Source: Psococerastis gibbosa
Lineage: Eukaryota > Arthropoda > Insecta > Psocodea > Psocidae
Direction: 5' to 3'
Assembly: GCA_963971405.1 (NCBI GenBank)
Contig: OZ020491.1
Location: 812,910 to 876,909, forward strand
Length of the DNA: 64,000 nucleotides
Below are positions 1-64,000 of this stretch, piece by piece (within the stretch, counting starts at the first letter, position 1; each line of letters begins with the position of its first letter). A program made the translations under genes and the position numbers. Under the pieces are notes generated by a model. It ran no database searches, had not been told where the DNA came from, and saw only the letters and a program-made list of their open reading frames with translations.

Positions 1-30
1 AAAACTTTGTAAGCCTATTAATTTTAATAC

Positions 31-229
31 GAAATGTGCCCAGCCACGTGGTCGCCACAAAATCGAGCACGTTATAAATATAAAATTCATTGGTCTAAAA
101 TGTTATATGTCATAAAATGTTATATTATAAGACGCATGATTCGGAATTTTGAGATGTTTTATACAAAAGGGGATAAAAAATAAAATGTATTCGATTTTGT
201 GGTGACCACGTGGCTGCACATTTCATCTT
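31..229. repeat. Imperfect inverted repeat upstream of the hAT transposase
   Basis: Arms at about 31-66 and 191-227 are near-complementary. Each contains GCCACGTGG and CCACAAAATCGA in opposite orientation, separated by about 125 bases. The arms lie inside the hAT element, 5' of its coding frame, so they could be subterminal transposase-binding sites. That role is inferred. Confidence 0.6.
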
Positions 230-334
230 AAGTAGGGCAATAGGAACAAGTGGACTAGATAATTAGGCTCTGGCTAGTGAGTTCTGAAAAAACTAATTTA
301 TTACAATTTTTATTTTTGATTCCGTAGTGAAATA

Positions 335-3084
335 ATGGATCGTCACAAGGGAAAACGCGAATATGCAAGCGGCAGTGAAAAGCGGAAAATCGCAGCAGAT
401 AAAGAAAACAAAATTCAAGATGTTTTATCTAAAACGCGCCGTATAACGGATTTTGTAACAAAAATAGAGACGGGTCCATCTACTCCTAGTTCTACTTCTA
501 ATTTTGTTGAAATGATGAGTGGTGATTCTGATTTTCCTGCATCTTCTCAAGTTATTGCTAGCCCTACCCAAGAGGTAAGAGTTTGACTTTAATTACTTAA
601 TTAAGGTGACCGCAATCAAAAATTACCGACCCCACTCACCCCAGTAATTCTTATGGAATTAAAAATGGGGGACTCCTGTTAATTTACTGTATGAATTAAA
701 CCTACCTAAACTTGAGTCGGCCATGCCGAAAGGATTGTTTACAAAATTAATTACAACTGTAATTGTTTTACTTGTAGGCAGTAATTGATAACAATGACGA
801 ATCCGAAAATACTGCTGATGATGGATTTTGCAAAGAAAATGACGTGGGATTGTGGCCAGCAGTTCTTAGTCAACAACACATCGACTATTGGATCAAGAAA
901 GGAAATTTGGAAACTCAGCATTGTAATGAAGATATTTTGAAAGAAAAAAGCTTGGGACAAGTAGATGCAGTGAAAAGAAGAAAATGCCATGCAAGTTTAT
1001 TCCTTCGTCAAACTCAGGCAGGCAAGTCTATAAGCCGCTCTTGGTTATGTTTTTCACCTAGTACGGGGAAGCTATACTGCTTTTATTGTAAATTGCTCTG
1101 CAAATCAGCAAATCAGTTTTCAACTGAAGGGTTTGCTGACTGGAAGCATGCGTCTGAGCGTTTGAAAAGACATGAAACTACCGTAACGCATTTGCAAATA
1201 GTTTGCCAATTTAAGCATCTCTCAAACGAGGCAATGCGTATTGATCGTGAGTTGGCCACACAAGTGAAGGAGAGCATTGCTTATTGGCGAAACGTTCTAA
1301 ACAGATTGATTTCCGTCATAATATTTCTTTCTGGACGAGGACTTGCCTTTCGAGGGGACAACGAAATTTTGGGATCAACCAAAAATGGCAATTATTTGGG
1401 AGTCCTTGAGCTAATTGCACAATATGATCCGTTTTTAGTAGGCCACTTAGAGAAGCATGGAAATCGTGGCAGTGGTAGTGGCGGCGTTAACTACCTATCT
1501 GCCCACATTTGCGAAGAATTAATTGCGCTGATGTCCACCAAAGTTAGCGATGAAATAATTAAACGCTTAAAAGCCTGCAAATATTATTCGGTTTCGGTAG
1601 ATTCAACAACTGACGAAGGCCATATAGATCAAATGACTGTGATTGTCAGGTATCTAGAAGAAAGCACACCAAAGGAAAGATTTCTTAGTTTTATGCCAAA
1701 CCAAGGCCATAAAGCTAAAGAATTATTTGATGGCCTCAACAAAGTTTTAAAAAAGTTCGGCCTGGATTTGAAAGATATTCGTGGGCAGTCGTATGACAAT
1801 GCTTCCGCTATGAGTGGAGAATATAGTGGTCTACGCACTTTGGTGCTAAATGAGAATCCTTTGGCTTTATGGGTTCCATGTTTCAATCATTCCCTCAACT
1901 TAGTGGGCACAAAAGCGATGGACTCCTGCTCCCAATCGAAATTATTTTTTAGCTTTCTTGAGCAAATTTATGTATTTTTTACAAGTTCCACAGCTCGGTT
2001 CAACGTCCTTTCAAATGTTCTAAAAAGTGCTGCGAAGAAGTATGGCCACAACATACCAGTGCCCAAAAGAATCAGTTTAACCCGGTGGTCCTCAAGAGCG
2101 GAAGCTACTAATAGCCTAGTTTTGGGCTATAACGAAATACGAGAAGTCCTTAAAGATCTCTCCGAAGAAGATGTCCAAGCAAGTGGACTCTATTTGCAAA
2201 TTACCACGTTGGAGATAGCAATTTACGCTGTTCTTTGGAACGATATACTGGCAAGGGTGAATGCAGTAAACATCAATCTCCAGAATCCAAGAATCGACAT
2301 TAATACTTCGATCAGTGTGATGGAGTCCCTTAAGATCTTCATTGGGGAATTTAGGGATTCTTTCCAAGAATATGAGAAAAAGGGTGTTGAATTGTGTGGG
2401 CACAATTCTTATAAATCGGAAACTTTGCGGAAGCGGATCCGAAATGTGAGGCTAAATCCTTTGGATTATGGGAAAACTGAGGAAGCTGAATTCAGTCATA
2501 GCGAGAAATTCCGAATCGAAAGTTTCATTCCCATAATTGACCAGTTTATGCAATCATTGGATCGGAGAATTTCAGCATATGAAGACATAAATAGGAAATT
2601 TGGATTTTTACAATATTTAGAAAAAATAAGCCCTGATGATTTGAAAACTAGGGCAGAGAACCTGGTGAGTTGTTACACAGGTGACTTGGACGGTAACTTG
2701 TACTTCGAGCTAGTACAGTTTCGTGAGTTTGTGAAATTATTTGTGATAGATGATGCACAAAAAAACAATATAATCGAAGAAAAACGTATCAGTTTTGAAC
2801 GGTTCATGTACAATTTGATTTTAGAAAGAGGAGTAGCTGATAGCTTTCCCAATGTAGAAGTACTTTTGAAGATGTACTTAGTTATAATGAGTGGCAACAT
2901 AAGCAGCGAGCGATCTTTTTCCGTACTAAAACACATAAAAAATCCTCGTCGCACCAGTTCTTCTGAAGCTCGGCTTAGCCATCTTTCAATGCTGAATATA
3001 AATCACGACATAGTGGCAGCGTTAAATTATGACGATATAATTGACAGTTTTGCTGTAATAAAGAGTCGAAGAGTGCATCTTTAA
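335..3084 (+). CDS. hAT transposase, ZMYM1-like (TTF zinc finger + hAT dimerisation domain)
   Basis: This would be the transposase that cuts and moves the surrounding hAT element. The model has two exons, 335-574 and 778-3084, with a GTAAGA donor after codon 80 and a TTGTAG acceptor. Both junctions are phase 0, giving about 848 residues. A TTF-type zinc finger (SRSWLCFSP, YCFYCKLLC, then a His-rich segment with RHETTVTH) is followed by the RNase-H-like region, with VDSTTDEG and the QSYDNASAMSG block. The C-terminal hAT dimerisation motif includes SGNISSERSFSVLKHIK. No frameshift or stop breaks the frame, so the copy may be young or still under selection. A domesticated host gene is possible, but the adjoining terminal inverted repeat argues for a transposon. 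Confidence 0.85.
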
Positions 3085-3347
3085 ATAAATTAAAATTTTG
3101 TGTTTATAATTAGGTACCTATTAATTTATTCCTTTTAAAAATACACCGCAGTGTCTACAGCTTTAGTTGAGTAGCCCTTAGGCTTGTATTGTACTATTGA
3201 CTTGACTTTATATTACTAAGAATCGCTTTTCTTTTTTATAATGATTTTGCAACCTGTGTCACCATTTTATAATTTATTGTGGGATATTCGTCTAAGGGGA
3301 TTAGAAATTTCTCCCCGAGAAAGGGCCCCCACATAATTCGGGCCCAC

Positions 3348-3376
3348 GGGCCCCCACAAGCCCAAACCCGGCACTG
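3348..3376. repeat. Right terminal inverted repeat of the hAT element
   Basis: The segment ends in CCCGGCACTG, which read inward is CAGTGCCGGG followed by TTTGGGCTTGTGGG. A CAGTG start is typical of hAT elements of the ZMYM1/TTF type. It lies 264 bases past the transposase stop codon. Confidence 0.65.
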
Positions 3377-3530
3377 TGTTTGATGGCATGTTTTCAATGA
3401 AATCCAAACACGTCATATTGTATGACGAAATAATTGTTACTGGCATTAACGTGCTTTCGATAGTTATCAAATTTTAGAAAAATCAAATACAGGTATGGTC
3501 AAAGTTAAAATCGTACCTAACCGTCGCGCT

Positions 3531-3600
3531 TTCATAAATAAATAAATAAATAAATAATGACTTTATTATAGCCGAGACCACTTTAGCAACAAAAACAGTA
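3531..3600 (-). repeat. (AAAT)n tract with SINE-like tail fragment
   Basis: An (AAAT)n run is followed by a short stretch resembling the 3' tail of the tRNA-headed SINE seen at 37.0 kb. The remainder of 3385-4006 shows no coding signal apart from a short CT/CA-rich run near 3655-3672. Confidence 0.4.
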
Positions 3601-4006
3601 TAAATTTGCAGTACGAGGTTACAAAAATTAAAAAGTTCCCTAAAACTGAAACACTCACTCACTCACACACACAAGCATGGGGCGGATTGAATAAATCATA
3701 GCCTATGAAATATTTGAAATTAGATGCTCCTTGAGTCGAATCCTGAACACAGTTAGTGACGGCGAATCATGAATGCAACGGGGGATTGAGTTAAACAGTA
3801 AAATTGAGGAAACCAGGTGATAGATGAATGAAACATATGTGCATTGTGGTGGAGAATGGGTAAAAGATGATCACTGCTGGTATTGTAGGTACGGTTAGAG
3901 AGGTTATTGAAGTTTTGTTTCATGGTATTCAATCTCTCCACGTCTTCTCTCAAACAGAACAGTGCGACTGCTTATCATACTTACTGACCTGCCTATTTAC
4001 ACTTAC

Positions 4007-5128
4007 AGCTATGATCGGAGGAGGCTCATTGAAGTAGTAGTTATTGGTGACACTGTTGTCAATTCGGGTGTACCTGTAGTCCGACCCGTACCCCGCCCCG
4101 GAGTAGCCCCACGGGCTTGAGGCCGCGTGCGAGTGGCCCAAGGAGGAGCTGTACGAGAACGGCGAAGAGTGCAGTGCAGAGTTGAGCAGGTAGCCACCGA
4201 CCACTCCTACAGCGAGGCCTGTCCCCAGACCAGGGCCACTGTGTCCAGTGCCATAAGTACTGTACCCATAGCCGCTGTTCACAGGGTACCCGTAATTGGA
4301 GGGACTCCCGTGAAGAGAATTTCCCCCATAGGTATAACTGCCATGCCCTCCTGAGAAACCGCCAGGGTAGCCAAACTGGTTATGGGGTGGGTAATAAGCC
4401 TGCGGCACAGTGGCTTTGCCCTGTTGTAGACCTCTTTGATACCCCTGATCATAGCCCTTGCTGTACCCTTTCTCGTACTTCTTTCCGTTGTTGTAGTTGT
4501 AGTGTGTCTGGGCTGGCGGTTGCCGGTTTGGGTTTTGCTGTGCGAACGGCCTGTGTGTTGTGGCCATGGGTGCGCTTGGTTGGGGGTTCCTCCACCCTAT
4601 TGGCTGTGAAGGTGAATTTGGCTTGTTGGTATTTTGCACGTTTCCACCGCTGGCGTGTTGTGGAGTAGAATGGGGGTTTTGAAACCCATGCGGTTGAGAA
4701 GGAGCTGGGCTTTGCTTGGGCTGCTCTACATTCCATCCCGATTTCTGAGGGCTCGTTGGCGTCTGGGGTGGTTTCTGTTGACTTGGAACTGGGCTGTGGT
4801 TTGGGCTAGAGGGTGTCTTTGGTACTGTCCAGCCGTAATTTGGAGAGTTGGTTGGCGTTTGTGGTGGTTTCGGCTGGCTTGGCACAGGGCTGTGGTTGGG
4901 GATTGAGGGTGTTTTCGGTACTGTCCAGCTGGTGTGTCCGGTATTTGGGGTCCGTGGAGGACTAGGGGCGGGTCTGGAGGGTGTGCTGCGACTCCCACCC
5001 CCTGAACGGGGGGAACTTCTGTAGCTACCCCCTCCTCCTCGAAACCCGCCACGACTTTGCGCAGGAGTTACGTTGATTATGATAAACAGTAGGCTCAGGT
5101 GTAAAATACTGCCGGAAGGTACTCTCAT
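4007..5128 (-). CDS. Secreted Gly/Pro/Tyr-rich protein, partial (3' exon not located)
   Basis: Not recognised as a named family. The exon starts after a good acceptor (TTCAATTCCAG, about 5139), which puts the start at the Met at 5126-5128 rather than the upstream in-frame Met at 5212. The first 25 or so residues form a signal peptide (LHLSLLFIIINVTPAQS). A Gly/Arg/Ser segment (GGFRGGGG) follows. Next is a Pro-rich region with two copies of GWTVPKTP-type repeats and NHSPVPSQ. Then come KGYSKGYDQGYQRG, a Gly/Tyr/Ser-rich region and a hydrophobic Gly/Ala stretch (GLGTGLAVGVVGGYLL), ending near NSVTNNYYFNEPPP. A strong donor (GCT|GTAAGT, at 4006) ends the exon at 374 residues. Unspliced, the frame would run only 18 residues further to 3950. 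The mix of low-complexity Gly/Tyr and one hydrophobic Gly/Ala segment recalls prion/Shadoo-like or cuticle and glue proteins, but that is composition only. Confidence 0.6.
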
Positions 5129-5438
5129 TCTTCTGGCTGGAATTGAAGCAAAATGGTGCATTAGAACCTTTGCAATGTCAGTCAGTCCACAAGGCCTTAA
5201 ATCACGAACCATGAATTATTGAAGTGAAACTTCTTTATCGACGTAGGGAGAAAAAATAGTATGTAATGTTTTTCGGTTACGCGTTACGCGCCATCTTGTT
5301 ACGCGCCATCCTGATTTCTGTACTCATGGATGACGCTCATGTTTGGGCAGATGTAGAAGGCGTATCTCAATTTAAATTATACCCATCTTCGTATATTCTT
5401 CCTCTTTCAGGCCATGCTATATTTGTTGTGATTGGGCA

Positions 5439-5618
5439 CAAGGCCGCAGCCAGGATTTTTTTTCGGGGGGGGGGGGGTTTAGAAATTTCATTGGGTATTA
5501 CATAGTGGTTTTTTTATTTTTCCTCACAAAATCCGATTCTATCTAGTATGAAGCCATTTCATTTCGGGGGGGGGGGGTTAAGCCCCCATGAACCCCCCCC
5601 CCCTTGGCTACGGCCATG
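5439..5618. mobile_element. hAT-type MITE with GGCCGTAGCCAGG ends
   Basis: Terminal inverted repeats (5439-5454, CAAGGCCGCAGCCAGG, against the complement of 5602-5618) enclose 180 bases with two poly-G and one poly-C tract. Direct 8-bp copies of ATTGGGCA flank it at 5431-5438 and 5619-5626. An 8-bp duplication is the hallmark of hAT insertion. It has no coding capacity. Confidence 0.85.
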
Positions 5619-5939
5619 ATTGGGCAAATGGTTCGACTTTGGGGGGAGGAAACGTGAGGAGGTGCGCCCAAATTTGGCCAAAAGTTGCCGATTTTAAGCG
5701 AAAATAGGCCTTTTTCAGCAGCGTTTTTGGAGGTGTTAATATCAATTTGAAAACTTCAAACTACTTTAGAACACTTTTCCACCTTTCTTACTCTTTCTAG
5801 TCTCTCTAGACATGTATAAAGTTTTACTATCCATTTCTTCTTATGAAAAAGTAATTTTTCAGAAAAGTCCCAAAAGTTATTAAATGGAGTATTCTTGTTA
5901 CAGTAATAACAGTAGAATTGCGTCAGTAATGTAAGTTTA

Positions 5940-6440
5940 TTGACTTCGATGGCAAGGTGGCGGCGGGCTTGTACTTGTGCGAGTCTCTACAAGCCATGCG
6001 ATCGGAGACGTGTCGTAACTCAACACGGGTACTAACATACAGAGGCGACTGAAGAGGTCAATCTGACACATTCATTAAATTGTTTGTATGCTATTAACCT
6101 TTTTTTTTGTTAAAGTGTCTATAATTGCAAAATATCCTCAACTGCATACTGTTTGTAGATGGGTCTTTAGGAAGCGCCCTTATTTTAAAAAAAAAAGTAC
6201 GCAAAGAATGTTCAAAGTTCTAATTAATATTATTATTGTTATATATTTTTATGGACTTTTTATGGACCCAGGACTGCTTATTGTGGCCTATAGATCCAAT
6301 ACCAACGACCTTATGGATTTCGGACACTATTTGTATTGTTCCGTATGAATTTTTGGCCATTGGCAAACTGGTATACCTACATCGGCGACAAGCGATAATG
6401 GACAAACTGAGACAAGCTTACCATTGATGCAATGAAACAG
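5940..6440 (+). repeat. Dispersed repeat of unknown class (copy 1 of 3)
   Basis: Two blocks recur elsewhere. The first (about 5975-6100, GCGATCGGAGACGTG ... GGCGACTGAAGAG ... ATTAACC) matches 59715-59850. The second (about 6255-6440, TTTTTGGCCATTGGCAAACTGG ... GACAAGC) matches 56690-56840 and 60720-60860. Short frames here do not look coding. Confidence 0.5.
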
Positions 6441-6493
6441 GCGAAAGCATGACTGAATCAAGTACAGTGAAAAACAGATAAGAACGATGCGAA

Positions 6494-6660
6494 CAAGGCC
6501 GTGCCCAGGTTTTGATTTCGGGGGGGGGGTCCAATTTTTTTTAGGTAATTTATTAATGAAAGTCCATTCTATCCAGTGTTCGAACTCAAATAAAATTATT
6601 CCCATTGGGGGGGGGAGGTCCGGACCCCTTCGACACCCCCCCCCCCTGGGCACGGCCACG
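6494..6660. mobile_element. hAT-type MITE with GGCCGTGCCCAGG ends (copy 1)
   Basis: Terminal inverted repeats CAAGGCCGTGCCCAGG (6494-6509) and the complement at 6645-6660 enclose 167 bases rich in poly-G/poly-C. The flanking octamers GATGCGAA and GATACGAG match at 6 of 8 positions, suggesting an aged duplication. The interior aligns in inverse orientation with the element at 61859-61992. Confidence 0.8.
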
Positions 6661-7179
6661 GATACGAGTGTTCAAAGTTCTAAAAATAATAACACTCGAA
6701 TGTTCCATTACCATTTTCTGACGTTCAGTGAGAAGAATTCTTTGCCTCGATCATTGGTTCATTGACACGTGTGAGAGACGGTCTGATTGGGAGAATGTCT
6801 GACACTTCGCTACCTACCAACGAATTTCTGACGTATCTTTGAGAATTCTCGCAAGATATTTTTAACGTGGAAAGAAATACATTTATTTAGTTATGGAAAT
6901 GTACGTATCTTTCTTATCGCTCCTCTTCATGGAAAATTCAACGTTTCTTTGTCTGTTCTCTTTTGAAAACTCAAAAGACTGACGCATTCTTTATACAAAG
7001 CTGTCAACACTACGCACAATAAACTTATTATTTAGATGGACATGTACACTTTATTGCGTGCGGTGACTATCAGAGTAATATTAAAAGGCTAGTTGTACGG
7101 CTGTACTATTCTTATTTGCCTTATTTTGTTTATTTTAATTTCGCCCTGCCGAGTATTACTAATGCTTTGTTCCGTTTAG

Positions 7180-7765
7180 GGAGATTCATCTACCTATTGA
7201 GATGGCGACCAATGTTCGACTTTCGGAAAATTTCTTCACAACTTTTCATTTCATGACCCCCTGAGCCTAAAACCACCCTCCGTTCAAAACGTTATATATA
7301 TGTATGTATGTATATATATATATATAAATATAAATATATATATATATGTATATCGATTTTAGGAAACACTCTAACTTCCGTAAATATTATCCGATTTTGA
7401 TGAAACTTACCACAAAAATTGATCATACAAATGCCTTGATCGAGTTCGTTAATCGTTAACCAGCTAGATCCACTATTTAGTAAAAAGATGGCGGCCGATT
7501 GAAACCTTGTATAATTCATATCTCAGTTAATATTGGTCGCAGAGGAATGAATTAAAATTTGACTAAAAGTCCGTATTGTTATCTACGATAATGGTTATCA
7601 CTACTTTTTTGACAAATGAACCATTTTAAGATGGCATCCAGTGAAAGTAAAAATAATTTGATAAATAAAAGTTCATAGTCGGCATTGTGGCTCGAAATTT
7701 GGAACACAAGAGTGTTTTGTGTGTTGATGTTGTGGTCGGGAAAATAATGAAGTATTTTTTATTTG
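7180..7765 (+). repeat. Interspersed repeat A, copy 1
   Basis: This block recurs at 14509-15090 (same strand) and 31643-32094 (opposite strand). Landmarks are GAGATGGCGACCAATGTTCGAC, CGATTTTGATGAAACTT, TTGATCATACAAATG, TATCTACGATAATGG and GTGGTCGGGAAAATAATG. An (AT)n expansion sits at 7293-7346. It has no coding frame and its class is unknown. Confidence 0.7.
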
Positions 7766-9173
7766 TTATTGCATAGTACATAGCGTAGGTAGCGTAGCAG
7801 GCACGTAGCCAGCCAGCCCTCCCCCCCCCCCCGAAATGTAAAAAAAGGAAGAAAAAATGTTATCATTATTGTAAATGAGTGAAATGAGTTTTTTTTTATA
7901 TATATTACTGCTTTACTGGCTTCCTTTTAGTTTGTAACCCGGGAGGGGGGGGGGGAGCAGAGGTAGGCATATTGCTTCTGTATAGTTTTGTTTTGCACTC
8001 CAAAATCACTCGGTGGGTCTGGAGGTAAGAGTAGGAATGAAGAATATAGGTCTCATTTGATATTGTACCCAAAGCAGTAAGATGATTTATTCCACGTTCC
8101 ACTACTTTACAACTTCCAAGATGGCATGATCAACACTCAGCAGTCTAGGGATCATTCAAATAGTATAGAAATGCAAATGAAATACCGGATGGTTATTCCT
8201 AGAAAATACACTGGTGAAATAACTTGCCTATAGCGTGAGATACCCAATATGCGACTTCCCATTGAAGAAACATGTAAAACGCAAAGTATTTGCGTTTCAA
8301 ATTTTTTGCAAAACCTCTCGTAAAGAGATGACATATGCAAATATGACGGTATCGATATTCCGCGTGATAGTACGGTAAATATGGATTTCAAACCTATTGT
8401 GACACGGATTTCATATTTTCACTTTTCTACAAAATGCTTTTCATATCGAAATCCCGTTTCATGCAGTTCTGTTGGTTTGCTTACCTCCAAGTCTTAAATA
8501 AATAAACAAATACTTTTTTATGCTACATACAGTATTACTGGCTTACTGTTTATTATAAAGTAGGATTGAATAAATATAAATAAAATAAATAAATATAAAT
8601 AAAATATTTGCAGCATCGTCCGCACCCTATTGTATTTTCATCGCTTGCCCCTAGCCCCTAACGGCTCTAACTCCTCCAAGGTTTGCTTAACTAAAGCAAT
8701 ACATGCATCAGTCTTTTAAATGTTTAAATGACCTTACATTAAGATTAATACGTACATTATACTAGTAAGTAGTATTTACTTCTAGAGAGAAGGGCATCTA
8801 TATATTTTATTGTCTTCTTTTTCTGGCAATAACCGATCCACTTTCCACGTTCAACCACAGATCACAGAAATTAACACATTCACAGATAAAACAAATAGGG
8901 TGTTAGTGAATAGACAGGTCTCTGAATGCATGGTGTCAGCTTGGCACTGCAAGTGGTCATTGTGCCCGTCGCTGGTCACGGTACCTGACTTTTCCGGATG
9001 CTGCAGCAAGGTTATACTTATTTTCCGCACACTTGTCAGACATTAGTGAGCCTAAACAGTCCAGGTAGTAGAGAACTACAGAGCAGACCAGAAGCTGGTG
9101 AGTTCCGCCTCAACATTCATTGGGGGAATTTTCTACAGCAAGGATTAATTTAGGCCAGAGGCGCAATACTGAA
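7766..9173. other. Intergenic, no gene recognised
   Basis: Poly-C (7809-7831) and poly-G (7943-7955) tracts occur beside GTAGCCAG, which resembles the MITE end at 5.4 kb. An (AAATA)n-like stretch lies at 8567-8610. No convincing coding frame, splice pair or RNA gene was seen. Confidence 0.4.
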
Positions 9174-9440
9174 CCTTATCACACCGAAACGTCTAAAATG
9201 GCTAGAACAAGTTGTAGAAATGTCTGAAGACCGCATGGTGAACTAAATTTACAACGCAAGCATTGCGGGAAGACGACTGCAGGAAGGTCTTTGAAAACGC
9301 TGAAAGAATGAGTTGGAAACTGAGCTTCGCGAGTTGGGAGTCCGTAGATGGTGGACCGAGATAACTGGAGGAGTGTTGGTGAGCAGGCCATAGCTCATCA
9401 AGGGCAATAGGGCCAAAGGAAGAAGAAGAAGAAGAAGAAG
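9174..9440 (+). pseudogene. Decayed 3' end of a non-LTR reverse transcriptase gene
   Basis: One frame reads LITPKRLKWLEQVVEMSEDRMV, then IYNASIAGRR and ELGVRRWW with EITG, interrupted by several stops. This is the C-terminal pattern (RLKWLGHVxRM ... GVRRW) of RTE-like endonuclease-reverse transcriptase elements. It ends in an (AGA)n run at 9418-9440, a typical simple-repeat tail. The 5' part is absent. It is a dead fragment. Confidence 0.6.
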
Positions 9441-9445
9441 ATCTT

Positions 9446-9845
9446 GTTTCTTCACTACTACTCTATTTGGGACTTTGTTGTCAGCGACGAACCCAGCAGA
9501 TGCGTTTTCTCCCATTGGTGAAAGTAAAGGTTGTATATGGGCCCAGGCACGACAGAAAATTTAATGTTGAATCTCGAAACTCCAACTTCATTACGTGACC
9601 CGCAAGTAAATTCTCTAAAATTGCCTCATCATCTCTTGATTTACAAGCCGTGGCGCTGCAACCTTTTTCCTTAGTCTATGCTACAACCCTTTGAGGGTCT
9701 AGACCTGAGGACTGGTAGAGAATCCTCTCCCCTGCTCACCCCTGCTCAATTCGAGATGCTATGGTCAGCAACATGCTTGGCTAGTAACATGCCTGGTGGC
9801 TGCGTTTTTCCCCACCGATGAAGGCAAAGTACCCATTACAGCTAC
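9446..9845 (+). repeat. Dispersed repeat C, two degenerate copies
   Basis: Two blocks (about 9446-9535 and 9707-9845) share a theme: CACTGCTC, CTATTTGGG or similar, GTGGTCAGCAACATG, then CCCACCGATGAAGG. It recurs at 32520-32640 and, inverted, at 55375-55495. No gene was seen between 9536 and 10302. Confidence 0.45.
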
Positions 9846-10302
9846 GTCAACCCAGGACCATAGGCACCAATTTCCTTTTATCAATATTTACCTTTTTTGC
9901 ATTTTTATTAACCGTTTTTATATTTTTATTTTGACCGCAAGTGATTGTTTTCTATTTAGTCTTTAAAATTTAATGCAATCCTGAAATTGCCCCAGTGATT
10001 CAAGTCTCATTGAGCATTAGTACTGGGGTAGACACTGAAAACTGCACATGAAAAACTGTATATTTACATACTTACTTACATACTTACTTTATGTCACGTT
10101 TCAAACCTTGGCCTTCCTTTATAGGCCAGCTATCTACCATATATTCATCACAACTTGCAACAGGAGCGTTATTTCTATATTTTCAGGGGGGAGGGCAAGA
10201 TGACAACTAGCTACATGTTAAACAAGGTTGTTACGGTTCTCCCGTTAGTCAGGGTCAATGTAATATTTTTCTCGATTGCAGGGGCCAATTAAGCCCTGGG
10301 GC

Positions 10303-10769
10303 CATGGGTGCCGGTTCCACAAGGCTTGGTATGGCCCGGGCCATACCAATATTCAGATTTGTATGGCTGAGCCATACCAATAATTTTAGGAATAACCACA
10401 TAATTTTTTAGTGTATTTTGATAAATAAATTCCCTGATTTACATTGCACTTATTTAGAACAAATGTTATAATTTTTATGAAAATTAAAGGACTTGGACTT
10501 GACACGGCTTGTTAATCTGTTCATTAAAAAAAATGAAAAAAGGAGTGCGGTTTGCGCTTTTTTAAAATCAAAAAATATTTGAATTGTGGGTTTACTCTTA
10601 TTGTGTCATTTTCACAACAGATTTATTGAAATCATAGCTGCAGGGTGAAGCCATATATTTATTGGGGGAGGGAGGGGGGGGGGGGCAAATTGACTCCTTC
10701 CCCCCGAAGAAAAGATTTCCTCGGGCAATGTTGGGCCATACCAATAATTTCCACAACTCGGCACCCATG
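10303..10769. mobile_element. hAT-type MITE with CATGGGTGCCG ends
   Basis: Ends CATGGGTGCCGG (10303) and CGGCACCCATG (to 10769) are inverted. They are followed inward by GGTATGGCC / GGCCATACC. Perfect 8-bp direct repeats CCTGGGGC lie at 10295-10302 and 10770-10777. At 467 bases with no transposase frame it is non-autonomous. Confidence 0.8.
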
Positions 10770-10777
10770 CCTGGGGC

Positions 10778-13131
10778 CCCCAAAATGACGCCCCTGGCTT
10801 GCACTACATATTCGTACATATCACAAGTACGTATCTATCGTCTGTTTTCCGATTCCAATTCAACCCCAAAACTCCACTGTCTGAGTTGATTTATTTTTCT
10901 CTTTATAAGAATTGACATACTTTGCTTTTGGAAAGTTCACTGATTAATTTGCCACCATTGTGGAGTGCGGATTCTTTTGTCGTGGCCAGATGTTGTCTTT
11001 CCATTCCCAGAGATAAGCTTCATCACTCACGCCCAACACTTTTCATTCTCCTGTCGGCTGCAATAGTTCCCAGTGTTCCCACCAGGGGGCCACCTATTCT
11101 TGTGGACTGCAGGCACCATACTATAGCTATTATAGTTTGGGTTCTAATCCACGGACTATTTTTCATTTTCATTTTTTCAATTCACTTGTCCGCTTAGTTT
11201 TCCTCCAGCGGGGGACCTTTTCTCACATCAGACGGAATAAGAATGGTGAGCGTTTCGGGCCGGGCGTCTTGCACACGATGGGTTTTGAAGTTGAGAAATA
11301 TTTTCGGTTGTTAGCCAAAAGCTTTTATAGTAATAACTTCTCTTTGTTGTCAGTTTTTCAATCTTGTCCATAGCTTATATTCACTGTCGTTAGTTGAGGG
11401 GAGGGGGGGGGGGGGGTGACTGAAGTGGGAGAGGGTTTCCTTGGGAACCCCCCAGGATGCTCAGTGCCTGTCTCCTGCAATATATTATAGCAGCGAAAAT
11501 ATGAATTATTATTGCATACCATACAGTAGGTAGGTCAAGTCTTATAGCACAGAATTTATCTAGCTTATTTTGCTTTTAGCCGACAATTTAACACTCCAAA
11601 ATCTTGTAGCTAAAATTATGCAGCATTCCAATAAAATTAAAAAAATACATTATAGAACTTTACTATTGTACGTACCTACTGTATATAATACAATAATAAA
11701 ATGGAAACTGCATTTTCCTTCAGATTTGCAATTATGCAACTATGGACATTTCATTATTCAAATACTGCACACTGCATTGCACTAACTGTGGTTTCCCTTG
11801 CCTTCTTTGGCATCTGCTGGAGCAATTCGGACACATGTATTGGATGAGTCAGAAGCCAATGTGTACAAAAGACATTTCTTTTGCTTTTTGAGCTAAGTGC
11901 ACTATGGTAATCTCTCAGGGCTAATCTATGTGAGTAGCCATAGGCGGTTTATACATAAATGTAATTTAGACAGTTTGGGTTAGGCACCATGCTCATTCTA
12001 ACTAAATGATTATTGACTGTATAATGCCCATAGTGGATTGGTGCCTTACCCACTTGACCTAACTGATACCTATTACAATTAAAAAAATACGATAAGTTGG
12101 CAAAATGAACAAATACATACAATTTAATTTCAAAAGATACAAATTATTTAAATAAATATTAAAATTATCATTGAACTAAGGGGTGCGTTGGAAGTCAGAA
12201 CGATGAAATATAAGATAAGCTGTCATTTGCGGCAGCCTGGCTACCATTATTTAGTTATATTGTTAATGCACCTGTTTCGAACTGGCAAGTACCTGCCCTT
12301 AACCTATCAGGACATGTGTTTTTGATGTCATCTTCCAATGGCTACATTTTTACTTTTTGAATTTCAGTCGGAAAGGGGTTCACTCAGTTTACAATACACT
12401 TTATCGTTCGCACTTCAAAAGCACTCTAAAAGGCAATCGTCGTGGTGTAGGAACATGGTTGGGCCATTGACTGAAAAGTCTCGTCCGACTCTGGGCAGAT
12501 CACAACTTCAAGTTATTGAGCTCACTGAAACACAAAGAAAGGTTGTTTGCTCGTCATTAAATCAATTAGGTAACCTCAGCAGCCAGTCCCAAATTCAACT
12601 GCAACATAAAAGGGGGGCAGGGGGAGGGTGTAAAGTTGCAGAACTACGAGTAGTAAGGGCCCGTTAATGACTTAAGTAGGTAATTGATTGCTGAGATACG
12701 TACAGTAGTTGCAGACTCTCATATACCGGCACAAGAGTTATACAAAGGGTAGTTTGAATTCCGTTAATGGGCAGCTTCTGTTTGAACTAGCAAATGCATC
12801 TCTAGTACGTTTAAGACATTCATTTATGGACTTGAATAAACGTTGAAATAGAGTTTGAAGATTTTGTTTTAGCTTGCCAATCTAATCTTGTCTTCTTGGG
12901 GGGGCAAAAGGTGTCGGTAAATTAATTGAGATAAAACGGTTCGTAATGCTACGTACGGAAAGTGGAAAAGAAGCCGCCATGTAAAAATAGTCATGGCGCT
13001 AAAAATGTTTTGAATGGGAAGTCTGGGTTAATTATAAGATTGGGTGAAAAGAAAATAAAGACAGTTTTTGTTCCTTCTTTCTTCCTTTCATTATTTCTTT
13101 CTCTCACCAAACCTAACAGAGGCCCTAACAA
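10778..13131. other. Intergenic, no gene recognised
   Basis: Short open frames (such as 12338-12667) lack signal peptides, domain motifs or splice support and look random. A G-rich run occurs at 11397-11417. A sequence with GATTAGAACCC near 11140 on the minus strand might be a tRNA-headed relic but lacks a clear A box. Confidence 0.35.
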
Positions 13132-13137
13132 TTTATT
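13132..13137 (-). terminator. Poly(A) signal AATAAA for the 13.2 kb acidic-protein gene
   Basis: TTTATT on the plus strand is AATAAA on the minus strand, 79 bases past the stop codon of the acidic-protein frame. It supports a single-exon reading, in which the GTAAGT at the stop codon is not used as a donor. Confidence 0.4.
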
Positions 13138-13215
13138 TCGCTGCAGTTGGGACTCCTACAATACAACTTACAGAAAGAACCTTAGGTTACTGCACTAAAC
13201 TCCGTAACATGCAAC

Positions 13216-13731
13216 TTACATTTGCTTCCTCAACCAGTCTCTAAAAGGCGCAATAACTCCACTTCTCCGAAGGAACCTCACAAAAGTGTTGACATTGAAC
13301 GCGATGATGTTGTCCAATAACGGAGTATTATCTTCCGCCTCCTCGTCAAGTCCCCGAAAAATGTCAAAATCGTCATCTTCATCATCATCATCGTCATCAT
13401 CTTCTTCGGAATCGAAATCGAAAAACAATTCAAATGACAAATCATCATCATCGTCGTCTCCGTCTTTGTCATCTTCCAAGCCTTCTTCAGCAGCTTCCTC
13501 CTCTTCCGACTCCTCACTGTCCAGCCAGAGTTCAAACAGTGTTCTTTGTTTATTCCCAACATCCTTCAAACAGTCACCACTAATTTCGCCATTATTACAA
13601 GTGACCACATCTTTTGCTATGACTTCTCTTAACTGAGATGCTCCCGCGGGTTTTGATATATGCTTAGCGGAAGCATAGTCAGTATGTAAGAAAATGACGG
13701 CGGCAATAACTAAAACAGTAGTTAAATGCAT
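13216..13731 (-). CDS. Secreted Asp/Glu-rich acidic protein
   Basis: Name unknown. Residues 1-22 form a clear signal peptide (TTVLVIAAVIFL ... ASA). Two cysteines follow in a short loop (C45-x2-G-x3-G-x-C54). Next is a long acidic tract with Asp runs (GDDDDDDLSFELFFDFD and a second poly-Asp block). The C-terminal segment, about 30 residues, is hydrophobic and basic (FVRFLRRSGVIAPFRDWLR). That last segment aligns with the end of exon 1 of the 17.9-19.3 kb gene. Transcription is supported by a TATAAAA box 33 bases upstream of the ATG. The stop codon overlaps a perfect donor (AT|GTAAGT, exon end 13220, phase 2), so the frame either stops at 13216 or splices to an unseen exon. Acidic secreted proteins of this kind often bind calcium or basic partners. 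That function is inferred. Confidence 0.65.
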   Translation of the reverse strand: MHLTTVLVIAAVIFLHTDYASAKHISKPAGASQLREVIAKDVVTCNNGEISGDCLKDVGNKQRTLFELWLDSEESEEEEAAEEGLEDDKDGDDDDDDLSFELFFDFDSEEDDDDDDDEDDDFDIFRGLDEEAEDNTPLLDNIIAFNVNTFVRFLRRSGVIAPFRDWLRKQM

Positions 13732-13763
13732 GGTGACTATTGTTAAAATTTAATGCTCAGTCG

Positions 13764-13770
13764 GTTTTAT
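13764..13770 (-). promoter_or_regulatory. TATA box of the 13.2 kb acidic-protein gene
   Basis: TATAAAA on the minus strand begins about 40 bases before the ATG, implying a very short 5' leader. The position fits an RNA polymerase II core promoter. Confidence 0.6.
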
Positions 13771-13774
13771 AGCA

Positions 13775-14508
13775 GGAGAATTAATATATGCGAAGTTTGT
13801 GCTATTGTTTCGAGGAGGAGTTGGGAGTGGTTGTAGTTTTGTGGGTATTTTGAAGGCTACCTAACTGTTACGAGGCTTCACGTGCTGTGAATTTTAATAG
13901 TGCGTTTGCATTTGGAATGGTTTTGAATGTCACGAATGTAGTTCAAGGTTAATTTGACAACGCCAAAGTGCTAATTCGCGATGAAGGTGGTTTTTAATTG
14001 CAACAAAGTTGTTTTAATTTAATTAATGCTGCAGAAACTTTTTTAATGAATAGTGTGCATAACCTTAGTTTTGGAGAATTAACAGATTTTTTAAAGCTGT
14101 TCATGGAAGTAGGCCTACTACAGTGATCCATTGAACCGTTGGATTTTTTTGGACATTCCTGGCATTGCTATGAGTTTTAGCTGCAGACACACAGGAAGTA
14201 TATGCCCTCTGTGTCAATCCACATCGGCTCAAGCGGCAATACACAAACTTACCAGTGACAAAATGCAACTGGTGCAGGTTTGGCTTAATCATGTTCGGGT
14301 ACTTTTCTAGAACTCGTACTCTCACGAAGTCTCGGGAAGGAATGCTGCACGGCACCGCCATGCATTGGAGCATGCTCAGTATTCCATACTGAAATGTGTC
14401 AAACCATGGTGGGATCGGTTCTTATTGTAAGAGACTTACTTGGAATGTGGGACGCGTAGACTCTTGGGTGACAAGTTGACACTCCAATCCGTGTTACCAT
14501 GGTCATCT
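13775..14508. other. Intergenic, no gene recognised
   Basis: AT-rich flank without coding signal. The short minus-strand frame at 14101-14373 has no signal peptide, domain or splice context. Confidence 0.35.
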
Positions 14509-15090
14509 ATCTAAATTGAGATGGCTACCAATGTTCGACTACCTAACTGAAAATTTCTTCACAACTTTTCATTTCATGACCACCTGAGCCTAAACCCACA
14601 CGCGCTCAAAATGTTATACATATATTTTATATAGTATATTGTATATGCATGTATGTATATCAATTTAAGGAAAGACCGTAACTTCCGTAGATATTACCCG
14701 ATTTTGATAAAACTTGGCATAAAAATTGATCATACAAATGTCTTGATCAAGTTTATTAGCCGCCATTTTGTTTGAGATGGTCCAGTCAGTTAGCATTGGT
14801 CGTACAGGGATAGGATATTATTTGACTGAAAACCCGTAGTTTTATCTACGATAAAATAAATAAATAAATAAATATTGACTTTTTTGGTTCTATTACTAAG
14901 CCAACTACTATTACTAAAGCCCTCTCTTACACTCAACTAGGACCGCCTGCCTTACATGCCCTCCAAAGCATATGCCAGAAAATGTAGGAATGGTGAAAGT
15001 CAGAGTCCGTACCACTACTCTACATGTCTTGACTACGATAATGGTAATTAACACTTTTTATGACAAATTTCAAGCTCACGACCAGTCAAG
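14509..15090 (+). repeat. Interspersed repeat A, copy 2, split by a SINE
   Basis: Sequence matching 7190-7620 runs through ATCTACGATA at 14853, is interrupted by the SINE at 14854-15032, and resumes with CTACGATAATGG at 15033. Copy 1 shows the uninterrupted form. Confidence 0.7.
14854..15032 (-). mobile_element. tRNA-derived SINE (copy with exact target duplication)
   Basis: Read on the minus strand it begins with a tRNA-like head (A-box-like TAGAGTAGTGGT). The B-box region is damaged. It continues through the family body (GGAGGGCATGTAA, TTGAGTGTAAGAGAGGGC) to an (ATTT)n tail. CTACGATAA flanks it at 14846-14854 and 15033-15041, matching the single site in repeat A copy 1. Confidence 0.8.
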
Positions 15091-15508
15091 CTAAAAATGA
15101 TGTGACACGTGCACATAGGCCAATAAAGACGTGCTGTAAAAGGAGGCACCAGACTGCCCTGTATTAACAGTAAACATAAAAACTACCAAAATCGCTGCAC
15201 TGAGCCTCACAGTCTGACACATTTCTATTAAAGTCGAAAAATTAGGTCATTGCGCTATAGGCTATATGACATTTCATAAGAAACGTGAGACGTTTGATCC
15301 GGCGGTGCAAACACTTGAAAATGAAATAACCTTGTGCAAATACGTCAAGTTGTCTGCCCTTCCACTCGATGGCTATTCTACAGCTTTGAACTTTCGTCTC
15401 TGCTCTCAGTGGCGCATCCCAGTCCAGAGGAAGACAAGCAACGCTTGGCGTCATCAAGAGTTTCACTGAGCTAAGATTGCCCACCCCCCCGCCGTATGCT
15501 GTATGCTT

Positions 15509-16346
15509 AGGGTCACCAGATTTCAGAAATCTCAATTCCTGACACCTAAATCATAGTGTCATTCTATATAGTGTACATTTCCTTCTGAAGTGTCACATTG
15601 TATCCAGTGTAAATTTATTTGTGAATTTCACTCTTAAAAACTACTATGCTACAAAAGAATTAAATATTATATTATAAGTCCCCAAGTAAAAGAGTAAAAA
15701 TTAAATTACTCGTGACTTCGTGGTATTTAATTTTAATAAACAAACAAAAACAAAAAATTAGTGTTTTAGAAAAAATTGTTATTATAACTACTCTAACTAG
15801 AATTAACAAAACCCAAATAATCATAAATCAACTTTGTCTAAGAAACCCACTGCTGTTTGTACATTTGCATCTTCGCCTCGAGTTGGGCAAGTCTTAAATC
15901 ACAGATAAGGTGTAACCGTGCAAGTGCGTTTCACTCTGTAGATGGCTGTTCTTGTCGAAAGTGCTCAGGGTTTTATACTAACACCAGGAGTGGATTTCTT
16001 AGACAAAGTTAATTTTTTTAAACTATTATTTGGGTTTTAATAATTCTAGTTGTAGCCTAGTAGTGATAACAAGTTTTCCTAAACCACTAAGTTTTTGTTT
16101 CTGCTTGTTTACGCAAGGAAAAATTAATATATTGAATATCATATTGAAATAATTTGGCCTACAAGCGTGGAACTACACAAAGACCGCCAAATTTTGATTT
16201 AAAAGTAAAGCGTGGAAGTTTATCAGTTCAGAAAAAAAAACTTTATTTCACATTTTTAACGTTTCGAAGTCCATTTTTTTCATCTGCATGCTTCTCGTAA
16301 AATTCCTGACATTCACCCAGCAATTCCTGATGTCTGGTAACCCTAT
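15509..16346. mobile_element. Fold-back element with AGGGTnACCAGA ends and a large internal inverted repeat
   Basis: The ends AGGGTCACCAGA (15509) and its complement TCTGGTAACCCT (to about 16346) are inverted. Inside, 15728-15852 is the near-complement of 15988-16115, with AAAACCCAAATAAT and AACTTTGTCTAAGAAA in both arms. TA dinucleotides at the ends could be the target duplication. There is no transposase frame. Confidence 0.6.
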
Positions 16347-16450
16347 ATTGTACACCTCGCTTTGTAACACAGATCGCCCCATCGTGCAGTTTGCTATTTT
16401 AGGAGATGTTTTGGACACTCCATTTAATCGTACATGAATGATTTACTATT

Positions 16451-16551
16451 GAATGAAGAACCAGTAGAATCCGGGCAAAGTGAACTGAAAGTGAAGTTCA
16501 CTTTCAGTTCGACCACGGCCCATCAGCCCAGATTCTGCTGGTTCTTCATTC
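16451..16551. repeat. Nested palindrome of the CAGTAGAATCCGGG repeat family
   Basis: Outer arms GAATGAAGAACCAGTAGAATC and GATTCTGCTGGTTCTTCATTC are inverted. The centre is a perfect GAACTGAAAGTGAA / TTCACTTTCAGTTC hairpin with a one-base loop. The GACCACGGCC part recurs at 17.8, 34.7, 46.2 and 63.4-63.6 kb. Confidence 0.65.
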
Positions 16552-16907
16552 TACTCCGGCCGTGAAAGCCTTTGCAGTTACATAGATTTACTATTGTATA
16601 CTATTCTATGATATCGGGTTAAAGCACTTAATCTGGTTTCTTTGAAGAAATAATATTTCAGGTGAGAAAATGTATAAATTTACTGTGAAGAATTTATTTT
16701 TATTTTTCGTCACTGTTACTATCGAATGAGGAATAAATCAATTTCGACAACTTGACTCATTCTTGGTTTACGCATTTTTTTTTTTTAACCTTATTAAATG
16801 ATATCGTTCTTGCCGTGCCCAACGGTGCATTTTCACTCGTTTAATAAAACATAAAGATGGTTAAAGCCTCACAGTAATGTGCAACAAAAATACCAATAAT
16901 TTCAATA

Positions 16908-16913
16908 TTTATT
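16908..16913 (-). terminator. Poly(A) signal AATAAA for the 17.0-19.3 kb gene
   Basis: TTTATT on the plus strand is AATAAA on the minus strand, 128 bases past the stop codon at 17041. The position suits the end of the second exon's transcript. Confidence 0.5.
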
Positions 16914-17040
16914 CAATTTATTACTAACTACAAGTATCTAACATACCATATCACATAAATTACAGACCAGTAAAAAAGTATAAAAAATATTAATTAAAGT
17001 ATAAACCTATTCTCATAGCCATCATCTTAAATTATTTCTT

Positions 17041-19336
17041 TCACGGCGATTGTTTCTTTGAGTTCGCTTCGACCTTTTTCGGTACATCAGTTTTGCCATC
17101 ACTCTGCTTTGGCTTGGATGAATTATTTTTATTGTTGTCAGCAGTCTTCTTCGTTGAATTATTCATTGTGTCTTCAACCTTTCTAGAAGGACTTGCTTTC
17201 GAGTTGGTATTCTCAGGCTTTTTCGGCGCGTTCACGTTGAGATTCCCCTTGCCTTTGGCAATATTGTTGATGACAACCCCAGTCTTTTTGTCAACCGTGT
17301 TCTGCCCTTGTTTCTTGTTGATACCCTTCTTCGGAGCTTTGCTGATCTGTCCGGCCACTTTGAGCGGTCTCTGGGCGGCTGGTCTGGCTGGATGTCTGGG
17401 GGGTCCCACTGCTTTGTTCTTTTTCTGGTGTAGAGGTCTGTGCACTCCCTTCTTCTTCTTGTGGGCTGCCAGTATTGCATTTCGTCTTCGCTTGCGGCTG
17501 AAATTGAGGGATGACAATTTTTATGGGTTATTCATCAATAAGCTACAAATGCCTCAACAATACTTACACAGTATTATCATTCATACCTACGAAGTACTGA
17601 ATAATGTGTCACTACAGAACAAGTATGTTCTAGCTATTGGGTAGTGGTCAAACTGAAATGGTGATTATTTTTGCCTTTATCAACACCTTCAAAGATTGTA
17701 TGTTGGGGGCTAAGTTGTTAATGAAGATGTTGACCGCAGCCGTTGAGGATCGGGTGAAAAGTTTACTTTCACAACGACCACGGTCCAGGGCTTGTTAGCC
17801 ATCCACCCGTTTCATCGGAATTCTACCACGAGACTTTGTAACTATATTTGACCCACTATTCAGTTGTTTCATAATCAAATTTGAAGTATAACTCTTGCAA
17901 CCCTATTTCTCAAGTGGTTTAATAATACATTTTGGCACTTACGCTTCAGCGATGATCCACTGTTGTATCGGTCCTCGATATCCATTAACTCTCATCCACC
18001 TCATAACAGCCCATATTTTAAATTTTATGAGCTTATTAATTATCGCTTGTTTCTCAGGCGTCAGTTGAAATCCAAGCTCTTCTTCAGACTCATCTTCCTC
18101 CTCACAGTCGCAATCTTCTTCGTCTTCTTCTTCTTCTTCCTCACATTCATCGCACTCCTCTTCGCATTCATCGCATTCTTCAGAAGATTCTTCGGATGAT
18201 TCTTCACAGTCACAATCCTCTTCTGATGATTCCTCTGATGATTCTTCTGATGACTCTTCAGATGACTCCTCGGACGATTCCTCTGACGATTCTTCCTCTG
18301 ATGACTCGCAATCACAGTCCTCCTCAGATTCTTCAGAAGATTCCGATTCAGATGACTCCTCAGACTCAGATGATTCCTCAGATGATTCACAGTCACAGTC
18401 TTCCTCCTCTGAAGATTCCTCTGATGACTCTTCTGATGATTCCTCAGAGGATTCTTCCGATGATTCCTCTGATGATTCTTCCGATGATTCACAGTCACAG
18501 TCTTCTTCAGATGACTCCGATTCAGATGACTCTGATTCTGACTCTGATTCCGACTCTTCAGACGATTCACAGCCACAGTCTTCTTCAGATGACTCCGATT
18601 CAGATGACTCCGATTCAGATGACTCCGATTCAGATGACTCCGATTCAGATGACTCCGATTCAGACGACTCAGATTCAGATGACTCCGATTCCGACTCTTC
18701 TGATGATTCACAATCGCAATCTTCCTCGGACGATTCCGACTCAGATGATTCGGATTCTGATGACTCAGACTCCGATGACTCAGATTCTGACTCTGAAGAT
18801 TCCGATTCTGACTCTGATGATGACGCACATGGATCACATTCATCTGATTCAGAGTCCTGAACTGGGTGGACATGCTTGTGACCTTTTTTAATATTTTTGA
18901 AATTTTTTGCCTTCTTTACTTTTTTTAGCTTTCTTGGTAAAGGATCAGTTGGAAGACCACAAATGCCTGGCAGTACCTCTATTTGTCCTTCTGGGCAAAT
19001 AAGGCCTACAATACTGGGAGGTCGTTCTACGATAATAGGATGGTGGTCCGTAGGAGGCGTGGTCGGTTGTACCGTGGTCATGGCGTCAAATCGGTCCTTA
19101 ATCTTTTTCAAAGCAACCAAAGCAATCACTGTCTTCTTTAAGCTTCGATCCGCAAGTCCATCACTGGGCTGCGAGTCGTCATATTGCACTGCGTCTGTTA
19201 TAAAATCATCGTCTAATAATTCTTTAACCTCACTTGAAAATTGCACACCGTCATTCTCATCTACTTCAGCAGGAAATCCATATGTTGAAAATATGACTGC
19301 GCATATCACTCCTACTTTGAAAATGGTTGATTCCAT
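17041..19336 (-). CDS. Secreted acidic/basic block polyampholyte, two exons
   Basis: The model joins exon 1 (17943-19336, 464 codons plus 2 bases) to exon 2 (17041-17497, one base plus 151 codons). The donor GC|GTAAGT and acceptor TTTCAG|C fit phase 2 exactly and make an Ala codon, giving about 616 residues. The start is the Met at 19336 because an upstream in-frame Met (19384) lies only 21 bases from the TATA box. Order of parts: signal peptide (1-22); a C114-x2-G-x6-G-x-C126 loop; a short Lys-rich stretch; a long Ser/Glu/Asp tract (about 161-430) with seven CDC or CGC motifs set in SSEE/SESE repeats; a helix-like segment ending near WMRVNGYRGPIQQW. Exon 2 begins RKRRR, a possible furin-type site, and is Lys/Asn/Pro-rich. 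It may bind mineral, metal or polyanions, or self-associate by charge. That is inference. The two frames could also be read as separate genes, but exon 2 lacks its own signal or promoter. Confidence 0.8.
17735..17835 (+). repeat. Copy of the GACCACGGCC repeat family within the intron
   Basis: CACAACGACCACGGTCCAGG follows a GTGAAAAG / CTTTCAC short inverted pair, as in the palindrome at 16.5 kb. It lies in the single intron (17498-17942) of the acidic/basic gene. Confidence 0.45.
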
Positions 19337-19398
19337 TTTCGGAAATGTACTCTGGACTGTTGGAAGCGAACTATACTTTGCCATATTTCACCCGGAGC

Positions 19399-19405
19399 TT
19401 TTATA
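19399..19405 (-). promoter_or_regulatory. TATA box of the acidic/basic protein gene
   Basis: CATATAAAAGC on the minus strand lies about 70 bases before the chosen ATG (19336) and 21 bases before an upstream in-frame ATG (19384). That spacing makes the downstream start the transcribed one. Confidence 0.65.
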
Positions 19406-19409
19406 TGAA

Positions 19410-20524
19410 AGCTCAGCAGGGTCATTTCCCAAGTTAATGTGATGTCCATGTGCATACGCAGGATTTGTGATGGTCCTTGCCTGCAGCAGAAGGTGAGGCT
19501 GGCTAAGATTGATGAGTGATGAGTCAATGGCTATGCAGAAGCTGTGCAGTGTAGCAAATGCGCTCATCTAGCTAACCTACTTTTAACAGATAAGGTCACT
19601 TTGGTTTCAATGTAACAACAGGAGCCTGAATGCATAGTATCTATTTTCAATGAGTCTTATTGCTGAGTCTAATTCTTCCATATGCTCTACAGTTATGTCC
19701 AGTCGGTGACTATATTTTTTACTTTGACTCATATGCGGAGTATAACATAAGTAGTGTGGTCGGCCAAATTTTCGGTATAAGATTTATTTTCGATTAATAG
19801 ACAACAAGTTACCCATTAAGTCTTACAAATTATACATGCTGTATATTAGGCTATTTTACGTTTCACGTCACGTGTTGTTTTTGTGCCGTAACGTAATTCG
19901 AGTAATTGCAAAATATAAATAATGGGCGAATATTTAAAATCGAAATAAGAAAATATGTAAGAATTAAATAAAACTTCCATAGTCATTTATTTACTCTTTT
20001 ACTTCAACGTGTTTTTATGGCTTTTCCTTCAATCACCAGTGGTATGTGTGTAGTGAGTACGCGCCTATTGCTTAAAGTAAAGTGTAAAGTAAAATAAAAT
20101 AAATTCTTAAAGTAACATACGTAACATTTTGAGTTTCTTAATTCTAAATTTTCCACATAGTCAGAGCTGTAGAATTGAACCACAAGTCTGGTTTGAAATG
20201 CACCATACCGGCCACTGCCAAAAAACCCGGAAATTGTTTACTTCGCCAATTTTTCAAATTGCCATAAGTTGCTAATTCGCTTCAAAATCTGTACCTAAAA
20301 TCTAGTAAAGTACCCAAAGTAAAGAAATAATACTCCCATTCCTGTGGGAAATTTGGATTGGAACCAAAACAAAAAACGGTCAGTAGGTAAACAAATTTGA
20401 ATGAATGAATGAAAAGTGTAATGAATATTAAAAAAAATTAATAAACAATAATTGTATTTGCATTGAGTTTTATGTTTATTTATTTACCTTTTATTATTTA
20501 GATTTTACCTTTATGGGAAATTTT
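19410..20524. other. Intergenic, no gene recognised
   Basis: AT-rich sequence without coding, RNA or clear repeat signal. A short (AATG)n run lies near 20400-20412. Confidence 0.35.
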
Positions 20525-20725
20525 CTACATTACCACTGGATCATAGTCGTGAGTGCCCCTATAATCACATAACCCTAAAACTTGAATATTATTGGGAAAA
20601 ATTGACCGTATCATTCCAAATTTGGCTCGAAACAACAACATTCCCCTATTTTCCATAGGCCGTACCATACCATTAATTTTATCAGAAGTCAGCAGTACGA
20701 TAAATAAGCAGATAAAAGTGGTCAT
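20525..20725 (-). CDS. Possible small secreted protein (66 residues)
   Basis: A single open frame begins with a plausible signal peptide (TTFICLFIVLLTSDKING) followed by about 46 residues with one cysteine (GLCDYRG) and no low-complexity bias. It lies in the secreted-protein cluster and on the same strand as its nearest neighbours. There is no obvious TATA box, no homologous copy in the window and no C-x2-G-x6-G-x-C module, so chance is a real alternative. Confidence 0.25.
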   Translation of the reverse strand: MTTFICLFIVLLTSDKINGMVRPMENRGMLLFRAKFGMIRSIFPNNIQVLGLCDYRGTHDYDPVVM

Positions 20726-21329
20726 GAGGTCCCAGTAAAAGTTAAATCAATGTTGAGAGGAAAGAAATAAAAGTCAAGTCGTAGATAAATAAAGACCTGT
20801 TTGCATTTACTGCTAACTCAAATTCGGGCTAAGTGGTAAGTTCCGACTTGCGTACAGTACAGTATGGCGGACTGTGTACCCAGCCACTCAAACGTACTTA
20901 AAGTGTTCAACAATGAAATAGGAATTTTGTTAGCTTTCCTACATATTGAAAACCCCAAGAATTCAAGCGACCCATGGTTAGAGTTTTGCAGTTATGGAGT
21001 ATAATTGTGGCTTGAAATAAAACTGTGTTAACAGGCCACTACGTCGTTATATGGACACTTTGACGGTCTTAATATCGCACGTTTCGAGATGCTCAGAGTC
21101 AATATTGCTGTTCAAATCCCATTCTCGTCCTTATTTCCATATGTTCTGTTCTTTAATTCTAATGCCTGTAGAGGCTTTTTATAATGTAAAATAAGTACTT
21201 TGTACCAGTAGGCTAATAATGAATTAATTTTAATTTAATTAATTTTAGTTCAATTAATTAATTTTAATTTGATTTAATTTTAATTTTCTTTAATTATTAT
21301 TTTAATTAATTAATTAATTATGTCCTCTT
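20726..21329. other. Intergenic, no gene recognised
   Basis: Includes a low-complexity TTAATT-rich stretch at 21217-21320 with no coding potential. Confidence 0.4.
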
Positions 21330-21810
21330 AAGCATGTTTAGTAATATATATTGTGAAAGTACTTGGTCAATAGTTGATTTTTATCATGATGTCTTTCATG
21401 TGAAATAAGCATACCAAGAATTAATTTCGCTACCGTTATTGTGAATACTAAGCCTTTCGCCTCAATAACGTCACCAGAAATCCTGGGGGTGGGCTTAGCC
21501 CAGGACCCCCTATTTACTAAAATGTTGGAATGTTACAATGTTACAATTGAGATATTAAAACCATTGAGGGGGGCCCGGGGGTCTCCCCCGGAGAAAAATG
21601 AGGATTTCCCCCCCTGATGTATTGGGGTTTTAAGCATTTTGAGTAATATATCTTTTGTTAAAGTACTATACTTGGTCAATATGTTGATTTTTTTTCATGT
21701 AAAATAAGCATGCTAAGAATGAATTTCCCCTTCATTATTGTGGATACTATGACGTTAGCCTCCATAACGTCTTTGTCACCAGAAATTCAGGTGTACCTGG
21801 GGGGGGGGGG
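21330..21810. repeat. Tandem duplication of a ~300-bp unit
   Basis: Block 21330-21495 (TTAAGCATGTTTAGTAATATAT ... AATAACGTCACCAGAAAT ... CTGGGGG) is repeated at about 21630-21805 with scattered changes and small indels. The spacer 21496-21629 carries poly-G/poly-C and GGGGCCCGGGGG. No frame is conserved between copies. Confidence 0.65.
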
Positions 21811-22965
21811 CCTCTCTATTTACGCCAATGCTTTTTTTTTTAAATAGGCTGGATTTTTTTTCTTAATTTCATTTCAAATTTTCAATTTTTTTTCAAAAGT
21901 GCTCAAATCCATTGATTTTTTTCAAAACGGCACAAATCCAAAATAAAAATGGCGCTATCTTCATTACCTGTGAGCGAAAATCTATCATATATTATGCTGG
22001 CCCTACTTGTGGTTATTAAAATATAAAATCAAGCTATGGTTTTACAAAAATGTGTTATAATTAAGCCGAAATATGTTTTTCGTGTTTCCTGAACATTTTA
22101 CGAAAGGGGATTTGTGCCGTTTTGAATGTTTGCTCCTCAATTGTTGTTCTATGATAACATAAAATATTGAAACACCAATAAAGCTTGGTATAGCTTAAAG
22201 TAACTGACCAACAAGCAAGGCTGGACAATATAGTAGATACAAAATATGTTTCGGTCCAAGGTCACTAATGCACCTAAATACAGGATGAGGCGGCGACGGA
22301 TTTGGTACCGGGAAATTTATTATTTAGATAGCCCATCTCCCACCATAGCAGTCATATAAAATTTTTATACGAAAATAAATCTCAGAAAATGGACATGTCC
22401 TTGACACCTAAACGTACCTATTAAACTTATTATAGGTAGTTCTGTGACACTATAAAGCTGGAAACACAAGCAATAGAGTAGGATTGTTTGAGTGTATTAG
22501 AAATTCAAGCGTTTGTTTGCCCCCCCCCCCCTCTCCTCCGGTGGTCACCTAGTAGATAATTCGGTTATCGCCGGCCAAGTGACGTTTTGTACAATTTGCG
22601 GTGACTCTGCGTCCAAACTTATTCTGTGACCTCTCGTTCTCTCTTGGCAATTCAAAATGTTTCCCTAAACTTATTTACCCTTCTCCTCCTTCTGCTTGCT
22701 ATTTCTGCATTCCCGAAATTTCTTCGGCTGCTGAGGTTGACCGCTGTCTTTAATTGAATACTTCTACCCTGACTTTCCGTTTACGCATTGAATTGCTGTC
22801 CTTATATAAACCATAGTTTACACATTATACATGGGGGCGATAACCCAATGAGGTTTTAGGCCTGAGGGTGTTGTGTAACATTCATGGTGAAGATAAGGTA
22901 ATCATTAGGATTGGGTGGACCCAGACAGGCGGATAATGTATCCTTTCTTGTCGATTCTCGAGGAA
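21811..22965. other. Intergenic, no gene recognised
   Basis: Contains poly-T runs (21831-21840), a poly-C tract at 22517-22531 and no supported gene. Confidence 0.35.
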
Positions 22966-23113
22966 CAGCAGAAAAAACTCGGTAAGTTGACTGAGGTATA
23001 ATGTGCTAGTGTCACGCGAGCAACGGTCACCTTTCGAATGATACATGTGATGCGAAATATCGTATTGTGTATATCATATTTGCTTCAGTCAACTTACCGT
23101 GATTTTTCTGCTG
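22966..23113. repeat. Inverted repeat with ~30-bp arms
   Basis: CAGCAGAAAAAACTCGGTAAG continues to TTGACTGAG at 22966-22995. It is complementary, with a few mismatches, to 23083-23113 (CTTCAGTCAACTTACCG ... TTTTTCTGCTG). The loop is about 87 bases. It resembles a small fold-back MITE. No flanking duplication was found. Confidence 0.65.
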
Positions 23114-25871
23114 TGAGAGAGAAAAGGGAATTCCCTTAGGCGCATTATTTTTATACCCTTTTGCTGACACGAAAAGTCACATTAATTGAAGTTGTTTGTA
23201 GTCTTCATACAATATCACCGATAAACGTGCGCGGAAGCGCACGAGCCAAGTTCCATAAAATTAAGTCTTCACAGTTATATCGTTGATATGTACAGGTAGG
23301 TGTTAGGTTTTTTGCAATAAAGACTTTACCATTATTATTATTTTATTTCTAAGTATTAGTATAAAAGATTTTTGTACAATTTTGCGAAAATGTATTTTAA
23401 TCATAATAAAGGCACTCCTATTCGAATAGTGAGACACAAAGGACACTTATTACGGCTAATATTGTTAACTGTTAACACTACCTTACGCACAACCGCTTTA
23501 AATACTACACACATAAGATAATGTTTTACGACAATTCGTCAAGATTAAAAATTGTGTTTGTATACTTTACCATTTATCTGACAATACAATATTCATTGTT
23601 GTTGCTAAGATAAGAAGTGGGCGACAGCTACAGTGTGCCAAATAAAATCGGTAAGTAGGCAGTGTTATCAGTAACTATAGGTTCTGCTCAAGTGTTAATA
23701 TCGGCTAATTTCGACTTAACAAGGTCATGCGTAATCATTTTACTGACCTGTTTCGATTTAAAATGTACCAACCGAGGAACGGTAACAACAATTGCTTGAA
23801 GGAGATGCATAGGCTCAAGAGTTAAGTGAGGCCCTAATTATCAAATTGTTTCTTAAAGGTACCTTCAGAGCATGGCAGGCCTGCGGGCTAAGTTGCACAT
23901 CACTTGGTAGAGCTTAGGTAAAAAATACCATTATTGTAAAATGCCAGAAAAGGCTCAGAAAGTGGGCGACGTACTAAAAGTCTGCAGAAAGCTGATTTTA
24001 TCTCTAAATTAAAATAAATGCAATGCAAGGTGCCAAAAAAAAACTATTTGGAAAGCTTGACAAATCAGTTCATACTGATGGTATTTAATGCCCCTTAAGC
24101 ATAGCCTCAGCCACAAATATATGAAAATGGCTCGAGGAAAAATTAACAAAATCTAGGCAAATCGCAGTGAATTTAAATGTTCTCATCTTAAATATTAGTA
24201 GCCTACTTTACAAAGTTCATTGAACATGTTTTCTAAAATAGTGGTAGATCAGTGGGGTAAATATAATGATTTCAAGATGACATCCAGTCAAAGTAAAAAA
24301 TAATAATAAATAATTTAATGCCCCCCCCCCAGCCTTGGGCATTGTAAGACGTGGTTTATACTTTATGGTCCCCTTTGCAGCAATATGAATACAAGCATTC
24401 CTTTTTTAGCTTTGTAAAATCTACAGCTATACTTTACAACTATTAAAATGCGTAAAACCCTACTATTTTGCTCTAATATTTTCCATTTTTTCCTTAAATC
24501 CTGCCTGATGACGTCAAAAGGTCTACTTAGTTTTGCCCCCGCCATCATTCTAAGACTGTACGCCTCTGGGTAGCGTAGAGGAAAAGCAGGGTCTGCGGAA
24601 TCTCCCTACACCTGATCGGCCAGAGCCGAAAGGAATTTTTTTTTTTACTTGAAAGTATTGTAGATTCAACTGTCACATCTTTGCGGCTTAATAATTAATT
24701 GTGTCAAATTTAGATGGGGATTCCTGGTTTACGTAAAAATTTTGAAGTCTCACCTTTAATTTCAGCAAAGCTGATTCCTAAGCGTTAACTACCGCAAGTT
24801 TACCTTAATTTTTAATAGGAAGCTGACCGTAAATATATGGCACATACCGTATGCAAAATCTGCTAGTTTATTTATTTTATGTAATTTTTAATTAATTTTT
24901 TGCGTAGTTAATAAAAATTTGGTGGATGCAGGTATTTTCCCCAAATCTATGAAAATAGCATTGATGGTTGATTCCACAAGCTATAAGCTATTGTTTATGT
25001 CCATATAGTATCTAGTAGGAAAATCTCGTTATAAACCCTCCTTCTTCCTTTCTATTACAGAACATTTGGAATCGATTCCCAAGCCATCGATTCAGAGAGG
25101 CAGAGAATCGTATTTGTCGGTATTGGCCGACACTGTGCATTAACATGTGAAATCGTCTTCTTTGTAACTGTAATATCTATCTTGAACACATTATAAAAAT
25201 ATTACGGATAATTCACATTATATTTTTACCAAGTTATTTTTTGTAAATTACTGTACACACCTCGGAATAAAAGCTTATGGGTCAATGTTGGGTATTGATT
25301 CCGATTCCAAGTAAAATCGAGTCTTTTGATCCGATTCGAAATTCTCGCATCAAATCCATTCTTCCAATTTTTGCCTCGATTCCACAATCGAGTACTGTCA
25401 GAACGTAGTACTTATTGGGATATCACTTTTTGCCACATGCATCGTGCAACTGGGAATAGCATTGCTGACTAGGAAAATTATTAGGGGGTACTCCCTTATC
25501 TGTGTTTAAAGTGGACAAAGTCAGGTAAATTAGAAATTAAAGGTTAAATTTATAAATAAACTTAACATACACTACAATGAATAATTGCAGGTATATTAAG
25601 TTGATTCCCAGACTTTGTTCATTTACGAACCTTTTTATGTCTATTCACCCTATCCCTAACTTTCTCCACTTTAACACTGACAAGTGGCTACCCCTAGCAA
25701 ACTAAAATAACAAAACAAACAAAACAGAGTGACTTTTTATCCCCGTGTGTTTTTACAATAGCATACAATTTTTTTTTTTTAATATTTAGCTTATTTCAGG
25801 TCTCTGGAGTCTGTTTTCCCTGTAGTAGTTCGGTCGAGTATTTCTTCTTCTTGGCGCAGATCAGCAGGACG
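23114..25871. other. Intergenic, repeat fragments only
   Basis: Near 24264-24300 a fragment of repeat A is seen (AAGATGACATCCAGTCAAAG). At 24319-24560 poly-C and AATGCGTAAAACC resemble the tandem unit at 56.0-56.3 kb. No coding frame with support was found. Confidence 0.35.
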
Positions 25872-27092
25872 TTAGCCTCCCCACTCGTCTCTGCAGTTGC
25901 CCTGCATGTCTGGCTTTTGTCCCGGGGGACAGTCACGGGGTGGTAAATCACAGCCGATTATACAGGCAGGTGCAGGTTTCAGCGGAACTTTGGGCGTTTC
26001 TGCAGCAGGCTCTGCATTATTTGATTCTGGAGTTACGACCATGAAGGGAACCGGCTGAAAATAACAAACGTGGCTTTAATTTGTGTTATTGTACTTTACG
26101 GTTGCCTTGGATGTATCTGGTATTCTAGTGGGCATAGTCAGGACTAGAGGACTTGTTGAGTAGTGGCGTGGACTCTAACCTTTACTCGAAAGGTTGCTGG
26201 TTCGAGTCACACGCTTGTTACAGTTTCTGGCCATGCTTTGGAGGGAATGTGAAATAGGTGGTCCCAGACCTTCATGACTGAGTTCACAAGAGGGCTAAGT
26301 ACCTTCTACTCCGCTAGATGAAATGACAGACCTACAGGGGCTTGATTCTACTCTACAAATTCTTAGTATTCTTACCGTATACGATGCATATAGCCCGGGG
26401 GGGGGGGGCAGGGACGGATCTAGCCCATTTGGGGGGTAGTTGTATAAATAAACATATGTAAGGTCGATTAAATGAGAGCGTAATAAATTAACTTAACTTA
26501 CATTAGATTTACTCAAGTTTGAGGGGGGCAGGGGGGGGGGGTAGCTGTCCATCCGACCATGGGTGGGGTCCTACCCAGGGCTTCCCCGGCGGTTTCTTGA
26601 GTAAGTCCAGCACTGGTGGTAGACTGCCATAGTATTCTCTCAAAAGAATTCTGAACGATTTGGTAATTGACAGTTACCAGCTGCTGTAGTCGAGCTGATA
26701 CACTGTGCCAATGGTAATCGTAAGTATGTCTGAGCTTGCCCATTGTCACTTGTAGTCGGTGTGGGTTTACATCGAAGACGTGAACAATTTTGGGAACAGT
26801 ACCAATGTCATGATTTGGTCATTGGCAAGGCAAGGATCAATGGGCCACTACATAGGAGACCTACTTTCATAAAAAGCCCTTGAAATTATAATCAAGTTCA
26901 GCTGTACGATTTGTTTCGACATGTTTTAACCCACCTTTTTAAGCCTTATGCTCGTCTCGTACTGCTAATGCCTTTTTCATATTGGATCAAGTAAGGTGGT
27001 ATCTGAATTTTTCTTACCTTTTGTTCCTGTTTTACAACAGCAGCTGATGCTACAGCCACTACTGCCAACAACACAATCCAAAGGACACGCAT
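25872..27092 (-). CDS. Secreted four-cysteine peptide, two exons
   Basis: Exon 1 (27018-27092) encodes a signal peptide (VLWIVLLAVVAVASA) plus VVKQEQK and ends at AAAAG|GTAAGA. Exon 2 (25872-26054) follows TTATTTTCAG. Both junctions are phase 0, giving 85 residues. The mature part is Pro/Glu/Asn-rich, then four cysteines (56, 60, 67, 79) closing with CPPGQKPDMQGNCRDEW and two Gly. The last pair makes the C-x2-G-x6-G-x-C module shared by five other genes here. The Cys pattern and Trp ending match the peptide at 29.0-29.7 kb, its likely paralogue. Such peptides in arthropods are often gland or immune products, but no function is assigned. The 963-base intron holds a SINE copy and poly-G repeats. 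Confidence 0.75.
26155..26345 (+). mobile_element. tRNA-derived SINE copy in the intron
   Basis: A-box-like GAGTAGTGGCGTGG is followed by B-box GGTTCGAGTCAC and the family body (TTTCTGGCCATGC, GGAGGGAATGTGAAA). The copy is diverged and its tail is degraded. It lies in the intron of the four-cysteine peptide gene, on the opposite strand. Confidence 0.65.
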
Positions 27093-28334
27093 GGCGTCGC
27101 TGTCGTGGAACACTGCAGGGGGATGCTGTCCCAGCACGCAGGCCCATTGTCTGCGATAAAGCCCGCTGATAACCAATCACCGTTATCGCTGTTTATTGTG
27201 AATTTATAGGACTAGGACATTGTACTGTCAATGCTCCTGACCTTGACAATGCAATTGCAGCATTTATGTTAATACACTTTTTCATGCTTAAAGACATTCG
27301 ACAGGATACTGCTCCCGTCAAAGTTAATCACATACAGTTCATTTCAGTGGCGTAAATATATATATATATAAGATATTTTAGGAAGACCAGAACGCCACCA
27401 ACTTGTTGCCATGGTCAGAGGCCAGACACGACGCTAAATCCTACCAACCAAACTGCTTACCGCTCACTTGTCGAATCAGTCATTCATTTAGTGAGGAATA
27501 TCGTCTAATGCGCCCATAAGGTACTTAAGGTATTATTATTATTATTATTGCACATTTAGAGAGTTGGGCTGACACAGGTCTTGGGACCCTTTGAAAGGCA
27601 TAATTATTGGGATGACTTCCCAATCATTCATACTATGACCATTGCCAAAATGACCATTGAAAAACAGCAGCTTTACCTTGTTAGCAAAGACAACCATGTC
27701 CTTCAATGGCAAGTCAATCAGATCGACCTGGTCGATGTAGGCAGCCACAAAACAGCTCAACCGCGCCTGCCACAGGGCTGGACACCATGCGTTCCTTGGT
27801 TTCCTCCGCTCATTGCAGTGCCGGCAGACGGTAGGACCTCCATGACCCAGTTTGGCCATGAGTTACGCTGGCCCCAGAGCCCTTCTGCCGCTCCCCCTCA
27901 CTCTGCAACACCTGCTGGGAAATGACGAGAAGGTAACCTCTCTCGTCATAAAATTTCTAATGTCAACCCCCCTCTTCGGAACACTCTGAGAAGGGTTGGG
28001 TTTGGCGCGATAACAACATGAGCGCGGCAGCCCAAAACGGGCAGAGCGCCTAGCATATTATAAAAAAAAAAAAAAACCATGACCAGTAACCAGGTACTTA
28101 AAATAACGTTATGGGGAGAATATTAGTATGCTGTGTTTATGTATTGTACTCTATTTTTCCCATACCTGGATGGCACCAGCAGAACTCATTGCCAACACTC
28201 CCAATAAAACCATAGGCTACATTTGATTTACCAGTTGAAAAACCAATTTACTGTAAGGTAACGGTAATATCACAAATCGTAGGCTAAATCTACAGTCGTG
28301 ATTCGACGCAAATTAATGAATTTTGTATTCTAAA
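27093..28334. other. Intergenic, transposon relics
   Basis: CAGTGGCGTA at about 27346 followed by (TA)n and 27380-27480 resembles the MITE at 33.06-33.33 kb, but no right end was found. 27541-28070 holds overlapping open frames on both strands and ends in a poly-A run; it may be a retroelement relic. No protein family was recognised in it. Confidence 0.35.
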
Positions 28335-28706
28335 ATGAAACAAATAAAGACACTCGAAGCATTTGAGATGTGGTGTTATCGTCGCATGCTACGAATACCT
28401 TGGCAAGCCCATGTTACATATGAAGACGTTCAAACCAGAGTAAGCGAAACAAAAACTCTACTTGCATCGATAAGGAAAAGAAGAGCTCACTAGATTGGCC
28501 ACGAAAACTTAGTAAGCTGCATCATAGAGGGAACAATAGAAGGCGTAAACCGACCTGGGCGCCCAAGAAACGATTACCTGCAGCAAGTTATGGAGGATGT
28601 AGGGGCCAAGACATACGTGGAGCTGAAGAGAGCGAGCCAAGATCGAGGGGAGTGGAGGCATCGAAGTCTCATGTTGCTGCCAACCAGCCATCCGGCGGTT
28701 ACTTGA
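28335..28706 (+). pseudogene. 3' fragment of a non-LTR endonuclease-reverse transcriptase gene
   Basis: One frame reads KTLEAFEMWCYRRMLRIPW, then VTYEDVQTRVSETKTLLASI, then IGHENLVSCIIEG and GVNRPGRPRNDYLQQ. This matches the C-terminal zone after the reverse transcriptase domain of RTE-like elements (FEMWCxRRMLRIxW ... IGHxxR ... IEGxxxGxxGRxR). A TAG at 28491-28493 interrupts the frame, where such proteins often have Trp. The 5' part is missing. It ends at 28706. Confidence 0.75.
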
Positions 28707-29046
28707 AGAAGAACATGAGGCTTGGCTTTCCAATGGTGTATAATAATAAATATTTAGGGCCTACTTTTGATTATTATTATTATTATGCATTCAAAACGCA
28801 CATCTCAATTCAGAGTGAAACTTTATCTAACTTGCGTCGAATGTATAGTAATACATATTACATAATATATCATATTCAGTTAGAAATTTGGAACACAGCA
28901 TTGTTTTGTTTGTTTCATATATGGATGGTTGGAAATTGAATGAAGTATATAGAGCGTATCAATATTTTTCTTGAGAAGTCTTTAATTACATATAATTTGC
29001 ATCATACAATACTAGTAATGTTTTATGTTTCGTGTGCCCCAGACCA

Positions 29047-29708
29047 TTACCAGCTTGGCCTGCATTTACCGTTGCGATCCCGGTTTTGTCCTCGAGAACA
29101 GGGCAAATTATCAGGACATAAAAGACAGTGCCGCGCTTCAACGGCTGGTGTCATGTTCTGAAATGAAAAATTAGCATTCAGTAATAACCTAATTTCACAA
29201 CTATATAAAATCGAAGTGTAACATTCTATGGGAACCAACATTTTGGAAAACACACTAGGTTACATGTCTGTTGTTAGGTACCTTCGGGGAGGGGGGGTTG
29301 AATTAGTCTAAAGTCTTGTGCCCACCCCTTGGGAAGGTAGGAGTAGATGTCAAAGGGTTGTAAAAGGGGCGATTTATACCTGAAATTGTCATACCCATGC
29401 AGTACGGTATTCAAACGAAACTTCTCTAAATTTCGTACAGGATTTTCCTTAAGAAACCGATCCAATTTTTTAAAGGAGTCGAATTCTTTTAAACTGACAC
29501 AATGAGTAATGAGTGTGTATTTCTCAAAAACAAAAATATTTGACGACCCAAAAAGGAGTACGCCCTGTAGGATATACTGCATATTGTATTTACTAGTGTA
29601 GTAGTGTACAATAGAGGCTGTGCTACGTACCCGTACATGTTTTTCATGATGCGGTTTTGCGAAACCCAGGGTCAGTATTACCATTAGAAGAAACCAAGTT
29701 ATTTGCAT
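29047..29708 (-). CDS. Secreted four-cysteine peptide, two exons (paralogue of the 26 kb gene)
   Basis: Exon 1 (29631-29708) gives a signal peptide (MQITWFLLMVILTLGFA) and a His/Lys-rich stub, ending CGG|GTACGT. Exon 2 (29047-29157) follows TTCATTTCAG. Both are phase 0, for 62 residues. The four cysteines are at 37, 40, 46 and 58. The end reads CSRGQNRDRNGKCRPSW, the C-x2-G-x6-G-x-C module followed by R-x2-W, as in the 26 kb peptide. A TCAGT initiator-like sequence lies about 25 bases before the ATG. The longer open frame through the intron to 29274 is not supported by the module homology. Its function is unknown; gland or defence peptide is a guess from size and cysteine pattern. Confidence 0.75.
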
Positions 29709-30049
29709 GCTGCAGTCCTACAGAGTTTCCCACTGATAAAGCAGAGACGTACTGTAAGCAACTGTTGGTTTACCTTGTATTTAGCTATATGAAGTGGGTG
29801 GGAGGTACCCAATTTCGCTTTAGGCTAACATTTAGTGATTACCTTTACTCCAACATCACCAGCCCAATGGACCGATTTCGTACACGAATGCCTTAATTAC
29901 GTGATGTATTTTACGTTATGACTTCATATCCATTTAGGCACATGTACGAGTATAACCGACATTTTTTTCTATCCGTAATTCATTGTGTATTTTGTTTTGT
30001 AATTCATTGTGCCTACACTGAGGAATAGTCCAGTAGGTCAAGAGTATTT
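29709..30049. other. Promoter flank and intergenic, no gene recognised
   Basis: Upstream flank of the four-cysteine peptide gene. No coding signal was seen on either strand. Confidence 0.35.
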
Positions 30050-30345
30050 AAGTATGGAAATGAGGAAGCTGATGGACTCGCCAGAGAGGGAGCTGGTATG
30101 GAAAACAACCTGACAAGCCCATGACTTTACGTAACTGTAAGAGGCTCACCAAAGAATTCTTTCAAGCCAATTGTGAGACAGCTGACCGGACCTCGACCAC
30201 TGGGAAAACTTGGGAAAAATTATTGCAGAAGTAGAAGAAGTGTGACACCCGGGAAGAAAGGGACGGAAAACACTACAAGACGTTCTGTAGCAGTCGTTCA
30301 CTAGATTATACGTTCTATTGGGCTGCAAGAAAGCTGATGTCGTAA
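30050..30345 (+). pseudogene. Fragment of a retroelement RNase H domain
   Basis: One frame contains GNEEADGLAREGAG, the signature near the active-site Asp of RNase H domains in non-LTR elements. It then runs through stops with LTGPRPLGKLGKNYCRS. It is decayed and isolated. The rest of the element is absent. Confidence 0.5.
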
Positions 30346-30419
30346 CCGATATTATTACTTTTTTTTAAAAATAGTATTGAAGTGAGCTATGAAACGGCTC
30401 GAATAAAACAATGAAATCA

Positions 30420-30600
30420 TTACAATATGTATCTCGTCAAATTCTACCGGGTTTCATGCGGACAGACAGACATTGCGTAAAAAACCTTTTTTTTTTTTTT
30501 CTTTCCTGGGTCTTTAAGCCTTGTAAATCCGTTGAAATCTCGAAATCGAAAATTTCGACCATAACAATATTTACCTTATACTAACTTATAAATAGGAAAG
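30420..30600 (+). repeat. Fragment of repeat B (right end)
   Basis: GACAGACAGACA, poly-T, TCGAAAATTTCGACC and the end TATAAATAGGAAAGCA match the right part of the repeats at 45.7 and 54.3 kb. Confidence 0.6.
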
Positions 30601-30734
30601 CAAAAATGCCACTTTTTCCATCGATTTTGACAGCTATTGCATTCATGAATACCATATATGGTTATATACTGGGACTACGTATTATATCTAATCTTCACGA
30701 ATGACATCAACTGAATGCATATATATTGCAGTGA

Positions 30735-30875
30735 TTGCATTGTTGTAGGACCTATTCAATGAAATTTAAACAAAAACCTATGATTAATGAACACAATAAT
30801 GCTTTTCCAAGAAATTAACCAAAATAAGGCATTTCGTGACGTAAAAGCAAACAAAGAGCGGCAGTGTCACACAGC
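30735..30875 (+). repeat. Dispersed repeat G, copy 1
   Basis: About 140 bases (AAACAAAAACCTATGATTAA ... AATAATGCTTTTCCAA ... GTGACGTAAAA) recur nearly identically at 34899-35035 in the same orientation. This copy lies about 180 bases upstream of the next gene's start codon. Confidence 0.65.
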
Positions 30876-31052
30876 ATTGAATGGTTTGAGTCAGGCCAAT
30901 GCAAATAACATTGAGCATTGAGTCATATCGCACGAGTAATAAAATGTCTCGCTCTACATCAACACAATGATGCTGATAAACCCAGTCTTACTGGAGTCTC
31001 CAAAGCCTGGAGAAGTGCAGTACCTACTCTGTATAGTAATAGCCCTTCAGAA

Positions 31053-32972
31053 ATGTGGCTGAGGCAAGCAACACTATTAATTATCATTGTTTGCGCGCTG
31101 ACAATGGTTTCAGGTAAGATTACTGTTAGAATATATAGTCCAGTGGCGCGTACTCCGACTTTCACCCCAAAGACTGTTAGTTACGTACGGTACAACGACT
31201 TTTGGACGTGCTCCTGTCATTATTACTGTATTGCTATCAATATTGGCATACCCTTTCTAGACTGTGCAATCGTCCTATCGAGCAATTCAGTGTTTTGGGA
31301 TAGGGAAAGTCGAGGCAACCAAAATTTAGCCCTAGGACCCTGGTTTCCCATTGAACTAGCCTATTAGATTATCTATTTCTGTACCTATAATAATATATAA
31401 ATAGGAAAGGCATGTACCGGTTCACTCATACCGGTTCTTGTACTTTAGGTACAGCCCTCTGCACTCTGGAGGGTCACAATATTGATTTATCAATTTTACT
31501 CATAGAATAATCGTTAAGTTTAATGTTCGTCAATGCCACGGTCTTCGGAAGAGTATATAAAAATTCCTTTTCGGCTCTGACCGATGAGGTGTTGGGAGAC
31601 TTCCTCCACACTACCTACGCTATGCATGTAATAATAAAAAATAAAAAATATTTCATTATTTTCCCGACCACAACATCAACACACAAAATACTCCTGTGTT
31701 CCACATTTCGAAGCACAATGCCGACTTTGAAGTTTTACTTATCAAATTATTTTCACTTTGAGTGGATGCCATCTTAAAATAGTTCATTTGTCGTAAAAAG
31801 TGTTTATTACCATTATCGTAGATAATAATACGGGCTCTCAGTCAGATTTTAATTCATTCCTCTTCGACCATTATTTACTGAGATATGAATTATATAAGGT
31901 TTCAATCGGCCACCATCTTGTAACTAAATAGTGGATCTAGCTGGTCAACGAACTCAATCAAGACATCTGTGTGATCAATTTTTGGGCCAAGTCTCAACAA
32001 AATCGGGGGGTCATGAAATGAAAAGTTGTGGAAAAATTTTCCGGAAGTCGGACATTGGTTGCCGTCTCAATAAGTAGATGAATCTCCCTGAAATGAAAAA
32101 AATTCTCGTATATATACGCTATCTATACGCTGATCAGTACCTACCTCATCAAATTATGATCACCCATGTCCTGGTCGCGTACAGACTGCTCAAGCCCAGC
32201 GATAGTAATTTTATTGTAATGTAATGAGCATATATTATGCGCAATTGATTAATTTGATTGATTGATTGGTGTATTGAGAGCAAAGAGCAAAACGTTAGTG
32301 TGACCGGTTGAAATTCATAAAAAATTAAATAGGTAACATAGCACATCCCGATGGCTACCTACCTATTCTAGTGCATTCGAATTCTAAAGATACCTAATAA
32401 CCTGTAAGACGTTTCTTACGAAGTTTCAATTTTGTTGTTTTACTTTTTTATTTGGGTCTGGCTCTGCTAACTGATCTAAAATTAGTTACTTCGAAATTCT
32501 TCTTCTTAAAAAAGGTTGCTGAACTGAACTCAATGGTTTTTTTCTTGACCACTGCTCTATTTGGGTTATTGTGGTCAGGTACATGCCTGGCAGCCGTTTG
32601 CCACCCATAACGCCTATGAAGCTGAGGTATCCACATCAGGATTGATCATTCTTGTCGAGTGTCGAACCTCGCCCATGGGTTTTTTATGATTCTGTTACAT
32701 TAGCCGACAGTTACATCTTTCATTTCCTTTCAGGGTTTTGGGTGCCTCTTCTAGACAGAAGCCGAGTGAACAGGCAGCACAATTTATCATCAGAAACACA
32801 CAAAACGCTTCAGGGGAAAAACGGCACCACCACATTAAATGAAGAAAACTCGGCTGTACTGCCAAATGAAGTATTGGGGGTGCCACTGAAACGCCCGCAG
32901 CCCTCGCCCCGGTCAACGTGCCCCCCGGGCACACGCCTGGGGCTGTTTGGCATGTGCCGCGAGATCTGGTAA
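31053..32972 (+). CDS. Secreted two-cysteine peptide, two exons
   Basis: Exon 1 (31053-31113) encodes the signal peptide WLRQATLLIIIVCALTMVS and ends TCAG|GTAAGA in phase 1. Exon 2 (32734-32972) follows CATTTCCTTTCAG and restores a Gly codon, giving 99 residues. The mature part has a basic start, Asn/Thr/Glu-rich middle and Pro-rich segment. It ends STCPPGTRLGLFGMCREIW. The cysteines at 83 and 95 form the C-x2-G-x6-G-x-C module, followed by R-x2-W as in the two four-cysteine peptides. It runs opposite to them. The 1.6-kb intron contains repeat A copy 3 and a repeat C copy. Name and function are unknown. Confidence 0.8.
31643..32094 (-). repeat. Interspersed repeat A, copy 3 (inverted)
   Basis: The reverse complement of 7180-7765: TTATTTTCCCGACCACAAC, ACCATTATCGTAGATAATA, GTGGATCTAGCTGG and GAGATTCATC-type end are all present. 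It lies in the intron of the two-cysteine peptide gene. Confidence 0.7.
32520..32645 (+). repeat. Dispersed repeat C copy
   Basis: TTCTTGACCACTGCTCTATT then GTGGTCAGGTACATGCC matches 55375-55495 (inverted) and the degenerate copies near 9.5-9.8 kb. Confidence 0.5.
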
Positions 32973-33055
32973 AGTCATCAATTAAATTCTAAATTATTCC
33001 GCAAAAATGTAGCTCAGACACCAGTTCGAATACTGTTCTATACTGTACAGTACAC

Positions 33056-33328
33056 CAGTGGCGTACTCATAAAATACTTTCGGGGGGAAGACCAGATCAC
33101 TTCCAGCTTTATTAACTTTTTTCCGCCGGCAGAGGCCCAAGACGACATTGAATCCTGCCATTCGAACCGCTTACCTCTCACTGTTGACCCGAGGGTCTAT
33201 TGGATATGGCAAGTAACGCCTCTCAACAACTATTCAATAAAACAACAATTCTCAACAATTCTATTCTATAAAAAAAAAAACACCCATTAGTTAACTTACC
33301 CATTTGGGCCCCCGTATATACGCCATTG
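33056..33328. mobile_element. hAT-type MITE with CAGTGGCGTA ends
   Basis: Left end CAGTGGCGTACTC and right end ATATACGCCATTG are inverted. The 8-base flanks CAGTACAC (33048-33055) and CAGTACAT (33329-33336) differ at one position. CAGTGGCGTA is a common hAT terminus. It is non-coding, 273 bases. Confidence 0.8.
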
Positions 33329-34898
33329 CAGTACATACAGCTCAGTAAGCACTAAACGGTACAATATCATCACAAGTTATATATTAATACCTCCTCACAA
33401 ACTATGAGTGGAATTAAATTGAGAATATGTGTTTGAATATTAATTACATAATGTACGTACGTATTTGGATATAAATTTTGTATTGATTTGTTCTATAACC
33501 TAGAACCTGGCTCATTTTGTAACTAAGCTGTCAGCATCTCTTTACTGTTCCAAGTTAAGACGACTATAACAAACTTCCGGAGACTTCAAAAATCTGATCA
33601 TAGTTAGAGCTATAGAGCTAAGTACGGCAAGTATTTGACTCATGTTTTTTATGTCTGTTAATTTTTAATCTTTCCATATCAAATCGTGGGGGCTTCAGAA
33701 TATGGAAATTAAGTAAATTTCGTCCAAAAGACTCGGTCATGATTTGCTTACAAATTATTTGGAGATGTCTGCCTTCATTCTTACTATTAATTTATTTTAA
33801 TGACTTGCCATCCTTAAAATCCCCGGGTTGATTACACCGGACCGGGATAAGACGCTTGGAATAGCTGAAGGAGGTTGGATATAGCTGTGCTGAGGAATCG
33901 CCTTATCTAGTGGCAGATTATATGGCGGCTGAGAAAACAGAACGGCAGGATTCCAGTATTTACAATCCATTGCTGTTGAGCCTCGCCAGTCATTGGCGCG
34001 ACAGCATTTGTGTAGCCCGCAGCGCACCGCTGTAAATACAGCTCTCCCACCTCTCTCACCATGTTTGCCTTAACACTACTGCCCCTGGATTAGATTAGTA
34101 CGCTCTAGGCCCATACTCCTACTACTCTATGTTTATAGTGCGTCTTGCGGAGGTTTCAAGTTTTAGGCCGCCTTACTATATCTACAGACCAACAATTGAG
34201 TCGCCTGAAATCAAGAGTAGTTCTCTCCAAAATTTTCAATTTTTATATTTTGGCGCCATTTCTTTGATTGGCTGGCTGCGCATCTATCTGAATTTTGGTT
34301 GGAATAAAAAACAGTTTTGTCGGACTATGTGTCGCCATTCCACCATAATCAAAGTTCTGTCATATTAGGAACCAAACCTGTTCTCTCCATTTCATAGAAT
34401 CAAAAAGCAGAATGATGAAAAAGATGGATTATGTACATGGTGTTCACTTTACTTACTATAACTAGAATAAGTCTCTCGGTCAGATGCTGATATTGGGGCC
34501 TTGTGATCTGAATGAGTAGCCTACTTCCAAAATTTATCATCAACATTTGTGGTCGTCACACTATGTGGACTTCTAAAATTGTCTGTCAGTTGCTTCTGTT
34601 CTGAGATACGACCTACGAAGTACGAAGTGTACACATGGTGCCACATAGAAGATGTTAGTTGGTGGCAAATGGCGACAAACGCATGGAAATACTCTTTGAG
34701 ACTGACCACGGCTCATCAGCCCGGATTCAACTCTAACACTGCAATACAAATGTGGGAAAACAGAAGTACGGTACGTACGGTTGCATATCATCAAAATTGC
34801 AGGGGGCCCAGACTAGTTCCCTAACAAACCTATTAATATTATTGTTGGAATAGGCTAAAGCCCTTTGAACAGTCATAAGTCGCTTCACATTGCTTGCA
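33329..34898. other. Intergenic, no gene recognised
   Basis: The minus frame 33797-34027 has a Cys-rich start (CGLHKCC) but no signal peptide or splice support. A repeat of the GACCACGGC family sits near 34600-34740. No gene is called. Confidence 0.35.
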
Positions 34899-35035
34899 TT
34901 GTTGTGTAGTAGTAGTACCTATTCATTGAAATGTAAACAAAAACCTATGATTAATGAACACAATAATGCTTTTCCAACAAATTAGCCAAAATTAGGCGTT
35001 CCGTGACGTAAAATCAAACAAAGAGAGGCAGTGAC
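34899..35035 (+). repeat. Dispersed repeat G, copy 2
   Basis: Near-identical to 30735-30875, same strand, about 4.2 kb away. It has no coding frame and no visible terminal repeats. Confidence 0.65.
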
Positions 35036-35098
35036 AAACCTAAACATTCTGCTGTTTCTAATGCCTATATGTTGTACAAAACATTTATTGAGGGGGGT

Positions 35099-35246
35099 AT
35101 TCCATATACGTACAACGTCAACGAAAAATTGAAAAATGACGTTTTAGCAGACATTAAAGACATACTAAAAATTCTGCTACCACGTCAATTTACGTCATTT
35201 TGACGTCATTTTTCAATTTTTCGTTGACGTTGTACGTATGTGGAAT
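35099..35246. mobile_element. Fold-back MITE with ~44-bp inverted arms
   Basis: Arms 35099-35142 and 35203-35246 are almost perfect complements (ATTCCATATACGTACAACG on the left; CGTTGTACGTATGTGGAAT on the right). A loop of about 60 bases separates them. ACGTCA is repeated several times in the right arm and loop. No clear target duplication was seen. Confidence 0.75.
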
Positions 35247-36139
35247 GGGCACCTAAGAACTACAACCGGTTATGCCATTAAAAGTGAAATTTTCAATTAT
35301 TGCAATTAACAAGAAAACATATTTCAAAATCGTGGGAAATTTCGTTCTTGGTCTATTTTCTCCACAAACTCTGCATTTCAGGTCAATCGTCAAGACTTCT
35401 CATTGTTGTTAGAAGGTTCGAATAAGGTGCTGTTGCGAATAGGCTAATTCTTGGACAGTTTGAGATGACTGGGCACTCGATTGTGCAATTTCTCCTGAAA
35501 CGTAAATGATTGATTGATTAATTAATTGATTGGTTACATCAGGGAATATACAGGGTGATTGGAGACGGAATAGAAATGTCAAAATCGACAAGCCATGAGA
35601 GGACAGTTTTCGCCTTCCCCAAGAAAATTACACTACTCCAGGCTCCTAGCTCCGAATGAAATTATTGAGGATAGAGGACAGAAAGCCAAACGGAAGGATG
35701 AGGGGTGATCTAAGGAAGATTTCGATGGTGGCTCAAGGGATGAAGACAAGAACTGTGTTGTTTGGAGAGAGGTGGCGCGGGAACCACCAAAAATCACGTG
35801 TATTTTATTTAGTACCTACAGAGAATATTAAAATTAATAGCCCGGACTTCGTTTGTTGCCTGGCAACGGCGAGTCAAGGTCACACTACACACCGCTTTCA
35901 GTTTAGAAATCACGCGTTTGACAAAAAAAAAAAAAATACACGTGATATCTTACTATACCCCTATCCCCCTTGTGATAGCGCCCCCCTTCGAACCTCACGT
36001 GATTAATGGACCTAAGTGTTCCAAATTTTTTTATCCTATCGTACTCGGGGAGTACATACAATAAGTATGCCACCAGGCATACCACCCGACCACGACTTGG
36101 CAATGTCATCCTATTGTGGTCGGGTAGTATATTATACAA

Positions 36140-36330
36140 TATAATTAATAAATAAAGACTTTTTGTTCTATTACTAGGCCAACCTAGTGGAGTTAGGGCT
36201 ATAAAGCCCTCTCTTACACTCAACTAGGAAGGCCCGGGACCGCCGGCTTTACATGCCCTCCGAAGCATGGTCAGAAAATGTAGGAAGTGTAGGACTCGAA
36301 CCAACAACCTTTCGGGTGAAAGTATATGTA
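36140..36330 (-). mobile_element. tRNA-derived SINE copy
   Basis: The minus strand carries GGTTCGAGTCC (B box) and the conserved body ending AATAGAACAAAAAGTC and (ATTT)n. The head with the A box is truncated near 36330. 35247-36139 holds no supported gene. Confidence 0.7.
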
Positions 36331-37024
36331 TATGTATGTAACACAATGAACGGGGGGTAGTTTTAGGTTCACATGGTAGGTAATGAAGAAATTTTCCGGA
36401 TTTCGAAAATTGGTCGCCGTCTCAAGAGGTACAATAGGTCAATAGATGAGATCTCCTTAAAACGCGTAGACCGGCGACTACACGACGTACTTTGATTTTC
36501 TGTTAATAGCATATTATTTCCAATTAAATATAACTGTAATTTGTATGCTACTGTTATTGACCTATTTAAAATCATTGGTTGTTAATGCAGACATGGCACA
36601 TTGCAGCCTTAGCCTGTAGGCAGAGCATACATTAGTTGCACGAATACACAGTGAAGGTCGACCGAGGACAATAACTTATACTGCCGCCTGTCAACTTCGC
36701 CAGCTTAAAATGAATTAGAACAAGGCGGTTGTTTTGAATTTTATGAATTTCGCAGGCCAAGGGCAATGATCCACTTAGGCTAAAATCACACCTAGGCTTA
36801 GGCAATACACGAAGTCGAAAAATATTAGGATTGATTGACTTGGATTTTATGCACATTAAGATTGGGCTCTGGATCTTTTAGATCTGGAAAAGGAAATTGA
36901 CTAAAAATTTGACAGAGCGGGGCTAGAACGGTTTGTCCAGATTTTTCGGTTCTCCTTTCCGCATATGTTATTCACAGGAGGTTGTCTTCTCAACCTATAA
37001 GTCAATTGAATAAGAGTATGTAAA

Positions 37025-37255
37025 AATAAAATAAATAAATAAATAAATAAGGACTTTCTATTGTTTCTATTACTAAGCCAACCTAGCGGAGTTAGGGCTA
37101 TAAAGCCCTCTCTTACACTCAACTAGGATGTCCCGGGACCGCCTGCTTTACATGCCCTCCGAAGCATGGCCAGAAAATGTAGGTAGTGTGGGACTCGAAC
37201 CAACAACCTTTCGGGTGAAAGTCAGAGTCCGTACCACTACGCTACATGTATTGAC
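37025..37255 (-). mobile_element. tRNA-derived SINE, best full-length copy
   Basis: Read on the minus strand it starts with a tRNA-like head: A box TAGCGTAGTGGT and B box GGTTCGAGTCC. A family-specific body (GGAGGGCATGTAAAGCAGGC, GAGAGGGCTTTATAGCCC) and an (ATTT)n tail follow. This is RNA polymerase III promoter architecture with a simple-repeat tail, as in SINEs mobilised by a partner LINE. Other copies are near 14.9, 26.2, 36.2 kb, with tail fragments near 3.5, 55.6 and 63.35 kb. Confidence 0.85.
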
Positions 37256-38550
37256 ATGTACTGTACACCATAACGTTTTATTATTGATAACTGTGCTTTT
37301 TGTGCGCGAAAACATATCATTTGCTGAACATATGTTGTCATACCTTCAAGAATAAATAAATATATTATTCTGTTACATTATTATTCAATGAAGCAATCAA
37401 CAGAAAAGTATAAAGTAAACCCGTAAAAAATCTTTATAAATCAGGTAGGTACAAGTAGTTCTGTCATTGTCATAGTGCTAATGTTGCAGTGACAGTGACA
37501 TGAGCACGATTTGTATTCAAATAGCTCGCAAAATGTGATCAATAGTTGGCGATAGGTACATATTATTATGAATCAAAGGGTATAGGGACATTTATTCTAC
37601 TTTCAGACATCTAATTTGTGGCTCAACAATCGATATATTTCCTGTGAAAATTGGATTTTGTTTGGGTTTATTTCTTTGGCCGTTCGATTAAGGCGATGAT
37701 TTCAATGTTCTGTATTTTCTAAACAAAAAAGGTTGGGTATTGTAGACTAGAATAATTTATCCATCGTTTCACAGCTTCTAAGAATAAGCAAATGGTCTTT
37801 ATGGTCAATGGTCAAAATTTAAAAAAAAATACAATATTTCGTAGTACATTGCATTTTTGCACCGTAATTATATTATTGCTCTAAAATCTCCACTTTAAGT
37901 AGGTACTTGAAGCATATTCTTCAAATTAATGTATCCTCACCATTATCGATCGGATAAGGGATTATGATATAGGGGCCCTTATTTGAAAATTAAACTGCGG
38001 TTACTCAATGGTACTAATGTACTTTACCATTATTAGTATGTAGTCTAATATCAGGCTCGAAATTGTGTATTATTAACGTTGTTTACATACGGTTGTTTCC
38101 AACGTCTGCTTTCAGCATTTTTGCTTTAAGCAACCCTGTCAGCCTGGCGAGGGGAGTGAGTCTGTTTGTTAACTTGAGGCACCCTAAGGGCAGACTCTTC
38201 CACCTCGGGGGAAAGGGGAGTTGACTGACAGGGTGGACCTCCTGATTAGAGTGGATTCCGAACCACTTGGGGAACATTTACATGATAATGTCACACTATT
38301 AAATTGGAGGTGTCCAGGACTCGACACGCACGTAGACTGACTGGTATAGTCTCAGCGCGTTACCATGTACTACCATGTTACCCTGCCAACGCTGTGTACT
38401 CTACCAAGTTTACCGCAGTTTGAAACATGCTCTGCTGTCATGGATTCAACATGGTAAAGCCGTTGGCTAAGGCATTGTTTAGATACTTTAAATATTCACA
38501 TACCTTACATTGTTCCTGCTTTCGTAGTGCTTCATGTACGGGCATCGAAC
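37256..38550. other. Intergenic, no gene recognised
   Basis: No supported gene. After the stop at 38551 the minus strand shows CAATGTAAG|GTATGT, a possible donor, so the neighbouring gene may have a spliced 3' untranslated region reaching into this stretch. Confidence 0.35.
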
Positions 38551-39021
38551 TTACTCCATCTTAGCCCTCCTCTTGATCTCCTTCACCCGTTCCTTCACGT
38601 GTTCCTTTAACCGCTTCTGCTCTTCCTTCACCAATTTCTCCTGTACTTTCCTCTGTTCCTTGGCCTCATCTCTTGCCCGCTTCTCCACCTCCCGATCTAA
38701 TTTCTCCTGAACCTTCCTATCCCTCTTCGCCAACCATTCATCTCTCAAAGCCTCCCTTTTGCCCAGTGTAGCCGTGTTGCGTATCTCTTGTACATCCTTA
38801 TTGAACTGCTCAGGATCGGTTCGTCTTTTTTCGGCAAGACCCCTCTTCAAATCGATGATTTTGTTTACTTCCTCTTGTGACAGTCTTCCGAAGCGAGATG
38901 CCGGGACACAATTTCCTTCTCTTGTCAAAATTTGCCCGTCAGAACATAAATTTTCAGGACTTGCACTGTTAAGTGCGAAAATTGAGGCTAGAAGGCATAG
39001 AACACTGGTTAAACGGCACAT
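38551..39021 (-). CDS. Secreted Lys/Glu/Arg-rich helical protein with one cysteine loop
   Basis: A single open exon of 156 residues. Residues 1-20 are a signal peptide (LTSVLCLLASIFALNSA). C26-x2-G-x6-G-x-C38 (CSDGQILTREGNC) follows directly. The rest is a highly charged, probably coiled-coil helix with repeats of the type KVQEKL...E-KRAR and KVQEKLVKEEQKRLKEHVK. A CATAAAAG box lies about 40 bases upstream of the ATG, with a TCATTC initiator-like site near it. It is divergently arranged with the 40.06 kb gene, which has the same layout (signal, loop, Lys-rich helix), so they are probable paralogues. Function unknown. Confidence 0.75.
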   Translation of the reverse strand: MCRLTSVLCLLASIFALNSASPENLCSDGQILTREGNCVPASRFGRLSQEEVNKIIDLKRGLAEKRRTDPEQFNKDVQEIRNTATLGKREALRDEWLAKRDRKVQEKLDREVEKRARDEAKEQRKVQEKLVKEEQKRLKEHVKERVKEIKRRAKME

Positions 39022-39060
39022 GATGATTTGATGAATGAGGCACTAACGTGGAAAGTTGTG

Positions 39061-39068
39061 CTTTTATG
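39061..39068 (-). promoter_or_regulatory. TATA-like box of the 38.6 kb gene
   Basis: CATAAAAG on the minus strand, about 40 bases before the ATG. Confidence 0.5.
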
Positions 39069-39069
39069 T

Positions 39070-40015
39070 GAGAAATGCGCGAAAACACAATTTCAAGGTT
39101 TAGGTGAATTACCAAAGTTAAACAAATGATGTGATAACAAGGAGGACACGCCATTTTGTGTTATTCCAACAGATGATGACTCATTTATGGGTATTTCAGA
39201 GCTTTTCTTTATTGTAAGAAAACTGTAGGTAGGTACTTGATAAGAAAAACGAAGCTATGCCTAAAATGCATCAATAAATAATTTATAATAAATTTTGCAA
39301 GAAACACTCCTTGTGCTAGTGTCGGTCATAATGGATTTTACCAGATGCCAAGGATTCTACCTATACATACATAAATACCCAATGTAGGTAACAGTGTATT
39401 TGTACTGTATTGAGTTGCATTATGCTAAAATATACATTACATATCCTATGAGCTTTCAGATTCAGATATCAGTAAGAAAATTTATGAAAATTATTTGAAG
39501 TTGACGGTTCAGTAGCGTGTAGGTATTGCATTAGTATTGCGGTTGGTATTGTTAGTATAGTTGGCCTATAGTACCATAACAACCATCCACATCACGTTGA
39601 AAATAAAAGATTTAAAATAATAATAATTCGTGTATTTCCTTAATTTTTATTTACGTTTTTACGTAGCGGCGTGCGAGGGTAGCACTCAATACCTAACTAA
39701 CAATTCAAATTTATTAATGCCGACTAACTGTGTAATTTACCGTTAAGGTGGTCACTGGTAAGGCACCCTGATTTGCAACACCTACAACATATTCAGCATC
39801 ATTAGGACTGACAATGAGACGGGGCTCGAATGTCTCAAAACTTATTCACGCACCTTAACATTCCATAAAATGTAATATTTCTCTTCACAGAGTATTCCTA
39901 ACCGTGACCCCCATTTCAAAAAACAAGATGGCAGCTTTGTAGATACTCTAGACTAACTTCACCTTCACCTCATGAGCTTCCACGCAGATCATCACTTGAA
40001 TAAATCATACAGAGG
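39070..40015. other. Shared divergent intergenic region, no gene recognised
   Basis: About 1 kb separates two head-to-head Lys-rich secreted-protein genes. It contains no supported coding frame. Any shared enhancer would lie here, but none can be identified by eye. Confidence 0.35.
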
Positions 40016-40022
40016 TATAAAA
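40016..40022 (+). promoter_or_regulatory. TATA box of the 40.1 kb gene
   Basis: TATAAAA, 44 bases upstream of the ATG at 40060, as expected for a short leader. Confidence 0.65.
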
Positions 40023-40059
40023 ACAACTGCATTCTCCATCATGAAATATATCACTCACA

Positions 40060-40773
40060 ATGGCTAACTACTTCACAGTCTTATGCGTCTTAGCAAGCCT
40101 AGCCGTGATCACATGGTGTCATCCAACCAATATAGAGAAAGTTAAAAGTGATGCAAAGTGTTTGGAAGGAGAAGTATTGGACCCTACAGGAAAATGTGTT
40201 AAAGGAACCGTAGCTGCAGCTCCCGCACCAAAACCGACGTTATCTCCCGAGCAGAAAGCAAAGAGAAAAGAAGTCAAAATGGCGAGGAAGCAGAAAAAGA
40301 GGACTATCAAGAAGAAGCTTGACGATGAAATCAAAGAGATTAAGAGATTAGTGTTTGAAGGTTTGGAGAAGGGCACGATTGATTTGAAATGTCCTGACGG
40401 TAAAGAATTTAATGAACAAGGAGAGTGCGCGAGTGAGGCAGTGCCAGCAACTGCAGCAGATGTCCCTGTAGATGAGAAGAAGGCGCAAAAAGCAAAGAGG
40501 ATGGAGATGCGGTTGGAGAAAGAATTGGAGAAAGTGTTGAAGAAGGAGATTCAGATGGAAATGAGAGCGAAGAAAAGGAAGGAGCAGAAGAAGGAAAAGA
40601 GTGTGAAGAAAACGAATGCGAACGGAGCACGTAAGCCCGGCAACACAGACTCTTTGAAGACAGAAGCGATAAATAGTGTTGCTGAAAATAAGAAAACAGC
40701 TGAAGTCAAGCCTGCTGCAGATTTGAGTGGAAGTGATGTGGCCAAGGAAGTGGTGGGAGGTGTGGCACTTTGA
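40060..40773 (+). CDS. Secreted Lys-rich protein with two cysteine-loop modules
   Basis: A single exon of 237 residues. The signal peptide is 1-20 (YFTVLCVLASLAVITWC). Loop 1 is C34-x2-G-x6-G-x-C46 (CLEGEVLDPTGKC) and loop 2 is C111-x2-G-x6-G-x-C123 (CPDGKEFNEQGEC). Each loop is followed by a Pro/Ala stretch and then a Lys/Arg/Glu-rich helix (KEVKMARKQKKRTIKKKL; MEMRLEKELEKVLKKEIQM). This suggests an internal duplication of a loop-plus-helix unit. The C-terminus is Lys/Asn/Ala-rich, ending VVGGVAL. A TATA box lies 44 bases upstream. The divergent neighbour at 38.6 kb carries one such unit. The helix may bind acidic partners such as the Asp/Glu-rich proteins of the same cluster; that is speculation. 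Confidence 0.85.
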   Translation: MANYFTVLCVLASLAVITWCHPTNIEKVKSDAKCLEGEVLDPTGKCVKGTVAAAPAPKPTLSPEQKAKRKEVKMARKQKKRTIKKKLDDEIKEIKRLVFEGLEKGTIDLKCPDGKEFNEQGECASEAVPATAADVPVDEKKAQKAKRMEMRLEKELEKVLKKEIQMEMRAKKRKEQKKEKSVKKTNANGARKPGNTDSLKTEAINSVAENKKTAEVKPAADLSGSDVAKEVVGGVAL

Positions 40774-41461
40774 GGAAACTTCCCATTCAAAATTTAAAAG
40801 GTAACATTTTATTATTATTATTTTTTTTAATTCCCTCATTTTGAAATGAATTTAATATGAGCAATGCCTTTTAGGAGTATTTACTGACTAACTTAGCAGA
40901 GTTAATCGTGTATATAGCAACATAATGCTGGAAATCAAATAGTCAATTTGTTTTACTTAAACCAATATATCTTTTTTCTTTTGCCACCCCCACATTGCGT
41001 TGCCTGCTTACCGGTTGTTACGCCACTGAGTGTACCTAGGTAAAATACTCAAAATCGCTCTTCCAAACCAAGACGAGAAGTCTGCTGAAATCATGAATAC
41101 CTGTAATATAGGTACATACATTATTATTCATCTCCAATCTTGTCCTTCAATAACTAATAGCCTACTAATTTTATAGGTACTCTATGGCTTCTGTTAAGGT
41201 TTCCCTATCTGTTATTTGTTACAGCAACAAACATATTCACGGGGACCATGGGGTGATGTACTCTCCACTACAAATAGGAATAGCTAGTCGACATTTAAAT
41301 TAAAAATTACATTCAATGTGAACTACAGTAAAAACTTCTTTTGTAATCATTTTTATATGTTTTTAATAAACTGACGTTATATTGTACAATTCAATATTTT
41401 TCGTAAAATAATTATGACTCGTTCAATATTAGTAGACGTATTACATTTTATTAGTGTCGCC
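40774..41461. other. Intergenic, no gene recognised
   Basis: Near 41018-41032 TTACGCCACTG resembles a right hAT end (compare 33.06 kb), but no left partner was found. No gene was seen. Confidence 0.35.
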
Positions 41462-41836
41462 AGGGTAAACCAACCATTAGAAAGGCGGATAGCGCCCCAT
41501 TAAAAGCCCTTAAGGACATTTTTACAAGCAGAAAGAATTGTAAATGATAAAAAGTTGACAAAAGGTTGGAAGCGCGCATTAAAAAGTTATTAGAGCTGTC
41601 AGCTAAAGCGCCCTTCTAACTTTTCCAATTACAAAAAGTAAGATTTTGAACACAAAATGTGTAACAAATGGGCGCTGCTTTCTAGATTATCTACATTAAT
41701 AGACTCATGATAATACTAAATAGACTAATAAAAATAAACTAAATTTTTTACACTTCTTTGTATACAATAGAATTTTTACAGGAAATATCGATTGTAAAAC
41801 CTTCATTAGGGGTATTCACAGAGTTTGGTTTACCCT
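41462..41836. mobile_element. MITE-like element with AGGGTAAACCAA ends
   Basis: AGGGTAAACCAA (41462-41473) is the exact complement of TTGGTTTACCCT (41825-41836). The interior has no coding frame. It overlaps the next inverted pair, so one insertion may lie in the other. Confidence 0.55.
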
Positions 41837-42228
41837 AAGCGAAAGTAGGAAACTGAGGGAAAATAAAAAAATAGAACTCTAGTTTTTCTACGTTGAAAAA
41901 TAATGCCATGGAAACGTGTTTCCCTACGTCTCCCACTTTACCCAAACGGTAGGTTGGGGAACTGTACTTGGGAAATCGAAAACGGCCATATTTGTTGTTG
42001 TTTTGAATTCAAATTTTGCTTTTTATTTTTATTTCAAAAATAAACTCTGTGGCAGAAATTAATAAGAAAAACAACAAAAGGAAACGTGTGGCAACAGGCT
42101 AACTACATTAGATGTTCATAAGTCAATAGCAAAAGGTACAGAAACATTGGAGGTAAGTTAGGTTAAGTTTTTCTATTTCTATGAGCTATTTCCCATTTTC
42201 CCTTTTCTGCCAACACAGTGAATACCCC
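41809..42228. mobile_element. MITE-like element with GGGGTATTCAC ends
   Basis: GGGGTATTCACAGAG (41809) is inverted to CACAGTGAATACCCC (to 42228). The 420 bases contain a second inner pair near TTTACCC. No clear target duplication was seen. 42229-42796 downstream holds the 3' flank of the next gene. Confidence 0.55.
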
Positions 42229-42796
42229 AACTTAGAAATAATAGGATAGAAAAATACATAAAATAATAATGTCCTCAAGTACTTCCTATGGACCTAGGCC
42301 TACTTATAGTGGTCCAAGGGTCCCCTGCCAAAACAAAAGCCTAATGCATTTACTGACACCATAAATTATGATACACAGTATGGATGAAATGTTCCTATAC
42401 ATTTAAATATGTAGTATGTGGTTGTCACCAATTGGTGTAATTGTAACAAAATACCCTGAACAGGATTCGAATCGCTCCTTACCCAGATTATTACCCATTA
42501 ATAAGAATGAGGAATTCAGTGTATATGGCAATACTGACGTAAACAATCACTCTTGTCTTTCATTTGCTAACCTGATTTTCTGACTGACGGTTACTCTTCA
42601 ATGAACTTTATACGATTTTGAATTCGAACGCACCCTAGGTCATTTTCTTTATGAAGGGTTTCAATCGCATCATCGGTCAAATATAAGACATTTTAGTTGC
42701 AATCTTCATTATTTTTATTAAATAAATATATTATACATTAGACGAGGGGCAATTAAGTAACGGAATAAAAATGTACCATGGACTGATTAAGACTTG

Positions 42797-45700
42797 TTAA
42801 GACTGCATTATCAAAGAACGCGAGTCTCGCTTGGTGCCCTTTTTCTCAACTTTGGGCGGCGCCTTCACTTCGAGATCTGCCTGAGCCGGTTTGGTTTTGT
42901 TTTCCTTCTGATCCGCTCCTTGCAACAATCCAGCAATGGCATCTTCTTCTTTATGCGGCTTCACTTCCTCCTTGCCCTCATTAACTTTGTCAACCAGAGG
43001 CTTAATTACAGCTGGCTGGTAGTCCTTAGCAATGACTCCCATTTTCTTGCCCACATTGAGCATCCTCACGAAGAACTCCACGTCTTCGGGTGTTGCCGTG
43101 TACGGAGTAAAAGCAGCTGGGTTGTAGAACATGTTGGGTGCGCTGAAACCTGTTTCGGAACGAAGGTACGCTGGCGAGTAAGCTCCGGGCATGGCATAGC
43201 GGTAAGAAGTGTCAAAAGGATAAACACCATCTTGAGCCTGAGCTTTGGGACCTGAAGAAGCAGCTTCGGGTTTTATATCCTCGTTCTGTCTGTAATGATG
43301 GCCATGTGGATAATGGCCATGACCGTAAGGGTGACTAAAAGGGTAGACATATGGTTGAACATAAGGCATCTCTGGATGCATCGGAGCTATGATAGGTATT
43401 CCCATATTTGCCGACCTCGCTAGGTGATCCTCCTGCATTCTCGTCAGTTGCTCTTGTTGTTCAGCAATTTTCTGCGCTGCTGTATTCAATTGACTGATTT
43501 CCTCCTTAATCTTATCGACTTTCGAAATTTGGTCCATGGCAGCATCCTTAACATCCTTGTCATCCTTTTTTGCATCCTTAGGTTCATCACTTTTTTCGAC
43601 ACTATTCAACTTCTTTTCATGACCATCAGCAGATTCCCCATGAGTTACCATCGCAGTTGGTAGTGTTTTTCCATGGTCGGCCGTCTTCAGTGGCTGGCAA
43701 TACAGGGAAATGGGCTCGTCATGTACAGGGACAAGGTGGCTCTGTCTGTCATCGTAGTACACCACTTCGGGAACGAGCTCGACGTAAGTGGGGTGACGAA
43801 GGGAGATGTCAGTGTGCTGATAGGTGGGTCGATGCTGCTGGTAGGTGCTGTATGCTGGAAGCAAAGCGGGCTGCGCGATCTGAAAAGACGATGCTGGCGA
43901 GGTAAAACCTGGAGTTGCGAAGCCCTGTGAGGCAAAGCCTGGAGAGGCGTACGTGGCGTGGAGACTGGAAGTCATTGCTGGGGCGCTGTTGACGGAGAGG
44001 GGTGCGAGGCTGATAACGGGCTCGTAAGTACGTTGCTGCTGCATGGGCGTAGCCAGCATTTTCTGCTGCGTCATCTCAACTGGCTCGTTTTTCACCAGGA
44101 CGAATTTTTGCCCCGCCATTTGTTGACTTCGCATTGCTGCATTTTGTTGCTGAAACAGAAACGAAGTGTTGATAATTTAATAGGGCTGTATTACTGCACG
44201 TTTTTCTTAGGCTTCCAATAAAAGCAGTAGATGGAGTTGTACTATAGGTTTATAGAATGCATGACACATATTCAGCACTCCACGGTTTTGGCCTCCCCTT
44301 ATACAATATTATAATTAAATTATCATTATTATAATAAGTGCGTTTTAGTGTTGTAAACTATAGATAGATAGAGATGTAAAATAAATTAACATTCAAATGA
44401 AAAAAATATATAAATTAAATTAAATTAAAAATTTTAAGTGGCACCCAGTCCGTTCACCTAAACCCTACTCCAAATGACCCCCCCCCCCCCCCCATCATAT
44501 ACCGAGGTAATCTGCTTAAGCTGCTAAGCTTATGCGGTACCTACCCCTGTAAAGGTACAATAATATGTACAAATATAAGTACCCAAATATGAATCTGGGA
44601 GCTCATTGGTTGACAGCACGTGAGTCCATTTTAAGGGTTTGCTAAAATTATGTATAAACACACACACAGCTTATATGATTACTTATCTTTTAAGACTCTT
44701 AATTAGAGCTACAGCACTGCAGTTCTACCTGTATGAATTGAAATCAAACCAGTTTCCCGTGAAGAACACTGCAAATTTGTATCCCATCAGGAAACATAGC
44801 GTACCTGCTGTAAATATAAGTCCTGTTGACACGCCTGTTTCTTTACCCTCTGTGCTCCTTCCTGCAGCAGTTCTTCTGGCTGCACACCTGGAGGTCCTCC
44901 CTGCAGCTTCTTCTCCAAGTTGTCTGTTGGATCGAGAGGTGGCACGACCACTGCGTCCGGCACTGCAGGCTTCTGAACGTCAGCAATAATGTTGACCGCT
45001 GCAGCATTACCAGCAGCATCTGCCTTTGTCTTCTCTCTTACCTGAAAAAATACATCAAATTGTTATTATTTGGCCACTTTTAGTTGATACTAACATGACA
45101 TTTTTTTAAAAAATTGTAATTTAGTTGAATCCAAAGAAGAATAGGCATACAAATGAAATGTTTCATGAAGAAAATGCATTTGAACGTGAATTTTCTATCA
45201 TTTTTACAAAAAAAAAACATTTTTTTTTACAAAACCAAATACTTTTCTGGGAAAGCAACATGTCCGGTTTCGTTACTCAATTTAACACCTAAAACATGCG
45301 TTGGTGGCGAATCGCTGTTGCTCATTTGGCGTTACCCAGAGGACACGTGTGGTGGCACTGCACCACGGACGCGAGCAACTTTGTCCCCCACACCTAAAAC
45401 ATACCTGAAGGTAAAAATCATCGATTGAAAGGTTTCGCAGAAATATTATTTTTTAGTCATTTTTCATTAAAATTTAGTTATTTTTATTTTTTTTTACCCC
45501 CAGAAGCAACCTATCAAGGGGCAAGCGACCCCCCGCATTTCGTTTTTTGAGAATAAAACCCCCCCAAATTAAGTTAGCCCAAAATCATTTTTTTTTTCGA
45601 GGTATGATTTTTGTGAACCTACATGCCGAATTTTATCAAAATCGACCGAGTAGTTTGCCCAGAAATCGACGCACAGACAGACAGACAGAACGACAGACAT

Positions 45701-48159
45701 CAGACATTTCGTAAAAACCACTTTTTTGGGTTCCTGGGACCTTAAAACGTGTAAATCAGTAAATCCATTGAAATCTCGGAATCGAAAATTTCGACCGTCA
45801 CAAAGCTTTCCTTATACTACGTATAAATTGGAAAGCAACTAGTATCTAAATTTTGATGCATGATAATATCATATGGGCCCGACGCTAACACCGATTACCC
45901 ACATATTCAAAATGTAGAGAAACATTTATTCTAATTCATATGATATCTTTCTTAGCTCTGCAATATATATATATATACTGTGAAATTCAAGTTGTTGTTG
46001 CGGGGGAGAGGGGAGAGGGGTTGGGTGGTCCGACGGTTCATTTTCAGAAAATTAATTAATAACAGTAACAATTGCTGATTCTGCTGCTGAAAAGATACAC
46101 AAATCGTCAACTATGACACAGTTGCCACTGAGCCCAATCCGCAGACCGCAGATGTTGACGAAACGTTTGGAAGTATACGCGTTCAGAACGACCACGGCCT
46201 ATCATCCCGGATTCTACTGCTTCGTCAATCACGGTGCTGCTTATTCTACTTATTTAGGCCTACATACTCTTTTGACAAGATTGCACTAGCAATAATATAT
46301 TGTCAAAAAAGCATATAAGCAGAGGATTTAGCAGACACTGTACTTGTCGGGCTTGTGGGCCAGATGGCAAGATAGTGGGTTCTAATCCGCCAAGCCAATT
46401 TTTTATTCTAAATCCCCTCATTTCGGTTACAACGAAGAGGTTATCTCTTCAAACTAAGTTAAAGCTAAATGTCAGTGTTATATGCCATATATTACTGCAA
46501 TATATTTAATAAACTCCTAGAACATTTTGAATAATATTGACTTACTAAATGATATCTGTCTAATAGCAAAACCAATCAATCCGTCCAGGTCAATTTGATT
46601 AATAATTACACGGATTTTCATTTTCAATAAATCAATCTAAACACAGCAAAAGTTTAGGTATGCAATGAATTTAGTGAACATAAGTGACCATTTATTGCAA
46701 CTCAGGCTATAATACATTATATACTGCCTACATAATTATAGTAGTACAAAGAGCAAAAATTTGAGTTTGTACCACCGTGTACGTAAGCAATCAAGCATCC
46801 AATCAGACGCCGAATAGCCGCCAATATCTAGTTCGATGTACAGTACATGAGTAACAAAATCTTAAAATTCCATGTTTTGTTGGCAAGTCGGCTTAAAATT
46901 TAAAATTCATTTATTCAGTATATATAGTATATCAGTATTTATACGGGTATATCATGAATGATTTTTGGGGAAAATGAATTATGTACGTATGCACTATGGA
47001 AAACTATGGAGGGGGAGGGGCGTAACAGTCAAAGCATTACAAGTGACCTTTTTCGAATTTTTAAAATGTGACAATATTATCAATGTTGTGTTGATTTATT
47101 GTTTTCCAATTTATACGTAGTATAAGGAAAGCCTTGTGGTGGTCCAAATTTTCGATTCCGAGATTTCAACGGATTTACACGTTTTCAGGTCCCAGGAACC
47201 CAAAAAGTGATTTTTACTCAATGTTTGCCTGTCGCTCCGTCTGTATGTCTGTCTGTCTGTTCATCGATTTCCGGGCAAACCACTCGGCCAATTTTGATTA
47301 AATTTTGCATGTAGATTCAAAAAAATCATACCTCGAGACAATTTTTATTTTTATTTTGGGCTAACTCAATTTGGGGGGTTGTATTCTAAAAAAACAAATC
47401 CAAAAAATTGTCTAAAAACATTATTTCTCAAAAACGGCTCCAACGATTATTTTTTAAATCCACATATATTGTAGTCGTTATTATAATGTTTACAAAATGA
47501 AAGGGGTCGCTTGCCCCTTGATAGTTTGCTTCTGGGGGCAAAAAAATAAAAATTACTAAATTTTAATGGAAAATGACTAAAAAATAATTTTTTTGCGTAA
47601 CTTTTCAATCGGTGATTTCTACCTTCAGGCATATTTTAGGTGTTAAATTGAGTAACGAAACCGAATAGGTTGCTTTCCCAAAATACTATTTGGTTTTGTG
47701 CAAAAAATTATTTTTTGAAAAAATGATAGAAAATTCAGGCTCAAATGCACTACGTGCCCTGCCATTATTGCTGTGTGGTAATGTGCTGGTCTGACCTATC
47801 TAGAATTACCTCACCTCCAGTGACGTCAGGTGGACACCCCCCTCCCCTGAGATATCCGAAATTTAACCTTAGGAAAATTATTTGCCATGAAATTACTCTT
47901 TGTCTCTATCTACTAATTGATAAATTAGAAAGCATGTTCGAGTATGCTTGGACCGGTTCTTTGAGAGAGACTAGAGTCTTAGAGTCTAATCTTAAAGTCG
48001 ACGCTCATTTTGTTAAGCATTGGTTTCCCATGACATAGGTCCCCTGTAAATAAAATAATTTGTACATACCTTTTCAAGCAAACTTTCGCTTGCAGGAAGA
48101 GCGTCGATCGCTGCTAGCACCAACAGGACTCCGAATAAAACAATTGGCAACGATTTCAT
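42797..48159 (-). CDS. Secreted Gln/Pro-rich protein, three exons (tandem copy A)
   Basis: Exons 48070-48159 (30 codons), 44805-45041 (79 codons) and 42797-44149 (450 codons plus stop) join in phase 0, giving 559 residues. Exon 1 is a signal peptide (SLPIVLFGVLLVLAAIDA) plus LPASESLLEK. Exon 2 is Ala/Pro/Glu-rich with QPEELLQEGAQRVKKQAC. Exon 3 is Gln/Pro-rich. It has an SPGFASQGFATPGFTSP repeat (about 175-195) and a Tyr/His/Pro-rich region. A charged coiled-coil segment (VDKIKEEISQLNTAAQKIAE) follows. Then comes a His/Tyr-rich patch, the block TATPEDVEFFVRMLNVGKKM and a Lys-rich tail ending DSRSLIMQS. Copy B at 57.3-61.4 kb is a clear duplicate. Intron 1 (3.0 kb) is swollen by repeat B copies. 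The family is unrecognised; repeats suggest a structural or adhesive secretion. Confidence 0.85.
45150..45845 (+). repeat. Repeat B, partial copy in intron 1
   Basis: Starts near AATGCATTTGAACGTGAATT and ends TATAAATTGGAAAGCA, matching 53.75-54.39 kb. It is interrupted at 45298-45402 by an insert flanked by the 13-base direct repeat ACACCTAAAACAT. Confidence 0.65.
46130..46235 (+). repeat. GACCACGGCC repeat-family copy
   Basis: AGATGTTGACGAAACG, then CAGAACGACCACGGCC and CCCGGATTCTACTGC match 63540-63625. No coding. Confidence 0.5.
47099..47945 (-). repeat. Repeat B, most complete uninterrupted copy (inverted)
   Basis: Compared on the minus strand with the split copy at 49.9 + 53.6 kb, this copy is collinear. 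It runs from GAACATGCTTTCTAATTTATC through the poly-G part and GACAGACAGACA to TATAAATTGGAAAACA. The ends (TGCTTTCCAATTTAT and its complement) are inverted, which suggests a DNA transposon. It has no transposase frame. Confidence 0.7.
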
Positions 48160-48346
48160 GGTGAAAATGAGAATAGGTACTCAGAAACGATACCGACCTA
48201 CAGATATTCAGCAACAACCTAGAGCAAGACTCAGTGGCTAATGGATTATTGCTAGCTGCGGAAACTACCTTTATTTCTGTTTCAGTCAGCAAAATTTAAT
48301 TTAGGCTAAGTGCGGGTCAACCTACAGCATTGAAACTGACGAAGTA
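48160..48346 (-). promoter_or_regulatory. Conserved promoter block of copy A
   Basis: Upstream of the ATG this block aligns with 61371-61545 in front of copy B. Shared pieces are CGTCAGTTTCA, GGTTGACCCGC / GGTGGACCCGC, TTGCTGACT, CCACTGAGTCTT / CCACTGCGTCTT and GTTGCTGAATATC. Similarity stops beyond about 190 bases. Confidence 0.6.
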
Positions 48347-49879
48347 GGTACAATGTGTAGCCTATGTACTGTAGGATCGACGTACAGATTCGCCCAAAAT
48401 TAATGTGCGTAATGTTTTTGAAAACACATGGGTTTATTGACACAAAACGATATTTTATAAGGGCAAATCTCTATAATGCGGCATCACGTATGACAGCGTG
48501 GGGACTTACTGCATATTAAAATTTTAAATCACTGACAGACATTACATTTTCATTACATATTTTATTTTAATATTTTCAATGGATAATTTTAAAAGTTGTA
48601 AGTACTACCCGACCTCGATAGGATGAAATCGTAAAGATACCCATAGGCCACAGCCTACACTTCCACTCAGTAATTATTCATTTAATTGCATTTTAGTGTA
48701 AAGTATACTGAACAAGTACCGGTAAACTAAAATCTGAATAAATTTACTGTTAGACAACCTGATTTTTTCATTATTAGTCTAAAAATGCTGCCAATGCTAT
48801 TTTAGACCACCTAGTCTTTTAAAGGGCCTAGATAAAAAAAATTAAGGCTAACACTAACCTTTTATTATAAGCTACGCCTCACCTTTCAAATTTGGTTATG
48901 AGTCTAATTTCATTACGAATAGAACTTATTCAACATATTGCAGTATTATAATATGATATCTGACAGTGACATTAAACTAACTTTGTTGACGAGCTAACTT
49001 CCACGTTATGATTGAAATTAGACGATGTAGAAAAATATGGTCTTGGCGGGATTCGAACCAACGAACTGTACCTTTCCGGGACATCTCAGGCTGGTATATT
49101 AGCATTTGTCCTAGCATTTTGCCCTAAGTAGCTTTTATACGCTAATAATAACAGGTGATGATACAGGCTAGTCAAACCACTCAGGCCAGTGCCTATAGTA
49201 TAGTTTACAGTTTACAATAAGCAACTAATATTCAATTTAATTAATTAATTCAACGGCAGGCTATTGGCACCCGGTACCTGCACGAAGGCTATACGCGGTT
49301 TGTAACTTAGAAATTTTTAAAATGACCAATTGAAATCGAAATGGAATAAATAAATAAATAAAATAAATATTAAAAGCGTTGTTTCACAAAGTCACCATGA
49401 CGTCATTCATCGAACAAATTACTGCAAGCATTCCTTCGCAGTGAACATCTATAGCATTTACAAGTCCTTGCCAGAAGAAACGAGGACAGATAATAATTTG
49501 GGGAGATTTAGAATAGTCTGCCATCAGTTTCTGGGGAGTTAAGTGTGAGACTGAATGAATGAGTGCCTGATTTGTTGCATTAATATTGCCTCTCTTTTTC
49601 TATTGCTGCTTTATTTTGCAGGAAAAAATGTTATGTATATATTAGTTTGTATAATAATTTGTAAACCAAATAGTCTAGCTGGTAGAGTAGCCCTTCGGAG
49701 TTAAAGTTTGCTTTTCTTTCATTCATAGATGAACAATTTTTATAAACTTTTAACAGATCTACACAAAATCCTCCAAAAGCACTAAAGTGAAAAAAACAGA
49801 CGCCACCACTGGATCAGTTACACAAAACCTCTCTAACAATAATTTACACTGATACAATTTCTCAAACCTACCCCCTCAA
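48347..49879. other. Intergenic, no gene recognised
   Basis: Near 49047-49075 GGATTCGAACC (a B box on the minus strand) suggests a tRNA-headed relic without a usable A box. No gene was seen. Confidence 0.35.
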
Positions 49880-49969
49880 TCGTTTCTCCATTATTGTTCT
49901 AAAATAAAAGAACCGGTCCGAGTTCACTCGAACATGCTTTCCAATTTATCAAAATTATTAGATAGAGAA
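49880..49969 (+). repeat. Left piece of repeat B, split by the LINE
   Basis: AAGAACCGGTCCGAG, CTCGAACATGCTTTCC and TTAGATAGAGAAAA match the 5' part of the copy at 47.9 kb. The rest of that copy resumes at 53615 after the LINE poly(A). Confidence 0.7.
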
Positions 49970-49981
49970 AATTAGTATAGA

Positions 49982-50452
49982 TTGATATCGTTGGAACAAT
50001 ACGGGAGAAACCGAAACCTAGAAATTAAAGAAGTGGAAGTAACTAAAGGAGAAAATGCAGAAGAAATTGTATTGAAAGTGGCAAAGGAATTGGAAATCAC
50101 GCTGGAAAAATCGGACATAGAAGCTTGCCACCGTATTCCAAATAAACAGGGGAAAATACCAGGTATAATTGTTCAATTTCAATCAACAAAGAAGAGGAAT
50201 AAGATGCTGGCACAAAGAAAGAAAATTGTTACAAACCAACAGCTTACAGGAAATGGAAATGGCAGAATATATATATCCGAAAACATGAGTCCTTACTACA
50301 GAGATTTGGCCTGGAAAGCACGTGTCAAAGCAAAGCAAATGAACTATAAATTTGTATGGTTTCAAAACAACAAAGTGCTCGTGAGAAAAGACGAAAATAC
50401 TAAAGATACGATTGTCATAGAAAACGAAAAACACTTAGACAAATTAGTGTAA
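49982..50452 (+). pseudogene. LINE ORF1, N-terminally truncated (FP-like RNA-binding domain)
   Basis: The frame opens in mid-domain with LEQYGRNRNLEIKEVEV, the start of the FP-type segment found in ORF1 proteins of many insect LINEs. It continues through ACHRIPNKQGKIPGIIVQF and KKRNKMLAQRKK to a stop at 50452. The N-terminal coiled coil expected before LEQY is missing, as is usual after incomplete reverse transcription. ORF1 proteins coat the element RNA. The apparent Met at 49982 is probably not a true start. Confidence 0.75.
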
Positions 50453-50480
50453 ACGTCAGATTGGCATAATACAAATACAA

Positions 50481-53438
50481 ATGGACGGACATTACGTGCA
50501 ACATAACGGAAATACACATTTTAAGACTTACGAAACGTACGAAACATGGCTAACTGACAAACAGTCAAACATAGGACTCGAAATAATATGTTTAAACATT
50601 CGATCAATTCATAAGAACTGGAACGAACTAAATGTCATACTGAAGGGAAAAGAAGGGTACACATTTGATATACTAGTACTAACAGAAACAAATACAATAA
50701 CAGAGAACATGAGTCTATATACATTAGATGGATACGAACAACATTTTTACAACCGAAAAAACAGAAGAGGGGGAGGAATTTTAATATATAGTAAAAATAC
50801 ACTAACAGTACAATGCATAGATACAGAAGGAAGACAAACTTACGAGCAAATACACATAAAATTACTAAATAAAACAAAAATTATAGACATTATAAGCATA
50901 TACAGACCACCTAACACTGACAAAAATAACTTCATAATAGAATTGGAAACACAAATAAGAACAAATATTAACAATAAAATGCCTATGCTGGTTTTAGGAG
51001 ATTTCAACATAGATATGAAATCTAAAAATATTTATAAAACAAGACTCGCAAATATGACATGTAACTACGGACTAATACAAGAAATTAAAGATTATACTAG
51101 AGAAGAAGTAAGAAACGAAAAACTAACGCAATCTTGCATTGACCTAATGTACACTAGAGGGAATGAAGCAAAAAACAGAAGTGGAGTTATAAAACATAAA
51201 ATCTCTGACCATTACATGATAGTGATTAATTTTAAAATAGAGAAGAACCAAATAAATCAACTAAATAATAAAACTATAAACAAAATAGACGAATCAAAAA
51301 TGACACGATTACTTAACGAAATAAAATGGAAGGATGCAATGAATCTAGATAATGCAGATTCTATTTATAATACAATAAGAGACAATATTACCAGTATACA
51401 AACACAATGTACAACGTCAATAAAGATTTAAAAAAACAGACCTAATAAAGACTGGATAACGGAAGAAATAAAAATTGGAATAATAAAGCGGGACTTACTA
51501 TTCAGAAAGCATAAACATAATCCAAAAAATCCTGCGTATAGGCAAGAATACAATAGATATAGAAATAAACTGAACAAATATATAAAAAACGCAAAAAACA
51601 ATTACTACAAAATCAAATTTAAAACACACCAAGGAAACATGAGAGAAACTTGGAATTTGGTTAGCAAAATACTGGGAAGAACAGTAAATAATATAGACAC
51701 AATCATTGAAAAACATTTAGGACAAAAATACTCAGATGATACGATTGTAAATCAATTCGCAAAATCATACCTTGAAAATGTTTATAAAATTAAACACGAC
51801 TGTGATATAATAACAAATACTACAGTATTGAATTACACATGCGACAGACAAATGTACTTACCTAAAGTCCAACCAACGGTTATACAAGAAATAATTGATA
51901 GACTAAAAACAAACAAATCACCCGGACTAGACGGAATAAGAATAAATGATATAAAAACAATAAAAACAAACATCAGCCCGGTCATAGCTCACCTAATAAA
52001 CGTATCAATACAAACAGAACACATTCCACAAATGCTAAAAATTGCCATACATAGACCGATTCACAAGACAGGAACTTACTTAGACTACAATAACTACAGA
52101 CAAATAGCCAACTTAACAGCCATAGACAAAATAATAGAAACTTACATAGCTGATAGACTAAGAAAATATCTCACTGACCATGAAATAATCACCAAACATC
52201 AATATGGATTCCAAAAAGGCAGAAGCACAGAAACACTTCTAACAGAATTTTCAGATCTCATAAATAACCGTCTAAACAAACAAGAACATGTACTAGTAAC
52301 ATTTATAGACTACTCCAAGGCATTTGACTTACTTGATTGTAAAATAATGATACAACAGCTAAAAAAAATAGGGATTGAGGGAAAACTCCTAAAATGGTTC
52401 CAAAATTTCATGACAAACAGAAAATACATAGTTAAATATAAAAATAAAATCAGTAGTGAACAAATCACGACAACAGCCATTGCACAAGGGTCAGTCCTTG
52501 CACCTTTGTTGTACTTAATATATACAAACAATCTACCTGATGGACTAACTACGGACAAATCAACAGTATTTATGTTTGCGGATGATACGGCAATAGTAGT
52601 ATATGAGAAAAACTTAGGCAACGCAGTACAAATTATGAAAGAAAAATTCGAACTACTACAAAAATACTCACACGACCACAAACTTACGATAAACGGTAAA
52701 AAAACTAAACTAATGCATATCAGATCACCACAATATAAAACTGAACTAATGAGGGTTATAAAACACGATAACAAATGTCTACATGAAAATAAACAAACAT
52801 ATGAATGCGAATGCACAGAAATACTTGAAACAGTAGATGAATACAGATACCTGGGAATAACAATTGACTACAGATTCAAATTTGACATACATATCAATAA
52901 TGTAAATAAACGACTCAGATCATGTTTATACGCTTTTTACCATATCCAATTTTATTTAAACTATGATACAATGATAGTGATTTATAAAGCACTAGTAGAA
53001 TCTCTTATACGATATGGAATACAAGCATATGGAAACACAACACCATCACAAATACAGAACATTGAAAATATACAATATAGAATACTGAAGATTATAAAAA
53101 ACTCAGATAAAACAAATAAATATAACAAATTGAGCAAAAAAGACCTATTCAATAAATATAACGTACTAACAGTGACGGCTCTTTTCAAATACATTACCAT
53201 CATTAAGTACTTTTATAAAACAGAATACAAACAACCAGTAACACATGACATAGAAACAAGATCTATAACCGAATCAAGACTGCTCACACCCACCATAACG
53301 AACAACTACGGAAGACAGACATTAAAATACATGATACCTCACATTTTCAATGATATACCAAATACAATAAAAGATCTGAAAAAATACAGGGAAATAAAAC
53401 AACAAGTAAAGTCATGGCTCCATAGTAAAATCGAATAA
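50481..53438 (+). pseudogene. LINE ORF2 (endonuclease + reverse transcriptase) with one in-frame stop
   Basis: This polyprotein would nick target DNA and copy the element RNA into it. The frame runs from the ATG at 50481 to a stop at 53436-53438 and is broken only by a TAA at 51429-51431. Reading on past that stop in the same frame stays open. The APE endonuclease motifs are NIRSIHKNW, LVLTETN, YRPPN, LGDFNID and SDHYMIV. The reverse transcriptase has NYRQIANLTAIDKI, QYGFQKGRSTE, FIDYSKAFD, AQGSVLAPLLYLIYTN and the catalytic FADD at 52575-52586. It ends in a basic, LINE-type C-terminal segment. The single nonsense change makes this copy inactive but young. Confidence 0.85.
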
Positions 53439-53521
53439 ATTTTTAATTAAAATTAAAATAACAGAATACTAGACATGGCCTACAGACGTCTCAAAAAGGT
53501 ACAAGTACATATAGTGAAGAA

Positions 53522-53550
53522 CTTGCAGACAGACCCATTGGTCTTGCAAG
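53522..53550 (+). other. 3' stem-loop of the LINE
   Basis: CTTGCA ... TGCAAG forms an outer stem and AGACC-CATT-GGTCT an inner one, about 40 bases before the poly(A). A 3' hairpin recognised by the reverse transcriptase is known in several LINE clades. The role here is inferred. Confidence 0.55.
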
Positions 53551-53614
53551 ACTTCAGACATCCTGACAAAAAAAACATTAAATAAATAGAAAAAAAAAAA
53601 AAAAAAAAAAAAAA

Positions 53615-54391
53615 GTAATTTTATGGCAAATATTTTTCCTATGGTTAAATTTCCGATATCTCGGGGGGGGGGGGCGGTTGTCCACCTGACGTCACTGGAA
53701 GTGAGGTAAATTCTTGATAGGTCCAACAAACACATTAATTACCACACAGCAATAATGGCAGGGCATGCAATGCATTTGAGCGCGAATTTTCTATCATTTT
53801 TTTCAAAAAATAATTTTTTGGGCAAAACCAAATATTTTTTTTGGAAAGCAACCTATCCGGTTTCGTTACTCAATTTAACACCTAAAACATGCTTGAAGGT
53901 AGAAATCATCGATAGAAAGGTTTCGCATTTTTTAGTCATTTTTTCATTAAAATTTAGTTATTTTTATTTTTTACCCCCAGAAGCAACCTATCAAGGGGCA
54001 AGCGACCCCCCGCATTTTGTCAACATTAATAACGACTACAATCTACGAGAATTTAAAAGAAATCGTTGGAGCCGTTTTTGAGAAATAATTTTTTTAGACG
54101 TTTTTTTGGAGTTTTTTGAAAATAAAACCCCCCCAAATTGAGTTAGCCCAAAAAAAAAAATGGTCCCGAGGTATGATTTTTGTGAACCTACATGCCAAAT
54201 TTCACTCAAATCCACTGAGTAGTTTGCCCGGAAATCGACGAACAGACAGACCGACAGACCGACCGACAGACAGACATTTTGTAAAAACCACTTTTTTGGG
54301 TTCCTGGGACCTCAAAACGTGTAAATCTCGGAATCGAAAATTTCGACCATCACAAAGCTTTCCTTATACTACGTATAAATTGGAAAGCAAA
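53615..54391 (+). repeat. Right piece of repeat B, split by the LINE
   Basis: Begins GTAATTTTATGGCAAATA right after the LINE poly(A) and ends TATAAATTGGAAAGCA. It is collinear with the inverted copy at 47.1-47.9 kb and includes a poly-G tract and the (GACA)n-like run GACAGACCGACAGACC. Confidence 0.7.
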
Positions 54392-56029
54392 AAAGTTTGG
54401 TCACCAGTGTGCAAGATAGTGGACAAGAAATAGGCTACGCTCTTAAAATGTTAAAAACTAAATAGCAGTGGTGAACCGACTAGCGGGGTCATTTTTCGAT
54501 ATCAAAACAACAAGGCGCTCTAAGTCGTGAGGTTCAGTTTTTCTGCAACTCAGATTTTACTTTCCGCCGCACGGAGGGAGAGGCCCTTATTTGTGGTCTA
54601 ACGTCTACTTATCAGCGGCCCCAGCCTCTCGCTCAGTAGTTATATATCTTTTCGACGATTCGACTGATTGGCTAATTGCAGCTCCGACGATGCGTCAAAA
54701 ATCAGATCAATGAACATACCAGTATCATATTCTTATGGTTTGGGCAAGACGTGTCCGATATTTGATAGTCAGATTTAAGTTTTGTAGATTTTGAACTTGC
54801 CGAGTCCTGCGTATATAAACTTGTGGCGTTATTCAGTTGCAATTGCATTTAATCAAACTTGCAGTAAAACTTTGCAGCAGTAATTGCGAGGGTAAAGGTG
54901 CATTTAACTCTTACATTTCCATCCTTAATGACGGCCACTCATTATTCCGTCCCTCCAAACTGCCACTTTCTGACTTTAATGCGCTACATATATAATTCAA
55001 ATTTTGTTCTTGTCTGAAGGATCCTGTATAATAATAGAAAACCTCTGCAGAGCAATGGCGCAGACTTGTACAGTGATCAGAGGTCCAAGCAGTCCGAACT
55101 TTCAAGACGGGTTGACATAATTTACAGACAATTTCGTGTGATTTTGCCTCGAATAGTACGGTATACTCGTAGATAGTACACTTTCGCTAGTGTGTGGCAG
55201 TTCGTGAGTCATGATTCATGTCCTATTCACTTATAGACCTAATAAGTTTTATTAAACAGTAAAGATGTATGACGTGTAGTATACGAAATGGAAGGTCAGG
55301 AACAGGCCCCTTTGTGGAGAAATATACCATGAAACGGAAGGCAGCGGTTTGAGACTCGGCATATAAGGAAAGATTTGCCCACTCAACCCGCATGGGTTCC
55401 TTACCTTCATCGGTAGGGGAAAACGTAGCTGTTGGACATGTTGCTGACCACAAGATCCTCAATAGAGCAGTGGTCAAGAAAGAGGATCCTCTACCAGAGT
55501 AGACCTATAGTAGGCATTGGGCTTGTCTCGCTATAGCTATATGAAATACCTATACTACTAGTATATAGTAGATTAAATATTAAAATATTGAATTTTTGTT
55601 GTTCTATTACTAAGGCAATCTACCGTTTACCGTCAAGCACTGTAAAGATGTAGGTGCTTCAATATCTATTCCATAATCACAATACAGACAAAGTTAAATG
55701 TAAACCTTAGTAGACTCATCAGGGGCGCCCCCCCCCCCCCAACTATCATGGAAATTGTAATGTCTTGGATTTAGCTCCTGAGGAAATTTTTTTTAGCATT
55801 TTTAACTATGCAACACCTTAGACTCTTATACCCCTTGCCCTTACTAAGTTGTTACCCTTAAAAAAGCAACAAAAAAAGCGTGTTTGAATAAACTTCTTAC
55901 AGAATATAGAATATATACCCAGAGGCGGACACAGCGACCGGCACTGAGGGCAATTGCCCCCGCCCCCCTCCCTTAGGCCAGCAGTTATAATCTTTGCCTC
56001 TAAAATCTAAGTGTTACTGCACTCAAAAT
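54392..56029. other. Intergenic, repeat fragments only
   Basis: An inverted repeat C copy lies at 55375-55495 and a SINE tail fragment near 55577-55625. A poly-C tract is at 55729-55740. No gene with support was found. Confidence 0.35.
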
Positions 56030-56330
56030 GCGCGAAACCTCACTATTTTAGCCCTATTTTTCAAAACATTTCTCCCAGGGGAGACCCCCGAACCCCCCTT
56101 GTCCACAATTATATTGATCCTTTGTATTATATAAGCCGTGTTGCTCTCAAAATGCGTAAAACCTCACCATTTCGGCCCTATTTTTCAAAAACTTTCTCCC
56201 GGGGGTGACCCCCGGGCCCCCCGTGTCCATAATTATGTTGATTATTTGTAATATATAAGCCTTATTGCTCCCAAAATGCACAAAACCTCACTATTTCAGC
56301 CTTATTTTTCAAAAACTTCAGCCACAAATA
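56030..56330. repeat. Tandem array of a ~125-bp unit, about 2.5 copies
   Basis: The unit AAAATGCGnnAAACCTCAC, TTTTTCAAAA, TCTCCC, GACCCCCG, ATAATTATGTTGAT starts at about 56027, 56148 and 56272. A single related unit occurs near 24.4-24.5 kb on the plus strand. The open frame across it is a by-product of the repeats. Confidence 0.7.
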
Positions 56331-57325
56331 ATATCATACAATTCCTAACAGTCACCGGCCTCTTCTTCAACATTTAACCATCCCCCCCCCCCCTCCCCAC
56401 TACTCACAACAGAACGGATAACTCTCCACCACTAAATAATCGGTAAACATTCCCAATTTCCTAGCGCAAATTCCCATCAGGGACCCGCGCTTTAAAACAC
56501 ACACATATATATATATATATATAAATAAATTGAAAAATCAATTTAATTGATCGTTTAAATTTACTTTGTTATTTTGAATTATATTTTCCCGGACTTTTCC
56601 CACTCTTACCAAGCCTATATTATTATTAATTATTGATGGGCTTATTACGGACGTATGCCTAGGCCTACTTGTAGTGTGACCCATTAAATCCTGCCTTGCC
56701 AACGACCCATTGGTTTCCGGACTTTATTGGTATTCTTTCCGAATTAATTTGCCATTGGCAAACAGGTCCCCCCTAAATGTCAACCCACAAGTGCCAATGG
56801 ACAAGCTCAGACATGTTTACCACTGACATTGTAACTGATGTTAGCTCGAATGAACCTAGTACGGAACGAGTCTAACTCTTACCACAGGTAAGTGACTGCC
56901 CCTATTGTACGGAATTAAGTAATTTAACATGCAATCCTGACCGTCACCTAAATATCGATTGTTTTGAGGAAGTGTTCGAAGCATGAATGTCAAAGTGTAG
57001 ATAGGCTAACTGTCAAAAATTAAATTACGCTAACCAATGAGCGACATGCAGAAATAACCATTCATCTTCTCTGTCATTGGCTACAGCAATACGGTAATTG
57101 ACAGTAGTTTACCATACATTTTACCCTATGTAATTAAAACACACCAACTTGCAAGTGGTTGATAAAATAAAATTATGAGATGTATCAGTTGATCAGATCA
57201 ATTTGCATATTTTTTTAATAAATAAACACAATAATAAACTATTGCCAATTAAATACAGTAGTACAATTTTACCATGGACGGATGCAGCTGATAATAAAAT
57301 TAAAAAAAAAATAGTTACAATTTTC
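56331..57325. other. Intergenic with dispersed repeat and microsatellite
   Basis: (TA)n at 56501-56523. 56690-56840 is a copy of the repeat at 6.3 and 60.8 kb (GCCATTGGCAAAC, AATGGACAAGCTCAG). The last 100 bases are the 3' flank of gene copy B. Confidence 0.45.
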
Positions 57326-60300
57326 TTATGACTTCATTACCAAAGAGCGCGAGTCTCGTCTGGGGCCCTTCTTCCCATCCTTGGGTGGCACCTTTACTTC
57401 GAGATCTGCCGAAGCAGGTTTGGCATCATTCCCCTTCTGATCTACTCCTTGCATCAGGTCGGTGATGGCATCTTCATTCTTAAGTGGCTTCTCGCCGTCC
57501 TTCCCAGGTTTAACTTGGTCCACGAGAGGCTTAATCAGCGCAGGTTGGTAGTCCTTAGCAATAACACCCATCTTTTTCCCCATGTCGAGCATCCGCATGA
57601 AGAATTCCACGTCTTCAGGTGATGCCGTGAACGGGGCAGGGGCAGCTCTGGTGTAGAACAGGTTGGGTGTGTTGAAACCAGTTTCGGAACGAAGGTACGC
57701 TGGCGATAAACCTTCGGGAATGGCATAGCGGTACGAAGTGTCCACAGGATAAAAACCTTGAGCCTGATCTTTAGCGGCTGAAGAAGCCGTTTCGGGTTTT
57801 AGATCTTCGTTTTGTCTAAAGCCATGGTGGCCAATTTTTATATGAAAGGTAGGCTTAGGAGGAATATTAATGCCTCGCATCTCTGGATACATCGAATCTA
57901 ATCCCATATTGGCCGATCTTGCTAGATGATCCTCCTGCATTTTCGTCAGTTGCTCCTGCTGCTCAACAATTTTCTGGGCTGCTCTATTCAACTGACTGAT
58001 TTCCTCCTTAATCTTATCGACTTTCAAAATTTGGTCCTCAGCAGTTTCCTTAATATCCTTGACATCTTTTTCATCCTTGGGCTCTACAGTTTTAGCGACA
58101 GTTTTCAACTTCTTGTCATGGACATCAGCAGGTACCTCGTGAGTTACAGTTGCAGTTGGTAGTGCTTTTCCATGGTCTGCCGCCTTCAGTGGCTGGCAAT
58201 ACAAGGACATGGGCTCGTCATGTACAGCGACTAGATGAGGTGCTAGGTGGCCCTGTCTGTCATCGTAGTAGACCATTTCAGGAACGAGCTCGACGTAGGA
58301 GGGGTGACGAAGAGAGATGGCGGTGTGCTGATAGGTGGGCCGATGCTGCTGGTAAGTGTTGTATGCTGGAAGCACGGCTGGTTGCGTTATCTGGAAGGAG
58401 GTTGCTGGAGCGGCGAAGCCCGGCGAGGCGTATCCCTGTGAGGCAAAGCCCGGAGTCGCGAAGCCCTGTGACGCGAAACCTGGAGATGCGTAAGTGGCGT
58501 GGAGGGTAGAGCTCATTGCTGGGCCGCTGTTGACGGAGAGGGGACCGAGGCTGATGACAGGCTCGAATGTACGTTGCTGCTGCATGGGCATTTTTGGCTG
58601 CGTCATCTCGATTGGCTCGTTTTGCATCAAGACGACGTCTTGCCCCGCCAAATGTTGGGTTTTCATTGCCGCATTTTGTTGCTGGAACAAAAGATAACGA
58701 TGTTTAATAGGGCTGCTGGGCTGTACGCTCTCTTTTGGTTTCAGGTAGTAGACGGAGAATATCATGATGCTCATGTTTTAGGTCTTACGTCTTAGTATGC
58801 TATAAATGCAATTGCATTTTCAAGAGACCTATCATGAAGAATTAGTTACGTTTGATACTTTACATTATAGGCAGGTAAAATGAACTTGTGGGCCAACGCT
58901 TTACCCTATCCCTGTTGCAAATGGTCGGAGCCACCTTCGTTCTATTCATTTGGTAATTAAATGGTTTGTCGTTCCAAATTGCATTCCCATTTCCACGATG
59001 CTTCTTATATTGCATGCACTTAGGCCTACGTCTTTCATAGGCTATAATAATAATAATAGTTACCGGTTTAATATATTGTAGTTTCAATAATAAAAACCTG
59101 CGAACCCACAAAAATTTCGCAGCAAAAAACCTCACCAACAAGCTTGCTGATTTGATTCCCCGTAGCCTATTTACCCCCCCCCCCCTTTAATATATTAAAC
59201 CTTAATAACCCTACAGCACATTGTATCATGTCAAAAGAAAATATGTAGATAAAAGGTAGCGAGGGTATAAAGCATGTAGAGCTTATTTAATTAGCCTCGC
59301 AAATGATCCAAAAGAATGGCAACCACCCAATGAAAACTGAGGGGAAGAAGCCCTTCAGGGGGTTTGGGGTTCACCCATTTTTTCTAATTTTCATTTTTTT
59401 TTTCTTTTTTTTGAACAGATTTAGTCAAGTGTGTGGAAAATTGAAATCGACATGCCTGTCAGCGGTACCTACAGTGCTTATTTTTTATTTACCGTAGGCA
59501 AATATTTTTATTTTGTTTCTTTTATCCCCATTTTATGTACCTAATGTAAGTTTATTGGATAGGTAAAGAATGCCTGTAAGGCATTCTGGTGTTATCCAGT
59601 ATTTTGCTTTCTCTCATAGCATGATAGCGGTGTGTAAAAAGGGTTATCTCCAAGAAATTAACGAACGAACCCATTCCTTCCCCATGGTCTTTTCCAAATT
59701 TTAATGTCTCTCGAGTCTCTACACACCTTGCGATCGGGGACGTGACGTAACTCGACGCAATTACCTATTAGGTAATTAATTAGTTAGGCGACTGAAGAGA
59801 TCAATCGAATAAATGCATTCAATTGTTTGTGTATGCGATTAACCTTAAAAACATACCTAACCAACCACCCACACTCCTTTGTTATATGCAAAACCGAATT
59901 TCGCTGGAAATGTTGATAGCGATCGTGTCGCTAATGCTGAGGGCAAATGGATTCAGAAGCCAAGTTGCTGCAGACAGTTAAGAAATGGAAACTAACATAC
60001 TTCGGCCATGTGATGAGGAACGAAAAGTGTTGACTTCTGTATGTACAGGTAATAATCCAAGGGAGTTCCCCTTTGAGAGCAGGAGTCTCTAAGGCCCAAA
60101 TTGCCATGATGATCGCCAATCCTGGGTAGATAAGGCATTAAAAGAAGAAAATTGACAGCGGAGCTATTATTTAGGTCACAAACCTTAGAAGAAAGGTTCC
60201 TCAGCATTATTAAAGAGTCCAGCATGCGGTATCATAGGCCTATTATGCCCACTTATTACTAATTTTAAAATGCAAAAGAACATTCTTCCTAACGCATCTA

Positions 60301-61370
60301 ACCCTTCTGATTGCTCTGCATCCAACATTGCATGTGAAATTCCAAATTGTACGTAATATGCAGTAGATGTACTGATTTAGTTGCTGTAAGTAGAGGGCTT
60401 ACCTTCGGGCAGACTTGCTTCTTGATCCTCCGTGCACCCTCCTGCAGCAGTTCTTCTGGTTGCACGCCTGGTGGTTCCTCCTGCAGCTTCTTCTCCGTGC
60501 TGTCTGCTGGCGCAGGGAGCGGAGCGACCTTTGTGTCCGGCACTGCAGGCTTCTGGACGTCAGCAATCGCGTTAATCGCTGCAGCTTTGCTAGCAGCCTC
60601 CACCTTCCTCTTGTCTCTCACCTTTAAAAAGAAATACATCCTATTGTTACTGTTTGGCTGGTTCAGGAATTTTAAATCCTATGTGGAAAAGACATTATTA
60701 TTTTATGAGCTTACATGGACCCATGTCTACATGAACCTTGCGCTGCCAACAACCCCATTAGTATTGTGTTTGAATTTTTGGCCGTTGGCAAACTGGATCA
60801 CTACAATTGACAACGGACAAGCTAAGGCTCGGGTACCATTGACATTGTTGCAGGCATTAGTTTACCTTAACCAGCCGGCCGTCTTGCCAAGTTTAATCCA
60901 GCGGACCAGAGCAGGTTCAAAGATGCAGATATCTTGGTCGTGTGCACAGTGCCGGTAGGGAAACATGGTAGGACTTGTCCTTGTAACCTCCGAACTAATC
61001 GTGTGACTTCACTGTGTTTTCCAAGTGGTTCGGAAACCACTATAATCATGAGGTCCACTGTCCTATGGGCCCACACTGTGGCCTAGGACTGTGCCCAACC
61101 AAACTATTACTACTTACCTTAACGATGTAGGTGATCGAGTCATGAACAGGTATAATAAAGGAATATTTACAGCACCTTAGTGTATCTTAGAGAAGTAGAA
61201 ACATCAACAATGATACTTCATACTTCTCTGCTATTAATGTCCCCAGCATCACTAGCAAGGTTAAAATAATTTGTAAATACCTTTCCTAGCAAGCTTTCGC
61301 TGGCAGGCAGGGCGTCGATCGCAGCGACTACCAACAGGACTCCGAATAAGACAACCGATGCAGACTTCAT
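57326..61370 (-). CDS. Secreted Gln/Pro-rich protein, three exons (tandem copy B)
   Basis: Exons 61281-61370 (30 codons), 60403-60621 (73 codons) and 57326-58681 (451 codons plus stop) join in phase 0, giving 554 residues. Each junction has GT-AG signals at the same place as copy A. Exon 1 is the signal peptide SASVVLFGVLLVVAAIDA plus LPASESLLGK. Exon 2 carries the QPEELLQEGARRIKKQVC block. Exon 3 has a longer glue-like repeat than copy A (ASPGF, ASQGF, ATPGF, ASQGY, ASPGF, AAPA). The coiled coil VDKIKEEISQLNRAAQKIVE, the block TASPEDVEFFMRMLDMGKKM and a Lys-rich tail ending DSRSLVMKS follow. The patch between coiled coil and C-terminal block differs from copy A (no Tyr/His run). Function is unknown. 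Confidence 0.85.
59700..59850 (+). repeat. Copy of the dispersed repeat at 6.0 kb, in intron 2 of copy B
   Basis: GCGATCGGGGACGTG, GGCGACTGAAGAGATCAATC and GCGATTAACC match 5975-6100. It lies in the 1.7-kb intron 2 (58682-60402). Confidence 0.5.
60700..60865 (+). repeat. Copy of the dispersed repeat at 6.3 kb, in intron 1 of copy B
   Basis: TTTTTGGCCGTTGGCAAACTGG then AACGGACAAGCTAAG and CCATTGACATTGTTGCA match 6345-6440 and 56720-56835. Confidence 0.5.
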
Positions 61371-61545
61371 TATGAAAATGCTCAGCAACGACACCGACCT
61401 GGGGATATTCAGCAACGACACCAACCTCACCAAAGACGCAGTGGCCAATGTATTATAGCCTTTCAAGAAAACTATCTATATTTGTGTTTTAGTCAGCAAT
61501 CCTCAATTTATGCGGGTCCACCTGCCGCACTGAAACTGACGAAGT
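61371..61545 (-). promoter_or_regulatory. Conserved promoter block of copy B
   Basis: Aligns with 48160-48346. A TATA-like GCTATAATAC lies about 80 bases before the ATG, in the place of copy A's AGCAATAATCC. The GACGAAGT-type far end (CTTCGTCAGTTTCAGTGC on the minus strand) is shared. Confidence 0.6.
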
Positions 61546-61850
61546 ACAGTATGAGGAGCTCAGTCAATGTAAAAATTGCTTAAATTTTTTAGAAAACACA
61601 CCAGTAGATGGTACAATACATTAGTAGGTCTAATTATATTTCACCATGCTATATCATTATAAATATCTTCTTCTTCTTGCTGCTTTACAACCCTTGTTGA
61701 ACTTTGGCCTTACTTTGTAATGTGCACATGTTATACACAATTGATTGATTGATTGCTCGATAACACTCTTAGCCCCCTCCTTGGTCTCATTCTAGATCCG
61801 CGCCTGTGTCATGTCAAAAATTTTAGGTTGCCAAAGTCCCGACGCTTTGA
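61546..61850. other. Intergenic, no gene recognised
   Basis: Includes TTCTTCTTCTTGCTGC at 61668-61683 and GATTGATTGATTG near 61742. No gene was seen. Confidence 0.35.
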
Positions 61851-61858
61851 CCACTAAT

Positions 61859-61992
61859 AAAGACCGTGCACAGGGGGGTGGTCCGATGTGTCCGGACCCC
61901 CTTCGGGTTTTGCACGGAATGGACTTTCATTAATAAAATACGTTAAAAACATTTTGGAGCGCCTCCCAAACAAAAACCTGGGCACGGTCTCT
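61859..61992. mobile_element. hAT-type MITE with GACCGTGCCCAGG ends (copy 2)
   Basis: AGACCGTGCACAGG and its complement CCTGGGCACGGTCT bound 134 bases. A perfect 8-bp duplication CCACTAAT lies at 61851-61858 and 61993-62000. The interior GGACTTTCATTAATAAA is the complement of the sequence in the 6.5 kb element. Confidence 0.85.
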
Positions 61993-62000
61993 CCACTAAT

Positions 62001-63430
62001 GAATCGTGTTTTGCGATAAGGTTAGATACAAATTTCTAGTAAACTTTAGTAGTAAATTTTTGACAGTTATACCATTAAGCACTTCGCGGTCAGATATAGG
62101 TTGCCGGGGGCTCTAAAGGTTCTGTTATTTTCAGTGAGGACGTCTTGAAGGACTGCTCGGTTTTGTAGTGGCAAACAATGGAACATGTAAGTTGACTGCT
62201 GACCTGCTGTGTCCAAAACAGCAATATAAATTAAAATTAGTAGGCTGTCGCGGTTGCTGATGTGCACGTCTCCCTTTGGACAGCTGCCTTTTGATCCATG
62301 TGTATACAAAATTAATTGCCGTGTCAGTTGTGTTTATTAATATTTAAAATTTCAATTATCCCCATCCCTGTAGAAATACAATACAATGAGTCTGCTCAGG
62401 TTGTTATTATTATTTATAACTGATGATGATGAAATATTGAATTAGGTGCTGAAGAGTAAATTTAAATATTGCAAGGTACGGTGCCTTTAATAACCAACCC
62501 CTTTCGTATAGAAATGAATAATGCATACGTATAGCCATCCTATGAAAAATGACGTCCAAACTCCATGATCTGATTGGTTGAGCACAAGCATTTTCATGTA
62601 TGAATGAATGAATGAATTTTGAATGACTGAATGAATGAATATATTTTAGTACGATACAATGAGACAATATACAATATAACAACAATTTATAAAAATCACG
62701 CCACTGGGCAAATGCCCGAGTGTGGCCTACATCCGTTAACACAACGAAATAATCAGTAAAAGTTTGCTAGCTAGGCTACAATAAAATAGGTATACTCATG
62801 TTTCATTTTGTTTTTCGCACGTATAGTAGCATTGTATACAACTGTATATTGTTATAAATCGACTTTAAAAAGTAACAAATGTCAGACACATCACGCTCTT
62901 TAACGACTTTAACATAATTAGATATTTCCTTTTTTATGATATATGGACTTCCAGAACTTCGGCATTAAAATGTTTTACACCAATGAATAACGCTGATCTC
63001 ATGAACAGTTTAGAATTGGGATGTGGGACCTTCAGTGGCTCCCTGCTTAAATATCTGGTGCTATGATGGTGCCTAACATTGGAAAGGGAGCAGCGCGTCT
63101 TAAAGACTTGAACTAAAGCTTCCTTTAAGAACAACTGTTGGGGAGTTAACACGTCGGCGAGTAGGTACAGAGCCGTGTATGGTATATATTATAACAAATC
63201 CGGTACCTAAGGGATTCGCTTGCTTCAACAAAAGACCTAAATTCCTAGCTACTGTGTATGAGTGAACCTATGACGTGACCAGCAAGGATTTGCAATAGGT
63301 ATCTACCGAATTCATATAAAAGTTGGCGGCTGAATAATAAATAAATAAAAATTGACTTTTTTTTGTTCAATTACTAAGCCAACCTATGAATGAATATCTA
63401 TACAATTACAAATACTATCACGGCCGGAGT
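62001..63430. other. Intergenic with microsatellite and SINE tail, no gene recognised
   Basis: (TGAA)n at 62599-62640. 63331-63388 is a tail fragment of the tRNA-headed SINE on the minus strand. No supported gene was found. Confidence 0.4.
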
Positions 63431-63434
63431 TACG

Positions 63435-63625
63435 TGACGAGCCAGTAGAATCCGGGATGATAGGCCGTGGTCTTTCTGAAGTAACAATTGCTGCTGAGCC
63501 TCCGAGGTATAATCTTCGAAGTCAACGTAGTTCCACTGAAGATGTCGACCCCAGATGTTGGCGAAACGTTGGGAAGTACGCCCTCAGAACGACCACGGCC
63601 TACCATAGCGGATTCTACTGCTACA
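63435..63625. repeat. Inverted pair of CAGTAGAATCCGGG / GACCACGGCC units
   Basis: CCAGTAGAATCCGGGATGAT continues to AGGCCGTGGTC at 63440-63474 and is complementary to GACCACGGCCTACCAT ... GGATTCTACTG at 63590-63622. The spacer holds GATGTTGGCGAAACGTTGGG. It resembles the palindrome at 16.5 kb. Beyond 63626 the window is AT-rich with a TATACA-rich stretch (63670-63765) and no gene. Confidence 0.55.
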
Positions 63626-64000
63626 TCATGAAGTTTATAAACACAACTTTAAATTTCACCTCAAAGTATAAATATACCCATATACAGTATATATTGTATA
63701 TAAATTATGTATATACAGGAAACAGTACACATATATACAGGATACAGTATACATATATACAGTCTATTGCATTACGCCAATATTGAAGGGCGCAGATACC
63801 AAAGCCAATACGTCAGCTTAGAATGACAACCTCGTAAGTCGTTAAAACCAAATTTTACAAAAAAAAAAATGTTAAAAAAACTGTCGCATTTCGTCCACTT
63901 AGCGCCCATTTACGAGTTTTCCTATTTTTCCGCTAGAGAGCGCCCCTGACCAGATGGAATATTTTCCCGCCAACTTGCCGGTGAGTTGCGAGTTTTTCTT

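Follow-up and report, generated by a model that had tools for sequence, protein, structure and literature searches.

Seven copies of a 13-residue module with the spacing Cys-x2-Gly-x6-Gly-x-Cys are present in the 64,000-nucleotide stretch of Psococerastis gibbosa DNA that was analysed (the window), distributed over six genes for predicted secreted proteins, here called A to F. Three of these genes, A, B and C, look like precursors resembling the GBP-type immune-signalling peptides of insects, a known kind in an unusual local variety. The reading preferred here, to which we give a probability of about one in two, is that A-C would encode C-terminal cytokine-like peptides, with further secreted proteins next to them that use this hairpin too, and that all of them would share it by descent.

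The seven 13-mers of the sequence-only reading were all recovered without a mismatch, and scanning the window in six frames for Cx2Gx6GxC returned those seven and no others. In 150 windows simulated with an order-2 Markov model, the mean count was 0.18 and the maximum 2, which puts the observed number at about 40 times the simulated mean under a null that reflects the composition of the DNA and not the make-up of Cys-bearing secreted proteins. The relaxed pattern Cx2Gx4-12C, with the second Gly free and no inner Cys, gave 32 matches in the window, the seven loops included; since such looser loops are common, specificity lies in the exact spacing together with the gene context. All six loop-bearing genes, and also the acidic-protein gene G listed below, have a hydrophobic N-terminus (maximum Kyte-Doolittle value over 11 residues, 2.63-3.22), in line with the earlier prediction of six secreted proteins linked by the module. 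The loop always lies behind the signal-like part, as had been proposed when it was assigned to the mature region, and is found at the extreme C-terminus in A, B and C only. The gene classes represent at least three architectures: A-C, D-E and F, the last probably with G. The interval to which the six genes had been assigned, 25872-40773, holds A to E; gene F, at 17-19 kb, lies outside it.

A, B and C are predicted two-exon genes in which a signal-like exon is followed by a short exon ending near C-R-x-x-W. The loop positions in this and the following lists are those of the six-frame scan.

27018..27092, minus strand: gene A exon 1, 25 codons comprising the start codon and a signal-peptide-like sequence, donor GTAAGA
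25872..26054, minus strand: gene A exon 2, pro-region, two extra Cys, loop CPPGQKPDMQGNC, RDEWGG, stop
25893..25931, minus strand: gene A loop
29631..29708, minus strand: gene B exon 1, signal-peptide-like, donor GTACGT
29047..29157, minus strand: gene B exon 2, CLLCPDNLP, then loop CSRGQNRDRNGKC, RPSW, stop
29062..29100, minus strand: gene B loop
31053..31113, plus strand: gene C exon 1, signal-peptide-like, donor GTAAGA
32734..32972, plus strand: gene C exon 2, pro-region, basic sites LKR and PSPR, loop CPPGTRLGLFGMC, REIW, stop
32919..32957, plus strand: gene C loop

Each of the three models has one inferred intron with GT-AG sites and matching phase, at 26055-27017 in A, 29158-29630 in B and 31114-32733 in C; the acceptor of gene A is TTATTTTCAG, and its exon 2 continues in frame with exon 1 in phase 0. 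Cleavage of the precursors behind a basic residue would yield peptides of 20 or 34 residues (A), 27 residues (B) and 19 or 25 residues (C), and the 20-residue version of A would part the loop from the two upstream Cys. The predicted mature parts hold four Cys in A and B and two in C and D, the overall range in A-E being two to four.

The growth-blocking and plasmatocyte-spreading peptides of the GBP/PSP (ENF) family of insect cytokines form a hairpin with one disulfide and act on blood cells or growth; their receptor in Drosophila is Mthl10. GBP-type cytokines have been reported from six insect orders, and their consensus is C-x(2)-G-x(4,6)-G-x(1,2)-C-[KR], within an active peptide of 19-25 residues (PMC6439351). 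Drosophila gbp1 and gbp2 are likewise reported to adjoin each other (PMC4771208). Three of the seven loops, those of A, B and C, agree with the consensus, and the window holds no further match (simulated mean 0.11, maximum 2, in 150 windows); with a stop at most six residues further on, the count is again three, against a simulated mean of 0.027 and a maximum of 1. The residue after the last Cys is V in D, V and A in the two loops of E, and G in F, which departs from the consensus.

The likeness of A-C to GBP/PSP extends to predicted secreted precursors with a putative C-terminal peptide, the consensus motif and a roughly similar predicted peptide length. They differ from it in the extra Cys pair of A and B, in the predicted peptide of B, which at 27 residues is above the range of 19-25, and in having no significant sequence match. 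D, E and F differ further: their last Cys is not followed by a basic residue, and the loop is placed near the N-terminus or in the interior of the chain. The earlier remark that no named family with this spread of partners was known is too strong, given the fit of A-C to the GBP consensus (PMC6439351) and the resemblance of the loop, below significance, to 2rps, IMPI and GBP/PSP.

In D and E the loop is combined with a charged helix.

38551..39021, minus strand: gene D, 156 aa, taken as a single exon; signal-peptide-like start, then loop CSDGQILTREGNC and an extended region rich in Lys, Glu and Arg
38908..38946, minus strand: gene D loop
40060..40773, plus strand: gene E, 237 aa, taken as a single exon; signal-peptide-like, then two loop-plus-helix units
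40159..40197, plus strand: gene E loop 1, CLEGEVLDPTGKC
40390..40428, plus strand: gene E loop 2, CPDGKEFNEQGEC

The alignment of the two units of E scored 86, which was reached by none of 3000 shuffles of either kind. Without the loop, linker and helix form a weak repeat, the score being reached by 54 of 3000 shuffles and 297 of 3000 segment shuffles, and the likeness of unit 2 to D is unconvincing (66 and 216 of 3000 shuffles).

The third architecture is that of an acidic repeat protein and is found in F, of which G is a probable relative, judging from the likeness of their tails.

17943..19336, minus strand: gene F exon 1, signal-peptide-like, loop, Ser/Glu/Asp-Cys repeats, helix-like tail; likelier start 19336
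18959..18997, minus strand: gene F loop, CPEGQIEVLPGIC
17041..17497, minus strand: gene F exon 2, basic tail; in-frame join from a GT donor at 17942, inferred splice
13216..13731, minus strand: gene G, acidic protein of 171 aa

The tails align with a score of 49 (shuffle mean 19.9; reached by 0 of 5000 shuffles), and G holds a shortened candidate loop, CNNGEISGDC, at 13570-13599. Two further secreted-protein genes in the window, H and I, have no loop. An eighth loop split by an intron was sought in the gene at 60-61 kb, where none of three candidate exons was convincing; more likely this gene runs on into an exon at 58.7 kb that has no loop. A loop-like end at 14914-14970 was dropped because no gene model backs it, and loop patterns revealed no partner exon for the signal-like exon at 20671-20725. 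The Rfam and tRNA scans of the window were both empty.

Similarity between the proteins was compared in a set of ten. A resembles C and B beyond the loop (E 2e-5 and 5e-4), B and C do not retrieve each other directly, and D and E match with an E of 3.6e-7 in the better direction and 1.2e-4 in the reverse; between classes, the best matches fall on the loop. With A as the query in the six-frame window, C was found at E 0.003 and B at 0.076. In the set of ten, the match of A with E (E 0.024) is on a par with its match to J, an unrelated protein (0.031). When loops from different classes are compared over the nine free positions, their likeness exceeds that of shuffled loops (p = 0.0063, 20000 shuffles). 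Whole B, used as a query on the six-frame window, picks out the loop region of D at E 0.017, better than an unrelated match at 0.10. The likeness at the free positions suggests, short of proof, that the three classes share the hairpin by common descent. The sequence-only reading is upheld in that adjacent genes for secreted proteins repeatedly carry a likely disulfide loop. It is not supported in describing one local family diverged around that loop, since the genes make up at least three architectures and the best matches between classes fall on the loop.

All matches of the loops and proteins in the databases are below significance, the best having an E of 0.08. Nothing above cut-off was obtained in Pfam at E up to 10 with nine proteins, including A-F (F as exon 1), or with the seven loop peptides, nor with G, I and J at E up to 0.01. 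Weak Pfam matches to PspB, CcdA, PBP_sp32 and others, which fall on signal peptides or charged regions, were discounted. The A peptide matched honey bee Secapin (PF17521) weakly (E 0.32), with 11.5 bits under a curated cut-off of 25.9. Neither the whole proteins A-F (F as exon 1) nor the loop peptides matched a GBP model, which Pfam presumably contains, at E <= 10 in a search run without a positive control, and for this reason A-C are termed GBP-like and not members of the family. The viral loci L001-L003, which have one identical reading frame in all three, match A via CDLPPRDC; this was judged to be chance. E had no match in the viral contigs.

Against PDB sequences, the A peptide retrieved only 9qs0 (E 0.82), C only a TNF-receptor (0.62) and E loop 1 only a carboxypeptidase (1.7); D and the A-C profile had no match. 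The B peptide retrieved the IMPI alpha fragment (0.081), which has the same C-x5-C-x2-G-x6-G-x-C spacing, and ovomucoid (0.22). The best match of the seven-loop profile was 2rps (0.24), with Mucin-5AC and ERL2 both at 1.6, and E loop 2 matched 2rps (0.14), galectin (0.18) and beta-lactamase (0.82). The company of ovomucoid, of Mucin-5AC and ERL2, and of galectin and beta-lactamase shows that the matches to IMPI and 2rps are weak. The entry 2rps, a 32-residue peptide named "Chemokine" that we take to be the armyworm hemocyte chemotactic peptide HCP, shares the exact Cx2Gx6GxC spacing with the loops; its two E-values are not significant, with the chance-level match at 0.18 close by, and it is absent from the matches of A, B, C, D and E loop 1.

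The two AF2 models, which come from shallow alignments of 3 and 2 sequences and have an overall pLDDT of 67 and 65, predict a short beta-hairpin in B with strands at 50-52 and 58-60 (mean pLDDT 85 over residues 51-60) and, in E, helices at 63-104 and 139-190. Loop 1 of E has strands at 38-40 and 46-48, in blocks of pLDDT 59-64, and loop 2 single bridge residues only. The strands occupy equal loop positions in B and in E loop 1, that is, the same hairpin register. Foldseek gave 48 matches for the B model and 5 for the E model, none at E <= 0.001. Among the 48 are the GBP/PP/PSP entries 2djc, 1v28, 2eqq and 1b1v (E 5.4-9.2), the last with an rmsd of 0.7 over 17 columns at E 9.2. Many LDL-receptor and clotting-factor matches are also present, so that a short Cys hairpin is an unspecific feature.

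The same searches bear on a different origin of the hairpins. Those of A and B, perhaps of all classes, might be remnants or analogues of the C-terminal half of a TIL-type inhibitor and not cytokines, with A and B keeping two extra Cys. IMPI (insect metalloproteinase inhibitor) and AMCI are presumably TIL-type. IMPI chains take ranks 1-4 for the B model, above the GBP entries (best E 0.49, probability 0.85, 48% identity over 23 columns, rmsd 4.2), Apis AMCI stands at rank 40, and IMPI is found at ranks 2 and 3 for the E model (rmsd 0.6 over 15 columns, E 7.4 and 8.5). The hairpins of both models align with IMPI, whose alpha fragment has the preceding C-x5-C of B; the Mucin-5AC match of the loop profile points the same way. 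A TIL domain, however, needs about ten Cys, more than the two to four of these proteins, IMPI too has more Cys than the window proteins, no TIL match was obtained in Pfam at E up to 10 with A-F or the loop peptides, and every match is below significance. Such an origin is possible, if on the unlikely side.

It is unlikely that A-B-C, D-E and F-G are three unrelated secreted families which became neighbours by chance, each with a simple Cys-Gly hairpin of a kind that arises easily. The confinement of cross-class matches to the loop, the abundance of looser loop forms and the presence of H and I would fit such a coincidence, which has to be set against the excess of the exact spacing in seven loops, the likeness at the free positions and the retrieval of the D loop region by B. 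Very improbable is an error in the gene models of A, B or C that would leave some loops untranslated. A and B have short last exons (61 and 37 codons including the stop), the reading of A-C rests on inferred splice sites, and poly-A signals in C lie 8 and next 263 bases past the stop, none at the usual distance; yet in all three the predicted splice from the hydrophobic exon keeps the frame of the loop exon and uses GT-AG sites with a pyrimidine-rich acceptor, poly-A-like signals follow the stop by 88 (A) and 60 (B) bases, and the A sequence resembles B and C.

Under the preferred reading of cytokine-like peptides beside other hairpin proteins, the module would be a one-disulfide beta-hairpin as in the insect GBP/PSP cytokines. 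A-C would be small secreted precursors, from which the C-terminal part, some 19-27 residues with C-R-x-x-W at or near its end, would be cut after a basic residue. Once released, the peptides may signal in the blood in the manner of cytokines, the most likely targets being blood cells and the most likely receptor a Methuselah-like G-protein-coupled receptor. D and E, probably secreted binding or scaffold proteins, would bear the hairpin at the head of long charged helices, D once and E twice, and the acidic repeat proteins F and G would carry it as well. Descent within the locus is the probable source of the hairpin shared by the three classes, which would otherwise have diverged completely. 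Of all this, the analysis itself shows the loops with their excess over chance, the gene contexts, the fit to the motif and the likeness within classes, whereas splicing, disulfide, cleavage, receptor, function and a common origin across classes belong to the interpretation. A further-reaching scheme is doubtful: one ancestral GBP-type hairpin gene would have given rise to A-C, D-E (with internal repeats) and F-G by local duplication, and GBP, the chemotactic peptide and perhaps a TIL half-domain would share an ancestor.

If true, the locus would be a living record of the spread of one cytokine hairpin. With GBP-like precursors lying beside other hairpin proteins, gene order, beyond a few loop residues, could be used to test shared ancestry. 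A search rule that combines a signal-like exon with a short last exon ending in C-[KR]-x-x-aromatic near the stop is suggested for cytokine-like genes of the kind that the domain search here did not return.

All seven 13-residue loops (Cx2Gx6GxC) from which the sequence-only reading had built one gene family were found in the window letter for letter (7/7). The loops are genuine, and their number clearly exceeds chance: scanning the 64 kb in all six frames yielded exactly those seven and nothing further, as compared to a mean of 0.18 and a maximum of 2 in 150 simulated windows of order-2 composition, a null that represents DNA composition and not arthropod secreted proteins. Under the same null, the consensus of the growth-blocking peptides (GBP), which are insect cytokines, Cx2Gx(4,6)Gx(1,2)C[KR], was present three times (simulated mean 0.11), and three times also when followed by a stop within 6 residues (simulated mean 0.027). 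Only the exact form of the loop is informative, because a relaxed form, with the second Gly and the length left free, gives 32 matches in the window, the seven loops included.

Predicted secreted-protein genes, ordered by class
25.9-27.1 kb, minus strand: gene A, model of 85 predicted residues
29.0-29.7 kb, minus strand: gene B, model of 62 predicted residues
31.1-33.0 kb, plus strand: gene C, model of 99 predicted residues
38.6-39.0 kb, minus strand: gene D, 156 amino acids, read as a single exon
40.1-40.8 kb, plus strand: gene E, 237 amino acids, read as a single exon
17.0-19.3 kb, minus strand: gene F, loop followed by long Ser/Glu and Asp-Cys repeats; second exon basic
13.2-13.7 kb, minus strand: gene G, probable relative of F by alignment of the tails

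The models of A, B, and C follow a common plan, in which exon 1 carries the start codon and a hydrophobic stretch and is followed by a GT-AG intron, while the last exon terminates in the loop, then Arg, two residues, and Trp. Gene A has two Gly beyond this Trp, and in A and B two additional Cys directly precede the loop. Basic sites are located upstream of the end in C (25 residues follow LKR, or 19 follow PSPR), in B (Arg, then 27 residues to the end), and in A (Arg then 20 residues to the end, or Lys then 34). In D and E, a signal-like stretch is soon followed by the loop and then by a long Lys/Glu-rich segment; E carries both the loop and the segment twice. G, with the shortened loop CNNGEISGDC, is a probable relative of F, as the score of 49 obtained on aligning their tails was reached by 0/5000 shuffles (mean 19.9).

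BLASTP among ten window proteins (better direction) linked A with C (2e-5) and B (5e-4), and D with E (3.6e-7); B and C did not match each other in this set. The best matches across classes fell on the loop (B-D 0.003, A-E 0.024, A-D 0.11), at a noise level given by A and the unrelated protein J (0.031). Against the six-frame window, A found C (0.003) and B (0.076), D found E (9e-4) and B (0.007), while the query with B returned D (0.017) and A (0.022) before an unrelated match at 0.10. The two units of E aligned with a score of 86, reached by 0/3000 shuffles. A helix repeat of E on its own is not demonstrated, because the score without the loop was reached by 54/3000 shuffles and by 297/3000 segment-wise shuffles. 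The alignment of D with unit 1 was reached by 6/3000 shuffles (3 with segment shuffles) and that with unit 2 by 66/3000 (216). The nine free positions of the loop were more alike than in shuffled loops both within classes (p 0.0026) and between them (p 0.0063). The cross-class likeness points to common ancestry of the loops or to a structural requirement that they have in common, and does not discriminate between these two.

Other features of the window
844-3084, plus strand: ORF of 746 amino acids, probably a hAT-like transposase; it contains DUF4371 (E 9.4e-20), and its match to the hAT dimerisation model stays below the cut-off
3950-5212, minus strand: 420-amino-acid protein rich in Gly/Pro/Ser/Tyr, with a hydrophobic stretch close to the start; Pfam, scanned at E up to 0.01, gave nothing
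20671-20725, minus strand: signal-peptide-like exon (MTTFICLFIVLLTSDKING) with possible donors; searching with the loop patterns yielded no partner exon
49982-53438, plus strand: LINE-type retrotransposon with endonuclease and reverse transcriptase ORFs
47095-47901/53610-54394 and 7391-7795/31608-32006: long inverted repeats (84-86 % identity) that are probably copies of transposons; the intron of gene C contains one member of the latter pair
42797-44134 and 57326-58774, minus strand: exons of two tandem-duplicate secreted-protein genes

These duplicates probably have three exons each, the others being 44836-45074/60416-60658 and 48070-48159/61281-61370. All three align as DNA (74-78 %), and the exon 3 proteins are 67-69 % identical. 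In the 60 kb copy, exon 2 terminates in ...KKQVCPK, and both genes lack the Cx2Gx6GxC loop.

Among PDB sequences, the top match of a profile of the seven loops was 2rps (E 0.24), a 32-residue peptide deposited under the name 'Chemokine', which we take to be the armyworm hemocyte chemotactic peptide. It was also found with E loop 2 (E 0.14), and B found the insect metalloproteinase inhibitor IMPI (E 0.081); neither was found in the PDB sequence searches with the A-C profile, D, or E loop 1. Scored at the free positions against the 2rps loop, E loop 2 (13) and D (8) were best and E loop 1 (-7) worst. PMC4194352 and PMC13116936 mention both the hemocyte chemotactic peptide and what it does to blood cells.

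The alignments behind the AlphaFold models of B and E were very shallow (3 and 2 sequences), and the models had mean pLDDT values of 67.3 and 65.0. Strands were predicted at 50-52 and 58-60 in B and at 38-40 and 46-48 in E loop 1, covering in both cases the triplet that follows the first Gly and the final Cys together with the two residues behind it, which in these models is the same hairpin register. Confidence over the hairpin, by ten-residue blocks, was 75-85 in B and only 59-64 in E, where helices span 63-104 and 139-190 and loop 2 forms single bridge residues only.

PMC6439351 gives the GBP consensus, a peptide length of 19-25 residues, an occurrence in six insect orders, an EGF-like hairpin, and the Drosophila receptor Mthl10; in Drosophila, gbp1 adjoins gbp2 (PMC4771208). 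A, B, and C are most economically read as precursors of GBP-like cytokines that are secreted and carry the motif peptide at their extreme C-terminus, preceded by basic residues. By analogy with the GBP family, a trypsin-like protease would free the peptide, which would then act on blood cells via a receptor of the Mthl10 kind. The main rival, that the loop is half of a TIL-type domain instead of a cytokine, has the better single match in IMPI, although the Cys by which the TIL domain is defined are absent. Foldseek with the B model gave 48 matches at E up to 10, none significant, in which IMPI chains took ranks 1-4 (E 0.49-1.1), together with clotting-factor and LDL-receptor chains, the Apis inhibitor AMCI (E 9.9), and the four GBP/PP/PSP peptides 2djc, 1v28, 2eqq, and 1b1v (E 5.4-9.2). 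With the E model, 5 matches were listed, IMPI being second (E 7.4) and third (E 8.5), and none was significant.

The GBP-like reading applies to A, B, and C. In D, E, F, and G the residue that follows the final loop Cys is not basic, and their layout is not that of GBP. A, B, and C are not filed as GBP members either, because no curated model was matched: in a Pfam scan without a positive control, nothing above cut-off was obtained for the window proteins or the loop peptides. In the literature searched, which covers a minority of subscription journals, no description of a comparable locus was found. In conclusion, the single family proposed from sequence only gives way to three classes with a known kind of hairpin in common, and the part worth testing is a common origin across these classes.
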